Origin: an uncultured Lachnospiraceae bacterium
Lineage (GTDB): Bacteria; Bacillota; Clostridia; Lachnospirales; Lachnospiraceae
Reading direction: 5' to 3'
Assembly: GCA_947629865.1 (NCBI GenBank)
Contig: CANRFJ010000001.1
Location: 124,001 to 188,000, forward strand
Length of the DNA stretch: 64,000 bases
In this document: positions 1 through 64,000 of the stretch, piece by piece
How the letters are laid out: each line of letters starts with the position of its first letter
Numbering within the stretch: the stretch's first letter is position 1
Notes under the pieces: generated by a model
The model's database searches: none
What the model was told of the DNA's origin: nothing
The model's input: the letters and a program-made list of their open reading frames with translations, nothing else
Made by a program: the position numbers and the translations under genes

Positions 1-1
1 C

Positions 2-1114
2 CGTGACCTCTTTGCGGAGGCGAAGAAAAACGCGCCCTGCATCGTATTTATAGATGAGATCGACGCGGTGGCCAGACGGCGCGGAAGCGGTCTTGGCGGC
101 GGCCATGACGAGAGGGAGCAGACTCTCAACCAGATGTTGGTGGAGATGGACGGATTCGGCATCAATGAGGGAATCATTGTGATGGCGGCCACGAACCGTG
201 TGGATATACTCGATCCCGCCATTCTGCGGCCGGGGCGTTTTGACAGGCGGATCCATGTGGGACTGCCGGACGTGCGCGGACGCGAGGAGATTCTGCGCGT
301 ACACGCCAGAAACAAGCCGATCGGCCAGGACGTCAATTTGGAGGAAATTGCCAGGACTACCGCCGGATTCGCCGGGGCGGATCTGGAGAATCTGTTGAAT
401 GAATCGGCTATTGCGGCCGCCCGCGAGAACAGATCCTTTATCGTGGACGAGGACATACGGAAGTCCTTTATCAAGGTGGGGATTGGGGGCGAGAAGAAAA
501 GCAAGATCATCTCCGACAAGGACAAGAGGATCACGGCCTACCACGAGGCGGGCCATGCGATTTTGTTCCATCTTTTGCCGGATGTGGGGCCCGTGTATAC
601 CGTGTCGGTCATTCCCACCGGACAGGGTGCGGGCGGATATACGATGCCGCTGCCGGAGAAGGATGAGATGTACCGAACCAGAGGAAAGATGCTTCAGTAT
701 ATCACAGTCAGTCTGGGCGGAAGAATTGCGGAGAGCCTCGCCTTTGACGACGTGACGACGGGGGCGGTGCAGGATATACGCCAGGCCACGGAGGAAGCCA
801 GGGATATGGTGACAAAATACGGTTTCTCGGATGAGCTCGGAATGGTCAACTACAGCACAAATGACGACGAGGTATTTATCGGCAGGGATCTGGGCCACAC
901 GAAGAACTTCAGCGAGGGAACGGCGGAGGCCATCGACCGGGAAGTAAAGAAGATCATCGACGCCTGCCGTGAGCGGGCGACCAAGCTGCTCCAGCAGAAC
1001 AGGCAGATTCTGGATAAACTGTCAGAGCTGCTGATTGAAAAAGAGCGGATCGGGCAGGAGGAATTTGAGGCGCTGTTTGAAAATAATGCCAAGACGGTTC
1101 CGGAAATTGAATAG
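2..1114 (+). CDS. ftsH: ATP-dependent zinc metalloprotease FtsH, 3' part
   Basis: Membrane-anchored AAA+ protease that unfolds and degrades membrane and regulatory proteins. The reading frame is open from base 2, so the N-terminus (membrane segments and Walker A) lies outside the window. Visible are Walker B ([10 protein letters not shown]), the second region of homology ending in RPGRFDR, and the zinc-binding HEAGH motif. About 371 C-terminal residues are present, ending at a TAG. An internal GTG at 68 is not a plausible start because FtsH homology continues upstream of it. An intrinsic terminator follows at 1295-1324. Assignment is by family-specific motifs and is secure. Confidence 0.97.
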
Positions 1115-1294
1115 TTTATTGTGCAAAAGTTCAAATGGGAGAAAAATGTTGGGCAATTTACACAAAAGTTATTATGAAAAAATGTAAAGTTTGTGCACAC
1201 TGTTTTTGCGTATCGTGCTATAGTAATACTCGTAAACCCCAATACATTATATAGTTTTTGCTACACCCCATAAGTAACAAAAATACCTTCTCCC

Positions 1295-1324
1295 AAAAGG
1301 ACAGCCACGTGAAGCTGTCCTTTT
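1295..1324 (+). terminator. intrinsic terminator after ftsH
   Basis: An 11-bp perfect stem (AAAAGGACAGC / GCTGTCCTTTT) with an 8-nt loop, whose 3' arm ends in four Ts. The rest of the 321-bp gap 1115-1435 is AT-rich; it holds two TTGTGCA-like motifs and a TATAGT, but no well-spaced promoter pair that I can defend. Confidence 0.75.
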
Positions 1325-1435
1325 GACTTTGTAAAAAAACTCCGGCGCAGTCTGGATCCGGCACAGTCCGGTATCCGGCTCCGGTCGGGAGACATCAGCG
1401 GGGAAACATCAGATTAAGCAGACGGAGGTTTTACC

Positions 1436-3496
1436 ATGACGGAAGGAAGAATAAATCGGGCGGCGGTCTTCAGCGACTGCACTGAAAATTTTATAACTCC
1501 TGCAAAACCACAGAAGTACGATAAGGTGACGGTGCGGTGCCGCGTGGCCAGGGACGATGTGGAGAAGATAATTGCCGTGGTAAACGGTATACCCAGGCCG
1601 ATGAAAAAGGAAAGCCAGACGGAATTTTTTGATATATATGCCGTGGATATCCCGCTGGGGAAGGACAGGACGGATTACTTTTTTGAGATAATAAAAGAGG
1701 ACGAGACGGTCTTTTACAATAAGCAGGGAGTTGTTGATGGCGTAAACCATTATTTTAATTTTGTCATTATTCCCGGATACGACACTCCCGACTGGGCCAA
1801 GGGAGCGGTGATGTACCAGATCTTTGTGGATCGCTTCTACAACGGCGATATGAGTAATGACGTAGTGGACAACGAATATACCTACATTGAGGAGCAGCAT
1901 GTCAGCCAGGTGAGGGACTGGAACAAAATGCCGGCCTCCATGGGGGTGAGGGAGTTCTACGGCGGAGATTTGAAGGGCGTCTGGCAGAAGCTGGATTATC
2001 TGCAGGATCTGGGCGTGGAGGTCATATACCTGAACCCGATTTTTGTGTCGCCCTCCAACCACAAATACGATACCCAGGACTACGACTATGTAGATCCCCA
2101 TTACGGAGTAATTAAAGAGGACGGAGGGGAACCTCTACCTGAAGACGACTCGGATAACGCCCATGCCACCAAATACATACAGAGGGTTGTGAACAAGGAG
2201 AATTTGGAGGCCAGCAATGAACTTTTTGCCCGCTTTGTGGAGGAGGTTCACAAGAGGGGCATGAAGGTAATACTGGACGGCGTGTTCAACCACTGTGGCT
2301 CTTTTAATAAGTGGCTGGACAGGGAAAAGATCTATGACAGGGATTCCTCCTATGAGAAGGGGGCGTTTTTGCAAGACGACAGTCCGTACCATGATTTCTT
2401 TTACTTTTATCCGGACGGAACCTGGCCGGACAATACCCACTATGACGCCTGGTGGGGGAATGACACGCTGCCCAAGCTGAATTATGAGGGCTCGGAGAAA
2501 CTGTACCACTATATTATGAAAATAGCACGCAAATGGGTGTCCGCGCCGTACAACGTAGACGGCTGGCGCCTGGACGTGGCGGCGGATCTGGGACACTCGG
2601 CGGAATTTAATCACAAATTCTGGAGGGAATTCCACGACAATGTAAAGAGCGCGAATCCCAACGCGATTATCCTGGCGGAGCACTACGGGGATCCCTCCGC
2701 CTGGCTGGACGGAACCCAGTGGGACACGGTGATGAATTATGATGCGTTTATGGAGCCGGTGAGCTGGTTTCTGACCGGAATGGAGAAGCACAGCGACGTT
2801 CACAAGCAGGAGATGCAGGGAAATGCAGATGCCTTCTTCTTTGCGATGACGGATTTTGGCGCGCGTTTCACCACTCAGTCCGCCCAGGTGGCGATGAATG
2901 AATTGTCGAACCACGACCATTCCCGCTTCCTCACCCGCACCAATCATGTGGTGGGCCGCACAGCGTTTGCGGGGCCGCACGCCGCCGATATGGGGGTGAA
3001 TCCGGCCGTCATGCGTCTGGCAGTGGTGATCCAGATGACATGGGTGGGGGCTCCCACGATCTATTACGGCGACGAGGCCGGTGTGTGCGGGTGGACAGAT
3101 CCGGACAACCGCCGCAGCTATCCATGGGGCCGCGAGGATCGGTACATGCTCGATTTCCACAAAGAGATGATCCGTATTCACAAGGATTATCAGATGTTCA
3201 AGACAGGGAGCCTGATCTATCTCCACAATGAGTACGGCCTGATCGGTTACGGACGGTTTGACAGGAAAGATAAGGCCTTCGTCCTCGTCCAGGTGGACGG
3301 CTATGAGCGGGACGTGGAGGTAGAGGTGTGGAAGCTCGGAGTGCCGGAGGGCAGCCAGATGGTTCGCATGGTGGAGACGGACAACGACGGATACTACCTG
3401 GGAGCGGAGATGCGACGGGTGGAGAACGGGAGAATTACCGTACATTTAAAACCCAACGGAGCCGTGGTGTGGAAGAACATCGAGTGGCTGGAGTGA
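1436..3496 (+). CDS. GH13 alpha-amylase / neopullulanase-like glycoside hydrolase
   Basis: Predicted alpha-glucan hydrolase of the alpha-amylase family. It starts with a CBM34-like N-terminal domain (about residues 15-110), typical of neopullulanase and cyclomaltodextrinase, followed by the (beta/alpha)8 catalytic domain. Conserved regions are visible: DGVFNH (region I), DGWRLDVA with the nucleophile Asp, AEH with the acid/base Glu, and SNHDHSR (region IV). The C-terminal beta domain ends the 686-aa protein. There is no signal peptide, so it should act in the cytosol on imported maltodextrins. GGAGG lies 7 nt before the ATG. It stands alone between the ftsH terminator and the tRNA promoter. 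Exact substrate cannot be told from sequence. Confidence 0.9.
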   Translation: MTEGRINRAAVFSDCTENFITPAKPQKYDKVTVRCRVARDDVEKIIAVVNGIPRPMKKESQTEFFDIYAVDIPLGKDRTDYFFEIIKEDETVFYNKQGVVDGVNHYFNFVIIPGYDTPDWAKGAVMYQIFVDRFYNGDMSNDVVDNEYTYIEEQHVSQVRDWNKMPASMGVREFYGGDLKGVWQKLDYLQDLGVEVIYLNPIFVSPSNHKYDTQDYDYVDPHYGVIKEDGGEPLPEDDSDNAHATKYIQRVVNKENLEASNELFARFVEEVHKRGMKVILDGVFNHCGSFNKWLDREKIYDRDSSYEKGAFLQDDSPYHDFFYFYPDGTWPDNTHYDAWWGNDTLPKLNYEGSEKLYHYIMKIARKWVSAPYNVDGWRLDVAADLGHSAEFNHKFWREFHDNVKSANPNAIILAEHYGDPSAWLDGTQWDTVMNYDAFMEPVSWFLTGMEKHSDVHKQEMQGNADAFFFAMTDFGARFTTQSAQVAMNELSNHDHSRFLTRTNHVVGRTAFAGPHAADMGVNPAVMRLAVVIQMTWVGAPTIYYGDEAGVCGWTDPDNRRSYPWGREDRYMLDFHKEMIRIHKDYQMFKTGSLIYLHNEYGLIGYGRFDRKDKAFVLVQVDGYERDVEVEVWKLGVPEGSQMVRMVETDNDGYYLGAEMRRVENGRITVHLKPNGAVVWKNIEWLE

Positions 3497-3500
3497 GCAC

Positions 3501-3529
3501 TTGACATTTCCGGACGGTGTTGTTATAAT
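3501..3529 (+). promoter_or_regulatory. sigma-A promoter of tRNA-Gly
   Basis: Perfect consensus: TTGACA (3501-3506), 17-nt spacer, TATAAT (3524-3529). An imperfect 11-bp inverted repeat (3510-3520 and 3532-3542, one G-T wobble) is centred on the -10 box. Confidence 0.85.
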
Positions 3530-3571
3530 GGACACCGTCTGGAAATTTAATAGTATGTTGTTTTATGATAT

Positions 3572-3642
3572 GCGGGTGTAGTTCAATGGTAGAACACCAG
3601 CCTTCCAAGCTGGATACGTGGGTTCGATTCCCATCACCCGCT
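3572..3642 (+). tRNA. tRNA-Gly (anticodon UCC)
   Basis: A 71-nt cloverleaf. The acceptor stem GCGGGTG/CACCCGC is perfect, the anticodon arm is CCAGC-CTTCCAA-GCTGG with anticodon TCC, and the T-arm contains GGTTCGATTCC. Discriminator base is T, and the CCA end is not encoded. It lies 43 nt downstream of a consensus promoter and upstream of the radical SAM gene. Confidence 0.97.
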
Positions 3643-3682
3643 TTTTGTATTGTATGAAAATATCGGAAAAGAGGTGACAGCG

Positions 3683-5455
3683 ATGGCGGGGCCGGAGGTA
3701 CTTCTCACCGCGATCAACGCGAAATATATCCACTCCAATCTGGCAGTCTATTCCCTGATGGCCAACGCCGGACAGTATGAGGACATGGTGACGCTGTGTG
3801 AGTATACCGTCAATCACCGCAGGGAGGAGATACTCTCTTGGCTGTACGGGAAAAAACCGGCAGTCATAGGATTTTCCTGCTACCTCTGGAATGTGGAGTA
3901 TGTGGTTTCGCTGGCGGAGGATCTGAAGAAGGTTCTTCCGGATCTGGTTATCTTTGCCGGAGGGCCGGAGGTCTCCTGGCACCCGGAGAGATTTCTGGAG
4001 CGCCACCCCTTTTTCGACATGATTATGGTGGGGGAGGGCGAGGAGACGTTTCGGGAATACCTGGCCTGGCTTGCGGGGGACGCCGGCTCACTGTCGGAGG
4101 TACGGGGGCTGGTCTACCGGGAGGGAGCGCGGATTGTGCGGACGGAGCCGCGGCCGGCGCTTGACATGGAGAAATTATCCTTCCCCTACCGAAGCCTGGA
4201 GGCGTTTGACAACCGGATCCTCTACTATGAAAGTATGCGGGGCTGCCCGTTTTCCTGCAGTTACTGTCTCTCCTCACTTGAAAAGACGGTGCGGGTGAAA
4301 AGCATCGGGAAGACGCAGAGGGAGTTGGATTTCTTCCTGGAGGGCAGGGTTCCCCAGGTCAAATTTGTCGACCGCACCTTTAACTGCGATCACGAACACG
4401 CCTATGCGATATGGGAATACATTGGCGCGCATGACAACGGCGTGACTAATTTTCACTTCGAGATTGCCGGAGACCTCCTGCGCGAGGAGGACTTTGCCCT
4501 GTTTGAGAGTTTCCGGCCGGGGCTGATTCAGTTTGAAATCGGCGTCCAGTCCACCAATCCCGACACACTGGCGGCTATCCGGCGCACGATGGATCTGGAG
4601 AAACTTTGCCGCGCGATGGAGCGCCTTCACAGGGGACGCAATATCCATGCGCATCTGGATCTGATTGCGGGACTTCCCCATGAGGACTACGGAAGCTTCC
4701 GCCGCTCCTTTGACGAGGTGTACGCCATGAAGCCGGATCAGCTGCAACTGGGATTTCTCAAGGTGCTGGATGGCTCTCATATGAGCGAGGCGGGGGAGGA
4801 GTATGGCATCGTCTACAGCAGCGCCCCGCCCTACGAGGTCTTTTCCACAAAGTGGCTCTCCTACGGAGACCTCCTGCAGCTAAAGATTGTAGAGGAAATG
4901 GTGGAGGTGTACTACAACAGCTTCCAGTTCGCGGCTTCCATGGCGTTTCTTCGCATTTTCTCCGACACGGCCTTTGACCTGTACCGGAGCCTCGGCGGGT
5001 ATTATGAGAGACACGGGTGGCTGGAAAAAAAGCACAGCCGTCTGGAGAGATATGAGCTACTGTGGCGATTTGCGGAGGATACCATGTCCTGGACAGGGGA
5101 ACAGAGGGAGCAGTTCCGCCAGGCCATGACCTATGATTTCTATTGTCGGGATTATGTGAAAAATCCTCCGGCCTTTATCCGGCCCCGTCCGGAGCAGATG
5201 AAGCACGGGATACGGGCTTTCTTTGCGAGGGAAGCGCAGGAGCGCCGGTTTGTCCGGGGATATGAGGGAATGAAGGCGGGACAGCTGTACCATTTATTAT
5301 ATGTGGATTGTTTTACGCTGGATATGGAGATACTGACAGAGGAGGGACAGATTCGTGAGACGCCGCCCCGGTATTGTATGTTTGACTACAGAAAGAGGAA
5401 CCCGCTGAACCGTTCGGCGGAGATAATACCCCTGGGCGGAAGCCTCGGTTCGTGA
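3683..5455 (+). CDS. B12-binding radical SAM protein with DUF4080-like C-terminus
   Basis: Predicted cobalamin-dependent radical SAM enzyme of unknown substrate. The N-terminal part (about residues 5-140) looks like a B12-binding Rossmann domain with the GEGEETFREYL stretch common in this group. The radical SAM core has the cluster motif CPFSCSYC. The C-terminal part carries the DUF4080-type region found in many gut Firmicutes. I chose ATG 3683 because GAGGTG lies 6 nt upstream; an upstream in-frame ATG at 3650 has no such site and would overlap the end of the tRNA transcript. Length is 590 aa. A GC-rich hairpin (5456-5470) lies immediately after the stop. Confidence 0.88.
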   Translation: MAGPEVLLTAINAKYIHSNLAVYSLMANAGQYEDMVTLCEYTVNHRREEILSWLYGKKPAVIGFSCYLWNVEYVVSLAEDLKKVLPDLVIFAGGPEVSWHPERFLERHPFFDMIMVGEGEETFREYLAWLAGDAGSLSEVRGLVYREGARIVRTEPRPALDMEKLSFPYRSLEAFDNRILYYESMRGCPFSCSYCLSSLEKTVRVKSIGKTQRELDFFLEGRVPQVKFVDRTFNCDHEHAYAIWEYIGAHDNGVTNFHFEIAGDLLREEDFALFESFRPGLIQFEIGVQSTNPDTLAAIRRTMDLEKLCRAMERLHRGRNIHAHLDLIAGLPHEDYGSFRRSFDEVYAMKPDQLQLGFLKVLDGSHMSEAGEEYGIVYSSAPPYEVFSTKWLSYGDLLQLKIVEEMVEVYYNSFQFAASMAFLRIFSDTAFDLYRSLGGYYERHGWLEKKHSRLERYELLWRFAEDTMSWTGEQREQFRQAMTYDFYCRDYVKNPPAFIRPRPEQMKHGIRAFFAREAQERRFVRGYEGMKAGQLYHLLYVDCFTLDMEILTEEGQIRETPPRYCMFDYRKRNPLNRSAEIIPLGGSLGS

Positions 5456-5482
5456 GCGCGGCGGCCGCGCGGGACGGGCGGC

Positions 5483-6097
5483 TCAATAGGACGCGAGCAC
5501 GCGGCGCAGTTCTTCGATGACCGCCTTTTTGCGCGGGTGATTTCCGGATTCCACCTCCGCGATGAGGCGGCTGATATTCTCCGGCTGATCCAGACGGAGA
5601 TAGCACTCGGCCAGTTCCGCATAATCCGACACCTTTCGGGAGCCGTAATTAAGAGCCAGCCGGTAGGTATCCCTGGCCTCGGCGAAAAATCCGGAGCGGG
5701 TATAGGCCCTGGCTAAATTTGACAAGTTGATTAAAAAAATGTTAAAATTTTCATCATATTCTGATAATACCTTGAAATTTCCAACACCATATGCTAATTT
5801 TAAGTCAGTGTTGGAATACTCGGACAGATCCGCCATGGGGTTCTGTATATTTTGCCGGAGTTGTCCGATATAGTACTGGACGGATTCTTCCGTGGTGGAG
5901 GCCGCGGGGATTTCCGATTCCTCCACAGTCAGAAGCGGTATGTGCGAAATATCCTTTTTGCGGGTGCGGTTCGCTTCTTCCTCTCTGGCCCAGAACTCCT
6001 GAGAGGCCTTTTTGCTCATTTTCTGTGCCTTGCGCTGCTCATAGGCCAGCCAGGCCACGAAAACCAGTGTGCAAAACAGAAAAACAATAAGTCTCAT
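5483..6097 (-). CDS. membrane-anchored TPR-like protein
   Basis: A 204-aa protein with one N-terminal hydrophobic segment (about residues 3-19, possibly an uncleaved signal anchor), a charged linker, and a helical C-terminal half with TPR-like repeats (LANLARAYTRSGFFAEARD type pattern, then a second repeat with AELAECYLRLDQ). Likely a scaffold or envelope protein; function is not known. It converges on the radical SAM gene and is divergent from the small ORF at 6133. Confidence 0.6.
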   Translation of the reverse strand: MRLIVFLFCTLVFVAWLAYEQRKAQKMSKKASQEFWAREEEANRTRKKDISHIPLLTVEESEIPAASTTEESVQYYIGQLRQNIQNPMADLSEYSNTDLKLAYGVGNFKVLSEYDENFNIFLINLSNLARAYTRSGFFAEARDTYRLALNYGSRKVSDYAELAECYLRLDQPENISRLIAEVESGNHPRKKAVIEELRRVLASY

Positions 6098-6132
6098 AAT
6101 TATAACATCCTTTCAGAAAGGGGGCGTCTTCC

Positions 6133-6228
6133 ATGTTTAACAGGAAAAAACAGCGTCTGATAGCGGGCATCATCTGCGGCGTGCTTATCTTCGCCATGAT
6201 ACTCGGTTTATTTATGTCATATATATAA
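6133..6228 (+). CDS. 31-aa single-pass membrane microprotein
   Basis: A small ORF of 31 codons encoding a basic N-terminus (MFNRKKQR) followed by one hydrophobic helix (LIAGIICGVLIFAMILGLF). AAAGGGGG lies about 9 nt upstream of the ATG. It sits just upstream of the promoter of the VanW gene. Start context and a clean amphipathic-then-hydrophobic layout argue for a real gene; function unknown. Confidence 0.55.
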   Translation: MFNRKKQRLIAGIICGVLIFAMILGLFMSYI

Positions 6229-6265
6229 AACATATATGGAAAACTAGTATTAGTTTAATACAGGA

Positions 6266-6294
6266 TTGAGAAATGCGCAAGCGTATGATACAAT
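6266..6294 (+). promoter_or_regulatory. sigma-A promoter of the VanW gene
   Basis: TTGAGA (6266-6271), 17-nt spacer, TACAAT (6289-6294). It lies 65 nt upstream of the chosen GTG start and argues against any translation start further upstream in this frame. Confidence 0.65.
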
Positions 6295-6358
6295 AAATAA
6301 ATGCCTTGCGCATTTGAAAGGATATATTGGTAGCAGACAGAATGGGAGGCGGGCGAGC

Positions 6359-7936
6359 GTGAAAAAACAAACAATGTGGCCGGCATTTCTGGTAATAGGA
6401 ATCATGGTCGTGCTGATTGGCGCATATGTGTGCGCGGCATACGAGATGATCAAGCCGGATGATGACAAAATCTGCAATGGCGTCTATATAGATACGGTGG
6501 ATTTGAGCGGCCTGACGAGAGAACAGGCCGAGAGCGCCATAAGCGAACATATGGGAAAAATATCCAATCGGATCCTGTCTGTCGATGTCAACGGGAAGCA
6601 GGTGACGACTACCTTATCGGAATTAGAATATACATGCAATGCCAGCGACTATATCGAACAGGCGATGAAGGTGGGCAAAGAGGGAAATCTTTTTGCCAAT
6701 TATGCCCGGATAAAGGAAGTGGGCGCCGAGCATGTGGTATATCCGCTGGAATATTCCTATTCCGCGAAGAAGCTTGAGAAATTCGTGAAAAAGAACTGCG
6801 GCAAAGAGTGCACCAGCGCGAAGAATTCCAAGATTAAAATGAAAAACGGATCGCTGGTCTATACCGAGGCGAGAAACGGCGTGTCCATTGATGTGGACAC
6901 TACGCTTGCCAATATCCGGAAAGCCCTGGAGGAGCAGGAGGATGTGGATATCGTCGAGGTGTCGGCGGTCGTGACGGTGGAGGAGCCGAAGATCACAAAA
7001 GAGGAGGCCTCCCGGTGCAAAGATAAACTGGGAAGTTTTTCCACAAACTTCACGGCGAGCAATGTGAGCCGCTCACGGAATGTGGCGAATGCGGCGAGAC
7101 TGATTAACGGATCCGTAATCTATCCGGGGGAGACCTTTTCCGTGCACGACGCGATTTCCCCGCTGACGGAGGAGAACGGTTACTATACGGCCGCCTCCTA
7201 CAGCAACGGCCAGGTGGTGGATTCCATCGGCGGCGGCGTCTGCCAGGTATCGACGACGCTGTACAACGCGGTGCTTAGGGCAGAGCTGGAGATTGTGGAG
7301 AGAAGTCCCCACTCCATGGTTGTGACGTATGTAAAGCCGTCCATGGACGCGGCGATTGCCGGCGATTACAAGGATTTCAAATTCCGCAACAATACGGACG
7401 TGCCGATTTACATTGAGGGCGGAACCTACACCGGCACGATTTATTTCAATGTCTACGGGGAGGAGAAGCGAAGCGCCGACCGCAGCGTGACATTTGAGTC
7501 CGAGGTGATTGAGACCATAGAGCCGGGAGCCGACAAGGTGACGATCGACAAGACCAAGCCGGCCTCCTATATGACGGTGACACAGGAGGCGCATACGGGT
7601 TACAAGGCCGTGCTCTGGAAGATCGTGACGGAGAACGGGAAGACGAAGAAGACACAGATAAATTCCAGCACATATCAGGCAGAGCCCAGGTATGTGACGA
7701 GGGGAGGCAAAGCGACGGCCTCGCCGAAGCCGAGCGGGAAACCGGACAAGGATAAGGACAAAGATAAAGATAAGGATAAAGATAAGGATAAAGATAAAGA
7801 TAAAGACAAGGACGAGGATAAAGACAAAGACAGCGACAAGACTCCGGCGAAGACGGCTACGCCAAAGCCGAAACCCACGAAACAGCCGGCGACGCCGACA
7901 CCGGCGCCGGAGATTACGCCGGCGCCTGCGGAATAG
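6359..7936 (+). CDS. VanW family surface protein with G5-like domain and KD-repeat tail
   Basis: Predicted envelope protein. It has an N-terminal membrane segment (about residues 5-25), a helical peptidoglycan-binding-4-type region, the VanW domain (core GGGVCQVSTTLYNAV, residues about 285-300), and a G5-like beta domain. It ends in a low-complexity Lys-Asp tract and a Pro/Thr/Ala-rich tail, probably a cell-wall spacer. GTG 6359 is preferred: GGGAGG is 8 nt upstream, and an upstream TTG in frame overlaps the -35 box. VanW proteins are common in Firmicutes and only historically linked to vancomycin resistance; no resistance is implied. Confidence 0.85.
   Translation: MKKQTMWPAFLVIGIMVVLIGAYVCAAYEMIKPDDDKICNGVYIDTVDLSGLTREQAESAISEHMGKISNRILSVDVNGKQVTTTLSELEYTCNASDYIEQAMKVGKEGNLFANYARIKEVGAEHVVYPLEYSYSAKKLEKFVKKNCGKECTSAKNSKIKMKNGSLVYTEARNGVSIDVDTTLANIRKALEEQEDVDIVEVSAVVTVEEPKITKEEASRCKDKLGSFSTNFTASNVSRSRNVANAARLINGSVIYPGETFSVHDAISPLTEENGYYTAASYSNGQVVDSIGGGVCQVSTTLYNAVLRAELEIVERSPHSMVVTYVKPSMDAAIAGDYKDFKFRNNTDVPIYIEGGTYTGTIYFNVYGEEKRSADRSVTFESEVIETIEPGADKVTIDKTKPASYMTVTQEAHTGYKAVLWKIVTENGKTKKTQINSSTYQAEPRYVTRGGKATASPKPSGKPDKDKDKDKDKDKDKDKDKDKDKDEDKDKDSDKTPAKTATPKPKPTKQPATPTPAPEITPAPAE
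7744..7836 (+). repeat. hexanucleotide-type Lys-Asp repeat tract
   Basis: About fifteen imperfect copies of a 6-bp unit (GATAAA / GACAAG / GATAAG) coding for alternating Lys-Asp inside the VanW protein. Because the unit is a multiple of three, slippage would change spacer length without a frameshift. Confidence 0.8.
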
Positions 7937-7971
7937 AGCGAGGGACGGGTACGCAGCGACGAAAGGACTGA

Positions 7972-8958
7972 ATGGATATGGAGATAGGCAAAGTGCCTGA
8001 GAATATACTGAAGCGGTCAGTATTTAAGCAGCTCACTGTAAAGCGGCCGGAGGTATTGCTCCACTCCGGCATCGGAGAGGACTGCAGCGCCCTTGCGGTG
8101 GGGGAAGATGCCATTGTACTTTCGACAGATCCAATCACCGGAACGGCGAAGAATATCGGCAACCTCGCATTCCATGTGACGGCCAACGACATAGCGGCGG
8201 CCGGAGCGGAACTGGTAGGGATTCTGCTGACGATCCTCCTTCCGCCGGGGAGCGGCGAGGATGAGTTAAAGGAAATCATGCAGGACATATCCGGACTGGC
8301 CGGAGAATACCATGTGGAGATCCTCGGAGGACACACGGAGGTATCCGCGGCGGTGAACCAGACGCTGGTGTCTGTGACCGGCGTGGGGCGGGCGCCAAAG
8401 GACGCCCTGATTACAACGGGCGGTCTGAGGCCGGGGCAGGAGCTGGTAGTGACGAAGTGGATCGGACTGGAGGGAACCTCCATACTGGTGAGGGAAAAGC
8501 AGGAGGAACTGGCCGGACATCTGCCGCCGGAACTGTTGGAGAGGGCCCGCGGCTTTGACCGATATCTGAGCGTCGTACCCGACAGCCGCGTGGCGGTGCA
8601 GACAGGGGTATCTGCGATGCACGACGTCACGGAGGGCGGGATCTTCGGAGCCCTCTGGGAGATGGCCGCCGCATCGGGCGTGGGCCTGGAGGTGGATTTG
8701 AAGAAAATCCCGATCAAACAGGAGACGATAGAGATCTGTGAATTCTTTGACATCAATCCGTATATGCTGATATCCAGCGGCGCCATGCTGATTGGCACAG
8801 ACCACGGCAGCCGCCTGGTGGAGGCGCTGAGGGAAAGAGGGATCCACAGCGCGGTTGTCGGATATGCGACGGAGGGGAACGACCGGATCATACGCAACGG
8901 CGACGAGCGGCGTTTCCTAGAGCCGCCCAGGGCCGACGAGCTGTATCGGGTGCTATAG
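7972..8958 (+). CDS. AIR synthase-related protein (HypE/ThiL/PurM superfamily)
   Basis: A 328-aa ATP-binding protein of the PurM/HypE/SelD superfamily. The N-terminal AIRS domain shows the GEDCSALAV and STDPITG motifs, and the C-terminal AIRS_C domain has the HDVTEGGIFGALWEMA pattern. It is HypE-like in layout, but I see no hydrogenase genes and no C-terminal Cys that would carry the cyano group in true HypE, so the role is unknown. ATG 7972 has AAAGGA 4 nt upstream; ATG 7978 is an alternative with 10-nt spacing. It precedes the Lrp/aminotransferase pair in the same direction. Confidence 0.8.
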   Translation: MDMEIGKVPENILKRSVFKQLTVKRPEVLLHSGIGEDCSALAVGEDAIVLSTDPITGTAKNIGNLAFHVTANDIAAAGAELVGILLTILLPPGSGEDELKEIMQDISGLAGEYHVEILGGHTEVSAAVNQTLVSVTGVGRAPKDALITTGGLRPGQELVVTKWIGLEGTSILVREKQEELAGHLPPELLERARGFDRYLSVVPDSRVAVQTGVSAMHDVTEGGIFGALWEMAAASGVGLEVDLKKIPIKQETIEICEFFDINPYMLISSGAMLIGTDHGSRLVEALRERGIHSAVVGYATEGNDRIIRNGDERRFLEPPRADELYRVL

Positions 8959-8993
8959 CGCGGGCTGCATTGACTTTGAATGGAGGAGATTCA

Positions 8994-9479
8994 ATGAGAG
9001 AGAAAATATTATCTATTATATCCAAAAACGGTAAACTGTCTGCCGAAGACCTGGCCGCCATGCTGGACGCATCTCCGGAGGAGATCCGCGAGGCCATTGA
9101 CGCCATGGAGAAGGAGGGGGTGATCTGCGGATACCCCACGCTCATCAACTGGGACAATACAGACTGCGAGAGAGTGACGGCGCTGATCGAGGTAAAGATA
9201 ACGCCGGAGCGCGGCCGGGGATTTGACAAGGTGGCGGAGAGAATTTATCAGTTTGAGGAAGTGGAGAGCGTATATCTGATGAGCGGCGGATTTGATCTGA
9301 CTGTCATCATTGACGGTCGGAGCATGAAGGAGGTGGCGCGTTTTGTGGCCACCAAGCTGGCGCCGATGGAATCGGTCATGAGTACCGCGACTTATTTTGT
9401 GCTGAAAAAATATAAGGAGCACGGCCTCTCTCTGCTGGAGGGAAAAAATGGCGATGAAAGGCAGTTGATTACCCCATGA
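8994..9479 (+). CDS. Lrp/AsnC family transcriptional regulator
   Basis: A 161-aa protein with an N-terminal winged helix (about residues 1-60) and a C-terminal RAM (ligand-binding) domain. ATG 8994 has GGAGGA 6 nt upstream, better than an upstream in-frame ATG at 8970. Its stop overlaps the ATG of the aminotransferase by 4 nt (ATGA), so the two are translationally coupled. It most likely senses an amino acid and regulates its own operon. Confidence 0.88.
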   Translation: MREKILSIISKNGKLSAEDLAAMLDASPEEIREAIDAMEKEGVICGYPTLINWDNTDCERVTALIEVKITPERGRGFDKVAERIYQFEEVESVYLMSGGFDLTVIIDGRSMKEVARFVATKLAPMESVMSTATYFVLKKYKEHGLSLLEGKNGDERQLITP

Positions 9480-10633
9480 GAAATCCGTTATCGAAACTGG
9501 TAGAGGAGCTGGAGCCCTCTGGTATCCGGCGATTCTTCGATGTGGCGACTACAATGGAGAATGTCATTTCCCTGGGAGTCGGAGAGCCGGACTTTGACAC
9601 ACCCTGGCACATACGCGAGGAGGGAATCTACTCGCTGGAGAAGGGCCGCACCTTCTATACATCGAATTCCGGACTGAGCGAGCTGACGGAGGAGATCAGC
9701 CGCTACCTGAACAGGCGGTTTGGACTCCCCTACCGCGCCGACGAGGTGTTAGTGACGGTGGGAGGGAGCGAGGCGATTGACATCGCCTTCCGCGCCATGC
9801 TGGATCCGGGGGACGAGGTAATCATACCGGAGCCGTGCTTTGTCTCTTATCTGCCCTGTGCGAAAATGGCGGGAGGAGTGCCGGTGAGCCTTCCTCTGGA
9901 CGAAAAAGACAATTTCCGGCTGACGAAGGAAAAACTCCTGTCGGCCATTACAGATAAGACGAAAATTGTAGTTCTGCCGTTTCCCAACAATCCGACCGGC
10001 GCCATCATGACGGCGGAGGATCTGCAGGTGATAGCCGATATTATAAAGCAGAGGGATTTGTATGTCCTCTCGGACGAGATATATTCGGAGCTGAGTTATC
10101 AGGGGGATCATGTGTCCATCGCATCTCTGCCCGGTATGGCGGAGAGAACGGTGGTAATCAATGGATTTTCCAAATCCTATGCCATGACCGGCTGGCGCAT
10201 CGGGTATGCGGCCGGGCCGGAGGTGATTATCCGGCAGATGCTGAAGGTGCATCAGTACGCCATCATGTGCGCTCCCACCACCAGCCAGTATGCGGCCGTG
10301 GAGGCCATGCGCAACGGCGACGCAGATGTGGCGCGAATGAGGCAGAGCTATGATGAGCGGCGCAGATTTGTCGTAAAGGAACTGAACGATATGGGAATCC
10401 CGTGCTTTGAGCCGCTGGGAGCCTTTTATGTATTTCCCAATATCAGCCGCTTTGGTATGACCTCTGAGGAATTTGCCACGGAGCTTCTGAAAAGGGAGAG
10501 AGTCGCCGTGGTTCCCGGCTCTGCGTTCGGCCGGTGCGGGGAGGGATTTTTGAGGATATCCTATGCCTACTCGGTGGAAAATCTGAAAATTGCACTGGAG
10601 AAGATTAAGAATTTTATAGACACCATTTTCTAA
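9476..10633 (+). CDS. PLP-dependent class I/II aminotransferase
   Basis: A fold-type I aminotransferase of 385 aa. Visible are the GVGEPDFDTP start region, the NPTG motif (PNNPTGAIM), the PLP-contacting SDEIYSEL, and the Schiff-base lysine in GFSKSYAMTGWRIGY (about residue 232). It transfers amino groups between amino acids and 2-oxo acids; substrate cannot be assigned. Coupled to the Lrp regulator upstream by a 4-nt overlap, an arrangement widespread in Clostridia, so the regulator probably responds to its substrate or product. Confidence 0.9.
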   Translation: MRNPLSKLVEELEPSGIRRFFDVATTMENVISLGVGEPDFDTPWHIREEGIYSLEKGRTFYTSNSGLSELTEEISRYLNRRFGLPYRADEVLVTVGGSEAIDIAFRAMLDPGDEVIIPEPCFVSYLPCAKMAGGVPVSLPLDEKDNFRLTKEKLLSAITDKTKIVVLPFPNNPTGAIMTAEDLQVIADIIKQRDLYVLSDEIYSELSYQGDHVSIASLPGMAERTVVINGFSKSYAMTGWRIGYAAGPEVIIRQMLKVHQYAIMCAPTTSQYAAVEAMRNGDADVARMRQSYDERRRFVVKELNDMGIPCFEPLGAFYVFPNISRFGMTSEEFATELLKRERVAVVPGSAFGRCGEGFLRISYAYSVENLKIALEKIKNFIDTIF

Positions 10634-10676
10634 ATATGTTACTATAAATATATCACGACACAGAGGAGAGAAAGCG

Positions 10677-11147
10677 ATGGCTACGTTAAATGCTGAGCAC
10701 ATTAATCCGTTTTTGATGGCGGCTAAGAAGGTTTTGCAGGACACATGCTTCGTTGAGGTGAGTATCCAGAAGCCGGTTTTAAAAGAAATATCGTTTGGCG
10801 AAGGCAGTTGGGCAATTATCATCGGCGTCACAGGGGAGATGCGCGGACAGGTGCTGCTTGGTATGACAGCGGAGAACGCCTGCGGCATTGCTTCCAAGAT
10901 GTGTATGATGGAGATAAAGGAAATTGATGATTTTGCCGCGAGCGCTTTGAGTGAACTGGGCAATATGATTATGGGAAATGCAGCGACAGTTTTTTCCTCC
11001 CAGGGCATCGGCATTGACATCACGCCGCCCACTCTGTCCCACGGAGCGGTGAGTTTTAAGTCCAGCTATACAAAATCTCTTTGTGTGCCAATGACGTTTG
11101 AAGGCGGATCCATAGACCTGTTCCTCGCCCTTCGGCAGGAGGAATAG
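10677..11147 (+). CDS. CheX-like chemotaxis/phosphatase family protein
   Basis: A 156-aa CheC/CheX family protein. The phosphatase-type signature is seen as SALSELGNMIMGNA in the middle of the protein. In chemotactic bacteria CheX dephosphorylates CheY-P; here no other chemotaxis gene is near, so the target is open. AGGAGAG precedes the ATG. The next gene (trmL) begins 3 nt after the stop, so they form an operon. Confidence 0.8.
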   Translation: MATLNAEHINPFLMAAKKVLQDTCFVEVSIQKPVLKEISFGEGSWAIIIGVTGEMRGQVLLGMTAENACGIASKMCMMEIKEIDDFAASALSELGNMIMGNAATVFSSQGIGIDITPPTLSHGAVSFKSSYTKSLCVPMTFEGGSIDLFLALRQEE

Positions 11148-11150
11148 ACC

Positions 11151-11657
11151 TTGTTACATATTGTTCTGTTGGAACCGGAGATTCCTGCCAACACAGGGAA
11201 TATAGGGAGAACCTGTGTGGCCGCGGGAGCCAGGCTTCATCTGATAGAGCCCATGGGATTTCAGATCAACGAGAAGCAGGTGAAGCGGGCGGGGCTGGAT
11301 TACTGGGATAAGTTGGATTATCGGATTTATGACAGTTATCCGGATTTCATGGAGAAAAATCCGGATGCAAAAATATATATGGCCACTACCAAGGCCCGGC
11401 AGATTTACAGCGACGTTTCCTATGAGGACGGCTGTTATATTATGTTTGGCAAGGAAAGCGCCGGAATCCCTGAGGAGATTCTCGTGGAAAACGAAGAAAA
11501 TACCATTCGTATTCCCATGGAGGGGGATATACGTTCTCTGAATCTTGGCAACTCCGTGGCGGTGGTTTTGTATGAAGCGTTGCGGCAGAGGGGGTTTGAA
11601 AACCTGAATACGGTGGGGCATCTTCACCATTCGAGGTGGAAAGATGGCACAGTATGA
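11151..11657 (+). CDS. trmL: tRNA (cytidine/uridine-34-2'-O)-methyltransferase TrmL
   Basis: SPOUT-class RNA methyltransferase that modifies the wobble ribose of tRNA-Leu. The N-terminal PEIPANTGNIGRTC motif and the C-terminal SAM knot with FGKESAGIPEEIL and IPMEGDIRSLNLGNSVAV are typical. It starts at TTG 11151, with a perfect AGGAGG 8 nt upstream. Length 168 aa is normal. It follows the CheX-like gene by 3 nt and ends in an intrinsic terminator overlapping the stop codon. Confidence 0.93.
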   Translation: MLHIVLLEPEIPANTGNIGRTCVAAGARLHLIEPMGFQINEKQVKRAGLDYWDKLDYRIYDSYPDFMEKNPDAKIYMATTKARQIYSDVSYEDGCYIMFGKESAGIPEEILVENEENTIRIPMEGDIRSLNLGNSVAVVLYEALRQRGFENLNTVGHLHHSRWKDGTV

Positions 11658-11683
11658 GCAGTGAGGCAGCTGCTCATTTTATT
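11655..11683 (+). terminator. intrinsic terminator after trmL
   Basis: 7-bp stem TGAGCAG / CTGCTCA (11655-11661 and 11670-11676) followed by TTTTATTT. The stem begins inside the stop codon. Confidence 0.6.
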
Positions 11684-11705
11684 TGAAAAAAATTTTTTCG
11701 TATTT

Positions 11706-11734
11706 TGCAACATTTTGAGCCGCTCAATCGTTAT
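11706..11734 (+). promoter_or_regulatory. possible ECF-type autoregulated promoter
   Basis: TGCAAC, 17 nt, CGTTAT upstream of the sigma factor resembles the AAC/CGT pattern of ECF-dependent promoters. A TATAAT lies nearby but has no -35 at usual spacing. Inference only. Confidence 0.35.
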
Positions 11735-11757
11735 ATAATCAGAAAGGGGACAAAATC

Positions 11758-12285
11758 ATGGTCGATGTAGCGCTCAATCCATCGGACGCGGTGGAACTGG
11801 CCCTGAATCTATTTGGTGATGATATATTGCGTCTGTCATTCTCTTATCTGGGGCGTAGAGAGGACGCAGAAGATGTCGTCCAGGAGACTTTGATACGCTT
11901 TATGCAGTCGAAGGCCGTGTTTGAGGACGAATCTAATATGAAGTCATGGCTGCTGCGGGTGGCGGCCAATCTGTGTAAAGATTTTCTGAAGTCTGCGGAG
12001 CGCAGCAAGACCGCTGCACTTCCGGACGGATTTGATATAGCGGCGGACGAGGGGACTCCGGGGGAGGGAGACGAAGTGCTGGCGGCTGTCCTCACACTGC
12101 CGGAAAAGTACAGAAGCGTTATTCACCTGTACTATTATGAGGAATATACGACGGGAGAAATTGCGGATATACTGGGGAAAAAAGAGGTGACAGTCCGCTC
12201 TCTTTTGAAGCGGGCGCGGGAGAAACTGATGGTTATACTTTCTAATACGCAGAAAGGAGATGATGGCAATGCAAAAGGAATATAA
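11758..12285 (+). CDS. ECF-type RNA polymerase sigma factor
   Basis: A 175-aa sigma-70 family protein with region 2 (LRLSFSYLGRREDAEDVVQETLIRFM) and region 4 (LPEKYRSVIHLYYYEEYTTGEIADILGKKEVTVRSLLKRAREKL). AAAGGGG precedes the ATG. The downstream gene overlaps its 3' end and encodes a one-pass membrane protein, the usual arrangement of an ECF factor with its anti-sigma factor. The stimulus is unknown. Confidence 0.9.
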   Translation: MVDVALNPSDAVELALNLFGDDILRLSFSYLGRREDAEDVVQETLIRFMQSKAVFEDESNMKSWLLRVAANLCKDFLKSAERSKTAALPDGFDIAADEGTPGEGDEVLAAVLTLPEKYRSVIHLYYYEEYTTGEIADILGKKEVTVRSLLKRAREKLMVILSNTQKGDDGNAKGI

Positions 12286-13912
12286 AGAGTCAATGGAAAA
12301 AATTTCGCTCAGCGACAGCAGCAGAGCGCGTATTCTTGCCAATGTAAAAAAAGCCTGTGATTCCGGTGAAATGCCGCCCTCACAGACAGTCCTGCCAGTG
12401 TCACGATTCTCCCCCCGGCGTATTGCGGCGATGGCGGCTGCGTTTGTGGTTATTCTTGTCAGCGCAGCGCTGCTTCGTATCCAGTTCATGGGAGGCGGTG
12501 GTGAGGGAGACCTGTCTCGTCTGTCTGATCCCTCCCCTTCGCCGGAGGTTGTTGTCTGGGAGGAACTGGATTCCATCGATGACATTGAAAAAAAGACAGA
12601 GTGCAAAACCTATACTCTGGGAAATCTCTCAAAGAAGTATAAGGTGCGCAGAGTGCAGGTGGCGAGGGAGCAGAAGCATGTAAAGATTATCTACAGGAAT
12701 GAAAAAAATAAAGACAGGATTCTCTTTGAGTACAAAGAGGAGGAAAATGCGCCTGACGTCATGGGACAGTTTGAGGAGGAGACGGAACTGGCCATGGAGC
12801 GGGTAGACGGCTCCGACGTGAAAATGTATGGGGTGGAGAAGTGCGACGGCATGACGTGGCAGAAGGAGTCCACTACCTTTGCAGTGCGCATGTCCCAGGG
12901 GCGTACAAAGGAACAGGCGAAGAAGATCGTTTCCGAGACCAGGGAGAAAAAACCGGGTGAAAAAGAAGACGGAGACGATATGGATTCTGTGCACGGGGAC
13001 GCGTCCGAACCGGATTGTCCCTCCGGCGCTGTGGGCTGGAGCGGGGACGAAAAGGAGACGGGCACTGCCGAGCGCAGGAATATATTGAAGAAAATATACA
13101 GCCGACTGGGATTCCGCGTGACGGTGGAGAAACCGGCGAAGCGCGTTTCCTACAAGAAGGTCGGGGATTTTGAATCCTTTGCGTTTTTCTACAATGCCAA
13201 CGAGGATCTGGCGGGACAGCGCATCGTCGGCTATGCCGGCTGGGAGGGATGTCCCGACGGTGTCATGGACGGGTTTGAGGAGTCGGACAGCATACAGTCA
13301 GGCGGCCTTCATGCCCGAATATACTGGAAGGACAATGAGGAGGTTCTGCTCTCCTTTACAAAGCAGGGCGTTGCCCTCACGATTTTGCTGAAGAACTGGA
13401 CAGAGGAGAAAAATATCTCCACAGCGCTGGCGGAGATATCCAGCGTCCTCCATGTCTCCATGGACAGCGGAGAGACAGATGAAGATGACGGCGACGAGAC
13501 GCCGGAGGAGGAAAGCGAGAGGGAACGGGTGACGCAGTGCCAGAAGGCTGCCCAGAAACTGCAGGATGCCGTGGCAGAGGGAAGCTTGAAGAAGATGGCG
13601 GCCTTTGGTGATTTTCCAATCCGCATCAAAGGCGGCGGCGAAACGAGAAGCATTGCAGACAGCAGAGAATTTCTCACCCTTGCGCCGGAGACGATATTTA
13701 CCGCAGACTGGGTGGACGCCGTTGTGTCCTACAGCACGGGCGCCATTGACGCCGACACAGAGACATTCACCATGGGAGACGACAGCAACTCGCTCACCTG
13801 TATGATCCGAGACAACACGGTTGTCTTCACAGAACTGTATGTGTCCGGAGCGGAGCCGACGGCTTCCGCCACGCCCGCACCGGCTGATGGTTCTATGCCC
13901 GTGGCAAAGTAA
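12269..13912 (+). CDS. putative membrane anti-sigma factor / sensor
   Basis: A 547-aa protein with a short cytoplasmic N-terminus, one membrane helix (about residues 48-65, MAAAFVVILVSAALLRI) and a large, acidic extracellular part without a recognised domain. Position right after, and overlapping, an ECF sigma gene suggests it holds that sigma factor at the membrane. Of three clustered ATGs, 12269 is chosen because AAAGGAG is 9 nt upstream; the others are too close to it. Its 3' end overlaps the end of the convergent histidine kinase gene by 20 bp. The anti-sigma role is inferred from context. Confidence 0.6.
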   Translation: MQKEYKESMEKISLSDSSRARILANVKKACDSGEMPPSQTVLPVSRFSPRRIAAMAAAFVVILVSAALLRIQFMGGGGEGDLSRLSDPSPSPEVVVWEELDSIDDIEKKTECKTYTLGNLSKKYKVRRVQVAREQKHVKIIYRNEKNKDRILFEYKEEENAPDVMGQFEEETELAMERVDGSDVKMYGVEKCDGMTWQKESTTFAVRMSQGRTKEQAKKIVSETREKKPGEKEDGDDMDSVHGDASEPDCPSGAVGWSGDEKETGTAERRNILKKIYSRLGFRVTVEKPAKRVSYKKVGDFESFAFFYNANEDLAGQRIVGYAGWEGCPDGVMDGFEESDSIQSGGLHARIYWKDNEEVLLSFTKQGVALTILLKNWTEEKNISTALAEISSVLHVSMDSGETDEDDGDETPEEESERERVTQCQKAAQKLQDAVAEGSLKKMAAFGDFPIRIKGGGETRSIADSREFLTLAPETIFTADWVDAVVSYSTGAIDADTETFTMGDDSNSLTCMIRDNTVVFTELYVSGAEPTASATPAPADGSMPVAK

Positions 13913-15305
13913 ATATAAATTCGGAACCCACGCCCACTGTGCTCACCACGTCGATGGTCTGCCGGTGGGCGTCAATGATTTCTTTGGAGATTGAGAGCCC
14001 CAGTCCGGTCCCCAGCCTGTCCTTGCCCCTGGAGAGATCCGTCTTGTAAAAGCGCTCCCATATGTTCCCCTGCTCCTCTTTCGGTATGCCGATTCCCGTG
14101 TCCTTGATGGAGGTGAATACCTTGTCGCCGCGCGTCCATGTGCTGATGTGGATACAGGAGTTGTTGTTGCTGAATTTAATCGCGTTATCAATCAGATTGT
14201 GGAGCACCTGCTGAATCTTGTCGGCGTCTCCCTGAACCGGCAGGGGGACTGTGTAGTCGAACGAAAATTCAAAGGAAATATTTTTTTCGCCGGCGGTACC
14301 CTTCAAACTCTCCGTGGTACTGTGTATGGCTTCGTGAATGTCGAATTTGGTGATTTCCAGAAAAATGTTTTCCCTGCTGTATTTATTGACGTCCAGAAGC
14401 TCCGTGGTGAGTTTTGTCAGACGGTCGGTCTCAAAGAGAATAATATTCAGATATTTTTCCTGTTCCTCAGGCGGAATGATGCCGTCGGCCATGGCCTGAA
14501 TGTATCCGCGGATGCTTGTGAGGGGCGAGCGGAAATCGTGGGATATGTTAGAGATAAATTTCCGCTGGTACTCGTCGAATTTGCTCAGCTCGGCGCCGAT
14601 GATGTTGAGCGTCTGCGCCAGTTCCCCGTACTCGTCGTTGCTGTGTATGATGATGGGAGGGTTTTCGTGGGTAATGGAAAAATCCTTTGCCCCGTTGCGG
14701 AGCTTGTGCAGAGGCCGGAAATTGAATACATAGATGCCGATAAAAGCGAGGGCCAGAATCCCCGCCATGAGATAGAACAGGGACAGCAGGATATTAAAGT
14801 AGTAATCCGCCCTGCTCTGGATAAAGGAGTTGCTCTGGGCAAAGACAAGATAGCCGTTGAGATACGCATTTCTCTCCATCTGCAGCGAGATGCACAGAGA
14901 CGGCTCCTTGAGGTAATTGTCCATTGTATAATCCATTGTGCACTCCGAGCGCAGAAAAGAGGCGTTGCCGTGATACACATTGTAAGTGGGATTTTCGTCC
15001 CCTGTGTCCACCACGATGTCTCCGTCGTCGCAGATAATGAGGATCCGGCAATTGGAGGTCTCCGACGCCATCTTCATCTGGGTGCGCAGGACGCGAATGG
15101 AATCCTTGGTATAGGATTGCTGGCTGATGTGCGAGTCGAGCAGGGTTGAGCAGGCGCTGCGGAGATTCTGCTTCGACTCGGAGATAACTTTGTCATATAT
15201 GTAGTCGCGCCCAAACGTCACTATGAAATAAAAAGAAACGGCGAACAGTACAAAATAGAAGGCGGCCAGTTTCCGGCCCAGTGTAGTTTTCATATATTTT
15301 TTCAT
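13893..15305 (-). CDS. sensor histidine kinase
   Basis: A 470-aa two-component kinase: N-terminal membrane helix (about residues 12-32), extracytoplasmic sensor loop, second helix (about 175-195), HAMP, HisKA with phospho-acceptor His in SNISHDFRSPLTSI (about residue 253), then HATPase with N (DNAIKFS), G1 (DTGIGIP) and G2 (GTGLGLSI) boxes. AAGGAGA lies upstream of the ATG. It follows the response regulator by 35 nt. The signal is unknown. Confidence 0.93.
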   Translation of the reverse strand: MKKYMKTTLGRKLAAFYFVLFAVSFYFIVTFGRDYIYDKVISESKQNLRSACSTLLDSHISQQSYTKDSIRVLRTQMKMASETSNCRILIICDDGDIVVDTGDENPTYNVYHGNASFLRSECTMDYTMDNYLKEPSLCISLQMERNAYLNGYLVFAQSNSFIQSRADYYFNILLSLFYLMAGILALAFIGIYVFNFRPLHKLRNGAKDFSITHENPPIIIHSNDEYGELAQTLNIIGAELSKFDEYQRKFISNISHDFRSPLTSIRGYIQAMADGIIPPEEQEKYLNIILFETDRLTKLTTELLDVNKYSRENIFLEITKFDIHEAIHSTTESLKGTAGEKNISFEFSFDYTVPLPVQGDADKIQQVLHNLIDNAIKFSNNNSCIHISTWTRGDKVFTSIKDTGIGIPKEEQGNIWERFYKTDLSRGKDRLGTGLGLSISKEIIDAHRQTIDVVSTVGVGSEFIFTLPRA

Positions 15306-15340
15306 TTACCGTCTCCTTGTCACTTTTTCCTGATTTATTC

Positions 15341-16054
15341 CTATGCCTGAAAGGTCTCAAATTTGTAGCCGATGCCCCACACGGTCGACAGCGCCCATTC
15401 CGAATGATCCTTGATCTTCTCCCGAAGCCGCTTGATATGCACGTCGATTGTACGGGTTTCTCCCGCATACTCATAGCCCCATATGTGGTCTAACAGCTGT
15501 TCCCTGGTAAATACCTGATTGGGGTGGGAGGCGAGAAAATACAGAAGCTCCAGTTCCTTCGGCGGCATATCCACCGAATTGCCCCGATAGATGACGGAGT
15601 AGTTGGAGAGATTGATCGTCAGATCCGTATAGGTTATGATCTCTTTCTCCGGCGCTCCGGCGTTGGAGGACGGAAGCGGGGCGTTCTCCGTGTAGCGCCG
15701 CAGCACGGCTTTTACACGGGCCACCAGCTCCTTTGTGTCAAAGGGCTTGATGATGTAGTCGTCGGCTCCCAGCTCCAGGCCAAGCACCGTGTCAAACACC
15801 TCCCCCTTGGCGGACATCATGATAATCGGGGTTGAATCGTGCTTGCGTATCTCGCGGCAGACGTCATATCCGTCCATGCCCGGAAGCATGATGTCAAGGA
15901 GAATCAGATGCGGCATAAATTCCTTGTGCTTCTTCAGCGCGCTCTCGCCGTCCTCCGCGATCTCACACTGGAAAAATTCCTTAGTCAGATACAGGGAAAT
16001 CAGCTTGGCGATATTGGCGTCGTCATCTACGATTAAAATTTTTTTCCTGTCCAT
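15341..16054 (-). CDS. OmpR/PhoB-family response regulator
   Basis: A 237-aa regulator: receiver domain with acidic pocket DDD (residues 10-12), phospho-acceptor Asp54 (LLDIMLPG) and conserved Lys (IKPFD), followed by an OmpR-type winged helix (TRTIDVHIKRLREKI). GAGGAGG precedes the ATG. It lies 12 nt after mutS2 and 35 nt before the histidine kinase, so all three are probably one transcript. Confidence 0.95.
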   Translation of the reverse strand: MDRKKILIVDDDANIAKLISLYLTKEFFQCEIAEDGESALKKHKEFMPHLILLDIMLPGMDGYDVCREIRKHDSTPIIMMSAKGEVFDTVLGLELGADDYIIKPFDTKELVARVKAVLRRYTENAPLPSSNAGAPEKEIITYTDLTINLSNYSVIYRGNSVDMPPKELELLYFLASHPNQVFTREQLLDHIWGYEYAGETRTIDVHIKRLREKIKDHSEWALSTVWGIGYKFETFQA

Positions 16055-16066
16055 TTTGGTTCCTCC

Positions 16067-18478
16067 TCACTTAAATTCCACTACCGTTACGCCGTATCCG
16101 CCCTCTCCGTACTCGCCCATGCGGTAGTTCTTTACATAGCGGCACTTCTTACAGTGGCTCTGCACGGCGTTGCGGAGGGCTCCGGTGCCTACGCCGTGTA
16201 TGACTGTGACCTGGTGAAGTTTGGCTAGATAGGCGTCGTCAAGATATTTATCGAGAACAGGGAGGGCCTCGTCTACGGTCTTCCCAATCAGGTTGATCTC
16301 CGGCGAAATCGTCATGGCTTTTGCCATTTTCATATTCCGCGCATGTGTAATGGTGGCCTCCTTTTTGGCTGCCTTGGTCTCCTGTTCCAGAAGCTCCAGA
16401 TCTTTTACGTCCACCTCGGAGCGCAGAATTCCCATCTGGACATAGCATTTGCCCCTGCTGTTCGGCGGGGTGCTTACCGTGCCCCTGACGCCCATGGAGT
16501 GAACCATGACAATATCGCCGACGGCCAGTTTATCCGGCGTTCCGGCAGGGTTTCTGTGAGTCTCCGGCAGGGCGGCCTGACTTTCTGCCCTGTCGATCTC
16601 CTCCCGGAGGGCGGCCCGTTCCCTCTCCATCTCCTTTGTCATGCCGGAATCGGACATCCAGCGGTTGTACTTACGAATGGACTCATCGGCCATATCCTTG
16701 GCCTTCTGGAGAATTTCACCGGCTTCCTCATTGGCGCGGCGCAGAATCTTGTCCTTGGCCCGGTCAATGCGCTCATTTTTCTCCTGCAGCTTCTGCTTGT
16801 AGCGCTCGGCCTCCTCCCGGAAGGTGCGGGCCCTCTCGCGTTCCTTTTCCGCCTCTGAGCGGGCCTGTTCAAGTCCCGCCACCACGTCCTCAAAGCTCTG
16901 GGCGTCGCTGTCAACTAACCGGCCGGCCGCCTGTATGATATCCTGCGGGAGGCCCAGCTTGCCGGAAATGGCAAAGGCGTTGCTCTTACCCGGAACCCCC
17001 ACCAGCAGACGGTAGGTGGGCTGGAGGGACTCCACGTCAAATTCGCAGGACGCATTTTCCACACCCTCCGTCGAGAGGGCGTATAGCTTCAGCTCGCTGT
17101 AGTGGGTGGTCGCCATCGCAGTCACATGCCGGGTGTGCAGATCGTCCAGAATGGCCGTGGCAAGCGCCGCCCCCTCGGTGGGATCGGTGCCCGCGCCCAG
17201 TTCATCAAAGAGAACCAGTGTGTTTTTGTCTGCCCGCTTCAAAATATAAACAGTATTTACCATGTGGGAGGAGAAGGTGCTGAGACTCTGCTCAATGCTC
17301 TGTTCGTCCCCGATATCCGCATACACCTCTCTGTAAACCCGCAGATGCGAGTGGTCGAGGGCGGGAATGTGAAGTCCGGCCTGCCCCATCAGGGTAAAGA
17401 GTCCCACGGTCTTCAGGGAGACGGTCTTGCCTCCGGTATTTGGCCCGGTGATAACCAAAAGATCATAGGTTTTGCCAAGCGTCACGTCAATGGGGACTAC
17501 GCTGTCCCTGACAATCAGCGGATGCCGCCCCTTCCGGATATGAATGTAATTCCGGTCAAACAGGGGCTCGCTGCCCTGCATATCCTTAGAGAGGGCGGCT
17601 TTGGCAAAAATGAAGTCAAGCTCCGCTAAAAGCAGTACGTCCTTCTGCAAATCTTCGGTGTAGGGAGCGGCCAGCGCACTGAGCGAGGCCAGAATCTTTT
17701 CGATTTCCTCCTGCTCCTTCATGGCCAGTTCGGCCAGTTCGTTATTCAGTTTGACAATGGCCATCGGCTCGATAAAAAAGGTGGAGCCGGTGGCGCTCTG
17801 ATCGTGGATCATGCCGGGAAAAGTGGATTTATATTCCCGCTTTACCGGCAGACAGTAGCGGCCGTTGCGCATAGTCACAAGGCTGTCCCGCAGCATGGCG
17901 CCGGAGGAGTTGACTGTGGCAGTCAGCTGTTCGCGCACCCGGTCGTTTACCTGATTCATGGAGCGGCGGATCCTTTTTAATTCGGGGCTGGCGTCGTCCG
18001 CCATCTCGTCGGGGCTCTTGATGCAGCGGGTAATCTCCCTGCGCAGATCCGGCAGATCCGAAAGGGCGGCAAAGCGCCCGGAGAGGGAGTCCCGATTCTG
18101 TCCGGAATCTTCTGCTGCGTCGTTTCCGGCAGAGGCCGCGGCGTCCGGAAGCCCCTTCTTGTCATAGGCGATAGCGCCGGCGGCAATCTCAAGGCAGCGG
18201 CACAGGTCGAGCAATTCGCCCATGCCGAGTACGCCTCCCTTTTCCAGTGGGGCGAGGCTTGGGCGTATGTCCCGCAGTCCGTGGAAAGCCGGTTTCCCGT
18301 GGCGGAACAGGCGTGTTAAAGCATGGGAGGTCTCCGTCTGCCAACTGATGATCTCCTCCCGCCGTGAGGAGGGCAGAAGACCTGCCGCCCGCTCCTTCCC
18401 CAGCGGAGAGTCGGCTTTTTCCGCCAGCATATTTATAATTTTATCGTATTCAAGCGTCTTTAATACTTTTTTGTTCAT
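16067..18478 (-). CDS. mutS2: endonuclease MutS2 / RqcU-type ribosome rescue ATPase
   Basis: An 803-aa MutS-family ATPase without the mismatch-recognition domains. Seen are core and clamp regions, Walker A (TGPNTGGKT, about residue 345), Walker B (LVLFDELGAGTDPTEG), a long coiled coil (about 520-630), a KOW-like stretch and the C-terminal Smr domain with HGVGTGALRNAV. In Firmicutes MutS2 acts on collided ribosomes and/or recombination intermediates. Start: AAAGGA lies 9 nt upstream of 18478; an in-frame start 34 codons upstream adds unrelated sequence. Confidence 0.94.
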   Translation of the reverse strand: MNKKVLKTLEYDKIINMLAEKADSPLGKERAAGLLPSSRREEIISWQTETSHALTRLFRHGKPAFHGLRDIRPSLAPLEKGGVLGMGELLDLCRCLEIAAGAIAYDKKGLPDAAASAGNDAAEDSGQNRDSLSGRFAALSDLPDLRREITRCIKSPDEMADDASPELKRIRRSMNQVNDRVREQLTATVNSSGAMLRDSLVTMRNGRYCLPVKREYKSTFPGMIHDQSATGSTFFIEPMAIVKLNNELAELAMKEQEEIEKILASLSALAAPYTEDLQKDVLLLAELDFIFAKAALSKDMQGSEPLFDRNYIHIRKGRHPLIVRDSVVPIDVTLGKTYDLLVITGPNTGGKTVSLKTVGLFTLMGQAGLHIPALDHSHLRVYREVYADIGDEQSIEQSLSTFSSHMVNTVYILKRADKNTLVLFDELGAGTDPTEGAALATAILDDLHTRHVTAMATTHYSELKLYALSTEGVENASCEFDVESLQPTYRLLVGVPGKSNAFAISGKLGLPQDIIQAAGRLVDSDAQSFEDVVAGLEQARSEAEKERERARTFREEAERYKQKLQEKNERIDRAKDKILRRANEEAGEILQKAKDMADESIRKYNRWMSDSGMTKEMERERAALREEIDRAESQAALPETHRNPAGTPDKLAVGDIVMVHSMGVRGTVSTPPNSRGKCYVQMGILRSEVDVKDLELLEQETKAAKKEATITHARNMKMAKAMTISPEINLIGKTVDEALPVLDKYLDDAYLAKLHQVTVIHGVGTGALRNAVQSHCKKCRYVKNYRMGEYGEGGYGVTVVEFK

Positions 18479-18596
18479 GAAGTATCCGTCCTTTGAAAAT
18501 ATGGCGGAGTTCCCCCGCCCGTCTAATTCTAATTTACAATAAATACGGCATTTTTGCAAAGGTTTTTTGCGCCGCCGCACGGCTTTGTAAAATGCC

Positions 18597-18625
18597 TTGA
18601 TTTTACGGGGAAATGACTGTAAAAT
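18597..18625 (+). promoter_or_regulatory. promoter of the yhaM-rlmD operon
   Basis: TTGATT (18597-18602), 17-nt spacer, TAAAAT (18620-18625). A small hairpin GGGGCG-CGCAGA-CGCCCC (18665-18682) then lies just before the ribosome binding site. Confidence 0.5.
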
Positions 18626-18697
18626 GATTACAGATACAAAACAGGGAAAAATACTTTACAGCGAGGGGCGCGCAGACGCCCCGGAATGGAGAATTTT

Positions 18698-19642
18698 ATG
18701 AATTATCTGAAGGATTACAGAGAGGGACAGAAATTTGTGGGAACCTATCTGTGCAAGCAGAAACAGATTTTGAAAACCAAGGCGGGCAAGACCTACTATT
18801 CCCTGATACTGCAGGACAAGACGGGGACTGCGGACGGGAAGATATGGGAACTGAATAACGGCATCGCAAGCTTCGAGGCGATGGATTATATCCACTGCGA
18901 GGGAATGGTGACAAGCTTCCAGGGAAATCTGCAGATGAACATATCCCGCGTGCGTCTCAGCGACGAGGGGGAATACGATCCGGCGGATTACGTTCCCTGT
19001 ACGGATAAGAATATAGACGAGATGTACGGGGAGATACTCGAATATGTGGCGAGTGTGCAAAATCCCTATCTGAGGAAGGTTCTTGAGATGTACTTTACAG
19101 AGGACAGGGAATTTATCGCCAGTTTTAAGAAACACTCCGCCGCCAAGAGTATCCACCACAGTTTTATGGGCGGCCTGCTGGAGCACACGCTGAGCGTCAC
19201 CAGGCTGTGCCAGTTTTTTGCGGAACACTATCCGATGATACACAGGGATTTGCTGATCACGGCGGCCCTTTTCCATGACATGGGAAAGATTCAGGAGATT
19301 GCGGATTTTCCCCAGAACGATTACACGGACGGCGGGCAGCTGCTCGGCCATATATACATGGGCGCCAAGTGCGTGGAGGAGGCGGCGGAAAAGGTGCCCG
19401 GCTTCCCCGCCCGATTGAAAAACGAGTTGGTGCACTGTATTCTGGCGCACCACGGCAAGCTGGAGTTTGGCTCGCCGAAGGTGCCGGCCCTGCTGGAGGC
19501 CATGGCTCTCCATATGGCGGACAACGCCGACGCCAAATTGCAGACATTGACGGAGGTATTTACCCAGGCGGGGGATAATACGGGCTGGCTTGGCTTCCAC
19601 CGCATGTTTGAGAGCAATCTGAGGAGAACATCGGATGAGTGA
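18698..19642 (+). CDS. yhaM: 3'-5' exoribonuclease YhaM family
   Basis: A 314-aa protein, the usual YhaM length, with an N-terminal OB-fold (about 10-100) and a C-terminal HD phosphohydrolase domain (HHSFMGGLLEHTLSV, FHDMGK near residue 191). YhaM trims RNA, and possibly single-stranded DNA, from the 3' end. ATG 18698 has GGAG 6 nt upstream and is preferred over ATG 18686. Its stop lies inside the start of rlmD (8-nt overlap), so the two are co-translated. Confidence 0.9.
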   Translation: MNYLKDYREGQKFVGTYLCKQKQILKTKAGKTYYSLILQDKTGTADGKIWELNNGIASFEAMDYIHCEGMVTSFQGNLQMNISRVRLSDEGEYDPADYVPCTDKNIDEMYGEILEYVASVQNPYLRKVLEMYFTEDREFIASFKKHSAAKSIHHSFMGGLLEHTLSVTRLCQFFAEHYPMIHRDLLITAALFHDMGKIQEIADFPQNDYTDGGQLLGHIYMGAKCVEEAAEKVPGFPARLKNELVHCILAHHGKLEFGSPKVPALLEAMALHMADNADAKLQTLTEVFTQAGDNTGWLGFHRMFESNLRRTSDE

Positions 19643-21221
19643 CAGGGAGACGGACTTTAAGAAAAATAACAGAGCAAACATCAGGGAGAACAGGGAGACA
19701 GCTTTTAGGAAAAATCAGGAGATCACGCTCTCCGTTGACGATTTGGGCACGATGGGCGAGGGAATCGGCCACCGGGACGGCTGCACCTTTTTTGTGGCGG
19801 GAGCCCTTCCGGGCGAGACGGTCAGGGCGTGCGTCATGAAAATGAAAAAAAACTGCGGATACGCCAGACTGTCTGAAATCATCGTCCCCTCGCCGGAGCG
19901 GACAGAGCCTCTCTGCCCGGTGTCCCGTCCCTGCGGCGGCTGTACGCTGCAGCATTTGTCCTACAGCGGACAGCTCGCGCACAAGGAGAAAAAACTCCGG
20001 GATTGCCTTGAGAGAATCGGCGGGATCAATACAGAACAGGTGGAATGGCTTCCGATTCTGGGAATGATGGACGCCGCTGCCGGCGCGGAGGCGAGCCGGA
20101 CTGTCGGGGAGAGTCGGACTGTGGAGGATAGCTGGACTGTCGGAGAGAGTTGGGGCGCGGAGGATAGCCGGTCAGCCGGAGAGCCGTCGCCGTGGCACTA
20201 CCGCAACAAAGCCCAGTTTCCCATACGCAGGGACGGGGAGGGAAGGCCGGCCGCCGGATTTTTTGCGGGGCGCTCCCACCGGATAGTCCCCGTATCCTCC
20301 TGTGCTATCCAGCACCCGGCTATCAATGAGGCGCTGGCGAGGGTACTGGACTTTATGGAAAAATCGGACATAGAACCCTATGACGAAGAACGGCACACGG
20401 GGCTGGTGCGCCACCTCTACATACGGCGCGGCTACGCAACGGGGCAGATGATGGTCTGTCTCGTGATTAACGGGAGAGAACTGCCATGCGCCGATCGGTT
20501 GATAGAGAGCCTGAGGCAGATGGAGGGCATGACGAGTATCTGCCTGAATGTCAATACGGAGCGGACGAATGTCATTCTTGGCAAAGAGATGCTTCCTCTC
20601 TGGGGCCCTCTGTATGTGGAGGATAATATCGGGGACGTCCGCTACTGCATTTCTCCCCACTCGTTTTTTCAGGTAAACCCGCAGCAGACCAGACGGCTGT
20701 ACGACACGGTATGTGAGTTTGCCGCCCTGGAGGGCGGCGAAACCGTGTGGGATTTGTACTGTGGAATCGGAACCATTGCCCTGTATCTTGCCAACTGCAC
20801 AGCAAAGCAAGGCGGCGGACGCGCCGGAGAAAGGGTTCGCTTCGTCGGCGTCGAGATCGTTCCGGAGGCGGTGGAAAACGCCAGGGAAAATGCCGCCTTG
20901 AACGGAATTGCCAACGCGGAGTTTCACTGCGGGGCGGCGGAGGACGTCGTGCCCGGCATCGTGGCAGAGAGCGGCGGGAGGGCGGACGTAGTGATTGTCG
21001 ATCCCCCGCGAAAGGGCTGCGACGCCGCCCTGCTTGAAACGATTGTGCAGATGGCGCCGTCGCGCATCGTCTATGTGAGCTGCAATCCGGCTACGCTGGC
21101 CAGAGATGTGAAATTTCTGACGGAGAAGGGCTATGCGCTTAGAAGGGCGCGGGCGTGCGATATGTTCCCGATGGGGGGACATATTGAGTGCGTAGTATTG
21201 ATGTCAAGGATAGGGGACTGA
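19635..21221 (+). CDS. rlmD: 23S rRNA (uracil-5-)-methyltransferase RumA/RlmD family
   Basis: A 528-aa SAM-dependent uracil-C5 methyltransferase for rRNA or tRNA. It has an N-terminal TRAM domain, a 4Fe-4S cluster motif (CPVSRPCGGC, residues 94-103), SAM motif DLYCGIGTIAL, VDPPRKGCD, and the catalytic Cys in SCNPATLARD. GAGGAGA lies before the ATG, which overlaps yhaM. Unusual: residues 154-183 are five tandem copies of a six-residue unit of the type S-R/W-T-V-G/E-E/D, inserted between the Fe-S region and the middle domain. The paralog specificity (RlmD, RlmCD or TrmA-like) is not certain. Confidence 0.9.
   Translation: MSDRETDFKKNNRANIRENRETAFRKNQEITLSVDDLGTMGEGIGHRDGCTFFVAGALPGETVRACVMKMKKNCGYARLSEIIVPSPERTEPLCPVSRPCGGCTLQHLSYSGQLAHKEKKLRDCLERIGGINTEQVEWLPILGMMDAAAGAEASRTVGESRTVEDSWTVGESWGAEDSRSAGEPSPWHYRNKAQFPIRRDGEGRPAAGFFAGRSHRIVPVSSCAIQHPAINEALARVLDFMEKSDIEPYDEERHTGLVRHLYIRRGYATGQMMVCLVINGRELPCADRLIESLRQMEGMTSICLNVNTERTNVILGKEMLPLWGPLYVEDNIGDVRYCISPHSFFQVNPQQTRRLYDTVCEFAALEGGETVWDLYCGIGTIALYLANCTAKQGGGRAGERVRFVGVEIVPEAVENARENAALNGIANAEFHCGAAEDVVPGIVAESGGRADVVIVDPPRKGCDAALLETIVQMAPSRIVYVSCNPATLARDVKFLTEKGYALRRARACDMFPMGGHIECVVLMSRIGD
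20094..20183 (+). repeat. five 18-bp tandem repeats inside rlmD
   Basis: Five consecutive 18-bp units starting at 20094, 20112, 20130, 20148 and 20166. Each starts AG-C/T-C/T-GG and codes for a six-residue S-R/W-x-x-G/E-E/D unit. The reading frame is kept. Confidence 0.85.
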
Positions 21222-21350
21222 TAGGCGCGAAAGCCCGATAATACTGCGGTTTTCGGGCAATTGAGCAAATTCGGCATTGGGCAGACGGAACGCTTCGCGG
21301 TAACTTATCCATGGCGGCTCGGTTCAAAAAAGTGTGTAAGTTGGGTTGCC

Positions 21351-21428
21351 GAATTAGATGTCAGGGGAGTTGTGGCTGTGGATTAGATGTCGGGGAGTTG
21401 AGTTGTCGGATTAGATGCATGGGGAAGG
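21351..21428 (+). repeat. degenerate direct repeats at the island edge
   Basis: Three degenerate copies of GATTAGATGTCGGGGAGTTG (21351-21372, 21381-21400, 21409-21428), about 29 nt apart. They lie in the 327-bp gap between rlmD and the DUF2971-like gene, where sequence turns from core-like to AT-rich. A possible hairpin (21233-21258) directly after rlmD has no T-run. I see no gene in this gap. Confidence 0.6.
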
Positions 21429-21548
21429 ATAGAATGTAAAACATATGACAAAACAGAAAATATACAAAACAAGCCGAAGTGCATATTTGTGAGGAGCGTC
21501 AGCTAAGGCGTTGGAATATTTAAAATGGTATAAAGGAGGCTTTTGTTA

Positions 21549-22559
21549 ATGTTTAACTTTGAAATTGAAGTAAAGTGTATGGCTATTGCGCGATTGAATT
21601 ATTTGAATGCGCCATATGTAGGACAGCCAATTCTTGATTTATATAAAACAGGTGGGTTTGAAACAAAAGCAACGGGAATATGTCATTATTGTTCCATAGA
21701 TGTTTTGGAAAAAATCATTTGCAATGGCAGTCTACGCTTTACGGATATTAAATATTTAGAAGACACAACAGAATTTGTAGGGATTATGCCGATTATTCAA
21801 TCTGTTATTCAGAATGAAAATTATAATTCAAATTTTAAAGAGTTTATTCTTAACAGCAAAACATGGCAGGAACTTTGGAATTATGAACAATCTTATATTA
21901 AATTTATAAAAGAAGCTCATATAACGGAAGAAAAGTTATATTGTACATATAGTTGCTCCCTTTCAACAAATAAAAATTCTGTTCAAATGTGGGATACATA
22001 TGCAAAAGAAGGTGCTAATGTTTGCTTTGATTTTGCATGGAATCTTTTTACGGGAATACACAAAACAGATATTAATGTCAGACAAAAATTGGATGATGAT
22101 ATTATCATGTATAAAGGATTTATTATATATGATGACGAGGAAAAGAGAATTTGTGTAAAAAACATGCTTGACAATCTTGAAGAAGTTTATTTAGAAGCAC
22201 AGAATGAAATAGATCAGCATGCAAATTTTCTTTTTTATGCGTTCAAGGAATCTGTCAATTATATGCGCTGTTTCTTTAAAAACAGAGATTATAGTTATGA
22301 AGAGGAATATAGGATAGTATTAAAAGTTCCTAAAGACATAATTGAAAATTGTTGCATTAAAGGAGAGATAAAAGATATAGGAATGGATGAAAAAGGTAGA
22401 CAATACATTGATTATAAAATACAGAGAGAAAGCATTGAACAAGTGATAATAAGTCCATTTTTGAGTAAAGCTGATGCCGATAATGCTGAATGTAAAGTTA
22501 ATGCTTTTTTTCGGTTAAATAAATTGGAGAACACCAAAATAATATGTTTGAAAAAGTAA
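21549..22559 (+). CDS. DUF2971 family protein
   Basis: A 336-aa protein of the DUF2971 type. Family-like features are an N-terminal CHYCSIDVLEKI...GSLRFTDIKYLEDTTEF pattern, a central SCSLSTNKNSVQMWDTYAKEGANVCFDF stretch and ISPF near the C-terminus. Such proteins are often found near defence and mobile genes, but the activity is unknown. ATG 21549 has AAGGAGG at 9-nt spacing. The gene is much more AT-rich than the core genes to its left, indicating transfer. It converges on the recombinase gene, with a shared hairpin between the stops. Confidence 0.75.
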   Translation: MFNFEIEVKCMAIARLNYLNAPYVGQPILDLYKTGGFETKATGICHYCSIDVLEKIICNGSLRFTDIKYLEDTTEFVGIMPIIQSVIQNENYNSNFKEFILNSKTWQELWNYEQSYIKFIKEAHITEEKLYCTYSCSLSTNKNSVQMWDTYAKEGANVCFDFAWNLFTGIHKTDINVRQKLDDDIIMYKGFIIYDDEEKRICVKNMLDNLEEVYLEAQNEIDQHANFLFYAFKESVNYMRCFFKNRDYSYEEEYRIVLKVPKDIIENCCIKGEIKDIGMDEKGRQYIDYKIQRESIEQVIISPFLSKADADNAECKVNAFFRLNKLENTKIICLKK

Positions 22560-22596
22560 GCCGCCTAAATGGTTTATACCCAGTTAGACGGCTTAC
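22556..22596 (-). terminator. hairpin terminator for the recombinase
   Basis: A 13-bp stem with one central mismatch (22556-22568 and 22584-22596). Read on the minus strand it is followed by CTTTTTC, fitting an intrinsic terminator for the recombinase. Its outer arm overlaps the stop codon of the convergent gene. Confidence 0.65.
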
Positions 22597-22601
22597 GACA
22601 A

Positions 22602-24170
22602 TTATCCTTCAATATCAACACTAAGTCCTGATTTAAATTCCACGGTGAATTTATCTTCAAAAACCGTGATTTTTTCAATAAGCTTTTTGATAAGTGTTTC
22701 ATCAAATTCCGTGATGTCGGTTTCCTGACGGGCGATGAAGTCCTGCAGCTCCTTGATTCGATTCATTGCTTCTTCGCGGCGGTGGCTGTCGACCTCGGAC
22801 TTTTCCTTCTGGTCGCGGAGCCGGAAAATCTCATCGGCGATGGCGTTATAGTCCTGTTTGTTATTTGCCTTCTTGATGAGCTCTTTTTGCAGTTCCTCAA
22901 GCCTTGCCTGAATACCGTCCGGCGAGAGGGTGTCAGCGTTAACCACGGCCTTGGCGATGTTCTGCTGTAAGGTTTTAAGGAAAAAGTCCCGCTCGGTAAG
23001 AATCTGATGGAAGGCCTTGACGGTGACTTCCTGCAGCAGAAGCTCGTTGACCGTCCGGTTGGTACAGTTCTTTTCAGCGGAGGTGGGCTCCAAGCGACTG
23101 ATGCAGCGCCAGACGATGGACTTGCAGCCGTGGTTGTTCCAGTGAACGCGCCGGTAAAGCTCGCCGCAGTCTCCGCAGAAAACCATCTGTGCAAAACAGT
23201 GATTGCAGGAGAAGCTGCGTTTCTTGCCTGTCGGACTGACGTGGACTACCCGGCGACGGACAAGCTCTGCCTGCACCTGCATGAAGAGCTCTTTCGGAAT
23301 GATTGCTTCGTGGTCGCCCTCGACGTAGTATTGAGGGACGGTACCGTTGTTCTTGATACGCTTCTTTGTCAGGAAGTCTGTGGTATAGGTCTTTTGAAGC
23401 AGCGCGTCACCCATGTATTTCTCGTTGCGGAGAATCTTGTTGATGGTGCTGGTGTGCCATTTTGTCTTGCCAGCGCCGGTGAGAATGCCGTCAGCCATAA
23501 GACCGTCGGCGATCTTATCCATGCTGGAGCCTTCGAGGTATTCCCGGTAGATGCGCTTTACAATTTCTGCTTGCTCCGGATCAATGATCAGGTGCCCGTT
23601 TTCATCCTTGGTGTATCCGAGGAAGCGATTGTGATTGACCTGTACCTTACCTTGCTGGTACCGATATTGAAGTCCCAACTTTATGTTCTGGCTCATTGAC
23701 TGGCTTTCCTGCTGGGCAAGGCTCGCCATGATCGTGATCAGCACCTCGCCCTTAGCGTCCAGCGTGTTGATGGCTTCCTTCTCGAAATAAACAGGTATGT
23801 TCTTGTCCTTCAACTGCCGGATGTATTGAAGGCAGTCGAGAGTGTTGCGGGCAAATCGGCTGATGGACTTGGTGATGACCATGTCGATATTACCGGCCAT
23901 GCACTCGTCGATCATTCGGTTGAATTCGTCACGCTTTTTTGTGTTGGTGCCGGAGATGCCGTCGTCTGCAAATATGCCTGCCAGCTCCCATTCCGGATTC
24001 TTTTGAATGTACTCGGTGTAGTGCGTGACCTGAGCCTCGTAGCTTGTTTCCTGTTCTTCGGAATCCGTGCTGACGCGGCAGTAGGCTGCAACACGGAGTT
24101 TTTTCTGCGCTGATTGCTTTACTGTATTTCCGACCTGCCGTCTGGCCGGGATAACCATAACATTTCCCAT
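22602..24170 (-). CDS. large serine recombinase
   Basis: A 522-aa site-specific recombinase of the resolvase/invertase superfamily that cuts and rejoins att sites through a serine-DNA link. The N-terminal catalytic domain has AYCRVSTD with the nucleophile Ser, and SRFARN. Next come the recombinase domain (about residues 190-290), a zinc ribbon ([20 protein letters not shown]), and a coiled coil with a C-terminal tail. It lies 1.4 kb inside the apparent island boundary and is the likely integrase of the element whose remnants fill the region, or of a smaller nested element. Confidence 0.9.
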
Positions 24171-24257
24171 TAGCTTACCTCGCTACTTGAAAAGACTCAG
24201 AGGGCAGAATTACCCCTTGAGTCCTCCGTCAAAACAAAATCCCTAAATCCGTACCCC

Positions 24258-24965
24258 TCAGTCAAAGAACCTGACAAACTTACGCAGTTCGGGGTTCTCG
24301 CTAAGAGCCTTGCGGATTTTATTCAGCGTCTTCCTGACAGCACCTTCGGTCACGCCGCGTTCGCGGGCAAGGCTGACGATTGTCTCGCCGTTCTTCAGAA
24401 TGCGCTCGTAGATTTCCTGCCACGACTCCGGCCATGCGGATGCGATCTCGTCCATCATCTCGACTGCGCCCGGCTCTGAATCGGAGGAGCGGTATGCCTT
24501 CGCCAGAATGGCGGACTTGTCGCCTGCGGCGCTTTCGTCATCACCATCGCCGTCAAGAATCTCATCGAGCGAGGCAGACCAGTTCTTGGGGAATCTCTCA
24601 TCGGCGGCATCCTCCACATCTGCGGGATGAAGCTCGTAGCCGTGTTCCGCCCTGAACCTGCGGATGTAGTCGGTTTTCCACTCGGCGATCTGCTGCTTTT
24701 CTTCAGCGGTGCGCTGCGGACGACGGGCTTTGAGGTTCTCATACACCTCGTGATCCTCAGCGGCGTAAAGAGACTTGATGGATTCTTCGGTAACATCATC
24801 CTCGCCGGGGATCAGTTCGATTTCTTCGATGTACTCGCGGGTTTTTCCGCCCACGGTCTCTTTGCCGTAAAAACGGTAGACATAGGTGTCTCTTTTGTTT
24901 GAAGCAGTTTTAACGAGCTGCTCGGCTCTGTTTTCTGAGTGGACATATACTTTTTTACGCTTCAT
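24258..24965 (-). CDS. sigma-70 region 4-like HTH protein
   Basis: A 235-aa protein. The N-terminal half is charged and of unknown fold. The C-terminal 60 residues resemble sigma region 4 or a FixJ-like HTH (ETIVSLARERGVTEGAVRKTLNKIRKAL). Genes like this often sit next to serine recombinases in Clostridia and may regulate element excision. Start 24965 has GGAGG 8 nt upstream; an upstream in-frame ATG at 25019 lacks one. The Shine-Dalgarno site lies in a hairpin (CCTCCG / CGGAGG, 24974-24979 and 24993-24998). The 87-bp gap to the recombinase suggests one operon. Confidence 0.65.
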   Translation of the reverse strand: MKRKKVYVHSENRAEQLVKTASNKRDTYVYRFYGKETVGGKTREYIEEIELIPGEDDVTEESIKSLYAAEDHEVYENLKARRPQRTAEEKQQIAEWKTDYIRRFRAEHGYELHPADVEDAADERFPKNWSASLDEILDGDGDDESAAGDKSAILAKAYRSSDSEPGAVEMMDEIASAWPESWQEIYERILKNGETIVSLARERGVTEGAVRKTLNKIRKALSENPELRKFVRFFD

Positions 24966-25017
24966 CTTGTTTACCTCCGTCCGTTCCCGAACCGGAGGCA
25001 GCAAAGCGCAAAAAGGC

Positions 25018-25197
25018 ATGGCTGACCTGACGGAACGGGAATATCTCGTTTCGTTTTTGGCCAGCCATGCTCGTAGGCTGGGTTGCTATTTACTTGTGAC
25101 CGTCAAGCAGTTCGAGCCACCTCTGCGCGCCAGGGTGAACCGCTATGTCGGCGGGCAGTTTTACGCCATACCCAGGGCAGAATGGTTAGTTATCTGA
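25018..25197 (+). CDS. possible 59-aa protein divergent from the sigma-like gene
   Basis: An ORF from ATG 25018 (MADLTEREYLVSFLASHARR...) with even, protein-like composition, but no well-spaced ribosome binding site. It lies divergent from the sigma-like gene and its 3' end overlaps that of the 66-aa gene by 8 nt. No family recognised. Confidence 0.25.
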   Translation: MADLTEREYLVSFLASHARRLGCYLLVTVKQFEPPLRARVNRYVGGQFYAIPRAEWLVI

Positions 25198-25390
25198 GAT
25201 TGGCTTCAATTGCATAAATCTCATTGAAGAGCTCGTTAAGAGCACTCAGACTTGCTTTGTCAAGATCGCTTACACCGTGCTTTTTGAAAATAAACGCTAC
25301 GGTCTCATCCGCTGAATCCAAACAGGACTCAATGAAGTCGACACTGTTTTCAATGCTGATAATCAGGTCTTGCCTGCTGTAATCGCCCAT
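25190..25390 (-). CDS. 66-aa hypothetical protein
   Basis: A small acidic, largely helical protein with no motif I recognise. GAGGAGG lies 7 nt upstream of the ATG on the minus strand, which is the main reason to accept it. Upstream of it on the same strand is a strong hairpin with a T-run (25519-25556). Confidence 0.5.
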   Translation of the reverse strand: MGDYSRQDLIISIENSVDFIESCLDSADETVAFIFKKHGVSDLDKASLSALNELFNEIYAIEANLR

Positions 25391-25518
25391 TGATCTTCCT
25401 CCTCGTAAAATTCAGCTTCAATCCGGATTTCTGCTGTGTTTGTACTTAAAATTTTACTCGGAACGGCAGGAGCAAAAAACGAATGGAAAAAGAACGTAAT
25501 CAGAAGGTTTTCGGAATG

Positions 25519-25556
25519 AAAAAAACCGGGGTTTCCACTCACGGCGGAAGCCCCGG
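25519..25556 (-). terminator. minus-strand intrinsic terminator
   Basis: An 11-bp stem (25526-25536 and 25546-25556, one G-T pair) with a 9-nt loop; on the minus strand it is followed by seven Ts. It insulates the recombinase module from antisense transcription coming from the defence operon. The remainder of the 369-bp gap 25391-25759 holds the operon promoter. Confidence 0.6.
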
Positions 25557-25688
25557 AAAGGTAAAAAAGATATTGTGTATAGGTAAATCATGTGGTGTTC
25601 AAGACAAGGCTAACACGCCGAGCCCATGTCAGACAAGGACTTGGGCTTCGAGAAAGTAAAGGCGAACACGAATGTTTTCGGTTTTGCC

Positions 25689-25719
25689 TTGACAAATGTG
25701 AAGATTTGTGCAATAATAT
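25689..25719 (+). promoter_or_regulatory. promoter and candidate operator of the HamAB-type III operon
   Basis: TTGACA (25689-25694), then AATAAT at 17-nt or TAATAT at 19-nt spacing. Between the boxes is an inverted repeat ACAAAT-6 nt-ATTTGT (25692-25697 and 25704-25709), well placed to be bound by the XRE protein encoded by the first gene. Confidence 0.6.
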
Positions 25720-25759
25720 TATATTAACGATATCATTGGACGCTCAAGGAGGATCGCCG

Positions 25760-25966
25760 ATGGAATATAACTACAATAAGCTATGGAAACTATTGATAGA
25801 TAAGAATTTGATGAAAAAAGACCTGATGGAAAAAACCGGCATCACATCATCTACTATCGCCAAGATGGGAAAGAACAAAGCAGTGAGTATGGAGGTTCTC
25901 GCCAAAATATGTATGGCTTTGGATTGTAATATAGGCGATATCGTTGAGGTAGTTAAAGAAGATTGA
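25760..25966 (+). CDS. XRE family HTH regulator
   Basis: A 68-aa Cro/CI-type helix-turn-helix protein filling the whole chain (KKDLMEKTGITSSTIAKM, then SMEVLAKICMALDCNIGDI). AAGGAGG is 7 nt before ATG 25760; an upstream TTG in frame lies before the promoter and is unlikely. It is the first gene of a five-gene operon and probably represses it through the palindrome between -35 and -10. A decayed paralog lies upstream of the BREX genes (49175-49404). Confidence 0.9.
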   Translation: MEYNYNKLWKLLIDKNLMKKDLMEKTGITSSTIAKMGKNKAVSMEVLAKICMALDCNIGDIVEVVKED

Positions 25967-26005
25967 TTTGAGGTGAACGAAACTATGGCGGAAGGAGGTA
26001 ATCAA

Positions 26006-27523
26006 ATGGAGCATCTTTGCGTCGGCTCATATGTGAGAATTATGACATCATGCGCTATTCCCGCAGAGCGCAAGTTTGATCCCTTCTGCGAGAAAATCAT
26101 GTTGTCACTATGTTCGGCAGGTGCAAAAGTCTTTTCATATACTTCAGCCGATGGGTATGAGGTTACCTACTCATATACTAATTTCAATAAGATTCACTCT
26201 GCAAGTCAGAATCTGCCCACCGAAGTTATGCAAATGGCTCTAAAGAAAGATGCCCATTCAATCGAACGGTATTTTATTCAGACTGTTATCCCTGCAATGG
26301 AAGAAGCTCGTAAGAAAAACGCCGTGCTCGCGTTGAAAAATGTTATTCTGAAAGATACCACAATTGCCGACACTACCCAGCTTGGCACCATTGGCGAACT
26401 CACAAAGAATGACCTTAAGAGTAAAAACGAGTTTGTACTTTCTGAATTTCTGACAGATGTGTTCATCTATGCTGTCGCAAAAACGGATAACATGGTAGAA
26501 GCTGCATTCACAAAATCTATTAAGAAGGATTTTTATGCCGCCTATAATCCAATGGCGGATACCATCAAATTTTACGAAGTAACAAAGCCGAAAACTGTGG
26601 CGGCGATACCTCTGACGAGCAAGGGGAAATTTGATAAGGTTTTTACTCCCGTGTCAAGCGAGACGCTTTCCATATCCGCAAAACATGACCTTCAGATTTT
26701 TTGTTTGAAGTTTGATGATTTTGATTTTGACTATCACGGTCTGTGGAGGCACCTTCGCAACAATATCGGGTATTACGTCTATTCCAGGGCTCAGATTGAG
26801 ACTTATATGGAAGATGATGAGATTTCTGCACTTGCTTACGATGCAATAGCGTATATCAAAAAAGCCATTGCTGACGGGAAATTACCGACCGGCAATGAGC
26901 TCGGAGAACTCTTGCTGTACATATTTCTGGAGCAGGTTCTCGTTGCTCCAAAATTGATGAGCAAGGTTGAAATAGGAAATCACGGCGGTTTCATGACGAG
27001 CGAAAGTTCCGGTATCCACCTTCTCACCGCTAATGAAACTGTTCCTTTTAGTCAGGTCATTCTCGGAACATCGATGATAAATGGTGATCTGCAAACTGCA
27101 ATAGATTCAGCTTTTGCGGATGCGCAGAAACTAAAGAACAGAAAGAAAGACGAGCGGCGATTTGTTGAGTCAAACATATTTGCGGCTTCTTTTCCAACGG
27201 AGATTTACAATCAGCTTGAAGCAATTATTCTGCCTTCCGAGACAGGCAGTCAAAAGCCTGCCACGGCGTTTGGTATGTTCGTGGGATACAGCCTGAACGG
27301 AGTATCCGCAAACGGAAAAGCCGTAAACGAATATCAGGATGATGTGCTTGAGCAGGTCAGGAATGACATCCAAAGCAACGTGTCATTCTTTGAATCGAAA
27401 ATCACGCAATATGGTCTTGACGGTTACTCTATGTATATTTATTTGCTTCCCTTTGCTGATGCAGACGAAGATAAAAAAGATATCATGGATAAGTTGCTGC
27501 AATCCGGAGGAGGTCAGGCATGA
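26006..27523 (+). CDS. hamA: HamA-like (DUF1837) Hachiman protein with N-terminal extension
   Basis: A 505-aa protein; typical HamA is roughly half this size. The C-terminal part matches DUF1837: GELLLYIFLEQVL (300-312), SKVEI with Lys320, SSGIHLL (334-340), and a segment ending GTSM (354-357) before the conserved helix DLQTAIDSAFADA. In HamA nucleases the segments corresponding to SSGIHLL and GTSM carry the catalytic Asp and a G-E-x-K. Here the Glu and Lys read Thr and Met, so catalysis may be lost. The N-terminal 230 residues have no family I recognise. ATG 26006 has AAGGAGG 7 nt upstream. The gene overlaps hamB by 4 nt. Confidence 0.7.
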   Translation: MEHLCVGSYVRIMTSCAIPAERKFDPFCEKIMLSLCSAGAKVFSYTSADGYEVTYSYTNFNKIHSASQNLPTEVMQMALKKDAHSIERYFIQTVIPAMEEARKKNAVLALKNVILKDTTIADTTQLGTIGELTKNDLKSKNEFVLSEFLTDVFIYAVAKTDNMVEAAFTKSIKKDFYAAYNPMADTIKFYEVTKPKTVAAIPLTSKGKFDKVFTPVSSETLSISAKHDLQIFCLKFDDFDFDYHGLWRHLRNNIGYYVYSRAQIETYMEDDEISALAYDAIAYIKKAIADGKLPTGNELGELLLYIFLEQVLVAPKLMSKVEIGNHGGFMTSESSGIHLLTANETVPFSQVILGTSMINGDLQTAIDSAFADAQKLKNRKKDERRFVESNIFAASFPTEIYNQLEAIILPSETGSQKPATAFGMFVGYSLNGVSANGKAVNEYQDDVLEQVRNDIQSNVSFFESKITQYGLDGYSMYIYLLPFADADEDKKDIMDKLLQSGGGQA

Positions 27524-30153
27524 GCGATTTTAGAAATGTCACCTTCGGGGAGCATTTGTTTTCGAGAATAGATGATAACGCTTATCTTCAAAAGTTGTAT
27601 CACAATATCCTTATCAACTATTCCAAACGCCTGTTTAGTTTGGATGAGATGGAGGAACAACCTGTTAACATTGGGGATGCCTTGACTTTTGCAGATGTGC
27701 TGTCAAAATCCTGCGGGACAAACCTTTCGGATATTCATAAGACTCGTGCGCAGGAGATGGTCGCGCTACTTTATGATATGTATCCTCAAGATGAGCAGGT
27801 GAAGTATTATCTCGGCTCTGTTCTTGCCAATACGGGGAATTTCCTCGGTATGAATAGGCTGACGCCGGATTTTGAAAACGCTTCTCTGCTTGAGCGTGTG
27901 TTCATGCACTTCAACATGGATTACCTGTCCGTGCCGTCCGATGGCGGGGCTCATTTCTTTCCTGCACAGAAAGAGATATACGACAGTCTATCCAGACCCT
28001 ATTTCAGCTATTCCGCGCCCACATCTATGGGGAAGTCCTTTATGATGCGTGCGTTTATTAAGCAGCAGATCACGGATGGCGCAAAGAAGAATTTCGCTTT
28101 GCTCATCCCTACGAAGGCACTGATAAACGAGGTTACGAGCGAATTAATCGAGAGTCTCACCACTCTTTTGAAGGAGACGGATTACCGTATTGTGACATCC
28201 TCCGGCTCGATGGCATTAGAGACGAAGCATAACTATATTTTCGTCCTGACACCAGAGCGAATGCTTTACATTTTGATTGATGATCCTGACCTTATGATCG
28301 ACTATTTGTTTGTGGATGAGGCTCATAAAATATCTTCCGGCGATAAGAGGAGTGCATTCTATTACAAGGTTATCAACAAGTTAGAAGAACGGCACAGCAA
28401 TACACATATCATATTCGCCTCGCCGAACATTCCGAATCCGAGAGTTTATCTCGATACACTGTCAAAGAGAGAATGGACTATCGGCGAAGAAGCTATTGTG
28501 GCGTGCAGATATGCTCCTGTCAGTCAGCTAAAATATATCGTTGACCTGTGGGAACGTAATATCCGTATCTTCGATTCATACTCGAAGAAATTTATACTGT
28601 TGCACGAAATGAGCCGCCAGTACTCTTTGAGTGAGGTAATTGCCCGTATCGGCGATAAGCGTCACAACATCGTTTATTGCAAGTCAAAGAATGATGCCAT
28701 TCAGTTTGCAAGAGACTATGCGGATACACAAGACCCAATCGGTGATAAAAAACTACAGGCATTTGCGGAGGCAATCCGCAGCGATGTCCATAAGGAATAT
28801 TATCTTGCCGAATTGGTGGAAAAAGGCGTGGCATACCACATTGGCTATTTGCCTGCCAATATCAGAATGCAGCTTGAGGACTACTACCGGGACGGTCTAA
28901 TCAAGACTATGTTCTGCACAAGTACTTTGCTGGAGGGAGTCAATCTTCCTGCGGAGAACCTTTTCATTACAAGCTACAAGAAAGGCAGAAGCGACTTCTC
29001 TGAAGTGGACTTCAAGAACCTGGTCGGCCGTGTCGGACGCGCAAAGTACAATCTGTATGGCAATGTCTTTATTGTGAGACTCCAGAAGCAGGAACGAGAG
29101 GAGGATTTACAGAAATTTGAGGATTTGCTGAAGGACGATGTGCCCCCGCAGAAACTGTCCATAGAAGCGGAGTTAAATTCGAATCAGAAAAAGCTCATAG
29201 TAGACACGCTTCTTTCCGGCAGTGTAGAAATACACAAGTCCAGGAAAAATCAGAGCGAAGATAACTACGAGCTGATGCGAAAAACGATGCTGATTCTTGT
29301 TGGGGATATCGTAAACGACAGGAACAGCCGCGTAAAGCGGGAATTTGCCCCATACCTGACACCTGAGACTGAGTCAAAAATCCGGGAGCAGTTTTCTGTA
29401 CCGGAGAAAAAGCCAGAGGATGATATCAATGTCTCGTATGATCAGATACAGGGTATCGAAAAACTCATCCGTGACGGACTGGCATATCCCGAAATCAAAG
29501 ATCAGAAACGCGGAGCGGATTATTACGAGACGCTGGCATTCCTCAATAAATTGGCTGTGGCGTTCAAGTGGCGCATCTACGAAAATCGGACACTTGGAGC
29601 CGGAGAAGGAAGAAATTATACAAAGCTGACATGGTATACCGTTCTTCTGACCCAATGGATGCAGGGACATGGTCTTAGCTACATCATCGGACAAAGCATT
29701 GATGATTATGACGAGAAGAAGCGAGAAGTACGAGTCGAATACAACAAGTGGGAACCGTTTGACGGTTCGCAGAAGCACAAGAACATAATCATCGCCGATA
29801 CGCTGGAGGCGATTGAGGATGTACTTCTGTTCCGGCTGTCAAACTACTTTCTCAAATTTTCGGAGGAATGCAAGCGTCAGCGTCCCAACGAACCGTTCAC
29901 GAACGACTGGTATGAGTTTGTGGAGTACGGTACAACAAACCGCCTGCGCATCATTCTGCAGCGAAGCGGTTTTAAACGGGATTCGACTGAATATATACGG
30001 CGAAATGCCGATAAGTATGTACGAGGGACGCCAGACAACCCCAAGCTGCTGAAAAAGGCGTTACTGGAGTGTCCGAACGAACTGGTGAGAAGAGACACCG
30101 AAGAAATCCAGTACAATGTACCGGAGCTATTTATAGATGAAGGAGAAGAATAA
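27520..30153 (+). CDS. hamB: HamB-like Ski2-type helicase
   Basis: An 877-aa superfamily 2 helicase. Visible are Walker A (SAPTSMGKS, about residue 165), the DEAH box (FVDEAHK, about 265), motif III as FASPNI, and motif VI as LVGRVGR (about 500), followed by a long helical C-terminal region. In Hachiman defence HamB scans DNA and releases HamA when it meets damaged or phage DNA. It is coupled to hamA by an ATGA overlap and to the methyltransferase gene, whose ATG starts 1 nt after its stop. SF2 helicase identity is certain; the HamB assignment rests on its DUF1837 partner and motif variants. Confidence 0.8.
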   Translation: MSDFRNVTFGEHLFSRIDDNAYLQKLYHNILINYSKRLFSLDEMEEQPVNIGDALTFADVLSKSCGTNLSDIHKTRAQEMVALLYDMYPQDEQVKYYLGSVLANTGNFLGMNRLTPDFENASLLERVFMHFNMDYLSVPSDGGAHFFPAQKEIYDSLSRPYFSYSAPTSMGKSFMMRAFIKQQITDGAKKNFALLIPTKALINEVTSELIESLTTLLKETDYRIVTSSGSMALETKHNYIFVLTPERMLYILIDDPDLMIDYLFVDEAHKISSGDKRSAFYYKVINKLEERHSNTHIIFASPNIPNPRVYLDTLSKREWTIGEEAIVACRYAPVSQLKYIVDLWERNIRIFDSYSKKFILLHEMSRQYSLSEVIARIGDKRHNIVYCKSKNDAIQFARDYADTQDPIGDKKLQAFAEAIRSDVHKEYYLAELVEKGVAYHIGYLPANIRMQLEDYYRDGLIKTMFCTSTLLEGVNLPAENLFITSYKKGRSDFSEVDFKNLVGRVGRAKYNLYGNVFIVRLQKQEREEDLQKFEDLLKDDVPPQKLSIEAELNSNQKKLIVDTLLSGSVEIHKSRKNQSEDNYELMRKTMLILVGDIVNDRNSRVKREFAPYLTPETESKIREQFSVPEKKPEDDINVSYDQIQGIEKLIRDGLAYPEIKDQKRGADYYETLAFLNKLAVAFKWRIYENRTLGAGEGRNYTKLTWYTVLLTQWMQGHGLSYIIGQSIDDYDEKKREVRVEYNKWEPFDGSQKHKNIIIADTLEAIEDVLLFRLSNYFLKFSEECKRQRPNEPFTNDWYEFVEYGTTNRLRIILQRSGFKRDSTEYIRRNADKYVRGTPDNPKLLKKALLECPNELVRRDTEEIQYNVPELFIDEGEE

Positions 30154-30154
30154 G

Positions 30155-31906
30155 ATGGCGAACTTTTACGAAACCGTGCTGACGGTACTGAAATCAGACG
30201 AGAGGTTTGTGGCCGAAGACGGCACTTTCCTGCGCAATGCGGTCTACGAGGCCGCAATGAAGATGGACGAGGGACTTATCCGTCTCCTTCTTGCGAATGA
30301 CGAGACACGCACTCGCTTCTTTACTGATGTCGATGGCATTAAAGTCTTTGACAAAATGGGTTTCGCTTGGGTTATCAACAACCGGCAATTTCTGCCTGAT
30401 AGCTATACCCGTTTCAAAAATAAGATTGGGCTTACAGATGAAAACGGTGATTTGATTTCTACCTCCGGCAAAGTTGAGCTTGTTTTCCCGTATAAGGACT
30501 GTGTTCTTGAGGGCGGGCAAACAAGAGAGGATCAAAAACGCCAAGAAATTTTTTACAATAGTTCGCTTGCGCCTGACGAAGTCGATAGACTGTTATATCC
30601 GAAAGTGCTGACTTGTGCGTGCAGGTACACTTTAGAAGGTTGTGAAAGCATTAGCAAAATACAAAAAAGTGATAATCTCATTATCAAAGGCAATAATCTC
30701 CTTGCTTTGGCATCACTTCTTAAAGTGTATGAAGGTCAAATCAAGTGCATCTATATTGATCCGCCGTTCAATACTGGAAACGATAGCTTCAACTATAACG
30801 ACCGTTTTACTCGTGCCACATGGCTTACTTTTATGAAGGACAGATTGCTTTTGGCAAAGCGTCTTCTTTCCTCCGACGGCAATATTTTTATTCATATTGA
30901 CATTAATCAGTCACATTATTTAAAGGTGCTTGCTGATGAAATTTTTGATGAAGAAAACTTCGTTGAGGAAATTATCTGGGCATATGGTTCTCCATCTGGC
31001 GGAAGAGCTGCAACACCAAAGCCGGTTAATATCCATGATTATATCTTACATTATGCCAAGAATTATTCCAGCAGAAAGCAAAATCGAGTTTATGTTCCTT
31101 ACACAGAAAAATATATAAATGATTGGTTCAAATATACAGACGAGGATGGTAGGAGATATCGACGTAGACAACGGGGCAAGGATGAAAACGGGAACGCAAT
31201 ATGGTCCAAGCAATATTTAGATGAAAGCAAAGGCGTTCCATTATCAACCGTTTGGAGCGATATTCAACAAGTATATGCTGACCCTCGTGCATACAAAGAG
31301 GGAAATAAAGCAGATGTGGAGGTCATAAAAGAGTTTAGTGGTGGGCAAAAACCAGAGGCTTTAATTCAAAGAATTTTCGAGATGTCTACTGATGAAGGAG
31401 ATATTATTTTGGATTTTCATCTTGGGACTGGAACAAGTGCTGCAACAGCACACAAGATGAAGCGGCAATATATTGGTGTGGAGCAACTGGATTCTCAAAT
31501 TGACATCATAGTTAGAAGGTTAAAGAAAGTTATTGATGGTGAAACAGCAGGTATTTCCAAAGTAACAAATTGGCAGGGCGGCGGTTCATTTGTTTACTGT
31601 GAGCTTGCAAAGCTGAACCAAACGATCGTGGAAGAAATCGAGGGTGCTATTGATGATTCCACCTTATCCGACATCTACGGCAGAATGCTGAAGTCCGGCT
31701 TTATCAGCTACAAGGTCAATCCAGCTGATATTGATGCAGCTGCCGATGATTACGCTGCGCTCTCACTGGATGACAAGAAACGATTTCTAATGGAAATTTT
31801 GGATAAAAATCTTCTGTATGTGAATTACTGCGACATTGACGATGAGGAATTTGGTATCTCTGAGGAGGACAAAGCGTTCACACGGAGTTTTTACGGGGAG
31901 GAATAA
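30155..31906 (+). CDS. mod: type III restriction-modification methyltransferase (Mod)
   Basis: A 583-aa adenine-N6 DNA methyltransferase of the beta class: catalytic motif IV DPPFNTG (about residues 202-208) comes before SAM motif I DFHLGTG (about 420), with the recognition region between. It methylates one strand of the target and forms the Mod2Res complex. ATG 30155 has AAGGAGAA 8-9 nt upstream, inside the end of hamB. An in-frame ATG 18 nt upstream overlaps hamB and is less likely. No phase-variable simple repeats are seen in the gene. Followed by res after 3 nt. Confidence 0.9.
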   Translation: MANFYETVLTVLKSDERFVAEDGTFLRNAVYEAAMKMDEGLIRLLLANDETRTRFFTDVDGIKVFDKMGFAWVINNRQFLPDSYTRFKNKIGLTDENGDLISTSGKVELVFPYKDCVLEGGQTREDQKRQEIFYNSSLAPDEVDRLLYPKVLTCACRYTLEGCESISKIQKSDNLIIKGNNLLALASLLKVYEGQIKCIYIDPPFNTGNDSFNYNDRFTRATWLTFMKDRLLLAKRLLSSDGNIFIHIDINQSHYLKVLADEIFDEENFVEEIIWAYGSPSGGRAATPKPVNIHDYILHYAKNYSSRKQNRVYVPYTEKYINDWFKYTDEDGRRYRRRQRGKDENGNAIWSKQYLDESKGVPLSTVWSDIQQVYADPRAYKEGNKADVEVIKEFSGGQKPEALIQRIFEMSTDEGDIILDFHLGTGTSAATAHKMKRQYIGVEQLDSQIDIIVRRLKKVIDGETAGISKVTNWQGGGSFVYCELAKLNQTIVEEIEGAIDDSTLSDIYGRMLKSGFISYKVNPADIDAAADDYAALSLDDKKRFLMEILDKNLLYVNYCDIDDEEFGISEEDKAFTRSFYGEE

Positions 31907-31909
31907 ACG

Positions 31910-34510
31910 ATGGCGTTCTTATATGAAAAAATTGATGCTTTGCGTGAATACGGCAACATTGCTGCTCTTCCGTCCTATATCCCGGAGAACCTGAACCCGA
32001 ATTTCGAGTTGCGCCCGTATCAGAAACAGGCATTTGAAAACTTTATAACACATTTCGAGAGCAGTAACCGTCCGAAGCCTACGCAGGTACTTTTTCACAT
32101 GGCTACAGGTAGCGGCAAGACTCTGATTATGGCAGGGCTGATGCTGTATCTCTACAAGCAGGGATATCGGAATTTCCTGTTCTTTGTCAACCTCTCGAAC
32201 ATTGTTGAAAAGACACGGGAAAACTTCCGCAATCCGACCTCTTCGAAGTATCTCTTTGCAGATGAGATTATGCTGGATGGAGAACGCCTCCGCATCAACC
32301 AGGTGGACAATTTCCAGTATGCTGACCAGAATGCTATCAACATCTGCTTTGCCACCACGCAGGGACTCCACATGGATATGTGGATGGCAAAGGAGAATGG
32401 TATGTCATTTGACGATTTTGACGAGCAGAAGGTCGTGCTGATTTCTGATGAGGCGCACCATTTGAATGTCGACACCAAAAAGAAAATGTCTGCTGATGAG
32501 GAATCGAGCTATCATTCCTGGGAACAGACTGTAAAAAATATCTTCAGCCGGAATGCTGATAACATCCTGCTGGAGTTTACGGCTACCTGTGATCTTGCGA
32601 ATCCAGCGATTCGTGCGGCATATGAGAACAAGATTATATTCGACTATGCTTTGGCAAAGTTTTATGGCGATAGGTATTCCAAGGACATCATCACGCTGCG
32701 TTCTGACCTGACCATCATGGAGAGGGCTTTGCAGGCGCTTGTTCTCAGTCAATATCGGTTGAAGGTATTTCAGGACAATCGTCTTGGAATTAAGCCTGTT
32801 GTGCTTTTTAAGGCTGCAAAGATTGCAGACAGCAAGGACTTCATGGTTGAGTTTATTGAGACGATGAAAAAGCTGACCGGCTCACAGCTGCGCAGTCTTT
32901 CCACTGCCGTCAACAACGATGTCATGCATAAAGCCTTTGCTTACTTTGCAAACAACGGCATCTCTTTTGATACCCTTGCTGCGGAGCTTCGTGATGACTT
33001 TTCCGAGGAGCATTGCGTTTCCGTAAATGATGATAAGGATGCCACACAGAAGCAGATTCTCTTGAATTCGCTTGAGGATGCGGACAATCCTTTCCGTGCA
33101 ATCTTTGAGGTCAAGAAACTGGATGAGGGCTGGGATGTTCTGAACCTGTTTGATATTGTCCGGCTTTATGAGACGAGGCAGTCCAGCGGCAAAAAAATAG
33201 CTCCCGCCACTATAGCGGAAGCACAGCTGATCGGACGTGGAGCAAGATACTGCCCATTTCAACTTGACGATGAGCAGCCGAAGTTTCAGAGAAAATATGA
33301 CGAGGATGTAACCTGTGAACTGCGTGTCTGCGAGACACTCTATTATCATTGTCAGAACGACCATCGCTATGTGACGGAGTTGCGTAATGCCCTGCGTGAG
33401 ATCGGTCTGGATACCGACAAAATCGTACAGCGTGAATATGTTCTTAAGGACGATTTCAAAGCCACAGACATATATCAGCAAGGCTTGATTTTCTTAAATG
33501 ATAGAGAGGTAAAAGACAGAAAAGATGTGCGTGGTCTTACGCCGACCGTCCGGGATGACATATACCGTTTCCAAGCTGCGGCGGGAGCATCCGGTTTTGA
33601 TTCTGTCATGGTGGAGACTTCGCAGGGAGTTGACCTTGTTATTGATTTAAAAACGGCGCACATGACCATCAAGGAAATCGCAGCCATCAATTATGCCCTT
33701 GTTAACAAGGCTTTGATGAAATATCCGATTTTCAAGTTTAATACCCTGCGTTCCTATTTTCCAAATGTCTCATCCACGAGGCAGTTTATCACCGATGATG
33801 AGTATCTCGGGGCTGTCCGTATCGACATTCAGAGCAAGGATGAGCATCCGACTATGGAAACGCTATACGCAGCGGTGTTCTATGTCCTTGGCAAGATAGC
33901 CGGTTCCATTTCCGGCATCGAAGAAACCTACAGAGGTACAAAGACATTCCGGGCAAGGAGCATCAGAGATGTTTTCCGCAACAAGACTGTCAATTATACT
34001 GATCCGCATGATGGCGGAATCGGCATTTCACAGAATGATCCGTCCGTCAGGAACGATTGGAAAATTGACCTCTCTACGGAAGACTGGTTTGTCTATACCG
34101 ATAACTACGGAACATCAGAGGAGAAAGCCTTTGTTGCTTACTTCCGTGGATATGTTGCTGACTTGAGAAGGATTTATAACCGCATCTATCTTGTCAGAAA
34201 TGAGCGTGAATTCCACATCTATTCGTTTGAGGACGGTGAGCGTTTCGAGCCGGACTATGTTCTTTTCCTGCAGAGAGATAAGACGGATGGCTTTGAGCAG
34301 CTCCAGATTTTTATCGAGCCGAAAGGTACGCAGCTTCTCGAAAAGGATGCGTGGAAAGAAAAATTCCTGCTCCAGTTAAAGACGGAGGCTGTGCCGGCTA
34401 CCATCTTTGTGGATGACAACGACTACAAGATTTGGGGACTCCACTTCTTCAATCAGGATAACCGTATGAAGGAATTTGACTCGGAGTTTGTAGCCTTGAT
34501 TGGAAAGTAA
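31910..34510 (+). CDS. res: type III restriction endonuclease subunit (Res)
   Basis: An 866-aa DEAD-family translocase-nuclease. It has Walker A MATGSGKT (64-71), the SDEAHH box (about 178), a second RecA domain with a DEGWDVLN motif, and a C-terminal PD-(D/E)xK nuclease region (EPDYVLF...IEPKG, about residues 779-805). With Mod it cleaves DNA when sites are unmethylated. GGAGG lies in the end of mod. It is the last gene of the XRE-hamA-hamB-mod-res cluster. Confidence 0.92.
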   Translation: MAFLYEKIDALREYGNIAALPSYIPENLNPNFELRPYQKQAFENFITHFESSNRPKPTQVLFHMATGSGKTLIMAGLMLYLYKQGYRNFLFFVNLSNIVEKTRENFRNPTSSKYLFADEIMLDGERLRINQVDNFQYADQNAINICFATTQGLHMDMWMAKENGMSFDDFDEQKVVLISDEAHHLNVDTKKKMSADEESSYHSWEQTVKNIFSRNADNILLEFTATCDLANPAIRAAYENKIIFDYALAKFYGDRYSKDIITLRSDLTIMERALQALVLSQYRLKVFQDNRLGIKPVVLFKAAKIADSKDFMVEFIETMKKLTGSQLRSLSTAVNNDVMHKAFAYFANNGISFDTLAAELRDDFSEEHCVSVNDDKDATQKQILLNSLEDADNPFRAIFEVKKLDEGWDVLNLFDIVRLYETRQSSGKKIAPATIAEAQLIGRGARYCPFQLDDEQPKFQRKYDEDVTCELRVCETLYYHCQNDHRYVTELRNALREIGLDTDKIVQREYVLKDDFKATDIYQQGLIFLNDREVKDRKDVRGLTPTVRDDIYRFQAAAGASGFDSVMVETSQGVDLVIDLKTAHMTIKEIAAINYALVNKALMKYPIFKFNTLRSYFPNVSSTRQFITDDEYLGAVRIDIQSKDEHPTMETLYAAVFYVLGKIAGSISGIEETYRGTKTFRARSIRDVFRNKTVNYTDPHDGGIGISQNDPSVRNDWKIDLSTEDWFVYTDNYGTSEEKAFVAYFRGYVADLRRIYNRIYLVRNEREFHIYSFEDGERFEPDYVLFLQRDKTDGFEQLQIFIEPKGTQLLEKDAWKEKFLLQLKTEAVPATIFVDDNDYKIWGLHFFNQDNRMKEFDSEFVALIGK

Positions 34511-34513
34511 ACC

Positions 34514-34563
34514 TTTCAGCGTTTACACACTTTTCAGCGATAGCCGTACATTTTAGCGATAGC
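34514..34563 (+). repeat. iteron-like short repeats
   Basis: Three related units at 18-19 nt spacing: TTTCAGCG (34514), TTTCAGCGATAGC (34532) and TTTTAGCGATAGC (34551). They lie between res and the next ribosome binding site and may mark the remains of a plasmid- or ICE-type control region. Confidence 0.45.
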
Positions 34564-34591
34564 AGAAATCTCGCAGGAAGGAGGGTGCAAA

Positions 34592-34861
34592 ATGGCAATG
34601 GCACAGACAGCTTTCAGAACAAGACCGACTTACTACCGTCACAGCACGGCGGCAGCAAGGCGGTCGCAAAGAGCGGAAATGCCTTTATTTCAAGCCTTTT
34701 TACGCCCTTCTTCCGTGAAAGTCACAGATGGGCTTTGTATCAAAGACGCTACTACGATAGATGGAATTTGCAGTACTGGAAATTCCTTGACTAATGCGAA
34801 CGATGGCAGGGTAGTAAAGGTTGAGTGTGGGAACGCTAAATATATGGAGGTGAACGCATGA
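34592..34861 (+). CDS. 89-aa basic hypothetical protein
   Basis: An ORF with a very strong ribosome binding site (AAGGAGGG, 6 nt before the ATG) whose stop overlaps the ATG of the following AlbA_2 gene (ATGA). The N-terminal half is Arg/Ala-rich (FRTRPTYYRHSTAAARRSQR). No family recognised; it may be a gene truncated and joined to new sequence, acting as a coupled leader for the next gene. Confidence 0.4.
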   Translation: MAMAQTAFRTRPTYYRHSTAAARRSQRAEMPLFQAFLRPSSVKVTDGLCIKDATTIDGICSTGNSLTNANDGRVVKVECGNAKYMEVNA

Positions 34862-36210
34862 TAGCAGAAAGCCAGAATATTGAATGGAAAGAATCCTGGC
34901 GCGACGAATATCTGAAATGGATATGCGGTTTTGCCAATGCGCAGGGAGGAAAGATTTATATCGGTAAAAGGGACGATGGCACTGTTATTGGAGTCAGTGA
35001 TGCCAGAAAACTGATGGAGGATATTCCAAACAAAATCCAAAACAAGCTTGGCATTGTTGCGGATGTAAATCTTCTCACCGAAAACGGAGCAGAATACATT
35101 GAGATTGCGGTTTCACCATGTTCGTTCCCTGTCAATTATGATGGCGAGTATCATTATCGCAGCGGCAGTACGAAACAGCAGCTTCGCGGCAGCGCGTTGA
35201 CAAATTTTCTGATGTCAAAGACTGGAATCAGGTGGGACGCCGCGACAGTCAACAATATTACAGTTGATGATTTGGATAAGGAGAGCTTTGATATCTTTCG
35301 TCGTGAGGCGCTCCGCAGCGGCCGCATGACAAAGGATGATTTGGATATACCAAATGCTGAGCTTTTGGACAAGCTCGACCTGCTTGTCGATGGCAAGCTG
35401 AAGAGAGCCGGAGCATTGTGCTTCTATCGAAACGCAGAAAAGGTTATCAGCGGCTGTTATGTAAAGATCGGAAAATTCGAGGGCAGTGAGCTTTTGTACC
35501 AGGATGAAGTGCATGGCTCTCTGCTGCTTATGGCCGACCGGGTAATCGACTTAATCTATCTGAAGTACCTGAAAGCCGCAATTTCGTATTACAAAGAAAC
35601 CAGGGTTGAAACCTATCCTTTTGCCCGCGACGCGGTGCGCGAGGCAGTCTATAATGCGCTGATTCATTGCAATTGGGCTGACAATATTCCGATCCAGATC
35701 CGCATTGAGGAAGACGTTATGTACATCAGCAACAGTAGTCTGCTTCCTTTTGGATGGACGGCGGAGACATTGATGGGAGCGCATTCCTCAAAGCCTTTCA
35801 ATCCGGATATCGCAAATGTATTTTATCGCGCGGGCTATATTGAAAGCTGGGGACGCGGAATTCAAAAAATTTGTGATGCCTGTAAGAGCCTTGGTGCAGA
35901 TGAACCGGTATATATTCTTCATGGTGAAGATATCATGGTGAAATTCCGTGCCCTGCAAAGTGCCATAGTATCGGATCCTAAAGTTCCAAAGCACCAAAGC
36001 ACCGCAGATAATGGTGCTTTGGATGACGCTTTAGTGAAAAAGATTCTGGAAGCGCTAAGACACAAACCAGAAATTTCACAAGGCGAAATGGCAGAAGAAC
36101 TTGAGACTACAAGACGGGTGATTCAAAAGAAAATGACTCTTTTGAAAGAAGCAGGACGTATTGAACGTGTCGGCGGCAAGCGTTATGGTCACTGGATAAT
36201 CCATGAATAA
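34858..36210 (+). CDS. AlbA_2 / HATPase_c_4 putative transcriptional regulator
   Basis: A 450-aa protein of the family often called ATP-dependent DNA helicase RecG-like or putative DNA-binding protein. The N-terminal AlbA_2 (Schlafen-like) domain has IEWKESWRDEYLKWICGFANAQGG. A GHKL-type ATPase region follows (EAVYNALIHCNW; YRAGYIESWGRGI). It ends in a winged helix (ISQGEMAEELETTRRVIQKKMTLLKEAG). It may be a regulator or a Schlafen-like nuclease-type defence component. It is clearly paralogous to the gene at 42113-43468 along its whole length. Confidence 0.75.
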   Translation: MIAESQNIEWKESWRDEYLKWICGFANAQGGKIYIGKRDDGTVIGVSDARKLMEDIPNKIQNKLGIVADVNLLTENGAEYIEIAVSPCSFPVNYDGEYHYRSGSTKQQLRGSALTNFLMSKTGIRWDAATVNNITVDDLDKESFDIFRREALRSGRMTKDDLDIPNAELLDKLDLLVDGKLKRAGALCFYRNAEKVISGCYVKIGKFEGSELLYQDEVHGSLLLMADRVIDLIYLKYLKAAISYYKETRVETYPFARDAVREAVYNALIHCNWADNIPIQIRIEEDVMYISNSSLLPFGWTAETLMGAHSSKPFNPDIANVFYRAGYIESWGRGIQKICDACKSLGADEPVYILHGEDIMVKFRALQSAIVSDPKVPKHQSTADNGALDDALVKKILEALRHKPEISQGEMAEELETTRRVIQKKMTLLKEAGRIERVGGKRYGHWIIHE

Positions 36211-36480
36211 AATCCATTAAACGGGCTTAGTAAAGTTGAGACGATGGGATTTTGGAACTATTCCCACAGAGGGAAGTCTTGAGGCGGTCGGCACATCTGT
36301 GCGTTTGCATATTTCTATAGGTAGGAGCAAGGTCTTTGACCTGTTTCCGAGAACGTACAAGGGTAAAAAATCGGTGTGTTTTATGGAAAAAACACGCTTT
36401 GATAAATTCCCGCGAACGAACGAGCCGATTTGCGGTAATTCTGACATCAATCTGGAGCAATCGAGCCATGTGGAGAGCGT

Positions 36481-36645
36481 ATGTCTACTACATCGGACAG
36501 ACATGTGAAAATCCTTGATTTTAGGCACTTTGAGAGGTTTTTTACCTTTTCAAAAAGTGACCGGAAAACATATAAAAAAGCGATTTCTGACGGTGTAAAC
36601 GTCTCCGTGGTTCTGGATATAGTGTGCGGAAACACATCAAAGTAA
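36481..36645 (+). CDS. 54-aa hypothetical protein
   Basis: A small ORF from ATG 36481 with GGAGAG 4-5 nt upstream; sequence starts MSTTSDRHVKILDFRHFERF. Composition is protein-like. The 37 nt before it (36440-36476) are repeated imperfectly at 47920-47956. The flanking stretch 36211-36480 otherwise holds no convincing gene. Confidence 0.35.
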   Translation: MSTTSDRHVKILDFRHFERFFTFSKSDRKTYKKAISDGVNVSVVLDIVCGNTSK

Positions 36646-36697
36646 AGTTAATAATTCATCAAAAACTGTAGTATTCAAATAAAGAAAAAGGTACGAG

Positions 36698-36739
36698 AGA
36701 CCGTTCATTTTCATGGCTTTGAGAATGGACGGTCTTTTT
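36698..36739 (+). terminator. intrinsic terminator upstream of parB remnant
   Basis: 12-bp stem AGACCGTTCATT / AATGGACGGTCT (one G-T pair) with a 14-nt loop, followed by a run of Ts. It separates the AlbA_2 region from the parB-virD4 remnant. Confidence 0.7.
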
Positions 36740-36784
36740 GGGGTTTTGATATTAGTTTGATAAAAATAAAAGGTGGTGATGAAA

Positions 36785-37573
36785 ATGGCAGAGAAAAAGC
36801 AGAATGAATCTTTAATCGTTCAGAACATGGGTGTTGGAAGTAAGAAGAACATTTTTGAGGGCAAAATTCAGTATTTGCCTTTGGATCAGTTAGAGGATTT
36901 CAAAAATCATCCGTTTAAGGTGGAAATGAATACGGAGTTGTTTGAACTGATGCAGAGTATTGAGAAGGAGGGTGTTCTGGTCCCGTTGCTTGCAAGACCG
37001 AACCCGGAAGGGCAGGGATATGAACTGATAGCAGGACACAGGAGAAAGGTAGCCAGTAAGTGGGCAGGAGTGGATAAAGTGCCTGTAATGGTTTTGGAAT
37101 TGGATGATTGTCAGGCGGTAATCACAATGGTAGACAGCAACTTGCAAAGGGAACATATTAAGCCGAGTGAAAAGGCATTTGCATATCGGATGAAATTGGA
37201 GGCAATGAAACAGCAGGGGAAACGGACAGATTTAACTTTGTCCCAAGTTGGGACGAAGTCAGTGGATAATCCAACTTTATCGGTTGAAAAAGTGGTAGCT
37301 GATTACGATGAATCCGGCAAATGGAAACTACAGAATGAATCTTCTAAAATTCGTGCAGATGAAATACTTGCAAGACAGGTAGGAGAGAGCAGGAATCAGA
37401 TTGCCAGGTATATTCGTTTAATGTATCTCATTCCCAAGATATTAGACTGGGTTGATGAAGGGAAAATAGCGTTCACAGTTGCGGTGGAGTTGTCTTATCT
37501 GAACGAGGAAGAACAATATGCTGTCAAAGGACGAGCTGAATCTTGCAGAGCTGGGAATCGGCGTCAATGGTGA
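36785..37573 (+). pseudogene. ParB/Spo0J-family protein, 3' end replaced by deletion
   Basis: The ORF codes for a ParB N-terminal nuclease-like domain (VLVPLLARPNPEGQGYELIAGHRRKVA; DSNLQREHIKPSEKAFAYRMKLEAM) and an HTH region (ILARQVGESRNQIARYIRLM) that would bind centromere-like DNA. Homology ends near EEEQYA (about base 37518), after which the frame runs into virD4 DNA out of frame and stops. So the C-terminal dimerisation part is lost. Start: AGGTGG lies 8 nt before ATG 36785. Typical of plasmid or ICE partition modules. Confidence 0.75.
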
Positions 37574-38576
37574 TGGAAAGACAAAAACCGCATTATTTTG
37601 TGTGATACCGGATTCCGACAAGTCTTACAACTATATCATAGGTATGCTGTATACGCAGATATTTCAAGAACTGTATTATCAGGCAGATTTTGTATGTGGC
37701 GGCAGGCTGCCAGTTCATGTGACATTCATGTTAGATGAGTTTTCAAATGTTGCCCTGCCGGATGATTACTGTTCCCTGTTATCGACAATGAGAAGCAGGG
37801 AGATTTCCAGTGTGATTATCATTCAGAACCTTGCACAGATTAAGGCTCTTTTCAAGGATACTTGGGAAACCATTCCGGGGAATTACGATGTTCTTGGCAG
37901 GGAAATTATGATGCCGGATGAGGTCAGGAAAATGGATAATAAGAAATGCCTTATCTTTATCCGTGGGTTCGATCCAATACTGGACGATAAATATAACCCA
38001 TTCAGCCACCCGATGTTTTCGCAGACAGCAGATGGGGATGGAGTTCCTTATGAGCATAAGCCGGCTAAAGACGGGGAGAGCGCAGAACCGGGATTTACAA
38101 TTCTCAACAAGAAGTCTTTAGAATACTATGAGGGATTAAAACAGAAAGGGGAACCGGTATATATTGATGCAATTTCCTATGAAGATTTTATGCTGCTTGG
38201 ACCGGTTGAGGTAAACAAAAGATTTACTGATATGGACGAACAGGAGAAGAAAGGTAAATTGTATGAGGATATGGAGCCGGAACTGGAATTTGCCTTCGAC
38301 ACGGAGGAAGATATGCCGGAACCGTTTGTGACAGAACCTGCAGGAAACCGGGAATTTGTTGCGGAACAAAAAGCGGAACCGCATATTTCAAAATCTGTGG
38401 ACAGTGAAAAAGATTCCATACCGTACCGCCTGTTCCATTGGCGGTTTACCGTGGAACAGAAAGAGGAATTGAAACGGGCAATGGATGCACGCGTGCCAAA
38501 GGAAGTGATCCTGTCATATTTCTATCCGGAAACTTCCGTAGTGAAGATGATGGAGATACGCAGGCAGTATGAATAA
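37518..38576 (+). pseudogene. VirD4/TraG conjugal coupling protein, C-terminal remnant
   Basis: Encodes the second half of a VirD4-type coupling ATPase: TKTALFCVIPDSDKSYNYIIGMLYTQIFQELY, then Walker B-like VTFMLDEFSNVALPD and SVIIIQNLAQIKALF, and an acidic C-terminal tail. The N-terminal half with Walker A is missing; it is fused at about 37518 to the 3' part of a parB-like gene. This marks loss of a large conjugation module. An ATG is present but has no ribosome site, so it is likely not functional. Confidence 0.8.
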
Positions 38577-38690
38577 AAATCCTTTATTGTGCTTCTGTGG
38601 GAAAATGGTTATAATGTATAGTAGGAAATGCAAGACCGATGGGGTTAGGCGGATGGTGCTGCTGTTCAGTAAAAATGTGAGGTGGTAATC

Positions 38691-39656
38691 ATGCAGATGG
38701 TTGATTTTGATCAGTATGCCCAGAATCAGAGGATGTACGGAGGGACAGCCGGAAGAAAGATGGGCATTATCTATGAGGGTAAAAATTATATTTTGAAATT
38801 TCCGGGCAATCTGAAAGAACAGCGGATGAAAAATATACAGCTTAGTTATTCAAACAGCCCTGTCTGTGAATATATTGGCTCGCAGATTTTCCATATGCTG
38901 GGATTTTCCGTACATGATACAATCTTAGGGACAAGGAATGGAAAAACAGTTGTGGCGTGCGGCGACTTTTTGGAAGATGGTGACAGGCTGTATGAGTTTG
39001 ACAAAATTAAAGTAACATTTGATCCTCCTTTTTTGGATTCAAGCGGAAATGAAACAAATGGCGTTGGTGTGGATTTGTATGAGATTTTAATGACGATACA
39101 GGAGCATCCGTTTTTGAAAGGGATTCCTTCGGTAAAGGAATACTTTTGGAATATGTTTGTTGTGGATGCCCTGATTGGAAATACGGACCGTAATAACAGT
39201 AACTGGGGCGTCATTGTCAGAAAGGATGGGAAAAAAGAATTGGCGCCGGTCTATGACAATGGAAATTGTTTGAACTGCAAATGGGATGATGAAAAAATGC
39301 AGTCTGTATTGTCTGATGAAAAAAATCTGGAGATAGAGTCATTTTCAGCAAGACGGTGTATTTTTGAACTGAAAGGGAAGAAGCTGAATCCTTATCATCT
39401 GATAGAAGGAATGGAGTATGAGGATTGTAACGAGGCAGTAAGGAACATCACACCGGAAATAGGAAAGAAAATGCCGGGAATTGAGAGGCTTATCTCTGAA
39501 ATTCCTGTGCTGTCAGCGGTGCAGAAAGAATTTTATCTGGCTGTTATGGGAGAGAGATACGAAAAAGTGTTGAGGCCGGTATGCCAGAAAATCATGGGAC
39601 AGCAGATGGCAGCAGAAAGGCAGTCAGATATTATGGATGAAAGAAGGTGCAGGTAG
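38691..39656 (+). CDS. HipA-like / CtkA-type protein kinase
   Basis: A 321-aa HipA-fold Ser/Thr kinase. A glycine-poor N-lobe begins with YAQNQRMYGGTAGRKMGIIYEGKNYILKFPG. The catalytic loop is seen as ALIGNTDRNNSNWGVI and the metal-binding Asp as APVYDNGNCL. HipA kinases phosphorylate tRNA synthetases or translation factors and can act as toxins. GAGGTGG lies 5 nt before ATG 38691. The next gene starts directly after its stop, so the pair may be a kinase with a small partner. A broken copy of its 3' end is found at 48551-48590. Confidence 0.8.
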   Translation: MQMVDFDQYAQNQRMYGGTAGRKMGIIYEGKNYILKFPGNLKEQRMKNIQLSYSNSPVCEYIGSQIFHMLGFSVHDTILGTRNGKTVVACGDFLEDGDRLYEFDKIKVTFDPPFLDSSGNETNGVGVDLYEILMTIQEHPFLKGIPSVKEYFWNMFVVDALIGNTDRNNSNWGVIVRKDGKKELAPVYDNGNCLNCKWDDEKMQSVLSDEKNLEIESFSARRCIFELKGKKLNPYHLIEGMEYEDCNEAVRNITPEIGKKMPGIERLISEIPVLSAVQKEFYLAVMGERYEKVLRPVCQKIMGQQMAAERQSDIMDERRCR

Positions 39657-39872
39657 ATGTTTATTGATGAGACAATCGATTTAAGGAAGGATTTGCCGCA
39701 GGGCCTGCAGCGTGATTTTGCTGAATTGAGAGAATATTACGATGCGGGAGACTGGTTGCATTTTGATATTTTCTTTGAGGCAGTTGAGGCGAGTGTAAAG
39801 GCATACTATCTCGCAGGAAAGATTAGCAGGGAGGATTTGAATCGTATTTTTATGAAATATGGGATTATGTAA
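39657..39872 (+). CDS. 71-aa partner of the HipA-like kinase
   Basis: A small acidic helical protein (MFIDETIDLRKDLPQGLQRDF...) starting with no gap after the kinase stop. By position it could be an antitoxin, a substrate or a regulator of the kinase; no family recognised. A second copy at 48590-48661 carries an exact in-frame deletion. Confidence 0.6.
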   Translation: MFIDETIDLRKDLPQGLQRDFAELREYYDAGDWLHFDIFFEAVEASVKAYYLAGKISREDLNRIFMKYGIM

Positions 39873-39958
39873 ATCATTCCCGCATCAGGCGTATTTGCTT
39901 TGAAGAAAGAGGAAAACAAAAGCCGGGTTTTTGGTACAGGTAAATGAAAAGCCTAATC

Positions 39959-39975
39959 CCCCAGCTGTGCTGGGG
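39959..39975 (+). repeat. IS200/IS605 left-end hairpin
   Basis: CCCCAGC-TGT-GCTGGGG, a 7-bp perfect stem with 3-nt loop 104 nt upstream of the tnpA start. Such imperfect palindromes are recognised by the Y1 transposase at IS200-type ends. Confidence 0.6.
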
Positions 39976-40016
39976 AAAATAGGGTAGTTGGAAACGGTGA
40001 GGATATCAATAAAAAT

Positions 40017-40070
40017 CCTCCTATGCTACAATGAAATTGGTGTCGCAAGCCAAATTTCAAGCATAGGAGG
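40017..40070 (+). promoter_or_regulatory. SD-sequestering hairpin of IS200 tnpA
   Basis: 11-bp perfect stem CCTCCTATGCT / AGCATAGGAGG (40017-40027 and 40060-40070). The 3' arm contains the GGAGG in front of tnpA. IS200 elements are known to keep transposase translation low with such a 5'-UTR hairpin. Confidence 0.65.
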
Positions 40071-40078
40071 AGGTCCAA

Positions 40079-40315
40079 ATGGACAATAGAAGTTTATCAC
40101 ACACCAAATGGAAATGCCAGTACCATATAGTTTTTATTCCTAAATACCGCAAGAAAGTATTATACGGGAAAATTCGGGATGATGTGCGGGAAATAATAAG
40201 TACGCTATGCAAGTACAAAAATGTGGATATCATAGCAGGAGCAGTATGTGCCGATCATGTACTGGTCTTATGTCAAGATTTAGTACAAAATAAAATGAGA
40301 GGTTCTGCCAGCTAG
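40079..40315 (+). pseudogene. tnpA: IS200-family transposase TnpA, truncated
   Basis: The first 68 residues match IS200 TnpA (SHTKWKCQYHIVFIPKYRKKVLYG...VDIIAGAVCADHV). The HUH motif, usually D-H-I-H, reads D-H-V-L, and the catalytic Tyr helix is absent because the gene is cut at about 40285 and joined to IS3-family DNA. Not expected to be active. Confidence 0.85.
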
Positions 40316-40756
40316 GCCGGCGGCAGATTCTCAACCTTCGCATACAGTTTTTCATAGTCATCCGGCGACATGTAGTTGCAATGACTGTGTATACGGACAG
40401 TGTTATAAAAGGCTTCAATGTATTCGAAGACCAATGAATAAGCATGTCGGTAATTGCGAATCGTAAAGCGATTCAACCATTCACGTTTTATCAGTGAATG
40501 AAAAGATTCAATACAGGCATTATCATAAGGATAACCGATGTGAGAATAACTTCGGGTCATTCCTTCGGTAGCCTGATGCCAGGCTTCGGATACATACTGA
40601 CATCCACGATCAGTGTGAATAATCAAAGGCATGTCTGTATCACGAGAGGATTTGGCTTTATCAATGGTAAAAATCACGGAGGATACTTCAAGAGTATCAG
40701 CAAGTGTCCACGCGATAATCTTACGGGAATATAAGTCCATAATGCAGTTAAGGTAA
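40312..40756 (-). pseudogene. IS3-family transposase, C-terminal fragment
   Basis: The C-terminal part of an OrfB integrase: IHTDRGCQYVS with the second catalytic Asp, then CIESFHSLIKREW with the catalytic Glu, and a YNTVRIHSHCNYMSP ending. The N-terminal part including the first Asp and the HTH OrfA is missing; homology stops at about 40756 where the next gene begins. It truncates the IS200 tnpA, so at least two insertion events and later loss took place. Confidence 0.85.
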
Positions 40757-40773
40757 GATTGGAGGATGTTTGC

Positions 40774-41094
40774 ATGGAAGTTTCAAAAAGTGATTGGAAA
40801 TTATTCAGAGCAAGTATTGCTGAATGGCAGGAAAACTATATGGAACGTTTGGTAAAAGAATATATTGATTTGCTGAAAGGGGAAGGGAATGCATCAGATA
40901 AGTTTTGGAATTTGGAAAAACGAATCAAAAGAGACAGAAAAAATCCGGGAGTGCTTATCGAATTAAGAAAAAGCAATGTGATTTATGATATTGTTTCTCT
41001 GATTAACCAGGGTGTGATTTCGAAGGATGATTTAGAGGGCTTTAGTGATGATTTAAAGGAAAAAGTGAATTTTATTATCAGTAAGATGCGGTAA
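40774..41094 (+). CDS. 106-aa hypothetical protein common in Clostridia mobile regions
   Basis: Small helical protein (SDWKLFRASIAEWQENYMERL...KFWNLEKRIKRDRKNPGV...IYDIVSLINQGVI). GGAGG lies 8 nt before ATG 40774. I have a sense of having seen similar proteins in Clostridia, but I know no function. It sits directly after the truncated IS3 remnant. Confidence 0.55.
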   Translation: MEVSKSDWKLFRASIAEWQENYMERLVKEYIDLLKGEGNASDKFWNLEKRIKRDRKNPGVLIELRKSNVIYDIVSLINQGVISKDDLEGFSDDLKEKVNFIISKMR

Positions 41095-41188
41095 TGACGG
41101 AGGGGCTCTGATAAACTGGTTGAAAAAGAAGCTATGGGATGGTAAAATCTTATGCAAAGTAAAAAGTTCTGGATTCCCTTATTTTAAA

Positions 41189-41266
41189 GGGAATTCGGAG
41201 CTGCCGGTTTATGAATTGGCAGGAACGACGTTGCGCATTCATTTCAAGGCATTGGGAAATACGTGA
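41189..41266 (+). pseudogene. C-terminal scrap of a third AlbA_2/HATPase gene
   Basis: A 25-codon frame ending in TGA and reading ELPVYELAGTTLRIHFKALG resembles the end of the ATPase domain of AlbA_2 regulators, where the two intact paralogs have a VKFRALQ or VKFFALE segment at the matching place. Nothing upstream in the 305-bp gap 41095-41399 continues it. Confidence 0.4.
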
Positions 41267-41399
41267 GTGATGGTTAATGATACTGAGAAAATACGGAGTG
41301 CGTTTGCACAGATGTATTTCTTTCTGGTTTTGGTTGGGGCATGGCTGACTTTATAGCCGGAGAATACGATTCAATACCGTGGGTTAAAGAGGGATGAGT

Positions 41400-42068
41400 A
41401 TGGCTATTACGGAAAAAGATGAAGAAAGAGTTGAATATGCTTTTGTTATGGCTTTTTTGCCAGATTTGCCCGAGAATGACGAAACAGCTGATAAAGTGTT
41501 GGCAGCATGGAATCTGTTATGGGGGCTGATGGAAAGGGAAAACAATTTTTCCGACCAACTTGGCAGTAATGTTTTAGATTGGCAGATTGGAAATTGGGCA
41601 AATGATACAACGATGCTATTGCAAAATACCAGACGGTATAAGGATGTAATAGCGGTTAATGAGCAGATTTTGAAGATTCAGTGGTCAAGAAACAGTGCTG
41701 CGGATTTGTTTCACGAAAATGCAAAACGTGATATTGCGGATGCATATGCAGATATGGGTGAAGTAGAAAAAGCATATAAGTTATATGAAGGATATCTTGA
41801 GTCTGATCCCTTATGGGGATGGGGTTGGATAGGATATTATCGTTTGTTTAAGGATCAGAAAAATCCTCACTATATAGACATAATGAAAGATTTGTATTTT
41901 GACATTAAAGCGGGGAATCAATATCGTGATGCGGAAGATTTATATAGGGAATTGTCAGAGGAATTTGATGAATTGGGAGAAAGCAATATTTCAAAATTTT
42001 TGAACGAAGAATATGAACTGGAAGCAGATAGAAAAAGAAGAATATTAGATGAATGGATTTTCTCTTAA
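41400..42068 (+). CDS. TPR/SEL1-like hypothetical protein
   Basis: A 222-aa acidic helical protein with a TPR-like region (YKDVIAVNEQILKIQ...RDIADAYADMGEVEKAYKLYEGYLE). AGAGGG lies 6 nt before ATG 41400; ATG 41394 is an alternative. Likely a protein-interaction module; function unknown. It is AT-rich like its neighbours. Confidence 0.55.
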   Translation: MAITEKDEERVEYAFVMAFLPDLPENDETADKVLAAWNLLWGLMERENNFSDQLGSNVLDWQIGNWANDTTMLLQNTRRYKDVIAVNEQILKIQWSRNSAADLFHENAKRDIADAYADMGEVEKAYKLYEGYLESDPLWGWGWIGYYRLFKDQKNPHYIDIMKDLYFDIKAGNQYRDAEDLYRELSEEFDELGESNISKFLNEEYELEADRKRRILDEWIFS

Positions 42069-42112
42069 AATGTTCTTCAATACTAGTGACTTTATGAAAG
42101 GGGGTGATTTGT

Positions 42113-43468
42113 TTGGCAGAAAGTCAAAACATTGAATATAAGGAATCTTGGAGAGATGAATACCTAAAGTGGGTATGTGGTTTTGCAAATGCTCAGGGAG
42201 GTACCATTTATATTGGTATTGACGATGCCGGAAATGTTGTTGAAATGAAAAATGTCAAGAAGTTGATGGAGGATATTCCGAACAAGATTCAGTCAGGACT
42301 TGGCATTATTGCGGAAGTTAACAAACTGACTAAAGATGGGCTGGATTATATTGAAATCAGAGTTGAGCCAAGCAGTTATCCTGTTAATTATCATGGTGAG
42401 TACCATTATCGGAGTGGTGCTACCAAGCAGCAGCTGCATGGAGTGGCATTGACAGAGTTTATCAGGGAAAAAACAGGACTTCTATGGGATGCAGTTCCGG
42501 TTGATAACATTGGTATAGGCGATTTGGATCGAGACAGTATTGAGATTTTCAAGCGTGAAGCTGTACGAAAGAAGAGGATGACCAAGGAAGATTTGGATAT
42601 TCCGGATGATGAGCTAATGGATCATCTTGATTTATTGGAAAATGGGAAATTGAAGCGTGCAGCCGTGATGCTCTTTTGCCGAAAACCGGGCAGAATCGTA
42701 ACAGGATGCTATGTCAAGGTTGGTAAGTTTGGCGAGGGCTCTGACCTACAGTATCAGGACACAGTTGAGGGCTCCCTTTTCAATATTGCTGATAAAGTGA
42801 TTGACCTGATTTATATGAAGTATCTGAAGGCAAAAATCACATATGAGCATGATGTTCGAGTAGAAACCTATCCATTCCCGCGTGAGGGTGTGAGAGAGGC
42901 AATCTACAACGCACTGGGGCACAATAATTACGCAGCAAGTATTCCGATTCAGATCCGGATTGAAGAAGATGCTATGTATATTAGCAATAATTGTATTTTA
43001 CCAGAGGATTGGACAGTGGATACATTGATGAAGCCGCACAAATCGAAACCATTTAATCCATCAATTGCCAATGTGTTTTATCGTGCAGGGTACATTGAAG
43101 CTTGGGGGCGCGGAATTCAGAAGATTTGTGAGTCATGCCGGGAACTGGGCACATCGGATCCAGAGTATATAGTTCAGGGTAATGATATTACGGTCAAATT
43201 CTTTGCTCTTGAGAGTGCCAAAATATCAGATTCCAAAGTTCCAAAGTATCAGGCTGATACTTTGGCTGATACTTTAGCAGAAAGAATTCTTGCTCTGCTT
43301 ATGACCAATCCCAATATAACGCAGACGAAATTAGCAGAATGTCTTAAAGTATCAGTGCCATCCGTAAAGCGAACCATGAAGACACTTTCGGATTCTGGGG
43401 AAATTGTTCGTAAGGGTGGAAGGAGATACGGATATTGGGAAATAAAAAATCATAAAATGCCATTATAG
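42113..43468 (+). CDS. AlbA_2 / HATPase_c_4 putative regulator, second copy
   Basis: A 451-aa paralog of the gene at 34858-36210 with the same three parts: AlbA_2 domain (IEYKESWRDEYLKWVCGFANAQGG), ATPase-like region (EAIYNALGHNNY; YRAGYIEAWGRGI) and winged helix (ITQTKLAECLKVSVPSVKRTMKTLSDSGEI). TTG 42113 is chosen because AAAGGGGG is 8 nt upstream and the protein then begins AESQNIE exactly as its paralog does. Its winged-helix coding segment is repeated in broken form at 48671-48752. Could be a regulator or a Schlafen-like defence factor. Confidence 0.72.
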   Translation: MAESQNIEYKESWRDEYLKWVCGFANAQGGTIYIGIDDAGNVVEMKNVKKLMEDIPNKIQSGLGIIAEVNKLTKDGLDYIEIRVEPSSYPVNYHGEYHYRSGATKQQLHGVALTEFIREKTGLLWDAVPVDNIGIGDLDRDSIEIFKREAVRKKRMTKEDLDIPDDELMDHLDLLENGKLKRAAVMLFCRKPGRIVTGCYVKVGKFGEGSDLQYQDTVEGSLFNIADKVIDLIYMKYLKAKITYEHDVRVETYPFPREGVREAIYNALGHNNYAASIPIQIRIEEDAMYISNNCILPEDWTVDTLMKPHKSKPFNPSIANVFYRAGYIEAWGRGIQKICESCRELGTSDPEYIVQGNDITVKFFALESAKISDSKVPKYQADTLADTLAERILALLMTNPNITQTKLAECLKVSVPSVKRTMKTLSDSGEIVRKGGRRYGYWEIKNHKMPL

Positions 43469-43863
43469 ATAAAAACAACCAAGAAAGTAAAGGATGAATT
43501 GGAAACGGAAGGCATAGGGGAGTTGAGTAATAATATGTGTTCGGATATGCAAAGCGATATAGAAAAAATGTGTTCATCTTTGCATAACGACACATGTGGA
43601 GGGGGTATGTCAGTTGACGAAAAGGCTCAATAGTTACTGAAAAATGGCGTATTTTAGGCTTTGTTGCAAAGGCGGTCAGAGGGGGATGAGCTGTAAATTA
43701 AATGCCATAGGTTGTGGTACTATGATAGATGTCTAAGGTCAGAAAGAGAGCCTTCTGACCATTCAGAGCAAGGAGTGTCAACAAACATATGCTGATATAA
43801 CGCCTGCGCTTGTTGCTCTAAATTATCGTTTGCCGCAAAATAACAGAAAGGAAATAGAATAAT
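43469..43863 (+). other. 395-bp gap with one palindrome
   Basis: No convincing gene. It holds an 8-bp inverted repeat GGTCAGAA / TTCTGACC (43737-43744 and 43753-43760) without a T-run, about 100 nt before the MntA gene and possibly its operator. A GGCTTTGTTGCAAA motif (43656-43669) resembles IS6-family ends but has no partner. Confidence 0.4.
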
Positions 43864-44166
43864 ATGAAAGATGTAGTATTTACGATAGAAACTATAATTG
43901 ACATGGTTAAACCGATTGCCAAAAAGTATCATGTAGATCAGATTTATTTATTTGGTTCCTACGCCAGAGGGGAAGCGGGAACAGACAGTGATTTGGATTT
44001 TTTGGTATATGGGGGAGATAACTTCAAACTTACCATGATTTTTGCACTTGCCGAAGAATTGCGGGAAGTATTGGATAAGAAGGTAGATGTGTTTGAAATT
44101 CACGAAATTAATCAGGAGAGTGAATTCTACAATACAATTATGAAAGAGAGGTTGCTTGTAGCATGA
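43864..44166 (+). CDS. mntA: MntA-type nucleotidyltransferase antitoxin
   Basis: A 100-aa minimal nucleotidyltransferase with the signature GSYARGEAGTDSDLD (GS, then DxD) and a later VDVFE Asp. In HepT-MntA modules MntA polyadenylylates a Tyr of the HEPN RNase toxin HepT and so silences it. Here the hepT gene that overlaps it by 4 nt is reduced to 53 codons. AAAGGAAA lies upstream of the ATG. Confidence 0.85.
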   Translation: MKDVVFTIETIIDMVKPIAKKYHVDQIYLFGSYARGEAGTDSDLDFLVYGGDNFKLTMIFALAEELREVLDKKVDVFEIHEINQESEFYNTIMKERLLVA

Positions 44167-44324
44167 AATATTCAGATCAGCAACGTGTCCAAAGAATATA
44201 TGACAATGCAGATATGGAACAGCGCGAACACAAGGTTGCTAATTATTCCTTTCGGCCAGAGCAGAATTTGAGTATGGTTGCTGAAGAACTTGCACCATAT
44301 GGAAAGAATAATTCTTGGAGGTAG
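44163..44324 (+). pseudogene. truncated HepT remnant
   Basis: An ORF of 53 codons overlapping mntA by ATGA. Only about the first 17 residues (KYSDQQRVQRIYDNAD) look like HepT; the rest (ending ELAPYGKNNSWR) is unlike it, and the HEPN RxxxxH motif is absent. Probably a deletion fusion; the short protein may still be made. Confidence 0.6.
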
Positions 44325-44327
44325 AAT

Positions 44328-46397
44328 ATGGACGCACGTAAAGGTAACATCTATGAGATATTAAACGGGAACAAGCAATTCCTGATTCCGGTTTATCAGC
44401 GGTATTACAGTTGGGACATCGAACAATGCACCCGCCTTTGGAATGACATCGTCGAGATGCAGAAGAAAGGAAAAGTGGGCCACTTTGTCGGTTCTATCGT
44501 GAACATTGCGGAGCAGGCAATGCCGACCGGAGTCCAGAAATATATGATTATAGACGGCCAGCAACGAATGACTACGTTGTCTTTGCTCCTGCTTGCCCTG
44601 CGTGATTATGCTATAAAGAATCCGGACGATACCACCATCAATGCCCGTCGCATTGATAATATGCTTCTGAAAAATGAATATGAAAGCGGTGACGAACGCT
44701 ATAAGTTGCTTTTAACAGAGACTGACCGAGATATTCTGATGCGTCTTGTAGAGGAAAAGCCCATTCCAGACGATGCGCGATCAAGGCTGCTTGATAACTA
44801 TAAATTCTTTGCGGGTAAGATTGCAGATAAAGAATTGCAGCCTGCCGAGGTGTACGAGTCGATTGGCAAGTTGCAGATTGTCAATATAACACTGGACCGC
44901 TCAGTTGATGACGCACAGGCTATTTTCGAGAGCCTGAATTCCACCGGTAAAGAGTTGTCTGAATCTGACCTAATCCGGAACTATGTTCTTATGGGGCTGG
45001 AGCCTACGGAGCAGACATATGTCTACGAGCATCTATGGCGGCCTATGGAATTGCTGTTCGTTTATGAGACGCAGGATTCCGTTATGGATAGATTTTTCCG
45101 CGATTACCTGACAATGAAGATTACACGTATTCCTAAGCAGGATCGCGTGTATGAAGAGTTCAAACTCTATCATCTGAATTGCGAGTTCGGCACTATCCGT
45201 GAGCTGTGTCAGGACCTGCTGACCTACGCCAAGTATTATACCGATATGGTATTCAAGAGGAGCAGCAATCCCTCACTCAAATCCTTGTATGAGGACATCA
45301 ACGACCTTCGTATGGAAGTCTCTTATCCCTTCCTGCTTAAAGTGCATAATGATTATGTCGAGGGTATCATTTCCGAGGATGATCTGAAGTTGATTATTCG
45401 GCTTTGCATCAGCTATGTCTTCCGGCGCAGCATCTGCGATATACCGACAAATTCGCTGAATAAGACTTTTGCTACACTGAGAAATGAAATCAGACCGGAT
45501 GACTACGTCAATTCTATCAAGGCATTTTTTGTAATGCGAGACGATTATAAAGAGTTCCCAAACGATGATAAGTTCACAGCTGCCTTTGTGTCGAGAGATA
45601 TTTACAACATGCGCTCCCGTAATTTTATCCTCAGTCATTTGGAGAACTATGGAAACAAGGCTCCAGTCATCATTGAGAATTATACAATTGAGCATATTAT
45701 GCCTCAGAACAGCAGTCTAAGCCAGGAGTGGCAGCAGATGCTTGGAGCGAATTGGCGCGAAGTACAAAAGAACTATCTGCACACCATCGGCAATCTGACG
45801 CTTACAGCGTATAATTCAGAAATGAGCGACCATCCGTTTATGGTCAAGATGGATATGGAGGGCGGCTTTAAGGAAAGTGCACTCCGCTTAAATGCCTATG
45901 TTGTTAAACTCACGGAATGGAATGAACAAAGAATAAAAGAACGTGCCTCGCTGCTGGCGGATAAGGCTAAACGGATCTGGGCGTACCCGGATATGACCGC
46001 TGTGGAGCTGGCTCCTTATCAGACGGTGGAAAAACCTGCAGAGCGTTACAGCCTCGCAACTTATGATACAAATGTTTTCACGAAAACGCTGTTTGAAGTT
46101 CTTGATCGCCGAATCCAGAATCTCTCTCCAGATGTGAAGCGCGAATTTAAAAAGCTGTATGTAGCCTATAAGCTGGATACCAATTTCGTGGATATTGTTT
46201 TCCAGAAACAGCGACTTCGTATTTCTGTGAATATGAAATTCTCGGAGGTGATTGATCCGAATGGTATCTGCCGTGACATAACCGACCTCGGCAGATGGGG
46301 TAACGGCGATGTAGAACTCTATATGGAGCACACATCGGATGTCGATCAAATCATGGAGATTGTGGAGCAATCCTACCGGATTCAAGCTGATGAATGA
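44328..46397 (+). CDS. GmrSD-like type IV restriction enzyme (DUF262-DUF1524)
   Basis: A 689-aa fused protein. The N-terminal DUF262 NTPase domain has IPVYQRYYSW and IDGQQRMTTL (about 72-81). The DUF1524 HNH nuclease domain has IEHIMPQN (about 453) and LHTIGNLTLT...NSEMSD. The C-terminal 110 residues resemble DUF5655. GmrSD enzymes cleave modified phage DNA such as glucosylated hydroxymethylcytosine. GGAGG lies 9 nt upstream of the ATG, inside the HepT remnant. Followed after 52 nt by the SEC-C gene. Confidence 0.88.
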   Translation: MDARKGNIYEILNGNKQFLIPVYQRYYSWDIEQCTRLWNDIVEMQKKGKVGHFVGSIVNIAEQAMPTGVQKYMIIDGQQRMTTLSLLLLALRDYAIKNPDDTTINARRIDNMLLKNEYESGDERYKLLLTETDRDILMRLVEEKPIPDDARSRLLDNYKFFAGKIADKELQPAEVYESIGKLQIVNITLDRSVDDAQAIFESLNSTGKELSESDLIRNYVLMGLEPTEQTYVYEHLWRPMELLFVYETQDSVMDRFFRDYLTMKITRIPKQDRVYEEFKLYHLNCEFGTIRELCQDLLTYAKYYTDMVFKRSSNPSLKSLYEDINDLRMEVSYPFLLKVHNDYVEGIISEDDLKLIIRLCISYVFRRSICDIPTNSLNKTFATLRNEIRPDDYVNSIKAFFVMRDDYKEFPNDDKFTAAFVSRDIYNMRSRNFILSHLENYGNKAPVIIENYTIEHIMPQNSSLSQEWQQMLGANWREVQKNYLHTIGNLTLTAYNSEMSDHPFMVKMDMEGGFKESALRLNAYVVKLTEWNEQRIKERASLLADKAKRIWAYPDMTAVELAPYQTVEKPAERYSLATYDTNVFTKTLFEVLDRRIQNLSPDVKREFKKLYVAYKLDTNFVDIVFQKQRLRISVNMKFSEVIDPNGICRDITDLGRWGNGDVELYMEHTSDVDQIMEIVEQSYRIQADE

Positions 46398-46449
46398 CAG
46401 AATATGGGTTGAAGCGATTCAACTTGATTAATACAAATGGGGAAAATGC

Positions 46450-47802
46450 ATGGTTTATAACACTTTTATAAAATGTCAGGTGTGCGGAAGCATTACCAGA
46501 GTCCGATTACAAGTTGGATGGCAAGAAGAACATCCTATTGTTGTGGCTTGCGGTAAATGTGGTACTTCCTTATCTGGCAGCGTTAAGATAGGACAGGAAC
46601 GTCCGGGGTTGAAGTTTTCTTTTGACAATGCAGATGAAATCCCGGATGCCGAAGCTGATTACATGGTTGAATGCTCTGGTGAATTTCCGACCGTGAAACA
46701 AGGCAAAGCAGCGGAGTTGGAAGGAGTTGTCATTACTCCGTTTATCCGCTATATGAATCGTATGAAGACGGATGATTCATATGAGCAGTTTGGAAAAGCG
46801 GTATCGCAGCTTAATGCAACAGAAAAGAAATGGAAGACTTACAAGAGAATCATTGACCTTTTTAAAAGCAACAGTGAATACCTTGTTCAGGAGATTCAAA
46901 AGGAATTCTCTGGACAATTCTTTCAGTGCAGAGATGAGTCTGAAGTATTAAGAGCTGTTCATATGATTGAGGTTCATGGTTTTTATTCTGCGCTCAAAAA
47001 AGATATTTTGGACAATCTTTCTTTTAGTGCAGGAATTATGAAACTGGACTCCACTCAGATGAAGAGCTTAGTAGCCTTCCTAAATTCACATGATGGCTAC
47101 CATCTTGATGAACTACAGGATTTAATTTATAAGGCCTACGATGATTTTGTAAAAATATACCAGCGTCTTATTCCGGCTCTTGCAATGCAGTATTGCAAAG
47201 AGGATGCTTTTGGTCTTGAAGTTGAAGGTTCGACAACGAGTAGCTTTGTTAGTGTAAAGCAGTTCTATTTAGATGTTTATGAGGCTCTTGGGAATTTGCT
47301 CGTTATCCCGGTCGCTCTTAATAACATAAAATACAGAGCTGATGTGAATTCCATGAATCCTCTTGAAAAGAATGTATCTTCTTTAGAGAATTTTATAAAG
47401 CTTACAAAAGCATCAAGATATCATTTTTGCTTAGACACAGAAGTCTATACCGATTTCTTGGATGTCGTTGTAAATGCAAAACTGAGAAATGCGATTGGAC
47501 ACAATGATGTTGAATATGATGTAGTGAGTCAGGTTATTACTTACATTCCAAATCCAAAAGACAGAACCATAAAGAAAACAGAGTATCTTCTTGAATTCGA
47601 AAACGAAGCAATGCATATGTTTCAGGCTCTATTGGGTGTTTCAGAATACCTGTATCGCCTGAGAGAACTTTCACTTATGTATGATGGCAAAATACCATTT
47701 ATGGTTCAGGAAAGAGCAAACTGGCCGAAAAAGATAGGCCGCAATGATCCGTGTCCATGTGGAAGCGGCAAAAAATACAAATTCTGTCATGGGAAGAATT
47801 AG
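46450..47802 (+). CDS. zinc-ribbon / SEC-C protein with HEPN-like RxxxxH motif
   Basis: A 450-aa protein. The N-terminus has two CxxC pairs (C9/C12, C34/C37), a likely zinc ribbon. The last 22 residues are a SEC-C motif ([13 protein letters not shown], metal ligands C435, C437, C446, H447). The helical middle carries RNAIGH (R346-H351), the R-x4-H pattern of HEPN ribonucleases, following a conserved-looking helix. Both end modules are metal-binding adaptors, so the middle is the candidate effector. It follows the GmrSD-like gene by 52 nt. I do not recognise the full architecture as a named family. Confidence 0.6.
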
Positions 47803-48047
47803 GGGTGAGGCGGTGAAATCCCATGCACTTGCGGATTGGGCAAGAGTTGAGGCGAACGAGGCAAAAATCTGATTGTTCCGATGTATTCGGCTGGATTTGT
47901 TTCCCGAACGTTGGGAGGCTCTGACATCAAAATGGACGTGTCGAACCATGTGGAGGGGTGATTCAGTTGGTCAATATCGGTGTAGTGTAACACGTAAATA
48001 TGGAGGATTTATGCCGCCAACTAAAGGGCGGCGGAATGGAGCTTTAT

Positions 48048-48473
48048 ATGAAAGAGATAAGCAATTTTGAATTAAAAAAATACGGAATAGCTACAAAGCA
48101 TCATATTATGGATAATGGTGAGCTTAGATTTAGATTAATTGGTTCGGACGGGAGCGCATATATAAGGACAGAATCATCATTGGATAGTGGATGGCAAAAT
48201 AGTCATTACCATACAACAATAAAAGAGTTATATTTAGTACAGAAAGGTTGGATTCTTTTTGCAGAGCTTTTAGATGATAAGGTGATTATAAAGAAATATA
48301 CTTCTGAAGAATATTGCATTAGCAAACCAAGGGTTCCGCATAATGTATATATGGCTCCTGACACTATTTTACATACGATAAAATTCGGAGATTGTGTGAA
48401 AGCCGATTGGGAAAGAAGTGAAAAGTTAGATGAGTTAATTAGAAAAATTGATATTGTCAATTTGGATATATAA
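48048..48473 (+). CDS. cupin-like protein
   Basis: A 141-aa protein with a cupin-type core: SHYHTTIKELYLVQKGW supplies the HxH...E pattern of motif 1 and PHNVYMAP...LHTIKFGD that of motif 2. Probably a metal-binding beta-barrel enzyme or sensor; substrate unknown. ATG 48048 has GGAG about 6 nt upstream; in-frame ATGs at 48036 and 48000 are possible. A GC-rich hairpin (GCCGCC / GGCGGC, 48013-48032) precedes it. The gene is AT-rich. Confidence 0.6.
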   Translation: MKEISNFELKKYGIATKHHIMDNGELRFRLIGSDGSAYIRTESSLDSGWQNSHYHTTIKELYLVQKGWILFAELLDDKVIIKKYTSEEYCISKPRVPHNVYMAPDTILHTIKFGDCVKADWERSEKLDELIRKIDIVNLDI

Positions 48474-48550
48474 AAAATATTTGTTTTAGAGAATTATCAG
48501 AACTGAATAATTGTAATAGTTAATTATGTGAGGGATAATTATGGTGAGGG

Positions 48551-48756
48551 AGAGGCAGTCAGATATTATGGATGAGAAGGTACAGGTAGATGTTCATTGA
48601 TGAGACAATTGATTTAAGGGAGGATTTGAATCGTATTTTTATGAAATATGGGATTATGTAAATCATTTCCAAGTATCAGCGCCATCCGTAAAGCGGACTG
48701 TAAAGACACTTTCGGATTCTGGGGAAGTTGTCTGTAAGGGGGGAGGGGTACGAATC
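48551..48756 (+). pseudogene. mosaic scrap of hipA-like, its partner, and an AlbA_2 gene
   Basis: Three joined pieces: 48551-48590 copies the last codons of the HipA-like kinase (39614 onward). 48590-48661 is the 71-aa partner gene reduced to 23 codons by an in-frame 144-bp deletion between two GGATTTG repeats. 48671-48752 copies the winged-helix segment of the AlbA_2 gene (43347 onward), now frameshifted. No full gene remains. Confidence 0.75.
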
Positions 48757-48764
48757 TCCGCTAT

Positions 48765-48992
48765 TTGCAAAGAAACATATCCTGGCTGTACCCCTTATCG
48801 AATCTGCTCAAGGGAGATGAGACCGTTTTCTTTGATGGTGCCAACCATCTGGACGGAAGTCTCGATAAAATTGACATCGTTTCTTCATTCCTCGCAAAAA
48901 ACTTTTTAATCAGAAATATCAAGAGTCATGATAGATTTCAACTTGATGGCGGGAAAAGTGAGAAATGGATAAATGTGGATGGGGAAATATAG
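48765..48992 (+). other. ORF fragment of unknown origin
   Basis: A 75-codon frame from a TTG without a good ribosome site, containing a protein-like stretch (ETVFFDGANHLDGSLDKIDI). Likely a fragment of a larger lost gene; not assigned. From 48993 to 49174 only the upstream region of the decayed XRE gene is seen, with TTGCCG-18 nt-TACAAT (49091-49120). Confidence 0.3.
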
Positions 48993-49174
48993 GCGGAGGT
49001 GTTAAAAAAGGATACGACTTCCGACTTTAGTATATTTTAAACAGATTCAGTTTAGCGCAAGTTTATTGGCGAGATATTAAAGATTAACTCTTGCCGAATG
49101 ATTAGGTGCTGTGGTACAATTATTATTAGTATTTTATGTTTAATTGTATTGCTTGAAAATACGAGGTGTCCGGA

Positions 49175-49404
49175 ATGAATATGAGTTATAAAAAATCATG
49201 AAAACTGTTAATAGATAAGGGTATGATGAAGAAGAATCTTTAGAAGGAAGCAGGTATCGGCTGGGCGATACTAACGAGATATCCAAAGGCGAAGTGGTCA
49301 GTATGGAAGTGCTGATGAAGGTCTGTAAAGTACTCCATTGTGATATCGGTGACGTTGTGGAGTTTATTGATGATGGTGGCGGAGACACCGAAAAAATGAT
49401 TTGA
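49175..49404 (+). pseudogene. decayed XRE regulator upstream of BREX
   Basis: Clear paralog of the XRE gene at 25760: SYKKS-stop-KLLIDKGMMKKNL-stop-KEAGI, then after one frameshift SMEVLMKVCKVLHCDIGDVVEF. Two in-frame stops and one frameshift inactivate it. The family's usual place as first gene of a defence operon is kept. Confidence 0.85.
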
Positions 49405-49429
49405 GAATCTGGGTGTAAGTCTATATTAT
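49401..49429 (+). promoter_or_regulatory. candidate BREX promoter
   Basis: TTGAGA (49401-49406), 17-nt spacer, TATTAT (49424-49429), starting within the stop of the decayed XRE gene and 51 nt before brxA. Confidence 0.5.
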
Positions 49430-49480
49430 GAGACAACTTATTGGGTGTCCTGGTAAGTGCCTGGAGTGGAAGGATATAGG

Positions 49481-50098
49481 ATGGCAAAGACAAATGAAAG
49501 CCCATACAAAGGTTCTGCTCAAATCACGCGAGAGCAGTTTCTTTTCTATGAAATGAGAACGGCGGCGAAGCTCATGCGTGAGGGGCTTGATGGCGATGAA
49601 ATAATAGATAGGATCGTGGACGAGAATTTGTTCCAATATCCGACAGAGAAGTCCATTCGTCAGATGGCGAAGGCCTGTGTCAACAGACTTAAGGGCATGG
49701 GTGATGAGGATCTGATTGAGGCAGTAGCTTCGCGGTCATCGGAGACAGCAAAGCAGATTTGCATGTACGCGATGATGAAGCAGTATCGGCTGGTATGGGA
49801 TTTCATGATTACGGTGATTGGAGAGAAATACCGGATGCAAAACTTCTCCTTCAGTCAAATGGATGTGAATGTGTTTTTCATGCAGCTGCAGGAACAAGAT
49901 GACTATGTGGCTGGATGGAGTGAAACCACGGTGAAGAAGATTCGACAGATATTGATCCGTATACTGGCGGAGAATGAGTATCTGGACAATATCAAGTCGG
50001 ATCATATCAATCCGGTATGGCTGAATCCTGTACTGGAAAATGCAATCAGAAGCAACAATGATGACCGGGCACTCACGGCGTTTAACTGCTTCTCATAG
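49481..50098 (+). CDS. brxA: BREX protein BrxA (DUF1819)
   Basis: A 205-aa protein of the BrxA family, small helical DNA-binding component of type I BREX. Typical stretches are QFLFYEMRTAAKLMREGL and ARSSETAKQICMYAMMKQYRLVWDFM-like text. ATG 49481 has a GGAAGGA site upstream; an in-frame ATG at 49457 is less likely. First gene of the BREX cluster, 8 nt before brxB. Confidence 0.88.
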   Translation: MAKTNESPYKGSAQITREQFLFYEMRTAAKLMREGLDGDEIIDRIVDENLFQYPTEKSIRQMAKACVNRLKGMGDEDLIEAVASRSSETAKQICMYAMMKQYRLVWDFMITVIGEKYRMQNFSFSQMDVNVFFMQLQEQDDYVAGWSETTVKKIRQILIRILAENEYLDNIKSDHINPVWLNPVLENAIRSNNDDRALTAFNCFS

Positions 50099-50106
50099 GA
50101 GGAACC

Positions 50107-50697
50107 ATGAGCAAGATAAACGAAAGGCTGGACAGTCTTAAACTAGAGATACAAAAGCCCGAATTTCTAGAGGGAAAAGGCCTGAGCAATGAGGTCAACA
50201 TCCGTATCTTCTGCTATGACGCCGCGGATGAAATGATTATTCGACATTTTATAGAGCAGCTGATCGTAGATCAGTCGCTGGATTGTCATTTGATCGAGAG
50301 GAACCTGTATAAGGTATTTCTGTCCATCTGTGATGATAAAAGAATTACGGATCGGGCGTCTCAGATGGAGGAAAAGAAGGGGAAGGAGTTTCTTTTCAAG
50401 AAGTTGCAGGAGTTCGCAAATAATAAGAACTTTGTGGAGAAGATGCAGTATGAACCGCATGAGCCAGGGGATGTATTGCTTTTGACAGGCGTAGGAGAGG
50501 TCTTTCCATTTATGAGGATCCATTCTCTTCTGGAGGCCTTGCAGCCGGAGTTTCCGGATATTCCGATTCTGGTGATGTATCCGGGTAAGTATGATGGAAG
50601 ATTTGTACGGCTGTTTGATAAATTGGAGCCGAATCCATATTATCGTGCATTTAATATTATTGGATCTGAAGAAAGATCTAATAATCATGTATGGTAG
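50107..50697 (+). CDS. brxB: BREX protein BrxB (DUF1788)
   Basis: A 196-aa BrxB-family protein with the C-terminal LLLTGVGEVFPFMRIHSLLE and ILVMYPGKYDG motifs of DUF1788. Its biochemical role is unknown, but it is required in characterised type I BREX. AGGAGG precedes the ATG. brxC begins 13 nt after its stop. Confidence 0.9.
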   Translation: MSKINERLDSLKLEIQKPEFLEGKGLSNEVNIRIFCYDAADEMIIRHFIEQLIVDQSLDCHLIERNLYKVFLSICDDKRITDRASQMEEKKGKEFLFKKLQEFANNKNFVEKMQYEPHEPGDVLLLTGVGEVFPFMRIHSLLEALQPEFPDIPILVMYPGKYDGRFVRLFDKLEPNPYYRAFNIIGSEERSNNHVW

Positions 50698-50710
50698 GAG
50701 GTACTGACAA

Positions 50711-53700
50711 ATGAGAATACAGCAAATGTTTCATGACGACATCGACAGAAAGATTAACGGCGTCGTCAAAGTCGATCAGGATACCGCAGATGTTCTGAAA
50801 CAGGAAGTAAAGGAATATGTCATCACACGCGATATCCGTAAGCATATGATTACCTTCTTCAATAATTATGGTGATTCATTCCGGGAGCCGACAGCGGATG
50901 TGGGTGTATGGATTTCCGGATTTTTTGGAAGTGGTAAATCTCACTTCCTGAAGATGTTGTCCTATCTGCTAGAGAATAAGGAGGTGGACGGTAGAAAGGT
51001 TGAGGATTATTTCCGGGAGAAGTTTGATGATGAGGCAACCTTCATGCCAATCGCAAGCGCAATCAGGGGAGAGACGGATACAATCCTTTTCAATATTGAT
51101 ATCGAAGGCTCCATCAATAAGGACAAGACAGCAGTTCTGCGTGTCTTCGCGAAGATGTTCTATAACTATCTAGGCTTTTACGGTGAAAATCTGAAGTGCG
51201 CGAAGATGGAGCAGTTCATTGATAAAAAAGGCAAGACGGAAGAGTTCCGCAGGGTATTCGAGGAAAAGAATGGATCTCCGTGGGTTGAGTCCCGTGACGC
51301 TTTTGCTTTCTTTGAGGATGATGTAGTGGATACTCTGGTGGAAGTGCTGGAAATGAGCGAGACAGCCGCTCATAACTGGTTTGACGGCACGGAGACCATT
51401 GAGACGTCCATAGCACAGCTTGTCTCTGAAATGAAGGAATACGTGGACAGTAAATCGAAAGATTTTCGTCTGCTGTTTATGATTGATGAAGTTGGTCAAT
51501 ATGTTGGTGACAGTATTGATTTACTGATGAACTTGCAGTCATTGGTTGAGAAGATTGGAAGCGAGTGCAATGGCAAGATATGGGTGGTGTGTACCGGACA
51601 GGAAGCAATCGATGAAATTATCAAGACCAGACAAGATCAGTTCTCACGGATTCAGGCTAGATTTAGGACTAGGCTCTCACTGACATCTTCATCTGCGGAT
51701 GAGGTTATTCAGAAGCGTATTCTGCAGAAGAAGGAAGAAGTCATACCGCAGTTAGAGCAGATTTATAACGAAAATGATTCTGTGCTGAAAAATTTGTTTT
51801 CTTTTAATTATTCAGCAGGCGATGCTGTTCTGGATGTTACGGGTTTCAGCGGTCAGAGAGAGTTTGCAAAAAACTTCCCATTCGTACCGTATCAGTTCAT
51901 CATCATGCAGAAGGTTTTTTCTGAGATTCGCAAGCATGGCAATTCGGGGAAACATCTGTCCGGCGGTGAGCGTTCCATGTTGTCCGGATTCCAGGAAGCC
52001 GCACAGAAGATTGAGGATAAGGACGAATATGCATTGGCACCGTTCTATCTCTTCTATGATACAGTTCACACATTTCTTGACAGTTCTATCCGCCGGGTGA
52101 TTGAGCGTTGCCAGAAGGCAGCTGACACGAATGCCGGCATTGAACAGCAGGATGTGTCTGTTTTAAAACTTTTGTATCTGGTTCGTTACATCGATGATAT
52201 CAAAGCGAATCTGGATAATATCGTCATTTTGATGGCAGATGATATCCGCATGGATAAGATTATCATGCGTGAGCAGGTAAGAGGATCCCTGGATCGTCTG
52301 ATGAGTCAGAACTATATTGGACGTACCGGCGATACTTATAACTTCCTGACGGATGAAGAGCAGGATATTCAGAGAGAAATCAGAAACACACCGGTAGATA
52401 CGGCCGCGATTGTTGAGCGTATTGCGCATATGGTATTCGGTGATATTTATACAACAAAGAAATTCCGTTATGGCAGGTATGATTTCGCTTTTGATCAGAT
52501 AGTGGATAATACCACAGTCGGCGCTGTGACAGGCGGTATGAGGCTGAAAATCATGACCGTAGCGACGGATCCTGCGGAGAAGGCAGAACTTCGTCTGATG
52601 ACGGAATCTTCCGGTCAATCCATTGTGGTGCTGGCAGATACTCCATATTATGAGTCTCTGGAAAATGCAATGAAGATCCGGAAATATGTGAAGCAGAGGA
52701 ATGTGGCACAGCTTCCAAAGAGCGTGAGAGACATCATTGCCAACTACCAGAGCGAAGCAGATAAGTATGAGCAATCTGCACAGGGTGAGTTAGCGGATGC
52801 TATTTCCAAGGCGCAGTTCTATGTAGACGGTGAAAAGATTGAGATGAAGGCAGCAGCTGTTTCCTCTAAGGAAGAAGATCCAGTTAAGAGGGATTATGAG
52901 ATCAAAAAGGGCAAGGCCAGAAGTGTCATTGATCAGTCTCTAGATTACCTAGTATCACATGTATACAGTAATCTCGATTTGATTACGGAAAATGCGGAGT
53001 CCGATGCGGACATCATTGCGCTCCTGACTGGCGCCAGCAATATGCTTCAGGGAATAGAACCGAACAGGGATGCAGCTGCCAAAGTGGAAGAATATCTGGA
53101 AATGCAAGAGCGGAAACATCTGCCGACTTCTATGGCGGATGTACAGAGCAGATACCAGGCCATTCCTTACGGATGGCGTGAGATTGATATTGCTGCAGTG
53201 GTAGCTCTTCTCATTATTAACCAGAAGGTTACAATCAAATATGCCGGTTCCACGGTACAGCCGAATAATTCGAAGCTGCCGGATATGCTCAGGAAAAAGA
53301 GTGAGATCGGGAAGACGCAGATCTGCAGGCGGCAGGTAGTTTCTGCTACAATGATGAAGGCGGTTAAGAATCTGCTCCGTGACTACTTTAATCTGATGGA
53401 TGTACCGACGGATGAAGACGGTCTGATTCAGTTTATTATCGACAAATTTGAAGATTTGCAGAAGCACTATGAGGATCTGCTGGCAAACTACGAGGGACAC
53501 AAGTATCCGGACAGGAATGTGGTCAGTAATGCTGTATCTATCGTGAAGGATGTGCTGTCGCAGCAGAAAGATAATGTGGCTCTGATTGAACATGTCCTGC
53601 AGAGAGAAGATAACCTATATGATGCGCAGGAAGCTATGCAGAATGTAGAAGCCTTCTTTAAAACACAGGTAACGGTATTTGATGCCGCATTGAAGTTCGA

Positions 53701-54310
53701 TCAGGATTTGCGGAATGATCTGGACTATATCAAGAAGGATGAAGAGGCAAATCAGGCACTGAATACAATTCGCCTGATCACCATGATTCCGGCAAATGGA
53801 AAATATGATTACAAGAGGATTCCGGAGTTGAATGGCTTGATGGCGAAGGTGAAGGCATCCCATGATGTCATGTTGGAAGCAAAGAGGACGGAGCTTCTGG
53901 AAGTGGTTCGTCAGTGTATGGCGGAGATCCACCAAGCGATGGATAGTGGCAATCCAATGACTAAGTCTATTAGCGAAAAAGCAGATATCTACTATGCACA
54001 GCAGAAGGAAAAGATCGCGGAGACGACAAGTTTGGCGCTGATGGAAGGTTTTCCGATCCCGATGTGGAATTACCGGGATGATGCTATTTCCAAGATTGAG
54101 ACTAGCAAACAGCCGCCCAAGCCGGTAGATCCTCCGAAGAAGGCTGACGATAAACCAGTAGTGAAGAAGACATACAAGCCAATCTTTCGTCAGTCGCTTC
54201 TGAAGGCGGCAAGGCTGGAAAGCGACGATGAGATCGATGCATATGTGGATAAACTGAGAGATCAGCTGAAGACATTGTTGAAAGGATCTGACGGTATCGA
54301 TCTTAAGTAA
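50711..54310 (+). CDS. brxC: BREX ATPase BrxC
   Basis: A 1199-aa P-loop ATPase, usual BrxC size. Walker A is GFFGSGKSHFL (about residues 73-83), and Walker B is in LLFMIDEVGQYVGD. A long helical C-terminal half follows. BrxC is AAA+/ORC-like and thought to assemble on DNA with PglX. AGGAGG precedes the ATG. 13 nt to pglX. Confidence 0.93.
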   Translation: MRIQQMFHDDIDRKINGVVKVDQDTADVLKQEVKEYVITRDIRKHMITFFNNYGDSFREPTADVGVWISGFFGSGKSHFLKMLSYLLENKEVDGRKVEDYFREKFDDEATFMPIASAIRGETDTILFNIDIEGSINKDKTAVLRVFAKMFYNYLGFYGENLKCAKMEQFIDKKGKTEEFRRVFEEKNGSPWVESRDAFAFFEDDVVDTLVEVLEMSETAAHNWFDGTETIETSIAQLVSEMKEYVDSKSKDFRLLFMIDEVGQYVGDSIDLLMNLQSLVEKIGSECNGKIWVVCTGQEAIDEIIKTRQDQFSRIQARFRTRLSLTSSSADEVIQKRILQKKEEVIPQLEQIYNENDSVLKNLFSFNYSAGDAVLDVTGFSGQREFAKNFPFVPYQFIIMQKVFSEIRKHGNSGKHLSGGERSMLSGFQEAAQKIEDKDEYALAPFYLFYDTVHTFLDSSIRRVIERCQKAADTNAGIEQQDVSVLKLLYLVRYIDDIKANLDNIVILMADDIRMDKIIMREQVRGSLDRLMSQNYIGRTGDTYNFLTDEEQDIQREIRNTPVDTAAIVERIAHMVFGDIYTTKKFRYGRYDFAFDQIVDNTTVGAVTGGMRLKIMTVATDPAEKAELRLMTESSGQSIVVLADTPYYESLENAMKIRKYVKQRNVAQLPKSVRDIIANYQSEADKYEQSAQGELADAISKAQFYVDGEKIEMKAAAVSSKEEDPVKRDYEIKKGKARSVIDQSLDYLVSHVYSNLDLITENAESDADIIALLTGASNMLQGIEPNRDAAAKVEEYLEMQERKHLPTSMADVQSRYQAIPYGWREIDIAAVVALLIINQKVTIKYAGSTVQPNNSKLPDMLRKKSEIGKTQICRRQVVSATMMKAVKNLLRDYFNLMDVPTDEDGLIQFIIDKFEDLQKHYEDLLANYEGHKYPDRNVVSNAVSIVKDVLSQQKDNVALIEHVLQREDNLYDAQEAMQNVEAFFKTQVTVFDAALKFDQDLRNDLDYIKKDEEANQALNTIRLITMIPANGKYDYKRIPELNGLMAKVKASHDVMLEAKRTELLEVVRQCMAEIHQAMDSGNPMTKSISEKADIYYAQQKEKIAETTSLALMEGFPIPMWNYRDDAISKIETSKQPPKPVDPPKKADDKPVVKKTYKPIFRQSLLKAARLESDDEIDAYVDKLRDQLKTLLKGSDGIDLK

Positions 54311-54323
54311 AGGAGAGCCAATT

Positions 54324-57300
54324 ATGGACAAGAATGCAATCAAGAAATATGCTGTATGGGCAAGGCGTGAACTGATCGAGCGCGTCTCCCAGAAGGCTTT
54401 ACAATACGGGATCACAGCGGATGGAAAAGCTGACCCGAATGCGGACAGTGTAAACGGACGGCTTCTTTCCGACATTGAGAAGAAGCAGCGGCAGGCGCTC
54501 ATTCACAAGGTAAATGAGCAGGGATACGAACAGGTCATGGAGAAAGTTGCCTATACCTGGTTCAACCGTTTTGCCGCGCTCCGCTTCATGGAGGTCAATG
54601 GCTATCTTCCTTCCCATGTGCGGGTGTTCACCAATGACGAGGGCGAGTTCAAGCCGCAAATTTTGTCCGAGGCTATCCATCTCGATTTGGACGGTCTCAA
54701 TATGGACAAGGTCTATGAACTGAAGAACGCCAATAAGGATGAGGAACTGTTCAAGTATCTTCTCATCGTGCAGTGTAATGCGTTGAATAAAATTTTGCCG
54801 GATATGTTCCAGCGTATAGAGGACTACACAGAGTTGCTTCTGCCGGATTATCTCCTGCGTGAAGGCAGCGTAATTGAGACAATGGTCAAAGAACTTGATG
54901 AAAACAATTGGATTGATGAAGTAGAAATAATTGGTTGGCTCTATCAATATTATATTTCAGAAAAACATGAAGAGGTTGTTAATTCGCTTTACGGCAAAGG
55001 AATAAGAAAAGAGGACATTCCTGCGGCTACCCAGCTTTTTACGACAGATTGGGTTGTTCGTTATATGGTTGACAATTCGCTTGGTAGATATTGGGTTGAA
55101 AGAAATCCTAACAGCAAATTGATAGAAAAGTTGGAATATTATGTTCCTTCAAATACACAGCCTACAGAAGTTAAAGTTGATCCTACACAAATAGAGTTCT
55201 TTGATCCCTGCCTTGGCTCTGGACATATATTGTCATATGCATTTGATGTATTCATGGAAATATACAGAGACTGTGGATTTACCGACAGGGAGGCTACTGA
55301 AAAGATACTAAAATATAATCTATGGGGATTAGACGTCGACGACAGAGCCTTTCAGTTAGCATCATTTGCGATAATGATGAAGGCCAGGAGATACAACCGA
55401 AGGATATTCTCTGCTAATATTCATTTGAATATTTCAGCCATACAGGAAAGTAATGATTTACCCACTAACCCTATGTATGATGGTGCCTCTGCTGAGATTG
55501 CCAAAATTGGATGTGAATTGGTGACGGCTTACAAAGATGCAAAAGGAATAGGATCGTTACTTACAGCGCCAAATGTTGAAGTGGGTATTTTAATAGATTA
55601 TTTGGCTATGTTTGATGAAGAGGCAGTAAGTCACGTTGGCAAACTTGCTTGGAATAATTCTGTTTACAGTGAAATTCGGAAACTAATCGTGCAAACTGAA
55701 ATAATGCAAAAGCGTTACACCATTGTTTGCACTAATCCGCCATATATGAACAACTTGAAAGGTGAACTCAAGAAGTACATTTTTAAGAATTACAAGGATT
55801 ACTCTGGTGACATTTTCAGTGCATTTATTGTTAGAAATCTTTCTTATACGAAGTCAGATGGTTATGCATCGTTTATGACACCTAATGTTTGGATGTTTAT
55901 TAAGAGCTTTGAGAAATTGCGCAGTATGCTTATTTCTCAGAAGAGTATTACCTCTTTTCTTCTGCTTGCGAAAGGAGCGTTCTATAAGGAGGCAACAGTT
56001 GATATCTGTAGTTTTGTTGTCTCTAATACCAAGGGTGTAGAAGGTAATTATATTAGACTCGAACAATACAAAGGAGATATGGAAACGCAAAAAAACGCTT
56101 TTCTAAACAGGCATAAAGTAAAAGAGGACGGTAACATTTTCTATCGCTATATGGAGCAGTTTTCTTCAATTCCTGGCAATCCATTGGCTTTTTGGATAAG
56201 CGATAGTTTATTGAATACTTTTAAGAATAAATCTATAGATTCAATCACAACCTCAAAAGCTGGAATCGTATCGGGAAATGATGCATTATTTCTGCGTTTT
56301 TGGTATGAAATCGCATTCTCAAATATTACGTTGGATGCAAACAATTTTGATAACCAGCAAGCGTATAAGTGGGTTCCAATCAACAAAGGAGGGGGCTTTA
56401 GGCGATACTATGGAAACCATGAATATATCATTAACATTTATGATTTGTGGAACTCACCTGAGAAGGTTAACGAATCTGTGAGAAGAAGTGAACCGGGATA
56501 TTACTTCAAAAAAGCGATGACATGGTCATATGTAACTACCGGAAAGTCTTCGTTCAGATATACTAACAACAAGACCTCGGCAACGGCAGCGCCGAATTTA
56601 TTCTTTAATAGCGATGAAGAGTTATTTTATACTCTTGCATTTACGAATTGTTGTATAACGCAGAATTACCTAGATCTCTTGAATCCAACAATAAACCTAA
56701 ACGTAACAAACGTTTCCACTTTGCCAATTATCATAAATGAGGAAAAGAAACACACAGTTATTGATTTGTGCAAAAGAAATATTGAGTATTGTAAAAATGA
56801 TTGGGATGCGTTTGAAACCTCATGGGATTTTCAGTCTCATCCACTTGCGCCTATGGCATATGAGCGCCAGGAGCAGTTGAACGCAGGAATGAACTCTGAG
56901 GAGCGCAAGAAAGTTGTCACCTTGCTTTCGGAACGCTACAGATGTTGGGAGCAGGAATGTGAGTATCGATTCTCGGAGCTGAAGAAGAATGAGGAAGAAT
57001 TGAACCGAATCTTTATTGACATCTACGGCCTGCAGGATGAACTGACACCGGATGTTGAGGATAAGGATGTTACAGTTCGCAAGGCGGATATAAAACGAGA
57101 TGTTCACAGTCTAATGTCTTATGCTGTGGGTTGTATGTTTGGAAGATATAGTATATATAAACCAGGGCTGCTCTTTGCTGGTGAGTCATATTCACGTCAA
57201 ACGTTTGTTGAGAAGCTAAATGACCAGTTGCATGTCATCACGCAGGAGCAATTGGTATATGAGTATAGAACAAATGGGATTATTATAGACGAAATGTTTG

Positions 57301-57884
57301 AACCGGATGCGGATAATATTATTCCTATCTGTGATGACGAATACTTTGAGGATGATATTGTCGGTCGTTTCGTGAAGTTTATTGAGATGGTTTACGGTAA
57401 GGAAACTCTTGAGAAGAACTTAAGGTTTATTGCCGATGCCCTTGGCGGCAAGGAAACATCCCGCGAGGTGATCCGTAACTATTTTATGAATGATTTTTAC
57501 AAAGATCATTGCAAGATTTATCAGAAACGTCCGATTTACTGGCTTTTTGATTCCGGCAAGAAGAACGGATTCAAGTGTCTGATTTATATGCACCGCTATC
57601 AGCCGGATACCATTGCCCGTATCCGCACAGACTATGTGCATGAGCAGCAGTCCCGTTACCGCACTGCCATTGCGGATTTAGAGCAACGCATCAACGGTGC
57701 ATCAACTTCCGAGCGCGTGAAGCTGAACAAGGAGCTTACAAGGCTTCAGGTGCAGGCGGCGGAACTTACGGAATATGAAGAAAAAATTCATCATCTTGCG
57801 GATCAGATGATTCGTATTGATTTAGATGATGGGGTAAAGCATAATTATGAGATTTTCAAGGATGTGTTGGCGAAGATAAAGTGA
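54324..57884 (+). CDS. pglX: BREX adenine-specific methyltransferase PglX
   Basis: An 1186-aa class I DNA methyltransferase. SAM motif I is FFDPCLGSGHILSYAF (about 291) and catalytic motif IV is CTNPPYMNN (about 470), with a large C-terminal target-recognition part. It marks host DNA at a non-palindromic site on one strand and is needed for both protection and phage exclusion. AAAGGAG precedes the ATG. Middle codons (55-57 kb) are more AT-rich than the ends, which suggests that the recognition part was exchanged. Confidence 0.93.
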   Translation: MDKNAIKKYAVWARRELIERVSQKALQYGITADGKADPNADSVNGRLLSDIEKKQRQALIHKVNEQGYEQVMEKVAYTWFNRFAALRFMEVNGYLPSHVRVFTNDEGEFKPQILSEAIHLDLDGLNMDKVYELKNANKDEELFKYLLIVQCNALNKILPDMFQRIEDYTELLLPDYLLREGSVIETMVKELDENNWIDEVEIIGWLYQYYISEKHEEVVNSLYGKGIRKEDIPAATQLFTTDWVVRYMVDNSLGRYWVERNPNSKLIEKLEYYVPSNTQPTEVKVDPTQIEFFDPCLGSGHILSYAFDVFMEIYRDCGFTDREATEKILKYNLWGLDVDDRAFQLASFAIMMKARRYNRRIFSANIHLNISAIQESNDLPTNPMYDGASAEIAKIGCELVTAYKDAKGIGSLLTAPNVEVGILIDYLAMFDEEAVSHVGKLAWNNSVYSEIRKLIVQTEIMQKRYTIVCTNPPYMNNLKGELKKYIFKNYKDYSGDIFSAFIVRNLSYTKSDGYASFMTPNVWMFIKSFEKLRSMLISQKSITSFLLLAKGAFYKEATVDICSFVVSNTKGVEGNYIRLEQYKGDMETQKNAFLNRHKVKEDGNIFYRYMEQFSSIPGNPLAFWISDSLLNTFKNKSIDSITTSKAGIVSGNDALFLRFWYEIAFSNITLDANNFDNQQAYKWVPINKGGGFRRYYGNHEYIINIYDLWNSPEKVNESVRRSEPGYYFKKAMTWSYVTTGKSSFRYTNNKTSATAAPNLFFNSDEELFYTLAFTNCCITQNYLDLLNPTINLNVTNVSTLPIIINEEKKHTVIDLCKRNIEYCKNDWDAFETSWDFQSHPLAPMAYERQEQLNAGMNSEERKKVVTLLSERYRCWEQECEYRFSELKKNEEELNRIFIDIYGLQDELTPDVEDKDVTVRKADIKRDVHSLMSYAVGCMFGRYSIYKPGLLFAGESYSRQTFVEKLNDQLHVITQEQLVYEYRTNGIIIDEMFEPDADNIIPICDDEYFEDDIVGRFVKFIEMVYGKETLEKNLRFIADALGGKETSREVIRNYFMNDFYKDHCKIYQKRPIYWLFDSGKKNGFKCLIYMHRYQPDTIARIRTDYVHEQQSRYRTAIADLEQRINGASTSERVKLNKELTRLQVQAAELTEYEEKIHHLADQMIRIDLDDGVKHNYEIFKDVLAKIK

Positions 57885-57891
57885 GGTGCTT

Positions 57892-58740
57892 ATGAAAAAT
57901 GTGTTTTTGGACTATCTTCAGTATGAAGGGCTATATAAAAAAATCCAAATTACAGAAGAAAATATAGAGCAATTAATAGAATTTATTGGTGGGGAATGCA
58001 AGATAAGTGTTTATTGCCCAAAATGTCGTGCGGAACGGGTGTTTTCTGCGGAATCTTTTAGGGTACACTCTGATAATGGGTTTAACTCGGGGGATTTTTT
58101 TGTGCATCATTTCCAAGGCAGGTTAGAACGTGCGCAATTTGCAGGAGAAAATCATAGCGTAAAGAATGCTAAAGGATGGAGGCTAAAAAACTGGAGTGAA
58201 CTTAAATTTCCGATTACACTAATGATTACCCTTTGCTGTGCAATGGATAGTACCCATAGATTGGACTATGTTATTCACGCCCATGAAAATTATCTGATTA
58301 AGATTGGACAGTATCCCTCCATAGCGACATTATCATTCTCTGAATTGGATGAATATAAACATGTGATGAATGATTCTGTTAGAAAAGAATTTGGTACAGC
58401 TCTTGGGCTGTTCGCAAACGGTGTTGGAATTGGGGCGTATACATATCTGCGAAGGATATTTGAAACCATATTATTGAAGGCTTCGGAGACAGCTATAGAT
58501 GAAGGAAAAATTAAAAAGGTGGTATTCAATGAAGCACGGGTTACTGAAAAAATAAACATGGTCAAAGATGAATTGCCGGAGACAATAGTTGATAACCCAG
58601 TTCTTTATGGCATTATCAGCAAAGGTATTCATGAGTTATCCGAGGAGGAATGTATTGAGTATTTTCCTGTCATGAAAGACAGTATTTTACTCATTCTAAA
58701 TCAGTGGGAGAAAAGAGATGGAGACAAAGAAAAGACTTAA
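57892..58740 (+). CDS. DUF4145/HEPN-like protein inside BREX
   Basis: A 282-aa protein that is not a core BREX component. The N-terminal part has a CPKCRAE motif (partial zinc ribbon). The C-terminal part fits the DUF4145-like helical pattern: GIGAYTYLRRIFETIL, then LPETIVDNPVLYGIISKGIHELSEEECIEYF. The segment SKGIHELSEEE carries the conserved His of this group. DUF4145 is distantly related to HEPN RNases. ATG 57892 follows pglX by 7 nt with GAGGTG in the gap. First of three accessory genes between pglX and pglZ. Confidence 0.6.
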   Translation: MKNVFLDYLQYEGLYKKIQITEENIEQLIEFIGGECKISVYCPKCRAERVFSAESFRVHSDNGFNSGDFFVHHFQGRLERAQFAGENHSVKNAKGWRLKNWSELKFPITLMITLCCAMDSTHRLDYVIHAHENYLIKIGQYPSIATLSFSELDEYKHVMNDSVRKEFGTALGLFANGVGIGAYTYLRRIFETILLKASETAIDEGKIKKVVFNEARVTEKINMVKDELPETIVDNPVLYGIISKGIHELSEEECIEYFPVMKDSILLILNQWEKRDGDKEKT

Positions 58741-58793
58741 TGCGTCGATTTCAAAAATTGCTTCGAAGGTAAAAAGTAGTGGAGGTGAATGAA

Positions 58794-59498
58794 ATGTTAT
58801 ATAATGTATATTGTGATGAAAGCTGCCATTTGCAGAAAGATAATTCACCGGTAATGGTTCTTGGTGCGATGTATGCTCCGAAAGAAAAAAAAAGTCAAAT
58901 ATATACGGATATCCGTGCCATTAAAGAGAAACATGGATTGAGCAGTCATTTTGAAATCAAATGGACGAAGGTGTCTGAATCAAAAATTGATTTTTATCTG
59001 GATGTATTAGATTATTTTTGGCAAAATGATAATCTTCATTATAGAGGACTTGTAGCAACCGGAAAGAATGATTTAGATCACCAGAAGTTTAATGATGGTG
59101 ATTATGACCTTTGGTATTATAAAATGTATTTTCGTATGATTGATCCGATTATATGCCAGGAGGACGAGTATTATATTTTGCTTGATATCAAAGATACAAG
59201 AGGTGGAAAGCGTGTCCAAAAATTAAAAGAAGTGCTCTGCAATAATATATATGATTTTAATGGAGAAGTAATCAAATATATTGGACAGATTAATTCGTGT
59301 GATTCGGAAATATTACAGTTAGCTGATTTGTTCAATGGAGCATTGACATACCATTATCGCGGACTTGAAAAGGCTGAGAGATCAAATTATGGAAAGGTTG
59401 CTTTTATTGAGAAGTTAAGCGAAAGACAAAATATTGACAAAATAACTTATCGCCAGGCTTCAAAATTTAATCTATTTGTCTGGAGACCGCAGAGATAG
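58794..59498 (+). CDS. DUF3800 RNase H-like protein inside BREX
   Basis: A 234-aa DUF3800 protein. The family's acidic residues are visible: YCDESCH (Asp8, Glu9), a central LLDIKDTRGG and the C-terminal DSEILQLADLFNGAL. DUF3800 is predicted to have an RNase H fold and is often found near defence genes; its activity is not settled. ATG 58794 has GGAGGTG upstream. It lies 53 nt after the DUF4145-like gene and 11 nt before the next one, so the three move together. Confidence 0.75.
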   Translation: MLYNVYCDESCHLQKDNSPVMVLGAMYAPKEKKSQIYTDIRAIKEKHGLSSHFEIKWTKVSESKIDFYLDVLDYFWQNDNLHYRGLVATGKNDLDHQKFNDGDYDLWYYKMYFRMIDPIICQEDEYYILLDIKDTRGGKRVQKLKEVLCNNIYDFNGEVIKYIGQINSCDSEILQLADLFNGALTYHYRGLEKAERSNYGKVAFIEKLSERQNIDKITYRQASKFNLFVWRPQR

Positions 59499-59509
59499 GG
59501 AGATAAGAT

Positions 59510-60103
59510 ATGGAAGAGAAACTAAAGCCGATTGAAATCAATAAAGAGGACACAATTTCCGGCATTTTTGACAGATGCCATGAGATTTTCAAAAATACGA
59601 TCGCAACAAAAGACAGACCGACATTCGGAAATAGAGAGATTTATGTGCCTATTACATGGATTGAGAATAAGGCGGAAATTTTCTGGCATTCAGCAAGTAT
59701 AGAACAGAAGCTACGGTTAGACATAAAACCATGTAATAATGATATTACAGCTGCGCATTGCGAAGAGAACTGTGTGACTGGTATAGATTCTATAATATTG
59801 AGTAATGGAGACGTAAGAGAAAAATGTATTTACCGGGCAGTTCGTATAGGCTGGATTAGTGAAGTCATCAATATGTATAATGCAGGTGATCTGCGAGTGA
59901 GATATTGGGAGAAGGTCAATTCTAAAAAACGAAAGCGATTATATTTACAGTATTTGGAAGACGAAATAAATTATTTGGTTATTTTTGAAGAAAAGAGTCA
60001 GAAAAGGGTTCGTCTGATAACTGCCTATCCGGTGTTCTTCATTAGTGCGAAAAAGGACTATGAGAAAGATTACCAAAACTACATAAAAACAGTTTCAAAA
60101 TAA
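59510..60103 (+). CDS. small putative BECR-fold RNase inside BREX
   Basis: A 197-aa protein. Its C-terminal third (KRKRLYLQYLEDEINYLVIFEE...VRLITAYPVFF) resembles the phage Barnase-EndoU-ColicinE5/D-RelE group, in which the LxTAY stretch forms the core strand. The middle has conserved-looking FWHSAS and a Cys-rich patch (CEENC). This is pattern recognition, not a domain hit. It starts 11 nt after the DUF3800 gene and ends before a weak hairpin (60108-60132). Confidence 0.45.
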   Translation: MEEKLKPIEINKEDTISGIFDRCHEIFKNTIATKDRPTFGNREIYVPITWIENKAEIFWHSASIEQKLRLDIKPCNNDITAAHCEENCVTGIDSIILSNGDVREKCIYRAVRIGWISEVINMYNAGDLRVRYWEKVNSKKRKRLYLQYLEDEINYLVIFEEKSQKRVRLITAYPVFFISAKKDYEKDYQNYIKTVSK

Positions 60104-60200
60104 AAAACCGGCAATCGCTATGCAAAAGCCGGATTCTCCTTCTAAACATGTTAGATGAGTTACTATTATTATATGCATAAAAGAGGAAAATGTCAAGTTG

Positions 60201-60237
60201 TTGTGGAAAAAATTTTGGAAACCAAAATTGTGGAAAA
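60201..60237 (+). promoter_or_regulatory. palindrome and direct repeats before pglZ
   Basis: Two direct TTGTGGAAAA repeats (60201-60210, 60228-60237) flank the 8-bp inverted repeat AATTTTGG-AAA-CCAAAATT (60211-60229). They lie in the 161-bp gap 60104-60264, the only long gap in the BREX cluster, 28 nt before pglZ. This is a good candidate operator or internal promoter region. Confidence 0.5.
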
Positions 60238-60264
60238 CATCAGGAAATATCAGGAGGCTGAGAT

Positions 60265-62859
60265 ATGGATTCAGATAAGATTATACAGGAATTGAATCAA
60301 CGATTTGCCGCCCCACTGCCGGAGTTCTATAAGCGCCGCATTGTATTTTGGAAAGACGAAGACGGAGAATTCCGGGATAGGATAGATGAGGTGACATTGA
60401 ATAATGCAAAGCTGTTGGTACTGACAGGTACTAATAACTTTGCTGCGAAAAAACTGCTGTCAGTGGATGACACCACGAATAATTATCTGGTATATTGTCC
60501 GTTGTCTTTCGAGAAACAGGAAGACAACTGGCTTCTTGATATTGAATTATATAGTGAAGAGTTCCGGGCGGATCTGATCTCTATCTGGATGGATGAGCTG
60601 GGTATTCCACAGGTACATGCGATGCGTAAACAGGTAAAGGAATACCAGAAGTATTTTAATGCTAAGGTGCGAAGAGACAAGATTGCAGGACAGAGCAAAA
60701 TGCCGACGGTTCCGGCACAGCTTCACATGGCGGTTATGGGAGCCCTTGGTGGCCTGAAGGATGTTTCGCCTGTAGCAATCATGAAGGAAGTACTGAAGGC
60801 CGGTCTGGATATCGATACGAACCATCTGTATCAAGAGTTTGTCAATTACGGAGCAGATAAAGCGTTTTGGCGCATGGCGAAGCAGGGATCCGGATATGAT
60901 GCTGAGCAGAAGGATATTGCTCAGATGGCAACACATCTGCTTCTGACGGCAGCCACAAGAACAATACGTCTGGAATATCTGGCGGGACTTGACGGCTGGA
61001 TTTCGTCACCGCATCAGGCGTTCTGTTATGACTTTGTTTCAGATTGGCTGCATAGTGACGATCAGGAGCAATTTTCAGAGATAGCCAAAACGGTAGAAGA
61101 TGAACTAAAGCTTCCTCAAAGGTTCATGAAGCTGGAAGTTAGTGATTTGGTAGATACAGAGATCTTCCCATGTTTGGACGAAGTGATCCTGATTAAACTG
61201 ATGACGGAGATCAGCGACCATATCATTGATGTGGACGCAATCAGGAGAACGGTGGAAAAGCGTCGGACGACAGTGGGCTATGCACAGGTCAGGGATTACT
61301 ATGAAGGAATCCTGCAGGTGGCCAACATGCAGGCATTTTATAAAGAGCATACGACAGGCTTTCATTCGGCAGAGGCAAAGAAAGTATGGAAGGAATACAC
61401 ATCGGAGTATTATAGGATGGATACTTATTACCGGCTGTTCCATAAAAGCTACGGTGAGAGCCTGAAGTCTTATAATTCAGATCTTCATGACCTGTTCCGC
61501 TCTGTTATGGAAAAGGTGGAGGGGTTGTACAAGAACTGGTTTCTGGGACAGCTTGGCGGAAACTGGTCTGCTGTGTGTTCAGAGGAATTGGCGAAATACG
61601 GACGGATTCTGGAGGTGCCGCAGCAAGTGGACTTTTATAAGAACAGAATCCAGAATGCGGACAGCAGGGTGTTTGTCGTTATCTCTGATGCTCTGCGTTA
61701 TGAGGTGGCAGCTTCACTGACAGAACAGCTTCGGAGAGAGACACAGGCGGATGTAAAGCTTCAGGACGTCCAGGGAATCTTTCCGACAATCACAAAGTTT
61801 GGTATGGCAGCGCTGCTTCCGCATAACGAGCTGGAAGTCGAGCTGCATGGTGATGTGCTGAAGGTCATGGCGGACGGTGTATCTACGGATGCAGGATATC
61901 GAGACAAAGTGTTGAAATCTGCAAGACCAAACAGCGTGGCAATCAAGTACAACGATTTGGTGAGTGTAAAGAGAGCTGACCGGAGTGCGATGGTCAAGGG
62001 TATGGATGTCGTGTATATTTATCACGATACTATTGATGAGGCGAGTCACACGGCGGATTCGATGGTGTTTCCTGCCTGTGATGAGGCGATTCAGGAACTG
62101 AAGAACCTGACGAAAATCATCTGCAATGATTTCGGCGCAACGCATATCCTGTTCACAGCGGATCACGGATTTCTTTATACATATAGTCCGCTGACGGAGG
62201 ATGATAAGATTGACAAGACGGGATTTATCAATCGCATTGTGGAATATGGAAGACGCTTTGCTATTATGCAGAAAGATGCTGATCCGGATTATCTGCAGAA
62301 GGTACAGTTTCTCGAAGGCAAGTCTGAATATGACGCATTTGCGCCGAAGGAAAATGTACGGATTAAGATGAGCGGCAGCGGTCTGAATTTTGTGCATGGC
62401 GGCATCAGTCTGCAGGAGATGGTCGTCCCTGTGATTGATTATCATTTTTTGAGGAACCAGAATAAGCAATATCAGAGAAACCAGAAGAAGTATGATACGA
62501 AGCCAGTAGAGATAAGTCTTCTGTCAGCAACGCATAAGGTTAGTAATATGATTTTCTCGCTGAACTTTTACCAGAAAGAGCCGGTGGGAGATAATCGTGA
62601 GGCGGCGACTTATCAGCTATATTTCACAGATAGTAATGGTAAACAAATTAGTGATGTTGCGAAGATCATTGCGGATAAGACCAGCGATAACGGACAGGAA
62701 CGGACATTCCGGTGTAGTTTTAATTTGAAGTCGTTGAAATATGACAATAAGGAAATTTATTATCTTGTCATTACAGATGCGGATGGTTTGATTGTGGCCC
62801 GTGAAGAGTTCCAGATAGACATTGCTTTTGCAGTGGATGAATTTGATTTTTTCAGTTAA
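60265..62859 (+). CDS. pglZ: BREX phosphatase-like protein PglZ
   Basis: An 864-aa PglZ protein of the alkaline phosphatase superfamily. The metal-site motif is seen as VFVVISDALRYEVAASL (about 473) and the second as ILFTADHGFLYTY (about 630). It is essential in type I BREX and interacts with BrxB. CAGGAGG precedes the ATG. 18 nt to brxL. Confidence 0.93.
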   Translation: MDSDKIIQELNQRFAAPLPEFYKRRIVFWKDEDGEFRDRIDEVTLNNAKLLVLTGTNNFAAKKLLSVDDTTNNYLVYCPLSFEKQEDNWLLDIELYSEEFRADLISIWMDELGIPQVHAMRKQVKEYQKYFNAKVRRDKIAGQSKMPTVPAQLHMAVMGALGGLKDVSPVAIMKEVLKAGLDIDTNHLYQEFVNYGADKAFWRMAKQGSGYDAEQKDIAQMATHLLLTAATRTIRLEYLAGLDGWISSPHQAFCYDFVSDWLHSDDQEQFSEIAKTVEDELKLPQRFMKLEVSDLVDTEIFPCLDEVILIKLMTEISDHIIDVDAIRRTVEKRRTTVGYAQVRDYYEGILQVANMQAFYKEHTTGFHSAEAKKVWKEYTSEYYRMDTYYRLFHKSYGESLKSYNSDLHDLFRSVMEKVEGLYKNWFLGQLGGNWSAVCSEELAKYGRILEVPQQVDFYKNRIQNADSRVFVVISDALRYEVAASLTEQLRRETQADVKLQDVQGIFPTITKFGMAALLPHNELEVELHGDVLKVMADGVSTDAGYRDKVLKSARPNSVAIKYNDLVSVKRADRSAMVKGMDVVYIYHDTIDEASHTADSMVFPACDEAIQELKNLTKIICNDFGATHILFTADHGFLYTYSPLTEDDKIDKTGFINRIVEYGRRFAIMQKDADPDYLQKVQFLEGKSEYDAFAPKENVRIKMSGSGLNFVHGGISLQEMVVPVIDYHFLRNQNKQYQRNQKKYDTKPVEISLLSATHKVSNMIFSLNFYQKEPVGDNREAATYQLYFTDSNGKQISDVAKIIADKTSDNGQERTFRCSFNLKSLKYDNKEIYYLVITDADGLIVAREEFQIDIAFAVDEFDFFS

Positions 62860-62877
62860 GGTGGAAGGAGAGTAAAG

Positions 62878-64000
62878 GTGGAACCAATGGTAGAAGATGC
62901 AGAAGATAAGCGCGAAGTAATAAAAAAGAAACTCCGTCAAAGTTTTGATGGCAAGATTGTCCGTAAGGATCTAACGAAGAAGATTAAGGAAGGTGCAAAC
63001 GTGCCAGTGTATGTCCTTGAATTTTTACTGGGGCAGTATTGCAGTTCGGATGATGATACCGTCATTGAGCAGGGCGTAGCGAATGTGAAGAAGATTCTAG
63101 CTGACAATTTTGTCCGTCCGGATGAAGCACAGAAAGTTCTGTCCAGGCTTCGCAAGAAGGGAAGTTATACTGTCATCGACATGGTGACGACAAGGTTGGA
63201 TATGAAACAGAATCTGTATGTGGCCAGTTTCTCCAATTTGGGAATCACGAATGTTCTTTTGGATGATGAGTATCCTGAGAAGTATGATCGGCTGCTCTGC
63301 GGTGGCATATGGTGCATTGTGCAGCTGGATTATGAATATGTGGAAGAAGAAAAGAAGAACGGTATGCCGGTACAGATTCGGAAGCTGACACCGATTCAGA
63401 TGCCGCATGTTGAGATTGAGGAACTGAAGGAAGGCCGCAAACAGTTTACAGAGGATGAGTGGCTGGATATCATGATGCGTTCTATCGGTATGGAGCCGGA
63501 TGAGTTGACTGAGCGCGAGAAATGGCTGCTTTTGTTGCGTATGGTTCCGCTGGTAGAGAACAATTTCAATCTGTGTGAGTTAGGGCCGAGATCCACAGGT
63601 AAGTCTCATCTGTATAAGGAGATATCGCCGAACAGTATTCTGGTATCTGGTGGACAGACGACGGTAGCGAACCTTTTCTATAACATGGGAAGGAAGACAG
63701 TCGGTCTGGTAGGCCTGTGGGACTGCGTGGCTTTCGATGAGGTTGCTGGTATCAACTTTAAGGATAAAGACGGCATTCAAATCATGAAGGACTATATGGC
63801 GTCTGGATCTTTTGCCAGAGGCAAGGAAGAAAAGGCGGCGTCTGCATCAATGGTATTCGTTGGCAATATCAATCAGAGCGTGGATGTATTGATGAAGACA
63901 TCCAGCCTGTTTGATCCATTCCCGCCGGATATGGGAACCGATACGGCATTCCTTGATCGTATGCACTGCTATATTCCTGGCTGGGAGATTCCGAAGTTTA
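62878..64000 (+). CDS. brxL: BREX Lon-like ATPase BrxL, 5' part
   Basis: The frame is open to the window end (374 codons seen). Walker A is GPRSTGKSH (about 235) and Walker B is in CVAFDEVAGI. BrxL is an AAA+ protein with a C-terminal Lon-like protease domain lying outside the window; it forms DNA-bound barrels. GTG 62878 has AAGGAGAG 5 nt upstream; ATG 62887 would be too far from it. Confidence 0.93.
   Translation, partial: MEPMVEDAEDKREVIKKKLRQSFDGKIVRKDLTKKIKEGANVPVYVLEFLLGQYCSSDDDTVIEQGVANVKKILADNFVRPDEAQKVLSRLRKKGSYTVIDMVTTRLDMKQNLYVASFSNLGITNVLLDDEYPEKYDRLLCGGIWCIVQLDYEYVEEEKKNGMPVQIRKLTPIQMPHVEIEELKEGRKQFTEDEWLDIMMRSIGMEPDELTEREKWLLLLRMVPLVENNFNLCELGPRSTGKSHLYKEISPNSILVSGGQTTVANLFYNMGRKTVGLVGLWDCVAFDEVAGINFKDKDGIQIMKDYMASGSFARGKEEKAASASMVFVGNINQSVDVLMKTSSLFDPFPPDMGTDTAFLDRMHCYIPGWEIPKF

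Follow-up and report, generated by a model that had tools for sequence, protein, structure and literature searches.

A Hachiman-derived HamAB pair without the HamA nuclease motif precedes type III restriction-modification genes and may be an optional alarm module

Restriction-modification (RM) is usually regarded as a self-contained first-line defence, and Hachiman as an abortive system in its own right. The locus described here raises the question of whether, and in what way, the two can belong together. It lies in a 64,000-nt stretch of DNA from an uncultured Lachnospiraceae bacterium (CANRFJ010000001.1, positions 124,001 to 188,000, forward strand), which is referred to as the window. Sequence and translations show five forward-strand open reading frames in a row, encoding an XRE-type regulator, a HamA-like protein, a HamB-like helicase, Mod and Res (Table 1).

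Organization of the five-gene operon

The spacing from XRE through hamA, hamB and mod to res is +39, -4, +1 and +3 nt, which bears out exactly the gene order and gaps claimed in an earlier, sequence-only reading of this DNA. An in-frame GTG at 25973 would be an alternative start of hamA, with a gap of 6; the start at 26006 was preferred because AGGAGG is found just upstream. A GGAG in the 3' end of hamB, which precedes the ATG of mod by about 9 nt in the reading frames, is consistent with coupled translation of hamB and mod.

Table 1. Features of the operon, in window coordinates
Feature	Position	Strand	Evidence
Putative operon promoter, TTGACA - 17 nt - AATAAT, TG before the -10	25689..25717	+	Best match of the scan, 11/12
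XRE-type HTH regulator, 68 aa, HTH only	25760..25966	+	HTH_26, PF13443, E 3e-21 (searched with one extra upstream codon)
HamA-like protein, 505 aa: N-terminal domain (NTD) plus DUF1837 (HamA) domain without nuclease motif	26006..27523	+	PADLOC PDLC00164, E 5e-204
NTD, ~200 aa, without significant Pfam match	26006..26620	+	Also in NTD-Ig and NTD-NTPase-TPR proteins elsewhere
Canonical G-E-x-K site, reads L-G-T-S-M; catalytic E and K missing	27062..27076	+	Alignments
HamB-like Ski2-type helicase, 877 aa	27520..30153	+	PADLOC PDLC00190, E 0
HamB Walker A (PTSMGKS)	28018-28038	+	Motif
HamB DEAH	28315-28326	+	Motif
HamB GRVGR	29026-29040	+	Motif
Type III Mod, N6/N4 methyltransferase, 583 aa	30155..31906	+	N6_N4_Mtase PF01555, E 1e-42; TypeIII_RM_meth PF12564, E 1e-24
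Mod DPPF	30758-30769	+	Motif
Probable Mod target-recognition region (approximate)	30887..31336	+	Replaced between otherwise near-identical cassettes
Mod DFHLGTG	31412-31432	+	Motif
Type III Res, helicase plus PD-EXK nuclease, 866 aa	31910..34510	+	ResIII, E 2e-33
Res GSGKT	32108-32122	+	Motif
Res DEAH	32447-32458	+	Motif
Res PD...EPK	34250-34324	+	Motif

Promoter-like and terminator-like sites were scanned for between 24500 and 36000 and compared with shuffled sequence. The former showed no excess (21 versus a shuffle mean of 18.6, sd 4.5); the latter were somewhat above the shuffles (17 versus a mean of 10.3, sd 2.9). The strongest forward-strand promoter-like site inside the operon scored 10/12 and lies within hamA (26520-26548), and the four forward-strand terminator-like sites between XRE and the end of res are weak, with 5 to 7 pairs. 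No strong promoter or terminator was seen between hamB and mod in the scanned range, and in this form the earlier statement that no internal signal is visible holds. Inspection of 32 rows by eye shows an extended -10 element (TGTGnTATAAT type) ahead of XRE in many of them, the window's row included. We infer that the five genes are carried on a single transcript. An extension of the operon past res to an AlbA-type gene (34592-36210) was rejected, as another gene takes this place in seven of eight complete relatives; a DUF4357/GIY-YIG cluster gene follows res in L008 to L011, L013, L014 and L020, not in L004. The window as a whole is a defence island that also carries GmrSD, BREX-like genes and mobile-element genes.

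Mod and Res have the make-up of a type III RM system, which we take to be EcoP15I-like. Mod has an N6_N4 methyltransferase together with a type III Mod domain, and Res, encoded directly after it, has SF2 helicase motifs and PD-EXK; the helicase, methyltransferase and endonuclease motifs of HamB, Mod and Res are all intact. In five relatives with 85 to 96% HamB identity, the middle stretch of Mod is 22 to 40% identical to that of the window, with 74 to 100% identity over the first 150 residues and 90 to 92% over the last stretch. Exchange of the target-recognition region in a type III Mod would produce such a replaced middle stretch. The mod-res order, the expected motifs and the replaced central region are thus those of type III RM; unlike such systems, the window has XRE, hamA and hamB preceding mod-res in one operon.

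Conservation and restriction-modification company of the HamAB pair

HamB relatives were collected as the best 80 of 172 genome loci, 51 viral-contig loci and two phage records. Ten of these loci have HamB identity of at least 80%. Close hamAB homologs, far from almost never standing beside mod-res, have mod directly after hamB in eight of nine of these loci, the tenth (L005) ending inside hamB; the eight are not independent, since seven fall into the window's cluster at 90% HamB identity. One close relative, L088 (81% HamB identity), has HsdR-HsdM-HsdS, a type I system, instead of mod. The order XRE-HamA-HamB-Mod-Res was also found at 50 to 51% HamB identity in Clostridium sp. cel8 (L014), Vagococcus acidifermentans (L019, with an insert between mod and res) and Haloimpatiens lingqiaonensis (L020, with mod split in two frames). 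Identity of L014 to the window is 76% for XRE, 31% for HamA, 51% for HamB, 45% for Mod and 46% for Res. The neighbourhood of mod and hamB in close relatives and the recurrence of the gene order at 51% HamB identity support the proposal that the genes form a unit rather than chance neighbours.

Mod-Res is also found alone. Of 17 loci that carry a Res of this family (five among 393 genomes of the class, besides the window's own, and 12 viral), 15 have no HamAB; the set includes near-copies (L208/L209, L211/L212) and loci cut downstream, and the two HamAB-bearing loci are contigs already among the HamB-relative loci. In most of the 15, Res is 41 to 60% identical to that of the window. Among the Res relatives of at least 87% identity that were compared, L201 alone is without HamAB. 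Its Res is 89% identical to that of the window, and it carries a deletion scar, in which a match to window positions 25846-25899 in XRE is followed by 34 nt and then by a match from window position 30017, at the end of hamB. Long frames of mod and res (632 and 866 aa) follow the scar, and a TATAAT box lies just upstream of the XRE remnant. Therefore, mod-res was kept without HamAB, and the upstream promoter can become the nearest one to mod. Because the 15 loci and the L201 scar are without HamAB, the dependence looks one-sided, with RM in no need of HamAB. The idea of two systems as one unit behind one promoter stands insofar as the unit recurs, and fails insofar as Mod-Res stands without HamAB.

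We compared the HamAB clade of the window with other Hachiman loci for the presence of RM genes. For the clade, 52 non-redundant clusters with at least 4 kb on both sides were used. The control comprised 31 Hachiman loci of other clades from Bacillota genomes, of which 8 are cut by contig ends, leaving 23 well-flanked loci. RM genes were in the same gene run as HamAB (gaps under 300 nt, some RM genes being several genes away) in 38 of 52 clade loci versus 2 of 23 other Hachiman loci (Fisher p 2e-7), and within 6 kb on either strand in 45 of 52 versus 3 of 23 (Fisher p 1e-9). Over all control loci, an RM methylase was in the same run in 3/31 (2/23 well-flanked) and within 6 kb in 4/31 (3/23). 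These control counts come from whole-genome searches of the 28 control genomes with Pfam N6_Mtase, N6_N4_Mtase and DNA_methylase, made to balance the clade-derived labelling described below, and from a scan of ten large neighbours; D12-type methylases lay outside these searches, and proximity of matches to HamB was judged by hand. On the strength of this control, chance neighbourhood was rejected as the explanation.

RM genes in the clade were labelled with local HMMs constructed from neighbours in the clade itself, and 20 proteins were checked in Pfam. Confirmed partners included HsdM, HsdR, LlaJI-type, SacI-type and AlwI-type proteins and several ResIII helicases adjoining Mod. Ten further neighbours searched in Pfam gave RM genes in L070, L062, L077, L105 and L183, and Pfam gave none in L110, in L050 or for the tested gene of L119. 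The D12-type methylase of L070 was the sole change from this later check, raising the count from 37 to 38 of 52; the 37 consisted of 20 type I, 8 type III, 7 C5 methylase, 1 mixed and 1 with a specificity gene only. Since 14 of the 52 loci have no RM in the same run and 7 have none within 6 kb, HamAB of this clade can apparently also exist without neighbouring RM.

The sequence-only reading had coupled HamAB specifically with type III RM, and a fixed pairing of this kind was rejected. Type I and type II-like RM also occur in the clade, L088 has type I at 81% HamB identity, and the Mod-Res-HamAB locus L101 is nested with the HsdMSR-HamAB loci L100 and L102. The HamB tree comes from a quick search without mixture model, and several long rows in it are uncertain. 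On this tree the type III label, carried by 9 rows, requires at least 7 changes, each a gain or a loss, when only strongly supported branches are counted. The label is only mildly clustered, 15 of 500 shuffles giving a number as low as these 7 changes; for the tree, L067 was relabelled by hand from III to none, and its RM genes, further downstream in the run, count as positive among the 52. Exchange of RM partners by the HamAB clade is clear from these data. Because HamAB relatives recur in restriction operons of several types, the pair looks like an optional alarm module riding with restriction enzymes.

These observations bear on whether the locus is just two independent defence systems that happen to have a common promoter within a defence island, with no functional link. 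The setting of the window fits this, as does the separability of HamAB and RM in the 15 of 17 Res loci and L201. A precedent exists in the RptR-controlled island, where a type I RM system, DarTG and M48 stand under one promoter and repressor (PMC12255303, cited, like the other reports below, from partial text); that island resembles the window in combining RM with other defence, and regulator and partner differ. RM is more frequent here than at Hachiman loci of other clades in the phylum, and this excess, together with the tight overlaps in close cassettes, speaks against independence. So does the HamB tree, on which HamAB has come together with different RM types again and again, a pattern that favours some advantage in having RM genes nearby, whatever their type. 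We therefore consider independence unlikely, if far from negligible. The word Hachiman does not occur in the text on the RptR island (PMC12255303), and among the matches listed no title or opening of an abstract describes Hachiman inside RM operons, although such a description may still be in print.

The HamA-like protein and its N-terminal domain

The HamA nuclease needs D-E(X)K, with E138 and K140 in the ECOR31 protein (PMC12278908), a motif written D-GEXK elsewhere (PMC12799240). The pair in the window resembles Hachiman (PMC12278908) in having a DUF1837 HamA (PF08878 match on residues 248-483, E 1e-32), adjoined and overlapped by 4 nt by a Ski2-like HamB with intact helicase motifs. HamB matches PDB 9wh1_B with E 9.5e-76, and 9wh1_A/B is the solved pair closest to it in sequence. 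Unlike Hachiman, the window HamA reads LGTSM in place of the nuclease motif and has an extra ~200-aa NTD, and the pair sits in RM operons. Because its HamA is without D-GExK, we class the module as Hachiman-derived and not as canonical Hachiman. For the same reason HamA is unlikely to be the cutter, a model that was set aside, and it is probably inactive.

The loss extends to the clade. GExK is missing in 77 of 79 clade clusters with readable HamA, L021 and L022 retaining GESK; of 30 other HamAs, 29 have a readable E-x-K, among them the tree outgroup L166, the exception being L185. Together with the deletion of hamAB in L201, loss of the motif could mean that the HamAB of the window is a decaying remnant, its nuclease gone and the module on its way out. 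Yet the motif is missing clade-wide, while long frames are kept at 22 to 33% HamA identity (distant rows) and 41 to 52% HamB identity, and the HamB motifs are intact. As decay would not preserve long frames and HamB motifs, we regard this explanation as very improbable.

The HamAs of the clade fall into two length classes, most long ones having ~480-516 aa and most short ones ~305-320 aa, and the ~200-aa NTD is common to the long ones. No Pfam match to the window NTD was better than E 0.03. An N-terminal extension fused to a HamA without nuclease motif is the arrangement of AbpA and of protease-HamA, and the window shares it with AbpAB and HamMAB; unlike theirs, its fusion is of an unrecognised family. 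In two relatives a TIR domain replaces the NTD (L025, PF13676, E 5e-10; L049, by length and sequence). Judging from these domains, the N-terminal slot of HamA is swapped between relatives. A link of the AbpAB or protease-HamA variants with RM was not found described in the portions of PMC12278908 and PMC12799240 consulted.

The NTD also occurs outside HamA. It is part of a ~312-aa protein adjoining XRE in L056, L058 and L060; the order in L058 is XRE-[NTD protein]-HamA-HamB, with the NTD on a separate protein, and in L060 the NTD is followed, according to Pfam, by an Ig-like domain. A 766-aa protein of L013, present also in the near-copy L012, combines the NTD with an NTPase-like region (below Pfam cut-offs) and TPR stretches. 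Many short-HamA loci have an operon opened by a ~290-aa protein, here called C2, whose Ig-like domain is the same as that found behind the NTD (by Pfam on L049 and L016, below cut-off in L064). It is often accompanied by a ~73-aa HTH_17-type protein (Pfam on L016). The C2 N-terminus and the NTD match by profile, although weakly (hhalign prob 84, E 8e-6). The position of the NTD suggests that it may be the output, or effector, of the long HamAs. GExK is missing in 37 of 39 short-HamA clusters, although short HamAs have no fused domain; their output would therefore be something else, such as the RM nuclease, a C2-type protein or a downstream gene.

Possible roles of HamAB in restriction operons

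The short HamAs suggest a form of rewired control, in which nuclease-dead HamAB would be a DNA-damage sensor acting on RM, either via Res or HsdR or by raising RM expression; in the latter version, the NTD and the small XRE/HTH protein would raise RM expression on infection. Of 21 well-flanked clusters whose short HamA has neither GExK nor fusion, 19 have RM within 6 kb, but the proportion is nearly as high for long HamAs (23 of 27). In both architectures a small HTH gene adjoins an NTD-like domain (XRE with NTD-HamA; in many loci, C2 with the HTH_17-type protein), and the NTD and the C2 N-terminus match by profile, although the weakness of that match counts against the argument. Across cassettes, XRE has changed less than HamA: its identity to the window in L014, L019 and L020 is 76 to 78%, versus only 31 to 32% for HamA (76% versus 31% in L014). 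However, XRE also precedes Mod-Res without HamAB in L207 and L211/L212, where 33 and 38 of 68 residues are identical to the window XRE, so that XRE may be part of the RM system rather than a partner of HamA. The occurrence of RM genes without HamAB (15 of 17 loci, and the L201 scar) likewise weighs against such control. Rewired control is thus a tentative reading to which we assign a minor chance, and the case for RM as output is strongest for short HamAs. It is also doubtful, in our estimate, that the clade is an exchangeable accessory of type I, II and III RM, that is, a damage sensor with restriction as its arm that has given up a private nuclease.

The reading that we prefer, and to which we give about an even chance, is that of an autonomous type III RM system with an accessory Hachiman-derived HamAB sensor, with the NTD as output and a second, probably abortive, layer of defence as the result. 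XRE would set the level of the one transcript, and Mod-Res would mark self DNA and cut unmarked incoming DNA. HamB is known to sense aberrant DNA and to signal through HamA (PMC12278908, PMC12799240), and in the window it would presumably sense DNA as well, reading damaged or abnormal DNA in the form of ends made by Res or of phage replication intermediates when restriction fails. The sequence-only reading had imagined HamAB surveying what Res has cut; it is possible that HamAB watches the products of Res, and these may be its trigger. The nuclease-dead HamA domain would relay the signal of HamB to the fused NTD, as an inactive HamA can do for a fused effector in AbpA (PMC12278908) and protease-HamA (PMC12799240). 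The NTD could then act as a toxic or arresting effector, or as an adaptor recruiting one. Under the preferred reading, HamAB would be a second, probably abortive, layer carried by many kinds of RM operon.

A combination of Hachiman with RM has been described in Streptococcus thermophilus, in which an island of Hachiman and type II RM gave protection "far exceeding" that of Hachiman alone, RM alone not being separated in the text consulted (PMC12322248). A clade that changes its RM partners and has no nuclease motif of its own would mean that RM operons take up a common alarm module. The natural versions with HamAB, without HamAB and with a deletion scar offer a clean genetic test. Within its genus the XRE-HamAB-Mod-Res cassette is seldom found: of 39 genomes searched, the window's own is the only one with a close HamB, and one other has a relative with 28% identity.

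Flank of res and surrounding genes

In seven of the eight complete relatives, res is followed by a DUF4357/GIY-YIG-cluster gene, whereas an AlbA-type protein occupies this place in the window. The difference indicates that the flank 3' of the window res has been exchanged. We also observed that the five-gene cassette (XRE-HamA-HamB-Mod-Res) is surrounded by defence-island and mobile-element genes (22602-57884). A second AlbA-type gene is located at 42104-43468.

Features of the window and of compared loci
Locus	Position	Feature	Remark
Window	22602-24170	Serine recombinase	
Window	34592-36210	Small ORF and SLFN_AlbA_2/HATPase_c_4/HTH protein	3' of res
Window	36773	ParB	
Window	37518	TraG/D piece	
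Window	38682	HipA_C-like protein	Match below cut-off
Window	42104-43468	Second AlbA-type gene	
Window	44328-46397	GmrSD	
Window	50711-54310	BrxC-like ATPase	
Window	54324-57884	Eco57I-type methylase	
L013	3047-5347	766-aa NTD protein	Likewise in L012
L016	7911-8822	C2	
L019	14650-16672	513-aa gene	Minus strand
L201	~7537-7761	Deletion scar	

Upstream of mod-res, L201 retains a scar in which an XRE remnant lies near the last part of hamB. The L019 cassette has the same gene composition as that of the window, except that an additional gene separates mod from res.

TIR-HamA variants and a second NTD protein

In L025 and L049 (Syntrophomonas zehnderi), a TIR domain occupies the position of the N-terminal domain (NTD) of long HamA, as assigned by Pfam in L025 and, in L049, by length and a motif row equal to those of L025. 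Both operons have the order HsdM-HsdS-HsdR-[TIR-HamA]-HamB, and neither TIR-HamA contains the D-GExK nuclease motif of HamA.

The HamA NTD was also found in L012 and L013, joined to an NTPase-like stretch and TPRs; the five-gene cassette follows ~3 kb downstream, with an AlbA-type gene between.

Short-HamA operons

Many operons encoding short HamA begin with C2, a ~290-aa protein carrying an N_BRCA1_IG Ig-like domain, which is often followed by a ~73-aa HTH_17-type protein.
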